Positions 1 to 24,407 of a stretch of DNA of 24,407 nt are shown one piece after another. Source of the stretch: a virus; IMG/VR virus record IMGVR_UViG_3300031963_000897, positions 1 through 24,407 of that record. One strand, 5' to 3'. Numbering within the stretch: position 1 is the first letter of the stretch; every line of letters starts with the position of its first letter. Both the position numbers and the translations under genes were made by a program. The notes under the pieces were generated by a model that did not search any database, was not told where the DNA came from, and saw nothing but the letters and a program-made list of their open reading frames with translations.

Positions 1-1355
1 CCGTTGTGGTGGATGATCATCATCGCGGCGCCGGTTGCCTTGGCGACAGACTCGAAGCGGGCCATGATAGGCCCCATGTCCTCGCCGCTGTTCTCGTTGG
101 CCCCGGCGCTCATACGGGCCAGGGTGTCGGCGATGATGAGGCGCACGGGCTGATTGCGGGCTTGCTCGACGCTGCGAACCAGGGCGATGACATCGGTGGC
201 GTCCTGGTTCCCGGCGTGGAAGTTAAGTGGTACGGGGACCATCGCGAGATTAGCGAGGTCGCACTTGTGGTAGCGCTTGATAGCTTGCATCCGAGAGCGG
301 ATGCTGGCGGGCGCTTCGCTTGCGAGGTAGATGACCAGACCTGGGTCGGTTTGCCGGCCGTAGCATGGCGAGCCGGTGGCGATTGCGGTGGCCACTGATA
401 GCGCCCAGAAGGTCTTGCCGCTGTTGCTGTCGCCGTAAACCACGACTGACGAACCGATGGTCATCATCCCCTCGACCAGTTCGTCGGGGGCCTCGTATTC
501 GTCGCTTAGCTGATCGCCGTAGACTAGTTGCAAGCGCTCGGTGACATCAGCCTCGGGCGCGAGCAGCATTTCAGCCGCCTGCGCGCCCAGAGCCGCACTC
601 GCCGCAACATCTGACTCCGGCTCATATCGAGCGACCGACCGTGCGATCTGAGCAAGCTCTGACGATGGCAGCGGGATCTCGCAGCGGGAATCGTTCGCCA
701 CTGTCAGCGCCGCCAGGATTTCGCTCTCGCTCATCCCGTGCCGCCGCATGGCCCCTGCGAGCGAAGTCAAGCCCGCGTTGCGATTGCCGACGATGATGCT
801 GTCGTTGGCCGCCGCAGGGGCCTTCCTCCGCCCCAAGATGGCCTGCCGCCATGTCTCAGGCAGGGGCGCAGGGGCTAGCCCATCGGCCGGGTCGCTCGAC
901 GCCTCCCAGACGTAGTGCCGCCCATTGACCTGACTCGGGTAAGCGACGAAGTAGCGCCCGTCGGCCAGTAGATCGACCCCCTCGGCGAGTTTGGCCGACC
1001 GGATCGCAGGATCGTAGCGAAACACGAAATGCTCGCCGCCTCCGGCCGTGAGAGCTTGGGGGGTGTCGGGCGGTTGGCCACAAGCAGCGGTAAGGCGCGC
1101 CCAGCTGTCGTCGCCACCGTTGCGCGGATCCACATCCAAGACCATCAGGCCGCTTCGCACGCCGGCCGCGATGCCAATGTTGGCCTGCGGGTTCGCTTCC
1201 CACCATGCTCGAATGCGAGCCTCATCAGTGGTCGCGTCATGCACCCCGTGCTGCGTGGCCGGGACCTTGCCCCCCGGCACCAGCGGGAGAACGGGCCAGC
1301 CCCAGCTAGCGTATTCAAGGGCTGCGGCGAGCATGGAGTCAGGCTCGCTGCTCAT
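1..1355 (-). CDS. Prim-pol / AAA ATPase replication protein (partial, 3' end beyond the window)
   Basis: This is a bifunctional primase-polymerase and RepA/DnaB-like ATPase that would prime and unwind phage DNA at replication initiation. I translated it directly: 451 codons are open to the left edge without a stop. The N-terminus (about 10-165) fits the prim-pol fold: WPVLPLVPGGK near 20, an acidic LDVDP pair (D74, D76) and GGGEHFVF (H109), matching the metal-binding DxD and conserved His. GNRNAGLTSLAGAM near 190-203 fits the PriCT-1 domain that follows prim-pol. From about 295 an AAA_25/RepA ATPase follows, with Walker A GDSNSGKT (308-315), LIIAD (D410) and an IIHHN block where the window ends. 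The ATG at 1355 overlaps the Cro-like gene by 17 bases, implying translational coupling. Only short stop-bounded pieces exist in other minus frames; this frame is intact. The domain calls come from motif recognition and the missing C-terminus is unknown. Confidence 0.9.
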   Translation of the reverse strand, partial: MSSEPDSMLAAALEYASWGWPVLPLVPGGKVPATQHGVHDATTDEARIRAWWEANPQANIGIAAGVRSGLMVLDVDPRNGGDDSWARLTAACGQPPDTPQALTAGGGEHFVFRYDPAIRSAKLAEGVDLLADGRYFVAYPSQVNGRHYVWEASSDPADGLAPAPLPETWRQAILGRRKAPAAANDSIIVGNRNAGLTSLAGAMRRHGMSESEILAALTVANDSRCEIPLPSSELAQIARSVARYEPESDVAASAALGAQAAEMLLAPEADVTERLQLVYGDQLSDEYEAPDELVEGMMTIGSSVVVYGDSNSGKTFWALSVATAIATGSPCYGRQTDPGLVIYLASEAPASIRSRMQAIKRYHKCDLANLAMVPVPLNFHAGNQDATDVIALVRSVEQARNQPVRLIIADTLARMSAGANENSGEDMGPIMARFESVAKATGAAMMIIHHN

Positions 1356-1521
1356 CGGGCCGGTCCGCTTTGAGCGCGCCGCCTGAACGGACCTCGATCT
1401 CGTATTGCCGCGCCAGCGGAATGCTGTCGCCCCATGCGTAAACCGTCTGTGGCCACAGGCCCAGCGCATCAGCGATAGCCTTGCGCGACCCGTAGTGGTC
1501 GAGCGCTTCTTGTAGTGTCAT
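1339..1521 (-). CDS. Cro-like helix-turn-helix repressor
   Basis: This is a 60-aa DNA-binding protein of the Cro type, expected to bind operators in the divergent region beside it. The sequence MTLQEALDHYGS-RKAIADALGL-WPQTVYAWGDSIP has the usual short Cro layout: helix 1, then the HTH pair (about residues 13-30) with Ala/Leu at core positions, then PLARQYEIEV. The start at 1521 is chosen because AAGG lies 8 bases upstream and the next upstream ATG (1551) sits at the predicted leftward transcription start. The frame is open further upstream to 1629 but without a good ribosome site. It precedes and overlaps the prim-pol gene, an arrangement common in phage early-left operons. Whether it represses the rightward promoter, its own, or both cannot be read from sequence. 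No CI-type repressor is present in the window. Confidence 0.82.
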   Translation of the reverse strand: MTLQEALDHYGSRKAIADALGLWPQTVYAWGDSIPLARQYEIEVRSGGALKADRPDEQRA

Positions 1522-1544
1522 TCCAATCGCCTTGAAAAAACCTG

Positions 1545-1573
1545 TTGACATCCTGCCACGATACGCGGATGAT
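1545..1573 (+). promoter_or_regulatory. Candidate rightward early promoter (copy 1)
   Basis: A perfect -35 hexamer TTGACA (1545-1550) is followed after 17 bases by GATGAT (1568-1573), 4 of 6 to the -10 consensus. Initiation near 1580 would place the conserved leader at 1582-1604 at the very 5' end of the mRNA. The same -35, spacing and downstream leader recur at 2640. It faces the gene at 1622. Confidence 0.55.
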
Positions 1574-1586
1574 TGCAACACGCCAA
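1558..1586 (-). promoter_or_regulatory. Candidate leftward promoter for the Cro-like/prim-pol operon
   Basis: On the minus strand TTGGCG (1586-1581) and TATCGT (1563-1558) are separated by 17 bases, a partial sigma-70 match. Transcription would start near 1551, giving a leader of about 30 bases before the ATG at 1521. It lies inside the rightward promoter and leader candidate, so the two would compete. This rests on weak consensus matching and on position only. Confidence 0.35.
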
Positions 1587-1604
1587 CCGGATGGGCCGAC
1601 CGGC
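1582..1604 (+). repeat. Conserved leader element, copy 1
   Basis: This 23-base segment, beginning GCCAACCGGAT, matches the element at 2678-2700 at 21 of 23 positions by direct comparison. It falls immediately downstream of the predicted start of transcription and 18 bases before the ATG at 1622, with a GGAGAG ribosome site between. It is GC-rich with CCGG...CCGG and a GGCC core, so it could be an operator or a 5'-UTR structure. Confidence 0.6.
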
Positions 1605-1621
1605 GAGATAGGAGAGACGAG

Positions 1622-1942
1622 ATGAGCAACTTCTTCCGCTACTTCAACGGCACCGACGAACTGACCCGAGTCACCAGCGTGCCGAACGCCAAGTTCGAAG
1701 CGATGGGCGGCGTGAAGTCGAAGGCCAACTGGAACGACAGTTTCTCGCGCCTTGTGGGCGTGGCCGCTGATGGACGACTGGTGCCGGTAGAGCGCGGCAT
1801 CACTTACAAACGTTTCGCGTCCAAGCATGAGTGCAATAGCAAGTGCATGAACGGAAAGATCAATGGCACCTGCGAGTGCTCGTGCGGTGGCAAAAACCAC
1901 GGTCTCGGCGGCGTGTTTTCGTCGCTTAAGGAAGCCGCCTAA
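1622..1942 (+). CDS. Small Cys-rich, putative zinc-binding phage protein
   Basis: This 106-aa protein has no assigned function. The C-terminal third carries a dense metal-ligand cluster: H69, C71, C75, C84, C86, C88 and H93, ending CECSCGGKNHG, which suggests a zinc-binding knuckle. Similar Cys-Gly-Gly-x-Asn-His tails occur in uncharacterised small phage proteins that I recall, but I know of no activity for them. The ATG at 1622 is supported by GGAGAG at 1611-1616. The frame is open upstream to 1532, but that region is the promoter and leader. It is the first rightward gene after the divergent control region, so very early expression is likely. Confidence 0.82.
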   Translation: MSNFFRYFNGTDELTRVTSVPNAKFEAMGGVKSKANWNDSFSRLVGVAADGRLVPVERGITYKRFASKHECNSKCMNGKINGTCECSCGGKNHGLGGVFSSLKEAA

Positions 1943-1988
1943 CCACAATCGCCGGGCCTAGCGCTCGGCATTCCCCCGGAGACCACCC

Positions 1989-2180
1989 ATGCCCACCACC
2001 AACACCCGCGCATCAATGGCCCGCGAGCGTCTTAGCAGCTTGCTCGCGGCTCGCCCCGAATATCGTCGCCAACTTCTGGATGACTGGCTGCGGCTTGCCA
2101 CCGCAGCGGAAGTCCGCAAAACGTGGCCGAAGGTCAGCCGCGCCATGAACGGCCTGCCGATCCCGGCTTGGGCCGAATGA
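1989..2180 (+). CDS. Hypothetical small helical protein
   Basis: This 63-aa protein is not recognised. It is basic and predicted helical by eye (ARERLSSLLAARPEYRRQLL, then a WLRLATAAEVRKTW stretch), ending PIPAWAE. CGGAGA lies 8 bases before the ATG. Its TGA overlaps an ATG of the next frame, and the next gene's likely start follows 9 bases on, consistent with co-translation. The charged amphipathic helices could suit a DNA- or protein-binding role, but nothing specific can be claimed. Confidence 0.6.
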   Translation: MPTTNTRASMARERLSSLLAARPEYRRQLLDDWLRLATAAEVRKTWPKVSRAMNGLPIPAWAE

Positions 2181-2188
2181 GAGGAACC

Positions 2189-2599
2189 ATGTTCACCTTC
2201 ACCCACGCCCACGCCCAGCAAGCCCGTGACTTGTTCGCCCAGTTGCCGGGTCCGGTCTTTGCGCATCTGCGCGAGCTTGGCAATGCGGCCATCTACGTCG
2301 ATAGTTCCGACCAGGAGAGCGACACCCTTCAAATCGGGCCGTATTCCATCGTTGCCTCTACGGAGCGGATTCATGTCGGTTTCGGGCGAGTCCCCTCGCT
2401 GAGCTTTACGGTCTATGAGTCGTTGACAGTTACATCGTCGGACCGCATGACCCCCGACGATGTCGATGTTGTGGCATTCATGCGCGAGAACACTTTCGGT
2501 GATGCCCTGCGCGCCATCGTGCTGCGCGAGACGGAGAACTACGTCTCAGCCATCCAGTATTCAGACGGGCTGGCGCAAGCTTATGGGGAGACGGGCTGA
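2189..2599 (+). CDS. Hypothetical early protein, 136 aa
   Basis: This protein is unrecognised. It is soluble-looking with mixed alpha/beta character: an N-terminal helix containing HAHAQQARDLFAQL, a central strand-rich part (AAIYVD, YSIVAST, IHVGFG, LSFTVYESLTV) and an acidic helical C-terminus. No membrane segment, Cys cluster or nucleotide-binding motif is present. I chose the ATG at 2189, where AGAGGA lies just upstream; ATG 2177 (overlapping the previous stop) and an upstream start at 2123 are alternatives. It is followed by the second promoter-leader unit, so it probably ends the first early transcript, although no terminator is visible between 2600 and 2640. Confidence 0.65.
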   Translation: MFTFTHAHAQQARDLFAQLPGPVFAHLRELGNAAIYVDSSDQESDTLQIGPYSIVASTERIHVGFGRVPSLSFTVYESLTVTSSDRMTPDDVDVVAFMRENTFGDALRAIVLRETENYVSAIQYSDGLAQAYGETG

Positions 2600-2639
2600 C
2601 AGTTGCAAAAATACAACGCAAGAAAAGTGCGGGAAGTGC

Positions 2640-2668
2640 TTGACATTGCTCGCACGCTTTGCCACAAT
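2640..2668 (+). promoter_or_regulatory. Candidate rightward early promoter (copy 2)
   Basis: TTGACA (2640-2645) and CACAAT (2663-2668, 4 of 6) lie 17 bases apart in the gap between the genes at 2189 and 2718. The distance from TTGACA to the shared leader is 32 bases here and 31 at copy 1. A perfect -35, optimal spacing and a duplicated context make this the best supported promoter in the window. Confidence 0.6.
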
Positions 2669-2677
2669 CTCACTCAT

Positions 2678-2700
2678 GCCAACCGGATAGGCCGAGCGGC
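2678..2700 (+). repeat. Conserved leader element, copy 2
   Basis: This is the second copy of the 23-base leader (21 of 23 identical to 1582-1604). It is followed by AAGGAG and the GTG at 2718 with nearly the same spacing as in copy 1. The sequences between the -35 and the leader have diverged, so the leader itself seems the conserved part. Confidence 0.6.
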
Positions 2701-2717
2701 AGAAAAGGAGAGATCAA

Positions 2718-2975
2718 GTGACAACAGTCTTCATTACCCGCCACGAAAAACCTTCTACCGGCTCGCATCTGATCGAGGCCGAATGCGGCAAGCATCGCGC
2801 TCACATCTGGGTGTCTTCGCATCACGTCATGGTCTGCTGCCTCAATGCCTCGCACCGCGCTTGGGGTGGTCTCGGGAAGCGGTTTGACACCATTGAAGAC
2901 GCATTCGCTGGCTACAAGTCGGCGGCTATGCAATCGATTCTGCGGGCCGCATCTGATGCGGTGCGCGCAGCATGA
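2718..2975 (+). CDS. Hypothetical small early protein (GTG start)
   Basis: This 85-aa product is unrecognised. It begins MTTVFITRHEKPSTGSHLIE and contains a Cys/His-containing middle (ECGKHRAHIW, then HHVMVCCLNASHRAW) and a helical C-terminus. The GTG is chosen because AAGGAG lies 7 bases upstream and the leader ends just before it; no ATG fits. A competing frame (2603-2887, TTG start) runs through the promoter and lacks a ribosome site. The stop overlaps the ATG of the next tiny gene (ATGA). Confidence 0.65.
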   Translation: MTTVFITRHEKPSTGSHLIEAECGKHRAHIWVSSHHVMVCCLNASHRAWGGLGKRFDTIEDAFAGYKSAAMQSILRAASDAVRAA

Positions 2976-3124
2976 CCCCCCTCTGGCCCTTCCCCGCCTT
3001 CCCCCGCACCGCCCGGGCGGCGCGGGCGGAACAGCCGCGCCCCATCGCCAAACCGCGCAGCAGCAAGCCGCGCAGCAAGCCGCGCAGCAGCAAGCCGCGC
3101 ACAACCGAGCAAGGAATTTTCTGA
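2972..3124 (+). CDS. 50-aa basic Ser/Lys/Pro/Arg-repeat protein
   Basis: This short gene joins its neighbours by ATGA (2972) at the front and TGATG (3124) at the back. The N-terminus MTPLWPFPAF is hydrophobic and proline-rich. Residues 27-44 are a run of S/K/P/R units (KPRSSKPRSK, then PRSSKPR) encoded by tandem CCGCGCAGC(AGC)AAG repeats. The composition resembles a histone-like tail or another nucleic-acid-binding peptide. It has no strong ribosome site and would depend on coupling. The function is unknown. That it is a gene is supported by the exact overlaps and an uninterrupted frame, but it is short. Confidence 0.55.
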   Translation: MTPLWPFPAFPRTARAARAEQPRPIAKPRSSKPRSKPRSSKPRTTEQGIF

Positions 3125-3246
3125 TGACCGACTACCAGACTCGCAAGGCCCGCATGGAGCCGCACGCCCGCGATCCGTGGTGGGCGTGGCCCTTCGCCAT
3201 TGCCTGCGGCGTGCTGTGGGCAACCGCTCTCGTTTACGGGTTCTGA
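3124..3246 (+). CDS. 40-aa single-pass membrane protein
   Basis: This small protein has a charged N-terminus (MTDYQTRKARMEPHARDP) followed by one hydrophobic helix (WWAWPFAIACG, then VLWATALVYGF) that ends the chain. A basic head and C-terminal anchor predict an inner-membrane protein with the head in the cytoplasm. AAGGA lies 9 bases before the ATG, which overlaps the upstream TGA. Small early phage membrane proteins can serve exclusion or host-interference roles, but this one is not recognised. Confidence 0.6.
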   Translation: MTDYQTRKARMEPHARDPWWAWPFAIACGVLWATALVYGF

Positions 3247-3249
3247 CCA

Positions 3250-3420
3250 ATGTACAGCACCCTCACTACCAAGCATCTCAGCGATGCCATCACGGTCCTG
3301 TACCGCGTTGCTTACGACAAAGAGCAGTCTTACGAATTGCAAGCCGCTGCGATGAAAGCAGCGGTGGCCCTTGAGGTCAACGGACTGGGCCAGCGGGTCG
3401 AAGTGCGCGAGGAGGCGTGA
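3250..3420 (+). CDS. Hypothetical 56-aa protein
   Basis: This is an unrecognised small, probably helical protein: MYSTLTTKHLSDAITVLYRV followed by an amphipathic helix with ELQAAAMKAAVALEVNG. It starts 3 bases after the previous stop and its end contains the GAGGAGG that serves as the ribosome site of the next gene, so it is embedded in a coupled run. The frame is intact over its full length. No motif supports a function. Confidence 0.5.
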   Translation: MYSTLTTKHLSDAITVLYRVAYDKEQSYELQAAAMKAAVALEVNGLGQRVEVREEA

Positions 3421-3422
3421 GC

Positions 3423-3635
3423 ATGGAAGGCTACCCGATCAAGGTCCGGGGCGCTCAGTTGGTCGCGCATATCAACTGGAAGTGGACAAGCATTACGCAC
3501 AACGAACTGTATTTGGCCATTGAGTACCCTGATGGCCGCGATGCGGAGTGGACCGCGCACCTCCGCGAAGAGGAGTATGACGACATTGACCGGCAAGTGA
3601 TGGCCCAGATGCGCGGGCGGGGCTACGACATCTAA
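3423..3635 (+). CDS. Hypothetical 70-aa protein
   Basis: This protein is unrecognised. It begins MEGYPIKVRGAQLVAHINW and looks like a beta-rich N-terminal half followed by an acidic helix (HLREEEYDDIDRQVMAQM). The ATG at 3423 is preferred over the overlapping GTG at 3417 because GGAGG lies 8 bases before the ATG but only 2 before the GTG. It is the last gene before a short GC-rich hairpin. Confidence 0.6.
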   Translation: MEGYPIKVRGAQLVAHINWKWTSITHNELYLAIEYPDGRDAEWTAHLREEEYDDIDRQVMAQMRGRGYDI

Positions 3636-3643
3636 CCCACCCT

Positions 3644-3660
3644 CCCCCGCAAGGGGGGGG
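3644..3660 (+). other. C5-GCAA-G8 hairpin between early genes
   Basis: Five C's, a GCAA tetraloop-type loop and a run of eight G's form a short strong hairpin just after the stop at 3635 and 15 bases before the ATG at 3675. No T-tract follows, so it is not a standard intrinsic terminator. It may protect mRNA ends or modulate translation of the next gene. The G8 run is a possible slippage site. Confidence 0.35.
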
Positions 3661-3674
3661 AATATAGGACAACC

Positions 3675-4172
3675 ATGATCTACACCACACTCAACCGCGT
3701 GCGGGAACACCACCCATGCGCTGACGGCTGGCGCAAACTGCTGACGCATCTCAACAAGACGCAGGCAGACGACGAGCCGCTGGCGCTCGCCACGATCCTC
3801 CAGTCTAACGGTCTGGACGACGCAATCTGGTGCCTGCGAGCAGTCGATGGCCACGAGAAGGAGATGCGCCTCTACGCTGTCTGGTGTGCACGGCAGGTGC
3901 AGCACCTGATGAAAGACCCACGCAGTCTGGCCGCGCTCGACGTTGCGGAACGCCACGCGCATGGACAAGCGACGGATGATGAGTTGGCCGCAGCGGGGGC
4001 CGCAGCGTGGGCCGCAGCGTGGGACGCAGCAAGGGAAGCAGCGTGGGCCGCAGCGTGGGCCGCAGCGAGTGCCGCAGCGGTGGCGGCGTGGGACGCAGCG
4101 TGGGACGCAGCGAGTGCCGCAGCGCGTGAGGCGCAGATCGCTGAGTTCGTTCGTGTGTTCTGTCATAACTGA
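3675..4172 (+). CDS. Phage protein with Ala/Trp tetrapeptide-repeat tail
   Basis: This 165-aa protein has two parts. Residues 1-104 are globular and helical: MIYTTLNRVREHHPCADGW, then IWCLRAV, AVWCARQVQHL and DPRSLAALDVAERHAHGQAT. Residues 105-150 are an alanine array of four-residue units of the form A-A-A/W-x with W, D, R, E, S or V interspersed (AAWAAAWDAAREAAW), which should form a long helix. Proteins of this plan are frequent in phages of Proteobacteria and are sometimes labelled putative immunity proteins, but I know of no demonstrated function. The tail is encoded by a 12-base GC-rich repeat, so its length may vary between relatives. AGGA upstream of the ATG is a weak ribosome site. 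It is followed closely by the Sak4-like gene. Confidence 0.8.
   Translation: MIYTTLNRVREHHPCADGWRKLLTHLNKTQADDEPLALATILQSNGLDDAIWCLRAVDGHEKEMRLYAVWCARQVQHLMKDPRSLAALDVAERHAHGQATDDELAAAGAAAWAAAWDAAREAAWAAAWAAASAAAVAAWDAAWDAASAAAREAQIAEFVRVFCHN
3987..4124 (+). repeat. 12-base coding tandem repeat (Ala-rich tail)
   Basis: Imperfect 12-base units based on GCCGCAGCGTGG and GACGCAGCGTGG recur in frame. Interruptions are whole codons, so the reading frame is kept. The antisense frames open here only because of the repeat composition. Confidence 0.75.
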
Positions 4173-4184
4173 AGGAGAACCAAC

Positions 4185-4862
4185 ATGGCCATATCACTCA
4201 AGTCCACCTCCGACGCTCACGAATCTGGCGTTGACATCCTCGTGTACGGCGCTGCCGGCGCAGGTAAGACCAGTCTCATCCCAACCCTTCCCGCGCCCAT
4301 CATCCTGAGCGCAGAGGGTGGCCTGCTGTCGATTGCGGGCGCGGCGCTGCCCTACATCGAGATCAACAACATGGAGACGCTGCGCGAAGCGTGGGACTGG
4401 CTCGCGCACTCGGCCGAGGCGCAGCAGTACCAGTCGGTGGCGCTGGACAGCATCAGCGAGATCGCTGAGGTGGTCCTGGTGGGCGAAAAGAAGGCGGCAA
4501 AAGACCCGCGTCAAGCCTACGGGGCCATGCAGGAAGCCATGAGCGACATCATCCGCGCCTTCCGCGACTTGCCTGGGCGAAACGTCTACATGAGCGCCAA
4601 GCTCGAAAAGCAGCAGGACGAGATGGGGCGCGTGCTCTACTCGCCATCGATGCCCGGCAACAAGACGGGCCAGAGCCTCCCGTACTTTTTCGACGAGGTT
4701 TTGGCCCTGCGCGTCGAGAAAGATTCCGAGGGCGTGCCCCAGCGGGCGCTGATGTGCCACAGCGACGGTGTGTGGCAGGCGAAGGACCGCAGCGGCAGAC
4801 TGGACACTTGGGAGACGCCGGACCTTGGAGCGTTGATTGCAAAGATTGGGGGGAAAGCGTGA
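4185..4862 (+). CDS. Sak4-like RecA-fold ATPase (AAA_24), recombination/annealing
   Basis: This 225-aa P-loop ATPase is of the AAA_24 type, typified by phage Sak4, a short RecA-core protein that assists single-strand annealing recombination and replication fork repair with a phage SSB. Walker A is GAAGAGKTS (22-30); the Walker B candidate is SVALDSISEI (D88). The length matches the family. Blocks such as YGAMQEAMSDIIRAFRDLP and VYMSAKLEKQQDEMGRVLYS are hallmarks I recognise from phage homologues. AAGGAGAA lies just before the ATG. It begins the DNA metabolism run, followed by DUF3310 through a GTGA overlap, and a DUF669-type ssDNA-binding candidate lies two genes further on. That is the neighbourhood expected for Sak4. 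Confidence 0.88.
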   Translation: MAISLKSTSDAHESGVDILVYGAAGAGKTSLIPTLPAPIILSAEGGLLSIAGAALPYIEINNMETLREAWDWLAHSAEAQQYQSVALDSISEIAEVVLVGEKKAAKDPRQAYGAMQEAMSDIIRAFRDLPGRNVYMSAKLEKQQDEMGRVLYSPSMPGNKTGQSLPYFFDEVLALRVEKDSEGVPQRALMCHSDGVWQAKDRSGRLDTWETPDLGALIAKIGGKA

Positions 4863-5110
4863 GCGCACTGGAGACTCAGATCAACGGCAAGCATTACAAG
4901 GAGCTTGCCATCCAGCCCGTGGAGTTCATCCACGCCAACGGCATCGGCTACATGGAGGGCAACGTCATCAAGTACGTCACCCGCTGGAAGGCAAAAGGCG
5001 GGCTGGCCGACTTGGAGAAGGCGAAGCATTACATCGAACTGTTGATCGAACTGGAACAGAAGCAGGCTGCGCCGAGCTTTGCCGCTTGGACTGAGGGGGT
5101 ATCCCGATGA
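4859..5110 (+). CDS. DUF3310 family protein (T7 gp1.7-like domain)
   Basis: This 83-aa protein begins at GTG 4859, overlapping the Sak4-like stop by 4 bases. Residues 12-62 carry the DUF3310 signature: HYKELAIQPVEFIHANGIG, then YMEGNVIKYVTRWKAKGG and LADLEKAKHYIELLI. The same domain occurs in T7 gp1.7, described as a nucleotide kinase, so a link to nucleotide metabolism is possible, but this stand-alone domain is far shorter and lacks a P-loop. The GTG is chosen because the frame upstream is a shadow of the ATPase gene and GGGGGGAAA precedes it. The next gene overlaps by ATGA. Confidence 0.85.
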   Translation: MSALETQINGKHYKELAIQPVEFIHANGIGYMEGNVIKYVTRWKAKGGLADLEKAKHYIELLIELEQKQAAPSFAAWTEGVSR

Positions 5111-5490
5111 GACTCCAACACCTCGCCGAGGCCTGGATGCAGGCCAAAGAGGATGAGCGCGCCGCCACCGAGCGCCGCCGCGAGATCGAGGATCAGATCC
5201 GATCGCTCGCCAACATCGCGGACGATTCGGAGGGCGTCCAGAACGTCGATGCTGGGCTTTGGAAGGTCAAAGTGACCTGCCGCCTCGACCGGAAGGTGGA
5301 CAGCGACAAGGTCCAGGAACTCGCTTACGAGAACGGGCTGACCGATCACCTCGCCACCCTGTTCCGCTGGAAACCCGAGATCAACATGAAGGCCTGGGAC
5401 GCAGCCGCGCCTCAGATCACCACCGCGCTGGCCGGCGCGATCACCACGAAACCCGGCCGTCCCTCGTTTGCCATTCAACCCAAGGAGTAA
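5107..5490 (+). CDS. Helical phage protein next to Sak4/SSB (DUF7173-like)
   Basis: This 127-aa protein has an N-terminal charged helix (HLAEAWMQAKEDERAATERR, then REIEDQI), a strand pair around LWKVKVTCRLDRKVD, and a conserved-looking C-terminus (HLATLFRWKPEINMKAWD, then ITTKPGRPSF). I recognise this pattern from small proteins that sit between AAA_24 and DUF669 genes in other phages and have been catalogued as a domain of unknown function. The family number is from memory. A role with the annealing or SSB machinery is inferred from position only. It overlaps the previous stop by ATGA and is followed by AAGGAG for DUF669. Confidence 0.7.
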   Translation: MRLQHLAEAWMQAKEDERAATERRREIEDQIRSLANIADDSEGVQNVDAGLWKVKVTCRLDRKVDSDKVQELAYENGLTDHLATLFRWKPEINMKAWDAAAPQITTALAGAITTKPGRPSFAIQPKE

Positions 5491-5495
5491 GCCAA

Positions 5496-5999
5496 ATGGC
5501 CCAACTGAACGAAGTCTTTGAAGTCGCATCTCTCCCCGTCGGCAACGGCGGCAACTATGACCCGCTGCCTGCCGGGTGGTACGACACCACCATCGCCGCG
5601 GCCGAGGTCAAGCCCACGAAAGACGGGACTGGCCAGTACATCAAGATCAAATATCAGGTGACCGGCCCCACGCACAGCGGGCGGGTGGTATTCGGCAACA
5701 TCAACGTGAGGAACGCTTCGCAAAAAGCCGAGGAGATCGGCCGGCAACAACTCGGCGAACTGATGCGGGCGCTCAACATCCCACGCCTGACCGACACCGA
5801 TCAACTGATCGGCGGGATGCTGGGGATCAAGCTCGACGTTCGCGCAGCGACGGAGCAGTACGCGGCGCAGAACGAGGTGCGGGGGTTTCGAGCGGGCAAC
5901 GGCATGGCTGGCATGGCCGGCGATGTGCCGACCTTTGCGCCGACGAAGCCGACTGCCGCGCCGAGCAAGGGCGCTGCGCCGCCGTGGGCTAAGCGTTAA
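5496..5999 (+). CDS. DUF669 protein, probable phage ssDNA-binding protein
   Basis: This 167-aa protein has the DUF669 pattern: YDPLPAGWYDTTIAAAEVKP, then GQYIKIKYQVTGPTHSGRVV, FGNINVRN and QQLGELMRALNIP. Such proteins are small OB-like beta proteins encoded with phage recombinases and thought to coat single-stranded DNA. The C-terminal third is a flexible Gly/Met/Ala/Pro stretch ending APPWAKR, which could act as an interaction tail. AAGGAG is 8 bases before the ATG, a strong site consistent with a protein needed in quantity. It is the last gene before an 84-base gap with a strong hairpin. Confidence 0.82.
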   Translation: MAQLNEVFEVASLPVGNGGNYDPLPAGWYDTTIAAAEVKPTKDGTGQYIKIKYQVTGPTHSGRVVFGNINVRNASQKAEEIGRQQLGELMRALNIPRLTDTDQLIGGMLGIKLDVRAATEQYAAQNEVRGFRAGNGMAGMAGDVPTFAPTKPTAAPSKGAAPPWAKR

Positions 6000-6002
6000 G
6001 CC

Positions 6003-6051
6003 AAAAAAAATCCCCCGCTGCGGTGCTGCATTGCGCAGTCGCTAGCGGGGG
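6003..6051 (-). terminator. Intrinsic terminator facing leftward, inside the rightward operon
   Basis: An 8-bp stem pairs CCCCCGCT (6012-6019) with AGCGGGGG (6044-6051), with an inner CTGC/GCAG helix (6026-6029 with 6035-6038). On the minus strand the stem is followed by ATTTTTTTT (6011-6003), the classical form. On the plus strand only GCAAGTTTC follows, so rightward termination should be weak. No leftward gene lies within 9 kb to its right. It may stop antisense transcription, or partially attenuate or protect the rightward mRNA. Confidence 0.65.
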
Positions 6052-6083
6052 CAAGTTTCAACCCGCAGGAGACAGGAGAGAAC

Positions 6084-7130
6084 ATGGAACTACCACAGCC
6101 CCAGCATAGCATAGCCGCGCTGATTGACAAGGCCCATGAGGAGCGGGCTGCTGCTGACCCCGAGCGGTTTCGCGAGCACCTGGGCGGCAGCGTGCTCGGC
6201 CACCCGTGCGCCCGGTGGCTCTGGCTGTCGTTTCGCTGGGCGGTGGCCCCCAGCTTCCCGGGGCGCATCCTGCGATTGTTTCGCCGTGGCCAGAACGAGG
6301 AGGCGCAGATTGTCAGCGACCTGCGGGCCATTGGCATCGACATCCGCGAGACGGGCGACCACCAGCGGCGCATCTCGCCCGCCCCGCACCTGGGCGGAAG
6401 CATCGACGGGATCATCTATTCCGGCGTGCCGGAAGCGCCGGCCAAGCGCCACATTGCCGAGTTCAAAACGCATAGCGCCAAGTCTTTCGACAAGCTGGAG
6501 CGCGAAGGCGTCAAGAAGGCGCACCACCAGCATTGGGTGCAGATGCAGGTTTATATGCACGGGACGGCGGACAAAATCGACCGCGCCCTGTATGTCGCTG
6601 TCTGCAAAGATGACGATCGCCTGTACACCGAGCGGGTGGAGTATGACAAGCAGGCGGCTGAGAAGGCGATCCAGCGGGGGAAAGACATCGTTTCAGCCGA
6701 CCGCCCGCCGCTCCGCATCAACGGCGATCCGTCTTGGTGGCAATGCAAGATGTGCCAAGCGCACGACCTGTGTCACGGGTCCAAGCTGACCCGCGAGGTC
6801 AACTGCCGTACCTGTGCCCACAGCACGCCGCTGGATGACGGCCAATGGCGCTGCGAGCGCCATGACGCTGACGGCATTCCGGTCGAGTACCAGCGCACCG
6901 GCTGCGAGAGCCATGCGCTGCACCCAGACCTTGTGCCGTGGGAAATGGACAAACCGGTGGATCAGTGGACGCCGGTATTCATCATCAACGGCAAGCGTGT
7001 CGCCAACGGCGAGGCCGACGCGCACATCTTCAGCAGCCGCGAGATTGTCGCCAACCCCGCCGCCTGCGACCCCGAGGATGAGGAGTTGCGGGGGCTGCGG
7101 GAGGGGTTGGAGGGGAGGGTGGTGGGGTGA
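6084..7130 (+). CDS. PD-(D/E)XK exonuclease, Cas4/RecB-like with Cys clusters
   Basis: This 348-aa nuclease of the PD-(D/E)XK superfamily is expected to resect or trim DNA for phage recombination or replication. The active-site pattern is clear: GGSIDGII (D108), HIAEFKTH (E126, K128) and HWVQMQVYMH (Q153), the usual D, ExK and Q order. C42 and a C-terminal set C221, C224, C230 resemble the iron-sulfur ligands of Cas4/AddB-type nucleases. A second Cys group (C241, C244, C257, C274) suggests an additional metal site. Residues 276-348 include a WTPVFIINGKRV segment and an acidic end. The GGAGA sites before the ATG are strong. It overlaps the methyltransferase-like gene by GTGA and belongs with Sak4, DUF669 and VRR-NUC as the recombination set. 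Confidence 0.87.
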   Translation: MELPQPQHSIAALIDKAHEERAAADPERFREHLGGSVLGHPCARWLWLSFRWAVAPSFPGRILRLFRRGQNEEAQIVSDLRAIGIDIRETGDHQRRISPAPHLGGSIDGIIYSGVPEAPAKRHIAEFKTHSAKSFDKLEREGVKKAHHQHWVQMQVYMHGTADKIDRALYVAVCKDDDRLYTERVEYDKQAAEKAIQRGKDIVSADRPPLRINGDPSWWQCKMCQAHDLCHGSKLTREVNCRTCAHSTPLDDGQWRCERHDADGIPVEYQRTGCESHALHPDLVPWEMDKPVDQWTPVFIINGKRVANGEADAHIFSSREIVANPAACDPEDEELRGLREGLEGRVVG

Positions 7131-7723
7131 GAGTCCTAGTCGCTTGCGAATATAGCGGGGCCGTCCGCGATGCCTTTATTGCCGCCGGCCACGATGCCAT
7201 GTCCTGCGATTTGCTGCCGACCGACGCAACCGGGCCTCATTATCAAGGCGATGTCCGAGATGTGATCGGCAATGGCTGGGATCTGATGGTGGCGCATCCT
7301 CCATGCACTTACTTGGCAGTCAGCGGGATGCACTGGACAAAACGAGGTCTGCGCGATCCTCAACTGACGGAAGATGCGCTCGACTTTGTGCATTTGCTGA
7401 TGGATGCGCCAATCCCGCGCATTGCTGTCGAGAATCCCGTCAGTGTGATCAGCAGTCGCATCCGAAGGCCGGATCAGATTGTGCAGCCGTGGATGTTTGG
7501 ACATGACGCTAGCAAAAAGACTTGCCTGTGGCTGAAGAACCTGCCGCCGCTAAGACCGACTCATATGGTCGAGCCGCGCACAATCAACGGCAAGCCGCGA
7601 TGGGGAAACCAGACGAATAGCGGCCAGAATCGGCTAGCCCCGAGCGCCGACCGCTGGAAGATCCGTAGCGAGACTTATGCCGGCATTGCTCAAGCTATGG
7701 CGCAGCAGTGGGGGGTTCTATGA
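7127..7723 (+). CDS. DNA cytosine-5 methyltransferase-like protein
   Basis: This 198-aa protein has a Rossmann-type SAM-binding start, MRVLVACEYSGAVRDAF (motif I), then HDAMSCDLLPT, WDLMVAHPPCTYLAVSG (PPC at 58-60, matching the catalytic Cys loop of C5-methyltransferases) and VENP (101-104, matching the ENV motif). It is much shorter than full m5C methyltransferases and has little room for a target-recognition domain after motif VIII. It may therefore be a minimal or divergent orphan enzyme, of a kind common in phages, that modifies phage DNA against restriction. The GTG at 7127 is used because it overlaps the exonuclease stop (GTGA) after a long G-rich stretch with GGGAGG. The end overlaps the helicase ATG (ATGA). 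Confidence 0.82.
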   Translation: MRVLVACEYSGAVRDAFIAAGHDAMSCDLLPTDATGPHYQGDVRDVIGNGWDLMVAHPPCTYLAVSGMHWTKRGLRDPQLTEDALDFVHLLMDAPIPRIAVENPVSVISSRIRRPDQIVQPWMFGHDASKKTCLWLKNLPPLRPTHMVEPRTINGKPRWGNQTNSGQNRLAPSADRWKIRSETYAGIAQAMAQQWGVL

Positions 7724-9330
7724 ACCTCCGACCCTACCAACAACACGCCTTGGATCAACTCTACGACTGGCTCTCCAACAACCCAGGCCACCCGGTCATC
7801 AACCTGCCAACCGGAAGCGGCAAGTCTATCGTCATCGCTGAACTATGCCGGCAGGCGGTGCAGCAATGGCCTGAGACGCGCATTCTCATGCTCACCCGCA
7901 GCTTGGAATTGATCGAGCAGAACGCTGCCAAGCTGCGGGCAATCTGGCCCGGTGCCCCGATGGGGATTTATAGCGCCAGCATTGGTCGCAAGGAACTGGA
8001 CGAACCCATCACGATAGGCGGGCCGCTGTCCATCGTCAATGCGCTGGACCGAATGAAGCACATCGATCTGTGCTTGGTCGATGAATGCCATGACATAAGC
8101 CACCGAGACGAGGGCAGTTACCGGGAGATCATCAAGCACTTGATGAGCCTAAACCCTGCCATGCGCGTGATCGGGTTCACCGCTAGCCCTTTCAGAATGG
8201 GGCATGGGCTTATCACGGACAAGCCTGCCATCTTCGACGCCATCATCGAGCCAACGTCAATCTTGGAGTTGATCGAGCAGGGCTTTCTGTCGGTGATGCG
8301 AAGCAAGACGACCGCGCTTACCTATGACCTGAAGGGGGTCAAGAAGCGCGGCGGGGACTATGTAGAGGCCGACCTTCAGCGAGTCATCGACACTGACGAC
8401 AACAACGCGCAGATGGTCCGCGAAGTGATCGAGCGCGCAGGAGATCGCAAGTCCTGGATGTTCTTTTGCTCGGGCGTGGCTCACGCTGAGCACGTTTCCG
8501 AATTGCTTAATCAGCATGGTGTGAGCGCGGTTCCAGTCACCAGCATGATGCGCAAGGAGGAGCGTGCGACTGCAATTGCAGCCTTCCGTTCCGGGGCTAT
8601 CCAAGCGGTGACCAACGTCAACTGCCTGTCCACCGGCTTCGACCATCCTGAGATTGATCTGCTGGTGCTGGCCCGCCCAACGATGTCCCCAGGCTTGTAC
8701 CTTCAGCAAGTCGGGCGAGGCTTGCGTGTTGCACCCGGCAAGCGGGACTGCTTGGTTCTCGACTTTGCCGGCAATGTCGCCCAACACGGCCCCATCACCG
8801 CCGTGCAGCCGCCTCGCTCGGCAGGCTCAGGCGATGGCGATGCGCCGGTCAAAGTTTGCGATGCCTGCGCCGAGCTATGCCACATCTCGGCCAAGGAGTG
8901 TCCTGCTTGTGGGCACCCGTTCCCGCCGGCCAAGAAAGAACCGCTGACGCTGCGCTCGGACGACATCCTTGGCCTAGAAGGGCTGGTGCTAGAGGTTGGC
9001 TCATGGCGCTGGCGAAAGCACGTTAGCCGCACCAGCGGGCTTGCCATGTTGGCTGCGACGTATTACGGGCAGGCTCTAAGCGATCCGTCCATCACCGAAT
9101 ACTTCCCCGTGCTGCACGAGGGCTACGCCGGCCAGAAGGCTCTAGCTGCGGTCGCAAGCATCGCCAACGCATCGCAGGCCGATGGTGGCCTGTTCAGTCA
9201 CCAGACACTAGAGGAGATCGCTTATGGGCTTTCGCAAGCCACCGCGCCGTCGCGCATTGAGTACAAGCGAGACGGAAAGTTTCATCGAATCCTCCGGCGA
9301 TCCTGGGAGCAAGCGCACGCAACCGTCTGA
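7720..9330 (+). CDS. SF2 DEAD/DEAH-box helicase, RadD-like, with zinc ribbon
   Basis: This 536-aa superfamily 2 helicase unwinds DNA or remodels forks using ATP. Motifs in order are RPYQQHALDQL (Q-like motif, 4-14), TGSGKS (31-36, Walker A), DECH (121-124), TAS (154-156), TGFDHPEIDLLVLARPT (305-321) and QQVGRGLR (329-336, motif VI). A Cys4 ribbon follows at C380, C383, C394 and C397, then an uncharacterised C-terminal domain of about 140 residues. This resembles E. coli RadD (YejH), which also has a zinc element after the helicase core. I chose ATG 7720 over GTG 7708 because the ATGA overlap with the methyltransferase-like gene is typical of this operon. Its last 107 bases overlap the VRR-NUC gene. 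Confidence 0.9.
   Translation: MNLRPYQQHALDQLYDWLSNNPGHPVINLPTGSGKSIVIAELCRQAVQQWPETRILMLTRSLELIEQNAAKLRAIWPGAPMGIYSASIGRKELDEPITIGGPLSIVNALDRMKHIDLCLVDECHDISHRDEGSYREIIKHLMSLNPAMRVIGFTASPFRMGHGLITDKPAIFDAIIEPTSILELIEQGFLSVMRSKTTALTYDLKGVKKRGGDYVEADLQRVIDTDDNNAQMVREVIERAGDRKSWMFFCSGVAHAEHVSELLNQHGVSAVPVTSMMRKEERATAIAAFRSGAIQAVTNVNCLSTGFDHPEIDLLVLARPTMSPGLYLQQVGRGLRVAPGKRDCLVLDFAGNVAQHGPITAVQPPRSAGSGDGDAPVKVCDACAELCHISAKECPACGHPFPPAKKEPLTLRSDDILGLEGLVLEVGSWRWRKHVSRTSGLAMLAATYYGQALSDPSITEYFPVLHEGYAGQKALAAVASIANASQADGGLFSHQTLEEIAYGLSQATAPSRIEYKRDGKFHRILRRSWEQAHATV
9212..9216 (+). promoter_or_regulatory. Ribosome binding site deciding the VRR-NUC start
   Basis: AGGAG lies 7 bases before the ATG at 9224, inside the helicase coding sequence. 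It is the best-placed ribosome site for the nuclease frame and supports the long out-of-frame overlap instead of a later start. Confidence 0.6.
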
Positions 9331-9694
9331 GGCTGCCCGCCAGCCCAACGAGGCCCGCCTCCCATCAGAGCACGTCGAGCAGCGCGAGTTCGTCGCATGG
9401 TTCCGCAAGCGGTATGTGGGCGTGAGGATCATCGCCATTCCAAACGGCGGCATCAGGGGCGCAGCAGCGGGGGCAAGGCTCAAGGCCGAGGGTGTGTCGC
9501 CGGGTGTTCCAGATTTGTACATTCCAGCATGGAAGCTGTGGATCGAGATGAAGCGCCAGCGGGACTACACCGTGGCCAAAGAGCAACGAGACTGGATTGA
9601 CTACTTGCAGAAGATTGGAGACTGTGCGATTGTGTGTCGGGGCTTCGCTGAGGCTCGCACACTAGTGCTTACATGGAGAGGTGAAGATGAGTAA
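9224..9694 (+). CDS. VRR-NUC domain nuclease
   Basis: This 156-aa VRR-NUC protein is a compact PD-(D/E)XK nuclease related to the catalytic domain of FAN1 and to stand-alone phage Holliday-junction or flap nucleases. The domain covers about 48-150: EHVEQREFVAWFRKRY, AIPNGG (71-76), GARLKAEG, GVPDLYIPAW (D97), WIEMKRQ (E108, K110) and KEQRDWIDYL, with CAIVCRGFAEA at the end. This is a complete active site. Residues 1-45 are an Arg/Ser-rich, probably disordered extension encoded within the helicase 3' end in another frame. The position directly after a helicase suggests the two act on the same branched DNA. It overlaps the next gene by 8 bases. Confidence 0.9.
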   Translation: MGFRKPPRRRALSTSETESFIESSGDPGSKRTQPSEAARQPNEARLPSEHVEQREFVAWFRKRYVGVRIIAIPNGGIRGAAAGARLKAEGVSPGVPDLYIPAWKLWIEMKRQRDYTVAKEQRDWIDYLQKIGDCAIVCRGFAEARTLVLTWRGEDE

Positions 9695-9860
9695 CGTCCG
9701 AAAGTCAGCCTACCTGACGATCCGCCTGCCCGAGAAGGTGGCGGCAACGATCCGGGCAATGGCCGACGCTGAGAAGCGCAGCTATGCCAACCAAGTGTGG
9801 CACCTGATCGAAGTTGGCCTGAAGGCTGAGCAGGAGAAGGTCAATGCTAGCCGCCCTTGA
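9687..9860 (+). CDS. Ribbon-helix-helix (Arc/CopG-like) DNA-binding protein
   Basis: This 57-aa protein has the RHH layout: a strand with alternating residues (SAYLTIRLPEKV, 7-18), helix A (AATIRAMADAEK, 19-30) and helix B beginning SYANQVWHLIEVGLKAEQ (32-49). Such proteins dimerise and insert the N-terminal strand into the major groove, usually as repressors (Arc, Mnt) or antitoxins. No toxin is adjacent, so a transcription regulator is more likely. GAGAGG precedes the ATG, which overlaps the VRR-NUC stop by 8 bases. The next gene begins inside its last codons (9844). Confidence 0.75.
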   Translation: MSNVRKSAYLTIRLPEKVAATIRAMADAEKRSYANQVWHLIEVGLKAEQEKVNASRP

Positions 9861-10026
9861 CATATTCCGGCGCAAGCCACCGCTTGCCATCGCCCAGCAG
9901 GAACTGGAGGAAGCCACCCGGCAACTGCTGTTGGCTCAGTCGGGTCAGGAGTACGCGGCGAGGATGGTGCAGTACCACCAGGATCGCATCAAGCGACTGC
10001 GGGCTTATGTGGAGGCTGAGAAATGA
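9844..10026 (+). CDS. Small coiled-coil phage protein
   Basis: This 60-aa protein, MLAALDIFRRKPPLAIAQQE and onward, is almost wholly helical and Gln/Glu/Ala-rich (LEEATRQLLLAQSGQEYAAR, then MVQYHQDRIKRLRAYVE), consistent with a short coiled coil. I recognise the layout, a hydrophobic N-terminus followed by a QEYAARMVQYHQ-type segment, from small accessory proteins of other phages, but no function is known. CAGGAGAAGG lies just upstream of the ATG. It overlaps the RHH gene by 17 bases and the next gene by ATGA. Confidence 0.65.
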   Translation: MLAALDIFRRKPPLAIAQQELEEATRQLLLAQSGQEYAARMVQYHQDRIKRLRAYVEAEK

Positions 10027-10196
10027 AATGGTATGAGCTTGAGGATGAGAAGGCGAGACAGGCTCACGCTCGCTTGTCTCTGGAGTTGCCTGTGCATTTT
10101 CATTCGCCGCTGAAGATTAGCCAGCCGGTAGAAAAAGATGAACGACAGGATGAATACATACCCGCGTGGAAGCGCAGAGGAGTGTGGGATGTCTGA
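10023..10196 (+). CDS. Hypothetical 57-aa protein
   Basis: This is an unrecognised, hydrophilic protein: MKWYELEDEKARQAHARLSL, then a His/Pro segment (ELPVHFHSPLKI) and an acidic-to-basic tail ending AWKRRGVWDV. It is joined to the previous gene by ATGA and its last 8 bases overlap the next start. The AGAGGAG encoded near its end is the ribosome site of the next gene. This interlocking supports it as a real gene despite its size. Confidence 0.5.
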   Translation: MKWYELEDEKARQAHARLSLELPVHFHSPLKISQPVEKDERQDEYIPAWKRRGVWDV

Positions 10197-11067
10197 CCTA
10201 CGAACCGCCGCCCAGCAGGCGCTGGAGGCGTTGGAGGCGTATTTGAGCGATGAGTTGCGCCCCTACGAGGCAGCGAAAACTGCCGACGCCCTCCGCGCCG
10301 CGCTGGCGCAGGCCAATGCTGGAAACCCGATCACCGACTACTGGTTTGAGCACTATGTAAAGCGCGGGCTGTGCAGCTTGTGCGGCAATTACGGAGTCAT
10401 TGACACGAGAGGAACAAGGACGCCTGCTGGCGTTGCTGTTGGTGCGTTGCATTTCTGTATTTGCCCGAACGGGCAAAAGCGGCGCGAGGCCGGGCGCGCG
10501 CTGGCGCAGGAGCCCGAGCCGGTGCAGGAGCCGGCTTGCAGTTGCAGCCTACGAGGCAGGCTGGTCGGTGACGGCTGCGAGGTATGCAACCCAGAGTTGG
10601 CAGCGGAACTGCGGCAGCAGCCCGAGCCGGTGCAGGAGCCGGTGGCGTGGATGTGGAAAGAGCGCGTGAATGGCGATTTTGATAGCGCGTGGCGGGTAAC
10701 AAGATGCGAACCCCCACCCTACGCAATCGAACAGCAACCCCTCTACACCGCACCCACCCCGCGCAAGCCTGAGACTGAGCAGGAGCCGGTGGCGTGGAGG
10801 GTGATGCTGCCGGACGGGTATCAGTTCGTATACGACGAAAGAATGCTGCGAGTTATCGACGAGGGCATTCACGCGACCAGACAGCCCCTCTACACCACCC
10901 CACCCCAGCGCCCGCCGCTGACGGATGAGGAGATTCTTGCGGCTGTTGGCTGGGAACGTTCTGAGATGTACATGAAGCTGGTCTCAAACTTCCCAGTGGA
11001 TGAAGCGAAACAAGAAACGCTGAAAAATGCCCGCGCCGTCGAGCGCAAGGTGAGGGGAGTGTGGTGA
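10189..11067 (+). CDS. Modular Ea22-like phage protein with Cys clusters
   Basis: This 292-aa mosaic is not a recognised enzyme. It holds a helical MSDLRTAAQQALEALEAYLS start, a Cys module (WFEHYVKRGLCSLCGNYGVI, then HFCICPNGQKRR), a second Cys module (CSCSLRGRLVG, then CEVCNPELAAEL), two EPVAW...PLYT modules and a closing PLTDEEI plus helical tail. Linkers are EPEPVQEP-type repeats. I know these pieces in different combinations from phage accessory proteins, some loosely called Ea22-like. ATG 10189 is preferred to 10138 because AGGAG precedes it and MSDLRTAAQQALEALE is the usual family start. The adjacent gene shares its last modules at the DNA level. Confidence 0.72.
   Translation: MSDLRTAAQQALEALEAYLSDELRPYEAAKTADALRAALAQANAGNPITDYWFEHYVKRGLCSLCGNYGVIDTRGTRTPAGVAVGALHFCICPNGQKRREAGRALAQEPEPVQEPACSCSLRGRLVGDGCEVCNPELAAELRQQPEPVQEPVAWMWKERVNGDFDSAWRVTRCEPPPYAIEQQPLYTAPTPRKPETEQEPVAWRVMLPDGYQFVYDERMLRVIDEGIHATRQPLYTTPPQRPPLTDEEILAAVGWERSEMYMKLVSNFPVDEAKQETLKNARAVERKVRGVW
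10888..10934 (+). repeat. 47-base coding repeat, copy 1
   Basis: It encodes LYTTPPQRPPLTDEEI. It matches 11475-11521 at 44 of 47 bases by direct comparison. Confidence 0.85.
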
Positions 11068-11648
11068 TGAACGACAAGCTACTGATCGACCGCGCAACGA
11101 TTGCGCAGGCGCTGGAGGCGTTCCGCATGTGCGTGCCTATGGACGGCAAACATGCCGAGGTGGATGCCGCATTCAGGAATCTCCGCGCCGCGCTGGCGCG
11201 GCAGGCTGAGCCGGTGGCAGCCGTTGCAGAAAATGCAACAGCTCAACAGCGCGTTGTCGAGACGCCTCCGTCCGATTACCGGCGCGGCTACTGGGACGGA
11301 TTCAACATCGGCAAACGCGAGGGGCGCATTGAGGCAGAAGACGCCCTGGCGCAGCAGCCCGAGCCGGCGCAGGAGCCGGTGGCGTGGATTCAACCCGACC
11401 ATCTTCAGAAGGCTCGTGTTGCGCCGTTCCTGTGTCGTGTCGAGCCGACGCAGCGGTGCGCTGATTTTGTCGCCATCTACACCACCCCGCCCCAGCGCCC
11501 GTCGCTGACGGATGAGGAGATCACAGACGCCGTGCGAGAGGCCGACCTTGATTGGCAGGCGGGCTGGACGCTAGACGAGCATGAGCCAAACCGATTTACC
11601 ACGCTTGCCCGCGCCATCGAGCGCAAGGTGAGGGGAGAGAAGGAATGA
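11067..11648 (+). CDS. Second Ea22-like modular protein, partial paralogue of its neighbour
   Basis: This 193-aa protein begins MNDKLLIDRATIAQALEAFR with RNLRAALARQAEP, then a DYRRGYWDGFNIGKREGRIE segment, an EPAQEPVAWIQ linker and module, IYTTPPQRPSLTDEEI, and a tail ending RAIERKVRGEKE. The PVAW, YTTPPQRP-LTDEEI and ERKVRG blocks are shared in order with the upstream protein, including near-identical DNA (10888-10934 with 11475-11521; 11029-11059 with 11607-11637). The middle is unrelated. The ATG at 11067 shares its A with the upstream TGA and has GGGGAG upstream. The function is unknown. Confidence 0.72.
   Translation: MNDKLLIDRATIAQALEAFRMCVPMDGKHAEVDAAFRNLRAALARQAEPVAAVAENATAQQRVVETPPSDYRRGYWDGFNIGKREGRIEAEDALAQQPEPAQEPVAWIQPDHLQKARVAPFLCRVEPTQRCADFVAIYTTPPQRPSLTDEEITDAVREADLDWQAGWTLDEHEPNRFTTLARAIERKVRGEKE
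11475..11521 (+). repeat. 47-base coding repeat, copy 2
   Basis: It encodes IYTTPPQRPSLTDEEI in the downstream paralogue, 44 of 47 bases identical to copy 1. The 31-base gene-end segments 11029-11059 and 11607-11637 (30 of 31 identical) form a second matched pair. Confidence 0.85.
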
Positions 11649-11884
11649 GCCGGTGCCTGCTGCACAAGGGCAAGCTCAACGCCTTCCAGATGTGGCTCGA
11701 CAAGAAGCACATCCAGCGCAGGTCGGGGCGTGGGGAGTACCAAGTCATGCAAGTTGCGCTGCCCGATGGGCAGTGGGGCGTGGTGTACGACCGGATCGAA
11801 GCGCCTGAGCATTACACAGTGACTGCACCGATGGAGTACCTCGTGCGGCGCTTCATTCAATCACAGAAAGGAGAGAAGGAATGA
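11645..11884 (+). CDS. Hypothetical 79-aa protein
   Basis: This is an unrecognised, basic alpha/beta protein: MSRCLLHKGKLNAFQMWLDK, then a strand-like YQVMQVALPDGQWGVVYDRI and a helical end (EYLVRRFIQSQKGEKE). The DGQWGVVYDR segment resembles small beta domains but supports no call. The start ATGA overlaps the paralogue above and the end (GGAGAGAAGGAATGA) provides the ribosome site and start of the next gene. Confidence 0.65.
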   Translation: MSRCLLHKGKLNAFQMWLDKKHIQRRSGRGEYQVMQVALPDGQWGVVYDRIEAPEHYTVTAPMEYLVRRFIQSQKGEKE

Positions 11885-12156
11885 GCACACAACCCGAAGC
11901 CCTGCGGCTGGCTGATGCGCTCGGCAATCTGGAGGCTACCGGACACTGCAGCGACTCCGTTTCGCTCACGGATCGCAGCGAAGCAATCGCAGACGCAGCC
12001 GCCGCCGAACTGCGCCGCCTCCATGCGGATGTCGAGCGCCTGACGAGGGAGCGCGATGCGCTGCTGGAGGCGCTGAAACGCGCTGAACCACTGCTTATTG
12101 GTCCGATTCTTTTACAGGCCCGCGCCGCCATCAAGGCGGTGGAGGAGGGGAAATGA
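11881..12156 (+). CDS. Coiled-coil accessory protein (MSTQPEALRLADAL family)
   Basis: This 91-aa protein starts MSTQPEALRLADALGNLEAT, a beginning I recognise from many phage accessory proteins. A helical coiled coil follows (AAAELRRLHADVERLTRERD, then ALLEALKRAEPLL) and the chain ends in ARAAIKAVEEGK. The function is unknown. It is a partial paralogue of the gene at 12816, sharing MSTQP, the AAELRRLH block, DALLEAL and ARAAI in the same order. Its C-terminal EEGK codons form the ribosome site of the next gene with an ATGA overlap. Confidence 0.7.
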   Translation: MSTQPEALRLADALGNLEATGHCSDSVSLTDRSEAIADAAAAELRRLHADVERLTRERDALLEALKRAEPLLIGPILLQARAAIKAVEEGK

Positions 12157-12386
12157 ACTTCATTCATCAAGGGGACTGGCGCAATACGCCCGTCAGCAAG
12201 GAGTGGCTGGTTAGCCAGCATTTAGATGTTTCAGCTATCCATATCAGCAACGAGCACGCAGAGATACGGAATGAGTTACGCGCCCTGTCAGAGATCGTGC
12301 AGGCCATGCTGCTGCGGATGCCGGATGACGATCTGCGGGCGGTGGCCGAGACCATAGGGTTTCGTGTGGCGGAGGAGGGGAAATGA
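12153..12386 (+). CDS. Hypothetical 77-aa protein
   Basis: This protein is unrecognised. It begins MNFIHQGDWRNTPVSKEWLV, followed by a helical stretch (HAEIRNELRALSEIVQAMLL, then RMPDDDLRAVAETIGFRV) and an EEGK end identical to that of the preceding gene. The overlaps on both sides are ATGA. The helical, acidic profile offers no functional clue. Confidence 0.62.
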   Translation: MNFIHQGDWRNTPVSKEWLVSQHLDVSAIHISNEHAEIRNELRALSEIVQAMLLRMPDDDLRAVAETIGFRVAEEGK

Positions 12387-12616
12387 CCCGCACCCTTGCA
12401 GTAAAGGTAGCCGAAGGGCTACGCAATCAAGGTTGGGGGATTCATGGCTACGGTGGCACATGGGCCGGGGCTATGCGTCCGCTGGAGGAGTATGTCCAGC
12501 GCAGGATTGAGCGGGCGGTGAAGGCCGAGCGGGAGGCCCTCATCGACATCGTAGCCATGCACGGCGGCAGCGTTGAGATCGAAGCTGCCATCCGCGCAAG
12601 AGGAGAGAAGAAATGA
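12383..12616 (+). CDS. Hypothetical 77-aa protein with Gly-rich centre
   Basis: This protein is unrecognised. It begins MTRTLAVKVAEGLRNQGWGI, then GYGGTWAGAM, an amphipathic basic helix (EEYVQRRIERAVKAEREALI) and an end in RARGEKK. It is translationally coupled on both sides by ATGA, with GAGGAGGGGAA before its start and GGAGAGAAGAA at its end. Nothing more can be supported. Confidence 0.62.
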   Translation: MTRTLAVKVAEGLRNQGWGIHGYGGTWAGAMRPLEEYVQRRIERAVKAEREALIDIVAMHGGSVEIEAAIRARGEKK

Positions 12617-12819
12617 CCACCAAATCCGACCGCAACCTGCACAGTTGCAACTACCACTGCACCCGCCCCGAGTGCATCCTCGCCCAGCGCAACGAACTGC
12701 GCGACCGGCTGGCTATGCAGAAGCCACGCCTGTGGGTACTCAAGGACAACCCCGGCATCTCGACTATGCGCGAGCCGTCGGAGAAAGCATTGTGGGAACC
12801 GTTGGGGAACATTGTATGA
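12613..12819 (+). CDS. Hypothetical 68-aa protein with N-terminal Cys/His cluster
   Basis: This protein begins MTTKSDRNLHSCNYHCTRPE and continues CILAQRNELRDRLAM. H10, C12, H15, C16 and C21 cluster tightly and could bind a metal, although the spacing fits no finger class I know. The remainder is a short helix and a Trp/Pro-containing tail. Coupling by ATGA on both sides places it in the accessory chain. The frame at 12573 overlapping it is open only by chance upstream of 12816. Confidence 0.6.
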   Translation: MTTKSDRNLHSCNYHCTRPECILAQRNELRDRLAMQKPRLWVLKDNPGISTMREPSEKALWEPLGNIV

Positions 12820-13124
12820 GCACACAACCCACCGCCATCTTCTTAGCGGAAGTCATGGAAAACGACCCGGCATCGAAAATGCATCACGACCAATCCGCCG
12901 CCGAACTGCGCCGGCTGCACGAACTGGCGCTAGAGCACCAAGGGAAGATTTACGCGCTGGAGATGGCGCGGTCGATGGAACAAAAGACAGCTAAGCTGAA
13001 GCAAGATGCGCTGCTGGAGGCGTTGAGGGCGACGCTGGAGGTGTGGGAGGAAGACCCGGCTTACGGGCACGCTAGTGCAGAGAAAGCCCGCGCAGCCATC
13101 GCCAAAGCGGAGGGGAAACTATGA
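12816..13124 (+). CDS. Coiled-coil accessory protein, paralogue of the 11881 gene
   Basis: This 102-aa helical protein begins MSTQPTAIFLAEVMENDPAS, with SAAELRRLHELALEHQGKIY in the first half, KQDALLEALRATLEVWEEDP in the middle and KARAAIAKAEGKL at the end. The order of the shared blocks matches the 91-aa protein at 11881, pointing to duplication of the ends with a replaced middle. The ATG overlaps the previous TGA. The function is unknown. Confidence 0.68.
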   Translation: MSTQPTAIFLAEVMENDPASKMHHDQSAAELRRLHELALEHQGKIYALEMARSMEQKTAKLKQDALLEALRATLEVWEEDPAYGHASAEKARAAIAKAEGKL

Positions 13125-13540
13125 CCGACAAAGAAATGCTGGAATACGCTGCGAAGGCGATTGGTTTGCGCGTTGGGCGCGAGCCAAACGGACTAGAACG
13201 CGGCCGATACGACTTGTACTGGAGTCTGATTCATCGAGAACTAGTATGGCATGACAAAACCGCAGGGTCTGAATACCCTGAACCAGTATTTTGGAACCCC
13301 CTCACCGACGACGGCGATGCGCTGCGGCTGGCGGTGCGGCTTGGCCTTCACGCAAGGCAGTTTCCGATTATTGACGATGGCTTTGACGCCCCGCTCGGGA
13401 TGGTCGAGGTGTGGCGTGTGGATGGCGACGATCCGATGCACGTTGAGTTTTTGCGTAGCGGTGATGACAGGCTTGCAGCCACCCGCCGTGCCATCGTCAG
13501 GGCTGCTGCTGAAGTAGGGAGGAAGGGGAATATCGTATGA
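13121..13540 (+). CDS. Phage ABA-sandwich-like accessory protein
   Basis: This 139-aa protein begins MTDKEMLEYAAKAIGLRVGR and has the distinctive FWNPLTDDGDALRLAVRLGL (57-76) and ATRRAIVRAAAEVGR near the end. I associate the WNPLTDDGDALRLA block with a family of small phage and prophage proteins that includes the Phage ABA sandwich domain, of unknown biochemical role. It is joined upstream and downstream by ATGA and carries a GGAAGGGGAA ribosome site for the wHTH gene in its last codons. Confidence 0.72.
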   Translation: MTDKEMLEYAAKAIGLRVGREPNGLERGRYDLYWSLIHRELVWHDKTAGSEYPEPVFWNPLTDDGDALRLAVRLGLHARQFPIIDDGFDAPLGMVEVWRVDGDDPMHVEFLRSGDDRLAATRRAIVRAAAEVGRKGNIV

Positions 13541-13893
13541 GCATGATCCGCTCCAAACAAGTCAAGATGAACGCCATTCTGACCATCCGCGTCATCAAGC
13601 TGCTTTTCTACAACGAGATGACCGCGCATGATATCGCGGAGGAAACGGGGCTGCATCTGGTCACCGTCTCCCGCTACGTTAGGGAGATGCACAAGGCCAA
13701 GCTGGCCCACATCGTCGGATGGGAAAAAGACTCCAAAGGCCGGGACGCCACTGCTGTGTGGCAGTTTGGCTATGGGCGCGACAAGCCCCGCGCAAAAACC
13801 CCGGCAGCCGAGCGCCAGCGCACCTACAAGCAGCGACTGGCGCAGAAAGAGATGATTCAACGGATGGCAGGACAACTGAAGGAGGCAGCGTGA
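13537..13893 (+). CDS. Winged helix-turn-helix DNA-binding protein
   Basis: This 118-aa probable transcription regulator has an N-terminal helix (NAILTIRVIKLLFYNEMT), then HDIAEETGLHLVTVSRYVRE (31-50), a clear HTH, followed by KAKLAHIVGWEKDSKGRDAT (wing), and a basic Arg/Lys/Gln-rich C-terminal helix. It is of the wHTH type seen in many phage accessory operons. It could control this late-early cluster or a host promoter. An Aca-type role was considered, but no anti-CRISPR candidate can be named. It overlaps MazG by GTGA. Confidence 0.78.
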   Translation: MSMIRSKQVKMNAILTIRVIKLLFYNEMTAHDIAEETGLHLVTVSRYVREMHKAKLAHIVGWEKDSKGRDATAVWQFGYGRDKPRAKTPAAERQRTYKQRLAQKEMIQRMAGQLKEAA

Positions 13894-14210
13894 CCATCAT
13901 CAACACCATCGACCAAAACATCATCAACGTCATCCGCTGGGCCGAGGCTCGCAAGATCATCCCCCGCAGCACCCCGATGGCCCAGGCCATCAAGACGCAT
14001 GAGGAAGTGGGGGAGTTGCTCTCTGCCCTGCTACGCAACGATGCGGCTGAGATCGAAGATGCCTACGGTGACATCCTGGTGACGCTTATCATCGGCGCGG
14101 ATCTTGCGGGCGTTGACCTGCGCTTGGCGCTTCAGCGAGCCTACAACACCATCAAAGATCGCAAGGGCTATTTGCGCAGTGATGGGGTGTTTGTCAAAAA
14201 TGGCGTCTAG
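13890..14210 (+). CDS. MazG-like nucleotide pyrophosphohydrolase
   Basis: This 106-aa all-helical protein has the MazG/phage dUTPase-like metal motif: THEEVGELLSALLR (E38, E39, E42: EExxE) and EDAYGDILVTLIIGADLAGV (D57, D61). The family hydrolyses (d)NTPs to monophosphates, removing aberrant nucleotides or lowering ppGpp during infection. The GTG at 13890 is used because GGAGG lies 6 bases upstream and the codon overlaps the preceding TGA; an open frame upstream to 13719 is a shadow of the wHTH gene. The length is that of the minimal single-domain form. The last 11 bases overlap the next gene. Confidence 0.85.
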   Translation: MTIINTIDQNIINVIRWAEARKIIPRSTPMAQAIKTHEEVGELLSALLRNDAAEIEDAYGDILVTLIIGADLAGVDLRLALQRAYNTIKDRKGYLRSDGVFVKNGV

Positions 14211-14640
14211 CAAAAAGCCTCGCAAGGCATACAAGCCTCGCATGGTCAACGCGCCAGTCACTGAAGGGCTAGTCCAGATGTTCACTGAATGCCTGGACTT
14301 AGCCGAAACGGGCCTGCATCTGCGTGTACCAACCACCGATCACTTTGACGCTGTCGCAGCCGTGCTCAACGTAGTCGGACCATGCACGATGCGCAAATTT
14401 GGCGAGCGCCATGAGTGGACGATTGCAATGAGCAGCGCAGCGCTTGCCTTCAACGCAGCAGCAGATCGCGCCGAAGCACGCCGCAAAGCAGGCAAGGAGG
14501 AGGCTCTTGAAAAAATCTATGACAGCGAACTGCTCGCCATCTCGCGCGGTATCGACGCTGCGCGCGCCGCTATCCCACACCTTGACATCCGATCTATGGC
14601 CGAGCAGCGGTATCGCAATTTGGCGCGGAAATCCCAATGA
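14200..14640 (+). CDS. Hypothetical helical protein, 146 aa
   Basis: This protein is not recognised by name, though its start MASSKKPRKAYKPRMVNAPV is a lysine/arginine-rich head that I have seen on small phage proteins. The remainder is helical: LVQMFTECLDLAETGLHLRV, then a segment with VGPCTMRKFGERHEWTIAMS and a charged coiled stretch (AADRAEARRKAGKEEALEKI). The basic head suggests nucleic-acid contact. It overlaps MazG by 11 bases and the zinc-ribbon gene by ATGA. The ATG at 14200 is chosen because upstream codons in this frame belong to the MazG shadow. Confidence 0.68.
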   Translation: MASSKKPRKAYKPRMVNAPVTEGLVQMFTECLDLAETGLHLRVPTTDHFDAVAAVLNVVGPCTMRKFGERHEWTIAMSSAALAFNAAADRAEARRKAGKEEALEKIYDSELLAISRGIDAARAAIPHLDIRSMAEQRYRNLARKSQ

Positions 14641-14822
14641 GCGCTTGCCCTGACTGCGGCTCATGGGACTCTCGCGTCTTGGAATCCCGAAGGAGACCTG
14701 AAACCGGCTGGCATTACCGCAGGCGCGAGTGCCTCAACTGCGATCATCGCTGGGGCACTTACGAGGTGCCGGCGCAGGATGTCAATGTGGGAGACCCTGA
14801 CGATGAAACGCAGACTGCCTGA
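14637..14822 (+). CDS. NrdR-like zinc-ribbon protein
   Basis: This 61-aa protein matches the zinc ribbon of the ribonucleotide-reductase repressor NrdR: MSACPDCGSWDSRVLESRRR (C4, C7), then RRRECLNCDHRWGTYEV (C32, C35), followed by a short acidic tail. The ATP-cone domain of full NrdR is absent. A free ribbon could bind DNA at NrdR boxes and derepress host ribonucleotide reductase genes, or could be an unrelated small adaptor. That role is inference. It overlaps the previous gene by ATGA and the next by 20 bases. Confidence 0.78.
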   Translation: MSACPDCGSWDSRVLESRRRPETGWHYRRRECLNCDHRWGTYEVPAQDVNVGDPDDETQTA

Positions 14823-14934
14823 AGAATCGCTGCCAATCCTGTTCTTCACCGGGCTAGCTTTGGCCTGCATCGTAGGCTTGACGCTCGGGCTTACCGCAGC
14901 GATTGCGGTGACGGTGTTCAGGTGGTTAACCTGA
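14803..14934 (+). CDS. 43-aa small membrane protein
   Basis: MKRRLPEESLPILFFTGLAL, then ACIVGLTLGLTAAIAVTVFR and WLT: a basic head and one long hydrophobic segment of about 28 residues, consistent with a single inner-membrane helix. GGGAGA lies 8 bases before the ATG. It overlaps the zinc-ribbon gene by 20 bases and the next gene by TGATG. A holin-like or exclusion role is possible but unsupported; no endolysin is adjacent. Confidence 0.55.
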   Translation: MKRRLPEESLPILFFTGLALACIVGLTLGLTAAIAVTVFRWLT

Positions 14935-15152
14935 TGCCGTGGGTTCTAGTGCGCAAACTCATTGGACCGGGGAGCTACTGGGGGATGTCGCGCGAACACT
15001 TGGAATCTGCCATCACTCGCGCCCGTGGCATGGGGCGCGAGGATGCAGCAGAGCACATTGCCATCATCCTAGACTTGCGCAACCAAGTCGCTTTTGACGA
15101 CCCGCCTAGCGCTGCGTCTTGTCCATCTGACGCTTGTCCATCTGACGAATGA
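14934..15152 (+). CDS. Hypothetical 72-aa protein, last gene of the rightward block
   Basis: This protein is unrecognised. It begins MPWVLVRKLIGPGSYWGMSR, followed by helices (EHLESAITRARGMGREDAAE, then HIAIILDLRNQ) and a short Cys/Ser/Pro tail with the doubled unit CPSDACPSDE. The tail is encoded in the part that overlaps the convergent virion gene, where a 15-base tandem repeat lies, so its sequence may be a by-product of that gene. ATG 14934 (TGATG coupling) is preferred to GTG 14922. Confidence 0.6.
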   Translation: MPWVLVRKLIGPGSYWGMSREHLESAITRARGMGREDAAEHIAIILDLRNQVAFDDPPSAASCPSDACPSDE

Positions 15153-17163
15153 ACTCTTCAATGTCGCGCCCCGGAACAGAGACTTCTTCTTTGGAAAGAA
15201 ACTGCTCAATGTCGCCGGGCTCTTTTTCCGTTGCCGGCGGCGCAGGCAATGCAGAGATAGCCGCGCCAGACGTTGCTCCAAGCTCTCGACTAGTTGCCGC
15301 TGCCTGACGAGGTACGGCACGCTCAGCGTACTTCTCAAGCACTCTTACGACATCAGCGACATCCTGCGGGCTCTTGCTCATCAGCATGCCGGCGAGCTTG
15401 TCGGCCATTTCCTCGGTCATCGTGGTCTTGTACAGTGCCCGCGATGCCATGCCAGTTAGTGACGACATCCATCCGCCCGTCAGCGCTTGGGCGGCAGCTT
15501 GCGTCACGCTCTCTTCGCCCTCAAACTTTTCGCGCATGGCGGTGCGCTTGCCGGTTTGCGACCCGCGAAGGATCTGATTGGCCTGCTTGAACAGTTGAGA
15601 CTCCCGCGCGACAGCAGCCTCAAAGAGCCTGTAATGCGCAGGGCTGTCAAAGAGCACCTGCATCTTGGCTTTTGTTTCAGGAGACTCTAGCAGCGCAGCA
15701 GCGTTTATGTTGCGGCTGGTGCTGAAAATCTTACCGTACATATCTCGCACGACACCAGTGCGGAAAGCATCTTTCTCGGCATTGGTCATGCCGCTGACGA
15801 GCTTGGCGACCTCCTCGTGGTCGAGCTTGCCAAAGTCTCGATATCCAGATTGCAGGGCATCCAGAATTTCGCGGTCGCCAGCGTAAGTGTCCAGAGCTTG
15901 CCGGTACTCAGGAACCACTTCTTTGGTGCGATCCCGCAAAGCGTTGCGCAGATCCTTCATGGCCGACGTAGACGCGAGCGTAGCCGCGTTGTCGGACTTG
16001 TAGCCTGCGGTGATTTGAGCGTCTAGCGCTCGCTTCATGTAATCCAGCGTGCGGACATCCGGCACAGTGCCGGCAACCTCTACATCAATCGGAGCCCCGG
16101 TCTTGGGGTCGTATTGAACTTTGTAGATGTCGCGCAGTTTGAATGCATTAGGATCAAACGGCTGGCCACTGCGCATAGCATTGACCTGAGCAGCAGCGGC
16201 ATCAGAGTCCGCAATCTTGCGCGCCGTGTCCCATGCGCCCTTGAACTGCGGAAGGGCCAACATCTCCATGATCTGCGGGTCATCAACTTCACCAAAGGCG
16301 TAAGCGCGCTGATACGCAGGCGCAGCCTTGCTGCGAAGATCATTCATCAAGCGCTCTTCCTCCGCATAAAATTCCCCAGGCTGAAGCCCCTTGCGCGCCT
16401 GTTGATAGACGCGCTCGCGCCCGCCGGCCTGTTGTTGAGTGAGCGTTTGTTCGACCTTGCGAGTGCCTCGCCCTGTTCGCTGAGCCAGCGTCTCTGCGAG
16501 ATCAGCTAGTGCGGGATCGACGTTTGCCACCGTTGATGGCACACCCATCGCACGGTCGCGGCGCATGGCTTGTTCAATCTGTTGAGGCGTAAGACGCGCC
16601 TCGCCCATCGCCTCGGTGAACTTTTGCGCTGCGCGCTCAGTAGACCGGGCGGAAGAGGGGGCCAGTCTTTCAAACGCCCATTTGGCAAAGCTGCTGCCGC
16701 CACGAACCAACGGTGGCAGCGCCGCGCCAAACGCAGCCCCTATGCCGCCGCCAATCAGTGCGCCTGTGTCGCGGCTTTCTTCCGTTGCCGATCCCGCGCC
16801 ACTGATTGCGCCAGTCGTAGCACCAGTTGCAACGGCCCTGGTGATGGGCCGTGCGGCGATCCTTCCAAGCGCGCCAGTAATTTGAGCCGCCCCGGCAGGC
16901 TGGCCGCCCGGCACAAGCATCATTGCTGCTCCCGGCAGCACTCCACCACCCAATTCGCTGACGAAACTGGTGATGGGTGCTTTTTCGGCAAACGTGCCGT
17001 ATTCGCCGCGAATTTGCTTGAGCAGATCCTCGTATGAGCCTTGGCCGAGGCGCGAGCGCAGCCATGCTTCTGCTTCGTCGCCCCATCCCATGCCGAGACC
17101 TTGACCAAGCGCCCCACGGGCGCCGCCGATCAAAGCCTCGCGCGGTGTCATGTTGTCGGCCAT
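15106..17163 (-). CDS. Putative internal virion / DNA-ejection protein, 685 aa
   Basis: This is a large, Ala/Gly/Arg-rich protein placed last in the leftward late block. Residues 60-170 are hydrophobic and glycine-rich with small-residue spacing (SFVSELGGGVLPGAAMMLVP, GAISGAGSA, GALIGGGIGAAFGAALPPLV), like the glycine zippers of membrane-penetrating ejection proteins. The rest is long helices with high charge, for example an SARSTERAAQKFTEAM region and LDYMKRALDAQITAGYKSD. The C-terminus is acidic with a QMDKRQMDK repeat. No enzymatic motif is seen. An internal virion or ejection role is inferred from composition and neighbours, not from a named family. Its ATG overlaps the upstream stop (TAATG), so it is coupled to the 770-aa gene. 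Confidence 0.68.
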   Translation of the reverse strand: MADNMTPREALIGGARGALGQGLGMGWGDEAEAWLRSRLGQGSYEDLLKQIRGEYGTFAEKAPITSFVSELGGGVLPGAAMMLVPGGQPAGAAQITGALGRIAARPITRAVATGATTGAISGAGSATEESRDTGALIGGGIGAAFGAALPPLVRGGSSFAKWAFERLAPSSARSTERAAQKFTEAMGEARLTPQQIEQAMRRDRAMGVPSTVANVDPALADLAETLAQRTGRGTRKVEQTLTQQQAGGRERVYQQARKGLQPGEFYAEEERLMNDLRSKAAPAYQRAYAFGEVDDPQIMEMLALPQFKGAWDTARKIADSDAAAAQVNAMRSGQPFDPNAFKLRDIYKVQYDPKTGAPIDVEVAGTVPDVRTLDYMKRALDAQITAGYKSDNAATLASTSAMKDLRNALRDRTKEVVPEYRQALDTYAGDREILDALQSGYRDFGKLDHEEVAKLVSGMTNAEKDAFRTGVVRDMYGKIFSTSRNINAAALLESPETKAKMQVLFDSPAHYRLFEAAVARESQLFKQANQILRGSQTGKRTAMREKFEGEESVTQAAAQALTGGWMSSLTGMASRALYKTTMTEEMADKLAGMLMSKSPQDVADVVRVLEKYAERAVPRQAAATSRELGATSGAAISALPAPPATEKEPGDIEQFLSKEEVSVPGRDIEEFIRQMDKRQMDKTQR
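15118..15147. repeat. 15-base tandem repeat in the convergent gene overlap
   Basis: Two exact copies of CTTGTCCATCTGACG lie back to back. They are read as CPSDA/CPSDE rightward and as RQMDK twice leftward, so the same DNA forms the C-terminal tails of two opposite genes. Confidence 0.85.
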
Positions 17164-19475
17164 TACTGCGCTCCTTCAATTGACGGGGTAGTGGTGCGGA
17201 ATTGGCCGGAGCGGATGAGGTTGACACGCTCTTGCTCTCGGATTTTGCGCGCTTTCAGCAGCCGGTAGGTGTTGGCCATGATTAGTTCGCGCTCGGTTTT
17301 GCTCTTGCTGTCCAGACCTTCCAAGTCCATGAGAGCCGCGCGTTCGCCTTCAGTCGGGTTGCCGCCAAAGGATGCGCGCAGTTTCTCAATTGCGCCTCGG
17401 CCCAACAGATTGCGTTGTGCGCGGGTAGCCAGCACGCGCGGATCATCAGGGTCCATTTGCTCAGTGACTTTTTGCTGAGCAATGCCAGCCCAAGTACCGT
17501 CAAAGGTGTCTGGATTGATAGCAAACGCCCGTGCAAGCACCGAAATCGAATCGTTCAACGCGCCGAGCGTTTGGATGCCTTCATCCAGCATCTTGGTCTC
17601 GGTCGGCGAAAGCTTTTGAGCCTCAGTGGCTTTGCGAGCAGACTCTTCCTGCTTGATGCCGAGACCGGCTTGCGCTACACCAAGATTGCCTTGAGCGATT
17701 GCAAGCTGTGCCTGCTTAAACATCTCGCCGGAAGCAAGCTTGCGCTCAACATACGAACTCACAAAGTCGTTGTAATCCTTCGTGCCTGGAGAAAGGCCCA
17801 TGTCCGCAGCCGCTTTCCCAGCCTCAGACTGCGGGCGCCCGCTCTTCATGTATTCCATCAGCAACGCCCGCCGATCTTTCATCTCTTCGCCAGCCAGCCC
17901 GCGCAGCGAGGCGACGTCTTCGCGCGCGGCGCCGACGCGCGACTTGGCGATCTCCATCGCAAGCTGACGGCGCATCTGCTCATCAGCCCTGCGGGTGGCC
18001 CTAATCTCTTGCCGATGCGAAGCAAGTTCCTTGCCCACCGCGCCCAAAGTCTCCCCTATCGTGCCGGTCCGCGTCGGAGCACCAAAAGCTGCTGCAAGCC
18101 GGAAATAAAGCTCAGCCTTGTCCGGGGGGTCACGTTCGCTTGTGGCCATTTGGCGCAGCATCTGCTCAAAATTGGCGCTCTCTGCTGCTGCCCGTTCGCG
18201 CGCAGCACGCAGTTCCGGTCCATAGGACGATTCTTGCCCCATGTAGCGCTGCACCATCGACATCAGATCCATCGCAGGCGGCGACACAGGCGTCGTGGGG
18301 GTCGCAGGAGGCACAACAGGCTGCGCAGCAGGAGAATCAATGATTGCCGGAGCCATTGGCGCAGGCATGGCAGGCGCAGGCATAGCAGGCGCAAGCATGG
18401 CAGGCTCGACACCTCGCGGCATGACCAGTCCTGGCACATCAGATCCCATGCTCAGTTCCGTCTCAAACTCCTGCTCTTCTTCGCCGTCCCGACCGCCGCG
18501 CGCAAACTTGCGAACCGTCCCGCCGTTGGCGTATTTGCGCGCCAGCGCATGGACTCCGCCACCGTGTGCGTAACCGGATGGGGGTTCAGAATACATACCC
18601 TCGCTTGGCACCGTTGCACTAGCCCCCGACCAAGCAGTCCCAGCCGGCCTGCCCAGCAGGACATTGCGAGCCTCCATCATTTGCTGGTCGGTCGCGCCGC
18701 GTGCCCGCGCCTGCTGAATGATCTGATCTTCCGTCATCCCTTGCGTGGAAAGCTGACGGTAGTAGTTCGCAAGCCCCTGCGGGCTCATGTCGAGCACGCC
18801 ACCAGTCGGCACAACACTGGGCGCGGCTGGCGCGGCCGGCGTTGCCTGCGTTTGTCCTGCAAGCTGATTGGCCTGAGCCCACGAACTGCCAGCAGGAACA
18901 CCCAGCAGCAGATTGCGAGCCTCATTCATCTGCGTATCAGTGACCCCCCTGCCACGAAGGTGCGAAACCATTTCCGACTCAGGCATCCCTGCCGTCCGCG
19001 CAAGCCCATAATAGTCTGCAAGCGCTTGCGGTGTGCGACCCTGCTCACCAGGAACCGCAGGACGCAGTGTGGCAGCCGGAGCGCGCAGCACGTTGCCCCA
19101 GTAGTTGCCAGTCGCATCATAAATGTCACGGTTGCTGATGCCAGTGGCTTGCTGCGCCGCACGAATCTGCTCATTAGACGCGTTGGGGTTCGCCGCAACT
19201 GCCGAGCGAATCTGATCCTGCAACCCTTGCAGACCAATCCCGCCGGGTGAAGTTACGCCTTGCACCGCAGGCGACGCATCACTGTAATCGCCCGCAGGCG
19301 TCGTGCGAAACTGCGCCTGAAGATACTGCGGCGTGTTCGCAATCCTGCTGATGAAGTCCTGTCGATACTGATCGTAAGCGGCGCGGGTCGCGTCAGTGGC
19401 TTCCTTGGGTGGCGGGGCAATCGTTGGCGTTGCAACACCCAGTTCGCGCATCAGACGATTGAGTTCAAAGCCCAT
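17163..19475 (-). CDS. Putative structural protein with repeated helical modules, 770 aa
   Basis: This protein is of virion type. Residues 150-199 and 234-283 are tandem copies of one module: ALADYYGLARTAGMPESEMV ... LLLGVPAGSSWAQ and GLANYYRQLSTQGMTEDQII ... LLGRPAGTAWSG. A shorter related helix pair lies near 82-120. A Gly-rich stretch follows (GYAHGGGVHALARKYANGG, then TVRKFARGG, 301-328), then an acidic patch and a Pro/Ala/Met linker (about 357-402). The C-terminal half is charged and helical (ELRAARERAAAESANFEQML, then RATRRADEQMRRQLAMEIAK), likely coiled coil. AAGGGG lies before the ATG, 10 bases after the giant repeat gene. Large proteins of this plan are found in tail or ejection modules of environmental phages; the exact role is unknown. 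Confidence 0.66.
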   Translation of the reverse strand: MGFELNRLMRELGVATPTIAPPPKEATDATRAAYDQYRQDFISRIANTPQYLQAQFRTTPAGDYSDASPAVQGVTSPGGIGLQGLQDQIRSAVAANPNASNEQIRAAQQATGISNRDIYDATGNYWGNVLRAPAATLRPAVPGEQGRTPQALADYYGLARTAGMPESEMVSHLRGRGVTDTQMNEARNLLLGVPAGSSWAQANQLAGQTQATPAAPAAPSVVPTGGVLDMSPQGLANYYRQLSTQGMTEDQIIQQARARGATDQQMMEARNVLLGRPAGTAWSGASATVPSEGMYSEPPSGYAHGGGVHALARKYANGGTVRKFARGGRDGEEEQEFETELSMGSDVPGLVMPRGVEPAMLAPAMPAPAMPAPMAPAIIDSPAAQPVVPPATPTTPVSPPAMDLMSMVQRYMGQESSYGPELRAARERAAAESANFEQMLRQMATSERDPPDKAELYFRLAAAFGAPTRTGTIGETLGAVGKELASHRQEIRATRRADEQMRRQLAMEIAKSRVGAAREDVASLRGLAGEEMKDRRALLMEYMKSGRPQSEAGKAAADMGLSPGTKDYNDFVSSYVERKLASGEMFKQAQLAIAQGNLGVAQAGLGIKQEESARKATEAQKLSPTETKMLDEGIQTLGALNDSISVLARAFAINPDTFDGTWAGIAQQKVTEQMDPDDPRVLATRAQRNLLGRGAIEKLRASFGGNPTEGERAALMDLEGLDSKSKTERELIMANTYRLLKARKIREQERVNLIRSGQFRTTTPSIEGAQ
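18618..18776 (-). repeat. Module 2 of the two-copy repeat in the 770-aa protein
   Basis: It encodes residues 234-286: QGMTEDQIIQQARARGATD followed by QMMEARNVLLGRPAG. The conserved positions form two helices with a G-T/A-T-D-x-Q-M turn, repeated at an 84-residue offset. Confidence 0.7.
18870..19028 (-). repeat. Module 1 of the two-copy repeat in the 770-aa protein
   Basis: It encodes residues 150-202. The motif AGMPESEMVSHLRGRGVTD followed by QMNEARNLLLGVPAG aligns without gaps to module 2. Confidence 0.7.
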
Positions 19476-19485
19476 TTTTTACCCC

Positions 19486-22400
19486 TTATCCCAGATTCTG
19501 AAGCCCGCGCCCGACCAGCGCCAGTTGCGCCAGTTGCGTGAGCCCCGATGGAGAGTATGCTTGACCAGTTGCTTGCGTCGAACTGGTTTGCGTGGTTGGC
19601 GTAATCGGGGCGATGCCACGCAGTTGATTGTTGAGCCACTCGGCCTGCTGCCTAGCATAATCCCGTTCAGCCGCAAACTGCTGGTAAGCAGCATCGTATT
19701 GGCGTTGTTGCTGCGCCTGCTGAGAGGCGCCGGCAGCTTCCAGCGACGCAACATCAGCGGCGCGAAGACCTTGCTCTTGTTGAGCCAGCGTTGCAATTTG
19801 TTGCAGAGCCGACTGTTGCCGTGCAAGATCAGTTGAGCGTGCGGTCGCTGCCGTATTCGCAAGGTTCGTCAGCGCGGCCTGTTGGCCGGCAGTCAGATTG
19901 CCCATCAGTTGGGCCTGCTGGCCGTACTGCTGCGCCCCCTGCAACTGCTGCCCAATCGCCGACTGTTGCAACCCAGCCAGAGCCTGCCCGCCTTGCAAGA
20001 TTGCCTGCTGTTGGGCGCTTGTCAGTGCGCCAACATTCTGGCCAATCTGCCCAAGCTGCGCAGCGCCAGTCAAGCGCTGGCCAATCGCGGCCTGCTGTGT
20101 CCCGGCGAGAGCTTGCCCGACATTCAGCAACGCGGCTTGCTGCGCCTGAGTCAAGCCGCCAAGCGTCTGACCAACCTGCCCCATCTGCGCCGCGCCTGCG
20201 AGTTGCTGCGCGATTTGTTGCTGATACGCGCCCTGCGCGGCTTGTCCCGCTCCCAGCAGCGTAGCCTGTTGCGCTTGCGTGAGGCCGCCGAGGATTTGGC
20301 CCATCTGGCCCAGTTGCGTGCCGCCAGACAACATCCTAGTCAGATCCGCCTGCTGCGCTGCCTGAGAGGCTTGCGCGGCTTGCAGCGCGGCGGCCTGCTG
20401 TTGCCCGCCAAACGTGCCCGCAATCTGCCCCAGTTGACCCTGGGCTTGCGCCGCAGCCAGCGCCCGAGCAACATCCGTTGCCTGCGCGCCCTGCGCCGCT
20501 TGCGCAGCCTGGAGGGCCGCTGCCTGCTGCTGGCCTGCAAAGCCACCAGCAACCTGCCCCAACTGCCCCTGCGCCTGCGCTGCTGCGAGGATGCGAGCAG
20601 CGTCAGTCGTTTGAGCGGATTGAGCAGCTTGAGCAGCTTGCAGAATCGCAGCTTGCTGTTGAGTCCCGAGAGCCCCCAGCGCTTGCCCAAACTGACCTTG
20701 CGTTTGCGCTGCTGCTAGAGCCCGAGCGGCATCGCTGGTCTGAGCGGCTTGCGTGGCCTGTGCGGCTTGCAGTTGCGCCGCCTGTGCCTGCGTGCCAAGA
20801 CCGCCCATCGTGCCTGCCAGTCCTGCCTGCGCCTGCGCCGCCGCCAAGGCTCGCGCCGCGTCAGTCGATTGAGCGGCTTGCGTGGCCTGCGCAGCTTGCA
20901 GAGCAGCGCCTTGCTGTTGCGTCCCCAGCGCGCCAAGCGTTTGCCCAACCTGGGCCTGAGCCTGCGCCGCAGCCAGCGCGCGCGCCGCATCGGTCGCTTG
21001 CGCAGCCTGCGTAGCCTGCGCTGCCTGCAATTCAGCAGCCTGCTGTTGCGTACCCAGCGCGCCAGTGACCTGACCAATCTGAGCCTCTTGCTGCGCAGCG
21101 GCGAGCGCTCGCGCTGCATCCGAAGTCTGTGCCGCCTGTGCCGCTTGGGCGGCTTGCAGAGCAGCAGTCTGTTGCTGAGTGCCCAGCGCGCCAGCCGCTT
21201 GGCCCAGTTGGCCCTGCGCTTGCGCAGCAGCAAGTGCGCGCGCGGCGTCTGTTGCTTGAGCAGCTTGCGCAGCTTGCGCGGCGCCAAGTTCCGCAGCCTG
21301 CTGCTGAGTGCCAAGCGTGCCAAGCGCTTGCCCTGCTTGCGTCTGCTGCTGAGCCGCAGCAAGCGCTCGGGCCGCATCTGATGCTTGCGCAGCCTGCGCT
21401 GCTTGTGCCGCGCTCACGCCCAGTTGCTGTTGACCAAGGCCCGCCGCCGTCTGCGCTTGCCCCAAGCTTGCGAGCGCTTGCGCCTGCTGCGCCGTAAGTT
21501 GCCCCGTCGTCTGCCCCAGTTGGGCCAGCGTTTGCATCTGCTGCCCAGTCAACTGCCCAGCCGTCTGGCCGAGTTGCGCAAACTGCCCGGCGCCTTGCAG
21601 GATGCGCGAAAGATCCGCACCGGCCACTTGGCCAGCAGTCCCGGCAAGTTGGGCCTGCCGCGCAAGATCCGCCTGCGCTGCGCTAACGGCCTGCCCGTAG
21701 CCTTGTTGCAGGGCCTGCGACTGTTCGCGCAGGATCGCCTCTTGAGTGTCGCGCAGCGCGCGGCGCCCGAACTCACCCATGCGGCTTGAGCCAAACTGCC
21801 CAGCCCGCACAAAGGCATCGGAAACCTCGGGCAGCAGGTTCTCTCGCAGATTCCGCGCGCCACGCTGCGCGATTGCGTTAAGCACCCCCTCTTGATATGG
21901 GCTCATGTACTGCTGGACCCCGCCCGCCGCAGTGCCCGCCGCCGCTTGCATATAAGGCTGAGCAGCCGCGAACGCTCGCTCAGCAAGCGATTGGCCAGCA
22001 GCCTGACCGGACATCCCCAGGAACGGCTGAGCCGCTGCCATGAGATCGTATCCAGCCGCGCGCTCCAGCATAGGCGCCGCAGCCTGCGCTGCATCCATCG
22101 CCCCAGCGCGGCCAAACGCAGTCTGCCCCGCGCCCAGCGCTTGCTGCGCCAGTGAGGGTTGCAGGTACTGCCCTTGCGCAGCCTCTAGCTGATTGGCGGT
22201 TTCAATATCCCCCGCTGCTGCGGCGCGCTGCGCTGCATCGCTCAGGTATGGTTGGGCGATGTCCAATCCGCCACGTTGCAGCGCACCGGCCTGCGCTGCC
22301 TCAAGTCGGTTGGCGGTTTCGATGTCCCCAGCCGCTGCGGCGCGTTGTGCGGCATCGCTGAAATAAGGCTGCGCAACGTCCAGGCCGCCCCGCTGAAGGG

Positions 22401-23880
22401 CGGCGGCTTGTGTTGCCTCCAGCCGGTCAGCAGTCTCAACATCTCCCGCATCAGCCGCCCGTTGCGCTGCCGCGCTCAGATACGGGCGCGCCGCTCCAAT
22501 GCCGCTGCGGGTTAGAGCGTCCTGCTGAGCCGCAGAGAGTTGCCCAGCAGTCTGCACAGCACCCGCTGCGCCCGCGCCTGCCGCAGCAGTGCCAAGCAGC
22601 GGCTGAGCAATGTCCAGACCACCGCGCTGAAGCGCACCGGCTTGCGCTGCTTCCAGCCGGTTGGCCGTTTCGATGTCACCAGCAGCAGCAGCGCGCCGTG
22701 CGGCGTCGCTTGCATACGGCTGCGCGGTTGTGAGCCCGCTTTGCTGCAGAGCAGCCTGTTGGGCAGATCGCAGTTGCTCGGCAGTCTGAACACCACCGGC
22801 CGCACCCGCTTGCTCAGCAGCAGCACCAATCATCGGCTGGGCAATGCTCAGGCCAGATTGCGCAAGGCCCGCAGCTTGATCAGCGCGCAGTTGCTCGGCG
22901 GTACGGATGCCTGCCGCTTCGCCAATGCCTGCGCCTGCCGCACCCAGATACGGGGCCGCCGCGCCAAGAGCACTGCGTTGCAGCGCAGCAGATTGATCAG
23001 CTCGGAGTTGGGAAGCAGTATCGGCAGCCCCAGCAGCAGCAAGGCCAGTGCCGGCAGTTGCAAGATACGGCGCCGCCGCCGTAGTCGCGCCTTGCGCCAA
23101 AGCGCCCGCTTGGTCGGCGCGAAGCTGCCCAGTAGTTCCTTGGGTTGCTGCGCCGCCAATCAGCCCAACCCCTTGCGACACCAGCGGCTGCGCGGCGCCC
23201 ACGGTGCTCATGCCCGTAGCGCCAGACACAAATGGCTGAAGTGCCCGCACGCCCGCGCTGTAGTCCATCCCCTGCAACTGACCGACTTGGTTTTGCAGGA
23301 AAGGCGCAGCAGCACCGACCCCGCTCATGCCGCCAGCGGTTGTTGCATATGGGGACAGGTAGCCGAGCGATGCCCCGTAATTCATGCCGCCCAGTTGCGC
23401 AGCTTGCTGCTGGAAATACGGGTTTGCAGCAGCCGCACCACTGGTCTGAAGAGCCTGACCAACAAAGGGCGCATACGTCCCAGCGGGCTGAGCATAGTTG
23501 ATGCCGCGCAGCATGGAAGACTGTTGCTGCATTGCAGGCTGCGCCGCGCCAACTTGATTAAGCGCGCCTGCTTGAGAGATGAACGGTTGAGCCGCTGCTG
23601 CGCCGCCAGGGCCTTGCGCAATCTGTTGGGTGCCTCTTGCAGCAGTCTGAAACGCCGGCCGGTATGCCCCCGCGTTTTGTCGAGCCTGCGTGTATGCCTG
23701 CTGTTGCAGTGGCGACAGTTCAGCAACCGTCGGCAGGTTGTACGCTTGGTAAGGCGTGGCCGCGACATTGAGCGCGGCATTGACCTGATTGTAAATAGCC
23801 TCCTGCATCCACCTCGGCGTTTCCGTTGAGGAGGTCGTCGCCGAAAAAGACGACAGAGGGGTGCCTTGGAAAATGCTCAT
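19486..23880 (-). CDS. Giant Ala/Gln-rich repeat virion protein, 1464 aa
   Basis: This is a probable structural or DNA-delivery protein. The N-terminus (about 20-85: TPRWMQEAIYNQVNAALNVA, then TPYQAYNLPTVAELSPLQQQ) resembles the start of large virion proteins I know from environmental phages. Then come three 39-residue units (124-240), eight exact 39-residue units (253-564) and a non-repeat domain (about 580-760), whose block QQYMSPYQEGVLNAIAQRG ... VRAGQFGSSRMGEFGRRALR is also familiar from such phages. Twelve exact 43-residue units follow (824-1339), then a helical coil to about 1418 and a Thr/Gln/Ser tail. There are almost no Cys residues and no catalytic motif. The start is fixed by an ATGA overlap with the upstream gene. 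A long fibrous or rod-like helical body is the best structural guess. Relatives may differ in repeat number. Confidence 0.75.
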   Translation of the reverse strand: MSIFQGTPLSSFSATTSSTETPRWMQEAIYNQVNAALNVAATPYQAYNLPTVAELSPLQQQAYTQARQNAGAYRPAFQTAARGTQQIAQGPGGAAAAQPFISQAGALNQVGAAQPAMQQQSSMLRGINYAQPAGTYAPFVGQALQTSGAAAANPYFQQQAAQLGGMNYGASLGYLSPYATTAGGMSGVGAAAPFLQNQVGQLQGMDYSAGVRALQPFVSGATGMSTVGAAQPLVSQGVGLIGGAATQGTTGQLRADQAGALAQGATTAAAPYLATAGTGLAAAGAADTASQLRADQSAALQRSALGAAAPYLGAAGAGIGEAAGIRTAEQLRADQAAGLAQSGLSIAQPMIGAAAEQAGAAGGVQTAEQLRSAQQAALQQSGLTTAQPYASDAARRAAAAGDIETANRLEAAQAGALQRGGLDIAQPLLGTAAAGAGAAGAVQTAGQLSAAQQDALTRSGIGAARPYLSAAAQRAADAGDVETADRLEATQAAALQRGGLDVAQPYFSDAAQRAAAAGDIETANRLEAAQAGALQRGGLDIAQPYLSDAAQRAAAAGDIETANQLEAAQGQYLQPSLAQQALGAGQTAFGRAGAMDAAQAAAPMLERAAGYDLMAAAQPFLGMSGQAAGQSLAERAFAAAQPYMQAAAGTAAGGVQQYMSPYQEGVLNAIAQRGARNLRENLLPEVSDAFVRAGQFGSSRMGEFGRRALRDTQEAILREQSQALQQGYGQAVSAAQADLARQAQLAGTAGQVAGADLSRILQGAGQFAQLGQTAGQLTGQQMQTLAQLGQTTGQLTAQQAQALASLGQAQTAAGLGQQQLGVSAAQAAQAAQASDAARALAAAQQQTQAGQALGTLGTQQQAAELGAAQAAQAAQATDAARALAAAQAQGQLGQAAGALGTQQQTAALQAAQAAQAAQTSDAARALAAAQQEAQIGQVTGALGTQQQAAELQAAQATQAAQATDAARALAAAQAQAQVGQTLGALGTQQQGAALQAAQATQAAQSTDAARALAAAQAQAGLAGTMGGLGTQAQAAQLQAAQATQAAQTSDAARALAAAQTQGQFGQALGALGTQQQAAILQAAQAAQSAQTTDAARILAAAQAQGQLGQVAGGFAGQQQAAALQAAQAAQGAQATDVARALAAAQAQGQLGQIAGTFGGQQQAAALQAAQASQAAQQADLTRMLSGGTQLGQMGQILGGLTQAQQATLLGAGQAAQGAYQQQIAQQLAGAAQMGQVGQTLGGLTQAQQAALLNVGQALAGTQQAAIGQRLTGAAQLGQIGQNVGALTSAQQQAILQGGQALAGLQQSAIGQQLQGAQQYGQQAQLMGNLTAGQQAALTNLANTAATARSTDLARQQSALQQIATLAQQEQGLRAADVASLEAAGASQQAQQQRQYDAAYQQFAAERDYARQQAEWLNNQLRGIAPITPTTQTSSTQATGQAYSPSGLTQLAQLALVGRGLQNLG
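19864..21411 (-). repeat. Twelve 43-aa (129-base) repeats in the giant protein
   Basis: Residues 824-1339 are twelve units of exactly 43. The first eight follow AAQAAQAAQATDAARALAAA, then a Q-rich turn, GALGTQQQ and AALQ. The last four (from 1168) replace the DAAR part with QQ/IGQ-L-x-G and carry GGLTQAQQA. No unit has gained or lost a residue. Confidence 0.9.
22189..23124 (-). repeat. Eight 39-aa (117-base) repeats, type B, in the giant protein
   Basis: Residues 253-564 divide into eight units of exactly 39 with no indels. The consensus is L-[RE]-A-x-Q-x-x-A-L-x-x-x-G-L-x-x-A-x-P-Y-x, ending in ETANR/Q or QTAEQ. A truncated ninth unit begins at 565. Units 7 and 8 differ at 5 of 39 residues but at about 30 of 117 bases by hand count. 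Confidence 0.9.
23161..23511 (-). repeat. Three 39-aa repeats, type A, in the giant protein
   Basis: Residues 124-162, 163-201 and 202-240 share L-x-G-[IM]-[ND]-Y at the start and G-A-A-x-P-[YFL] later on (LRGINYAQPAG, LGGMNYGASLG, LQGMDYSAGVR). They have the same length as the type B units that follow after a 12-residue linker. Confidence 0.75.
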
Positions 23881-24407
23881 CGTGCGACTCCCGACAGGTA
23901 TGCCATCGGCTGTTTAGCATTTGGGCTGAACTTGCCGCGCGCGAGCGCTTTGCCCTTGTGTTTTCGGATTTTGCTCCGCATCGCATCAAGCCTGCGGGCG
24001 CCCTCATCAACCGACCCATCGCCCAGCATGGAAACAGTTTCAGCATCCATCACATACTCACCATCGCTCAGCCGAGCATCAATGGTGTCGTCTCGACCAG
24101 ATCCGCCGCCACGCACAAATCGAGCAACTGCGCTGAGCGGGCCGCCTTGAGCATATGCCATGCCGCCGCGCGCCATTTGTTGTTGCGGTTGCGCATAGGC
24201 CGCTTGTTGCGCGCCACCCATGCCGTAACCGCTAATGATGGGCCAGTTGGTCGCCATGTATTGGGCGAGCCCCATGTTGGAGGAGGCTGCGTCAGCCTGC
24301 ATTCTGTCCCAGTCCCACGACATCGCCGGCCGGTCGAAAAATGCCTGCTGCTCTGGGGACAGTTGCGAGATCGCTTGCTGCACAGCAGGAGGCTTGCTTC
24401 CGGCCCC
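23877..24407 (-). CDS. Putative virion protein with Gly-rich 'SDGEYVMDAE' motif (partial, 5' end beyond the window)
   Basis: The frame is open to the right edge, so at least 176 residues are present and the true start is outside; the GTG at 24383 is internal. Features are LSPEQQAFFDRPAMSWDWDR, a Met/Gly/Gln-rich stretch (MARGGMAYAQGGPL), then VRGGGSGRDDTIDARLSDGE and YVMDAETVSMLGDGS, and a basic end (DAMRSKIRKHKGKALARGKF). The GGGSGRDDTI-x-A-x-LSDGEYVM motif is frequent in large tail, tape-measure or ejection proteins of phages and marks a small beta module of unknown role. It overlaps the giant repeat gene by ATGA, so the block is one leftward operon whose promoter lies beyond the window. 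Confidence 0.7.
   Translation of the reverse strand, partial: GAGSKPPAVQQAISQLSPEQQAFFDRPAMSWDWDRMQADAASSNMGLAQYMATNWPIISGYGMGGAQQAAYAQPQQQMARGGMAYAQGGPLSAVARFVRGGGSGRDDTIDARLSDGEYVMDAETVSMLGDGSVDEGARRLDAMRSKIRKHKGKALARGKFSPNAKQPMAYLSGVAR

Follow-up and report, generated by a model that had tools for sequence, protein, structure and literature searches.

Mirrored repeat arrays with equal numbers of units flank the core of a putative phage ejection protein

The window analysed here is the whole stretch of 24,407 nucleotides of the IMG/VR virus record IMGVR_UViG_3300031963_000897. On its minus strand, a single open frame encodes a repeat protein whose composition is 28% Ala, 19% Gln and 12% Gly, and in which two conserved terminal domains enclose an upstream arm of tandem units, a core and a downstream arm of tandem units (Table 1). 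The record begins inside the gene that precedes the repeat gene, and the evidence on adaptor and nozzle genes given below comes from relatives only. Gly/Arg-rich motifs were seen in the products of both adjacent genes, namely GGPLSAVARFVRGGGSGRDDTIDARLSDGEYVMDAETV in 23877-24407(-) and HGGGVHALARKYANGGTVRKFARGG in 17163-19475(-), and the first of these proteins shows a weak match to the C-terminal parts of tape-measure families.

Table 1. Features of the repeat gene and its neighbours, in the direction of the gene (residue numbers are those of the repeat protein)
Feature	Position in the window	Strand	Basis or remark
3'-end of the neighbouring upstream gene	23877..24407	-	overlaps the start of the repeat gene; 544-653 aa by frame in relatives
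Whole repeat protein, 1464 aa	19486..23880	-	open frame and relatives
Conserved N-terminal domain, residues 1-91 (ETPRWMQEAIYNQV..LSPLQQQAY)	23608..23880	-	kept in 64 relatives
Upstream arm, four class B 39-mers, residues 92-247	23140..23607	-	identity matrix, best two-class split 4 and 9
Upstream arm, nine class A 39-mers, residues 248-598	22087..23139	-	identity clustering, parse, 288-residue stretch
Upstream arm, two 16-mers, residues 599-630	21991..22086	-	parse with profiles from short relatives only
Core, residues 631-768	21577..21990	-	contains the stretch of invariant length QYMSPYQ..ADLSR (103 aa)
Downstream arm, two 18-mers, residues 769-804	21469..21576	-	parse with profiles from short relatives
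Downstream arm, nine class A 43-mers, residues 805-1191	20308..21468	-	period identity and clustering
Downstream arm, four class B 43-mers, residues 1192-1363	19792..20307	-	class break from clustering
Conserved C-terminal domain, residues 1364-1464 (LEAAGxxQQ..WLNNQLRGIAPITP)	19489..19791	-	conserved in relatives
Next gene, 770-aa protein	17163..19475	-	relatives also have a large frame here
Third gene of the set, 685-aa protein, phrog_5880 (no known function)	15106..17163	-	profile match

Read outward from the core, both sides of the protein show the same succession of two short units, nine class A long units and four class B long units, that is, each arm is the mirror image of the other, and the paired arrays take up about 1,130 residues. 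The identity of the downstream array at a shift of 43 residues was 0.68, while 200 composition-preserving shuffles reached 0.27 at most, and the period-39 identity at residues 230-620 was 0.51, compared with a shuffle maximum of 0.23. When the units were clustered by identity, with no pairing assumed, the upstream array was split into four and nine units and the downstream array into nine and four. Furthermore, the class A 43-mers differ from each other mostly at third codon positions (984 differences, compared with 427 at first and 340 at second positions), therefore synonymous change dominates and the repeats are maintained as protein.

The first-pass annotation had described twelve 43-mers at residues 824-1339, eight of one class and four of another. 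The gap-free cut holds, but in the phase set by the relatives the array starts at residue 805 and has 13 units up to residue 1363; the earlier cut of this same array came 19 residues late, and by clustering the class break falls after the ninth unit. Moreover, this array is one half of the architecture; its mirrored partner array of thirteen 39-mers (residues 92-598), which is the main feature, went unseen, and so did the flanking 16-mers and 18-mers. Regarding the parsing, the 16-mers and 18-mers were located blind with the profiles from short relatives. The blind parse recovered the core-proximal 39/43 pair and only part of the diverged long-unit arrays, which were therefore tiled in the window by their exact period.

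Scans of IMG/VR gave more than 100 relatives and one scan of GTDB genomes gave 3 more in MAG contigs, whereas an IMG/VR scan with the 43-mers alone confirmed no relative. Most of the closer relatives have 16-mers upstream and 18-mers downstream, with one 39-mer and one 43-mer outermost from the core. The window's 39-mers look like multiplications of this lone 39-mer (GTADQLRAEQAKYLRQDLVGKGLDTGQELFGRAAGMDIV in L014), whose counterpart is the last class A 39-mer of the window (residues 560-598), and its 43-mers look in the same way like multiplications of the lone 43-mer of the short relatives. The segment that starts with the core-proximal 39-mer, contains the core and closes with the first 43-mer is exactly 288 residues long in L003, in L005 and in the short relatives with two short units per arm (n=2). 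According to the tiling it has this length in the window too (residues 560-847), and it aligns without gaps between the window protein and the n=2 relatives. The core contains the only part matched in the cultured Caulobacter phages RW, RLK, KcrB and GB2A (57% identity). The best cultured relative is gp065 of phage RW, which shares the 57% identical core, is likewise followed by two large genes and has 333 residues.

We measured the lengths of the arms in 78 distinct proteins, with the lone 39-mer, the core and the lone 43-mer as anchors; for L003 and L005 this anchored measurement covers only the two core-proximal short units. In 74 of the 78, the downstream length is 5+18n and the upstream length is -3+16n, with 0 to 8 residues over, and n takes the values 0, 1, 2, 3, 4, 5, 6, 8, 10 and 16. 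The other four (L135, L140, L136 and L143) belong to offset subfamilies, and the difference between L135/L140 and L136 is again +16/+18. None of the 78 distinct proteins has arms that are out by a whole unit. The correlation between the arm lengths was 0.9986, and 0.997-0.999 on phylogenetic contrasts; the tree requires at least 36 changes of the downstream unit count, and in 100,000 shuffles equal counts were reached in at most 27 of 66. Three proteins (L016, L082 and L086) are about 19 residues long upstream when measured from the N-terminal block, but they follow the rule with the 39-mer as anchor, therefore the extra residues precede the arm.

Counting unit by unit, we found 8 upstream and 8 downstream units in L010, 10 and 10 in L007, 14 and 14 in L009 and L023 (which are the two ends of one contig) and 16 and 16 in L151. 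In L024, the protein with most units, 26 were counted downstream and 17 or more upstream, where its 5'-end is cut. Thus the number of short units seen in the family goes from 0 to 26, and the downstream arm varies more than 10-fold in residues. Many different unit lengths among relatives had been put forward beforehand as an argument against a strict architecture. Other lengths do occur (16/18 in most relatives, 39/43 in L003 and L005), but they occur in matched pairs, a result that fits neither of the two alternatives foreseen.

The order of the unit types is mirrored in the relatives too. L003 has two short units, five class A and four class B units outward from the core on both sides. In L005, tiled by hand from the sequence and in part also recovered by the automatic parse, the upstream arm reads outward 2x16, 5x39, 4x16 and 1x39, plus three extra residues, and the downstream arm 2x18, 5x43, 4x18 and 1x43, that is, 2-5-4-1 in mirrored order.

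Gains and losses of units are also paired, at mirrored positions. L177 lacks exactly 32 residues upstream and 36 residues downstream with respect to the nearly identical L174. Between L010 and L007, with each arm aligned separately, units were gained at positions 2 and 7 in both arms, and in L024 a block of four units at positions 9-12 recurs at positions 13-16 in both arms. The two arms agree in seven of the eight unit pairs from L010 to L009, and in seven of the nine from L003 to the window protein. Three pairs of markers can be followed as well: KAADPYLQRAS-LDVI stands opposite NIGQTYGQLTNQQMQ, -YFDKA- opposite -TNQEAQNLI and -SKSG- opposite NMGQS-, at positions 3, 4 and 5 in L010, 4, 5 and 6 in both L007 and L009, and 6, 7 and 8 in L024.

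When the similarity matrices of the two arms were compared, the antiparallel correlation was higher than the parallel one in the window protein (0.74 vs -0.55), L003 (0.55 vs -0.16), L024 (0.48 vs -0.27) and L151 (0.36 vs -0.22), with the limits that in L024 and L151 a register shift of one unit scores as well or better and that at zero shift the test is uninformative in L007, L010 and L009/L023. As a separate observation, superperiods of two units recur upstream (32 residues) in L024, L151, L174 and L177, and downstream (36 residues) in L024, L151 and part of L177, which looks as if odd and even units differed structurally. In the distant relatives L021 and L025, the autocorrelation peaks lie at 48 residues upstream and 36 downstream, which equal three and two short units.

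Regarding the identity of the protein, searches of PHROGs and Pfam with the window protein gave no match. Nevertheless, some relatives match the profile of phrog_4287, annotated as DNA ejection protein, namely L014 (E 2e-7), L005 (3e-7) and Caulobacter RW gp065 (2e-9), while the window protein and L003 do not match it at 1e-3. The composition alone is not the cause of these matches, because the window protein is richer in Ala and Gln and gets none. The members of phrog_4287 include gp21 and gp22 of the Kuravirus SU10, which are ejection proteins by experiment (PMC9509320); their genes are adjacent (L221:13905-15938) and their products are 31% identical. An hhalign comparison against this pair alone was weak (probability 6%). 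The SU10 proteins are also Gln-rich, belong to the same profile family as L014, L005 and RW gp065, have SU10-type adaptor and nozzle families nearby and resemble the shortest members of our family in length. They differ from the window protein in that they have 350 and 322 residues, and a scan for periods revealed no strong periodicity of 16/18 or 39/43 in them. No match to phrog_598, the family of P22 gp7, was obtained with either the window protein or L014.

The neighbourhood of the gene points in the same direction. An SU10-type adaptor lies near the repeat gene in L014 (PF24175) and in L005 (phrog_2941), and both encode the nozzle family phrog_3287, which the SU10 nozzle gp17 also matches; the L005 contig carries terminase, portal and head genes as well. 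In the family loci that we checked, the order is adaptor, a protein of about 400 aa, nozzle, a protein of about 540-650 aa, the repeat protein and two more large genes, the last two varying in size (L008, for example, has 521 and 1017 aa). In Caulobacter phage RW, the third gene of the corresponding set carries a lytic transglycosylase domain, as expected of an ejection set. The profile matches of the relatives and this neighbourhood support the inference that the window protein is an ejection protein, and it is probably among those that are sent into the bacterium before the DNA. In SU10 itself, the proteins gp20-24 are present in the virion and lost on genome release (PMC9509320).

We consider it likely that the protein is a giant podovirus-type ejection (internal virion) protein, of the family to which SU10 gp21/gp22 belong, with a fixed core and two arms that pair unit by unit. 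The equal numbers, the common order and the matching places of change suggest this physical pairing, with the arms leaving the core in one direction. The k-th upstream unit outward from the core would pack on the k-th downstream unit, a 16-mer with an 18-mer and a 39-mer with a 43-mer, and both arms would run next to each other from the core, forming a hairpin or standing like the staves of a barrel, so that each added pair would lengthen the arms by one step. The paired arms may form the wall of a channel, or a precursor of it that is folded inside the head, and the number of units might set the length of that channel, perhaps to suit the host envelope; this part we only infer. In a bolder reading, the two arrays might be paired like the strands of a stem and change in length during evolution solely when matching units are inserted or lost at mirrored places, which would make a modular, length-adjustable ejection channel whose size is readable from the sequence. 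If the number of units does set the length of the channel, the family is a natural length series for studying how short-tailed phages fit a channel to cell envelopes. In any case, the mirror rule makes it possible to derive structural pairing over long distances from nothing but the sequence, in a family for which structure prediction is unsuccessful. A further question is evolutionary, namely how the same number of units is gained at mirrored positions in two arrays of one gene (L010/L007, L174/L177).

The lengths of the units are compatible with helices. Helices of 5, 7 and 12 turns take up nearly 18, 25 and 43 residues. In each pair the upstream unit is the shorter one, the difference being 2 residues for short units and 4 for long units (39 = 23+16, 43 = 25+18). 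The unit of 43 had been thought to rule out a coiled-coil period, which was wrong arithmetic, since 43, although no multiple of 7 or 11, is 2x11 + 3x7 and equals 12 helical turns at 3.58 residues per turn; the length is thus no objection to a coiled coil. In a Fourier analysis of hydrophobicity, the strongest harmonic of the 18-mers was 3.6 (30-37%), whereas that of the 43-mers was 3.07, as AAQ triplets would give, and the 3.6 period was not seen in them. AlphaFold2 models were built for L013 with 64 sequences and for residues 404-1019 of the window protein with 16 sequences, and both were nearly all-helical. As their mean pLDDT was 55-56 and their pTM 0.23-0.28, they hold no evidence on contacts and we used them only for helix content; the N-terminal domain is among the better-predicted parts of the L013 model (pLDDT 70-79). 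With low confidence, each 39-mer of the window model forms a helix of about 33-36 residues and each 43-mer one of 37-38, with short loops in between. A disordered chain is therefore not indicated. The regular rod, scaffold, ruler or ejection conduit proposed at first sight is supported as far as a structural protein of strict unit length, possibly of the ejection apparatus given the phrog_4287 matches of relatives, but model confidence is too low to show a rod.

With these low-confidence models, Foldseek found no match in the PDB at E <= 0.001 (its single match had E 8), and VIA-align returned mostly generic helical bundles with Z at most 6.8, below the meaningful level for helical bundles. 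A PDB sequence search with the 64-sequence profile found no match. An arm that formed one straight helix would be 89 nm long in the window protein and 77 nm long in L024; with one layer of ~1 nm per unit, a spacing that we assumed, it would measure about 15 nm and 27 nm respectively. A straight helix of 89 nm is long for a periplasm, which means that the arms are folded or else that the idea of a channel does not hold.

Among known systems, the internal proteins T7 gp15, P22 gp20 and DEV gp72 are expelled to form a channel (PMC8954989, PMC10925440) and come from an analogous set of three genes. The window protein differs from them in having no sequence match to the solved structures, and mirrored arrays were not found for them in the passages of these reports that we examined. 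In the SMC and Rad50 proteins, the strands at either side of a domain form one arm, so their lengths must match, and natural SMC arm lengths are quantized (PMC5344682); the present arms would work in a similar manner. The window protein, unlike these, has no Pfam match to an ABC ATPase head, its arms are tandem modules of two kinds in mirrored order, and partner units differ in length. Thus both ejection proteins and paired antiparallel arms of quantized length were already known, whereas in the open-access literature we found no description of mirrored arrays of two module kinds with paired gain and loss, nor of mirrored or co-varying repeats in ejection proteins.

Several other explanations deserve consideration. 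The closest one is a variant of the reading that we prefer, in which the pairing takes place between chains, so that in a ring of subunits each upstream arm packs on the downstream arm of its neighbour and matched layers build the wall of a tube. Known ejection channels are indeed rings, a hexamer in T7 gp15 (PMC8954989) and a nonamer in DEV gp72/gp73 (PMC10925440). Both arrangements predict the same lockstep and mirror order, so the sequence data do not separate them; we regard pairing between chains as a serious possibility, although not the one that we favour. It is rather unlikely that the protein is a spacer or ruler inside the head, forming a core around the portal and having its number of units matched to the geometry of the head or of the DNA packing, instead of a conduit. 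SU10 heads do hold ejection proteins without resolved density (PMC9509320), and the more than 10-fold variation of the downstream arm exceeds the variation expected in envelope thickness. However, the relatives match a family whose SU10 members exit the particle on genome release (PMC9509320).

A tape measure that sets the tail length of a long-tailed phage would also account for strict periodicity and large length variation, and two further points fit it: the weak match of the upstream neighbour's C-terminal part to tape-measure families, and the fact that the authors of the Riverwalk phages appear to list a tape measure gene for that cluster (PMC11053796). Nevertheless, the repeat protein itself has no tape-measure match at 1e-3, and the SU10-type adaptor and nozzle next door in relatives are genes of short-tailed phages, which makes a tape measure highly improbable. 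Finally, many members of the family are related and metagenome assemblies can collapse repeats, therefore the equal arms might be a coincidence of relatedness or an artefact of assembly. We give this hardly any credence, because relatedness does not explain the 36 or more changes on the tree, the correlation of 0.997 on contrasts or the shuffles, which at most gave 27 equal counts in 66, and a collapse would unbalance the arms, whereas no member is unbalanced by a whole unit.

Some minor observations concern the relatives and the rest of the window. The repeat proteins of L174 and L177 carry some 60 extra C-terminal residues (DRRFKRNVSLIGENNGIKLYSFQYLW..YVGVMAQDLL), which may resemble the S74-type chaperone domain of tail fibres, and the distant relatives L021 and L025 have very cysteine-rich C-terminal tails (e.g. 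DSCACVNGSVGDCICCSCTCICCCVCC). The L142, L143 and L144 contigs were binned with Armatimonadetes, Gammaproteobacteria and Methylomonas MAGs, which may hint at hosts or prophages. In the window itself, a 165-aa frame at 3675-4172(+) has Ala/Trp/Asp repeats at its end (AAWAAAWDAAREAAWAAAWAAAS), where the DNA carries a tandem array with a 12-bp unit (3986-4124), and successive frames at 10138-11648(+) share the motif QQPEP.QEPVAW...PLYT.PPQRP.LTDEEI, apparently a duplicated family of small proteins.

Follow-up and report, generated by a model that had tools for sequence, protein, structure and literature searches.

The locus and its genes

The window, by which we mean the whole stretch of 24,407 bases analysed here, is a contig of viral DNA, catalogued as a virus record. 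The gene of interest codes for a protein of 1464 residues which carries two repeat arrays in mirrored order on either side of a non-repeat core (Table 1). Around it the window holds one upstream gene, which is cut by the window end, and two visible downstream genes. The upstream protein has 615 residues when complete, as in the near-identical relative L084 (L-numbers denote loci of relatives). Its C-terminal motif, DDTIDARLSDGEYVM, resembles one in gp66 of Caulobacter phage RW and, weakly, tape-measure families. A tail tape-measure identity for the 1464-residue protein was considered and rejected, since these weak matches sit in the DDTIDARLSDGEYVM region of the neighbour and not in the protein itself.

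The product of the first downstream gene ranges from 478 to 1281 residues among relatives, without tracking the arm lengths described below, and within the window this gene contains a short tandem repeat with a 15-bp unit (18358-18405). RW gp63, which holds the position of the second downstream gene, has a C-terminal SLT transglycosylase domain (Pfam); searches with family profiles gave no transglycosylase match for the 685-residue protein of the window. Positions 1-9694 form a replication region with genes for a primase-polymerase, a Cas4-like exonuclease, a methyltransferase and a helicase, and a short tandem repeat with the 12-bp unit GGCCGCAGCGTG is found at 3986-4124.

Table 1. Features of the repeat-bearing gene and its neighbours (aa, residues of the encoded protein).
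Feature	Residues	Window positions	Strand	Remarks
Whole gene	1464 aa	19486..23880	-	probable member of the ejection-protein family, with mirrored N and C arrays; family assigned via relatives
N-terminal domain	1-96	23593..23880	-	kept in relatives; aligns to SU10 gp22
TPRWMQDAIYNQ anchor, then PLQQQAY motif	~21-32 (anchor)			within the N-terminal domain
N array, second type	97-252	23125..23592	-	4 units of 39 aa, outermost degenerate
N array, first type	253-564	22189..23124	-	8 units of 39 aa
Inner N segment	565-693	21802..22188	-	16-aa-type motifs and first core helix (predicted)
Hairpin tip (predicted), GQFGSSR	694-700	21781..21801	-	conserved glycines; turn in the L157 model
Inner C segment	701-834	21379..21780	-	second core helix (predicted) and 18-aa-type motifs
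C array, first type	835-1178	20347..21378	-	8 units of 43 aa
C array, second type	1179-1350	19831..20346	-	4 units of 43 aa, outermost degenerate
C-terminal part	1351-1464	19489..19830	-	conserved QLRGIAP anchor, 725 residues past the tip
Upstream gene		23877..24407	-	truncated by window end; C-terminal motif DDTIDARLSDGEYVM
Downstream gene 1	770 aa	17163..19475	-	position of RW gp64
Downstream gene 2	685 aa	15106..17163	-	phrog_5880

Repeat arrays in the window protein

The eight 39-residue units of the first type follow each other at a spacing of exactly 39 without a single indel. An HMM made from the same units finds them with iE values from 7e-15 to 3e-23, and over residues 241-600 the identity at lag 39 is 0.54, whereas 200 shuffles reached no more than 0.23 at any lag. 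A sequence-only reading made before this analysis had placed these eight units exactly, at both the residue and the nucleotide level, and in this respect it was right; the array it described is, however, half of a larger arrangement. It counted three preceding 39-residue units of another type (residues 124-240), and the type is indeed different, but there are four of them, the outermost being degenerate (shuffle p <= 0.0002). Beyond the core follow 43-residue units, so that the complete order is 4 + 8 N units, non-repeat core, 8 + 4 C units, i.e., a mirror order with equal numbers. That two arrays with different fixed periods flank a non-repeat region had been recognized correctly, but the periods of 39 and 43 are not of "unrelated length": they are partner periods with equal copy numbers, like 16 and 18 in relatives.

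The tip glycine of the core lies 130 residues after the inner edge of the N array and 141 residues before that of the C array, in the window protein and in L083 alike. L083 is the nearest relative having both a full-length sequence and long units; with the same HMMs it shows, on either side of the core, four strong units and a fifth, weak one.

The repeats had been called exact, which is true of their spacing and not of the units themselves: protein identity between the eight units ranges from 0.41 to 0.87 with a mean of 0.55 (28 pairs), and at the DNA level N units share 46-74% of their bases. The earlier estimate that adjacent units differ at about 30 of 117 nucleotides and 5 of 39 residues applies to units 7 and 8 only, the other six neighbouring pairs differing at 49-57 nucleotides and 15-20 residues. 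With pN at 0.32, pS at 0.72 and a median dN/dS of 0.29, the proposed purifying selection on the unit is supported; because the synonymous sites are saturated, and dN/dS could not be computed for 11 of the 28 pairs, the ratio shows constraint and little more. The subtype order BBBABAAA can be seen in the listed units. Growth of the array by pairs of adjacent units is not supported: the identity at lag 78 (0.53) is no better than that at lag 39, and the most similar pairs are 7-8, 4-7 and 5-8. What goes together is a unit before the core and a unit after it, not a unit and its neighbour.

Slippage and misassembly are common hazards of tandem repeats, and it might be argued that the arrays are neutral, with slippage altering the copy number without consequence, or that they are an artefact of short-read assembly. 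We find this hardly credible. The wide divergence of the units at the DNA level means that such repeats do not collapse easily, pN is below pS, and the matched changes presented below affect two arrays that lie apart, in contigs assembled from different metagenomes.

Relatives and the arm-length rule

Relatives were collected with the core as query (80 loci) and with two core alignments (80 loci each). Used as a query against viral contigs, the 39-residue array found two relatives, L083 and L084, and the 43-residue array alone found none. A core match was present in 240 open reading frames; the tip, whose position in homologues was set by profile, was found in 235 of these, 216 were intact and 187 distinct, or 188 with the window protein. 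Their lengths span from under 300 to 1464 residues, the window protein being the longest member found here.

Among the 41 sequences whose core is at least 0.35 identical to that of the window protein, the lengths of the arms on either side of the tip are correlated with r = 0.996. The coefficient falls to 0.845 when all 188 distinct intact homologues are taken, because the distant members, with GAFGG tips, vary the C tail alone, in 17 of 187 through an S74-like tail recognized by motif. For exact measurements the N arm was counted between the conserved N-terminal P-x-W and the tip, and the C arm between the tip and the conserved QIRG, in a hand-picked set of 23 sequences in which both anchors are present. 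Omitted from this set were L010, in which the C arm lacks about 21-24 residues close to its end, L012, whose lengths equal those of L011, L037 and L038, which are without the C anchor, and exact duplicates and more distant members.

For 19 hand-selected relatives with short units the arms obey N = 187 + 16k and C = 191 + 18k, with a C deviation of at most 1.1 residues and with k values of -1, 0, 1, 2, 3, 7, 9 and 15; none of 100,000 permutations was as good. The expectation of the sequence-only reading that length should change by whole units is thus borne out in all 19, aside from a constant N offset in three of them, and the non-unit changes among close relatives that would speak against it are absent from the 19. 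Outside this set L040 does deviate and breaks the rule (residuals -4/+11). The three with the offset (L029, L016 and L028) belong to one subclade and carry 22 extra residues in the N arm only, with the 16/18 steps intact.

Members with long units can be written in the same way. L025 corresponds to 3 x (16,18) + 1 x (39,43) with residuals -1/0, L083 to 5 x (16,18) + 5 x (39,43) with residuals +3/0, its five long units being present on both sides, and the window protein to 1 x (16,18) + 12 x (39,43) with residuals +1/0, in agreement with the twelve long units counted on each side.

Five loci from genome contigs (L257-L261) were added later. L257 and L258 have arms of +18/+18 where the rule predicts +16/+18, L259 has +95/+97 which gives no integer fit, L260 has +1/-7, and L261 is without anchors. 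Among distant loci, long and nearly equal arms are found in L077 (500/499), L078 and L079 (226/224) and L244 (238/256), while the arms of L241 (510/177) are unmatched; the near-equal long arms in the lineages of L077, L078 and L244 are perhaps independent expansions. Other repeat periods, 14, 21 and 35, are seen in L077 (8630-11638) and L078 (6548-7909). Five MAG contigs with relatives were considered as a guide to the host. They are binned to Armatimonadetes, Nitrosomonadales, Gammaproteobacteria, Methylomonas and Bacteroidia, and this approach was rejected because binning of viral contigs is too weak for naming a host.

Matched changes between close relatives

The changes in arm length are recent and repeated. 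L031 and L032 are 96.9% identical over 2640 aligned nucleotides, flanks included, and have just two indels of at least 6 nt: the N arrays differ by one of 48 nt, the C arrays by one of 54 nt. L003 and L008 (90.5% identity) differ by two 48-nt and two 54-nt indels in the gene, with small indels outside it, and L029, L016 and L028 differ from each other by matched multiples within the gene. Independent contrasts on the core tree of the 23 sequences gave r = 0.996 and a slope of 1.10, 16 of the 19 non-zero contrasts having the same sign. The lengths of the neighbouring genes were compared with the arms as well: the two downstream genes showed no coupling (Spearman 0.06 and -0.12, n = 17), and the correlation for the upstream gene was not significant (0.45, p = 0.08, n = 16).

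Co-variation of this kind could also arise if the arms were unpaired, i.e., separate helical spacers whose lengths follow each other through a third partner or because phages exchange the gene as one block. Such exchange could spread a particular k; none of the structures shows the arrays touching, the L157 model being confident in the core only; and the genealogies of N and C units show no significant match (Mantel r = 0.20, p = 0.21 for protein; r = 0.28, p = 0.11 for DNA). But block exchange leaves unexplained that exclusively matched combinations are found. The exact 16/18 and 39/43 steps, the mirrored types and the equal distances to the tip in the window protein and L083 call for a local one-to-one register, and L031 and L032 differ by one unit per array in DNA that is otherwise co-linear. 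We regard unpaired arms as quite improbable. The lengths strongly support a pairing of the arms, in which the arrays would pack side by side in antiparallel fashion.

Family identity

Short-tailed bacterial viruses push ejection proteins into the cell before their DNA. The window protein matches no family in Pfam, PHROGs (E <= 0.01) or NCBIfam; against phrog_4287 ("DNA ejection protein") its best fragment reaches E = 0.062. Since the protein itself misses this family, its filing rests on relatives that are 70-79% identical to it in the core. The profile is matched by L083 (3.3e-7), L033 (1.5e-6), L034 (3.7e-7), L036 (3.7e-11), L257 (1.2e-22) and RW gp65 (1.6e-9), the latter a protein of 333 residues without arrays; besides the window protein it is not reached by L035, L003, L077, L089 and L261. 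Phage phiM5 gp27, whose annotation records its detection in the particle proteome and also calls it a tailspike, matches at 6.5e-91, and gp21 and gp22 of phage SU10 match at 9.5e-118 and 3.5e-109.

The A2 profile was made from 44 relatives. Its alignment with SU10 gp22 alone is co-linear over 229 columns (hhalign P = 4e-5), the gaps in the query falling at the positions of the arrays, and with five members of the family together P reaches 3.5e-33. SU10 gp21 alone gave no convincing hhalign alignment with the profiles of the relatives. The gene order in L083 is adaptor, phrog_3287, a DDTI gene, the ejection-family gene and then two more; the adaptor matches Pfam SU10_adaptor at 1e-26, and phrog_3287 is also matched by the SU10 nozzle protein gp17. 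Passages of the SU10 study state that gp20-24 are in the virion and gone after genome release, and name gp22 an ejection protein by virion analysis (PMC9509320). By way of its relatives the membership of the window protein in the SU10 gp22 family is supported, as a probable assignment from sequence comparison.

A homologue at 7653-8891 of L089 (MW202545.1) is labelled "coronavirus S2 glycoprotein" in GenBank, most likely a misannotation that stems from similarity between long helices.

A Peptidase_S74 chaperone domain, which is unexpected for an ejection protein, is found by Pfam at the C-terminus of L086, L087, L257 and L258, and an S74-like tail, recognized by motif only, is present in 17 of the 187 distinct intact homologues. 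This domain is known from trimeric fibres. An alternative in which the protein is an external trimeric tail needle or fibre should be weighed: three hairpins would form a six-helix rod that probes the surface, the paired units setting its reach. The S74 domain in some members (phiM5 gp27, MW202496, L257 and L258), the tailspike annotation of phiM5 gp27 and the position of the gene near adaptor and nozzle genes are in its favour. The Pfam search found no Peptidase_S74 domain in the window protein, however, and SU10 has a separate needle, gp18 (phrog_16534), for which hhalign gave no profile match to the ejection family (probability 0.24% with A5 and 0.07% with A2), while the SU10 protein that is homologous, gp22, is the one identified as an ejection protein in the passages cited above. 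We consider a needle or fibre unlikely.

Structure predictions

By sequence no solved relative was found at E <= 1. The AlphaFold model of L157, a compact and distant relative, has helices at residues 90-120 and 126-180 with a turn at the conserved glycines between them; the pLDDT is about 74-83 over most of the length of these helices and 56.1 as a mean of the whole model, which is confident in the core only. The model of L011, a relative from the clade of the window, is poor throughout (mean pLDDT 47.7) and unfit for fold search. The Foldseek/VIA list for L157 consists of generic helical hairpins. Among the matches listed are the T7 chains 9jz0_0 and 8e4g_a, taken as gp14 from their length and residue range, with Z scores of 8.0 and 7.8 and rmsd 4.9 over 95 and 97 residues; unrelated hairpins score equally. 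Membrane helices were considered as a hint of a gp14-like pore. With a simple hydropathy threshold no segment passed as such a helix, and since T7 gp14 itself also fails, this test does not discriminate.

The C periods of 18 and 43 residues correspond to nearly whole numbers of alpha-helical turns, 5 and 12 (by arithmetic 3.60 and 3.58 residues per turn), and the N unit is shorter by 2 or 4 residues, as if it contained one or two breaks of extended chain. The hydrophobic periodicity of the arrays gave 3.59 as top peak only in the C array of L003 and was ambiguous in the others.

A proposed model for the paired arms

The reading we prefer, with a probability of roughly two thirds, is that the window protein is a DNA-ejection protein of a podovirus, belonging to the family of SU10 gp21 and gp22 (PHROG 4287), and that it is built as a helical hairpin with paired arms. 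The chain would run out along one helical arm, turn at GQFGSSR and return along the second arm, each 39-residue N unit lying beside one 43-residue C unit, and in relatives a unit of 16 beside one of 18. Both strands of a hairpin have to span an equal distance, which gives matched arms; and because the ends and the tip stay in register, a unit gained on one arm would have to be matched on the other. After ejection the protein may oligomerize into a rod or tube, as T7 gp14 does. A mechanism like that of T7 gp14 is the likeliest by analogy, and it is unproven.

The length of the arms would set the reach of the structure, which might be tuned to the envelope or surface layers of the host. With 1.5 angstrom for each of 725 residues, the window protein could reach about 100 nm at most if the C arm is a continuous helix, and less if it is folded back. 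That the quantised, two-sided steps of length evolution produce ejection rods or channels of adjustable reach, altered from one close relative to another so as to fit the thickness of the host surface, is in our judgement an even bet.

The abstract of a review calls ejection proteins mysterious (PMC8954989). The homologues studied here are variable in size, and the length changes in the clade of the window obey an exact two-sided rule. Such a rule is structural evidence, as it predicts which residues lie side by side in a protein for which no relative has been solved. With two in-frame duplications at separate places in the gene, present in matched numbers in all 19 selected relatives, the family also offers a clear example of compensatory indels. 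The natural series from k = -1 to k = 15 allows one to ask whether the reach of an ejection apparatus matches the envelope of its host. Among literature titles and abstracts, with subscription papers mostly outside the scope, no description of paired arrays in an ejection protein was found.

Comparison with known systems

The geometry resembles that of the SMC proteins, in which two segments flank a hinge and arm length is constrained with periodic preferred lengths, as stated in parts of one SMC study (PMC5344682). SMC proteins are unrelated cellular ATPases with heptad coiled coils, and the analogy is for geometry only.

The tail needle gp26 of the podovirus P22 is a long, helical protein, and its gene lies close to that of the nozzle. 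The same combination is described for the needle gp18 in passages of the SU10 study (PMC9509320). SU10 has both gp18 and members of the ejection family.

T7 gp14 is the outer-membrane channel of the T7 ejectosome. According to the structural work (PMC11784390), each ejected chain is a pair of antiparallel helices with a short loop between them, and six such chains lengthen the tail channel; it is this form that the predicted core of the hairpin may resemble. The gene leads three ejection genes, a position like that of the window gene, and gp14-like proteins are conserved in size, with 181-240 residues in 14 phages, in the part of the review that treats them (PMC8954989); the window protein with its 1464 residues is far outside this range, and gp14 is array-free. 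No sequence similarity to gp14 was found by hhalign (probability about 0.1% or less, also against a six-sequence gp14 profile). With this result, and with a fold match within the range of unrelated hairpins, T7 gp14 serves as an analogy.

The closest likeness by homology is to SU10, a Kuravirus, whose adaptor protein is related to that of L083. By hhalign SU10 gp22 is co-linear with the relatives of the window protein over a stretch that starts in the N-terminal domain, includes the tip and ends in the C-terminal part, and its arms are nearly equal (128/122). SU10 gp22 and gp21, with 322 and 350 residues, are array-free, whereas the window protein has 12 + 12 long units.
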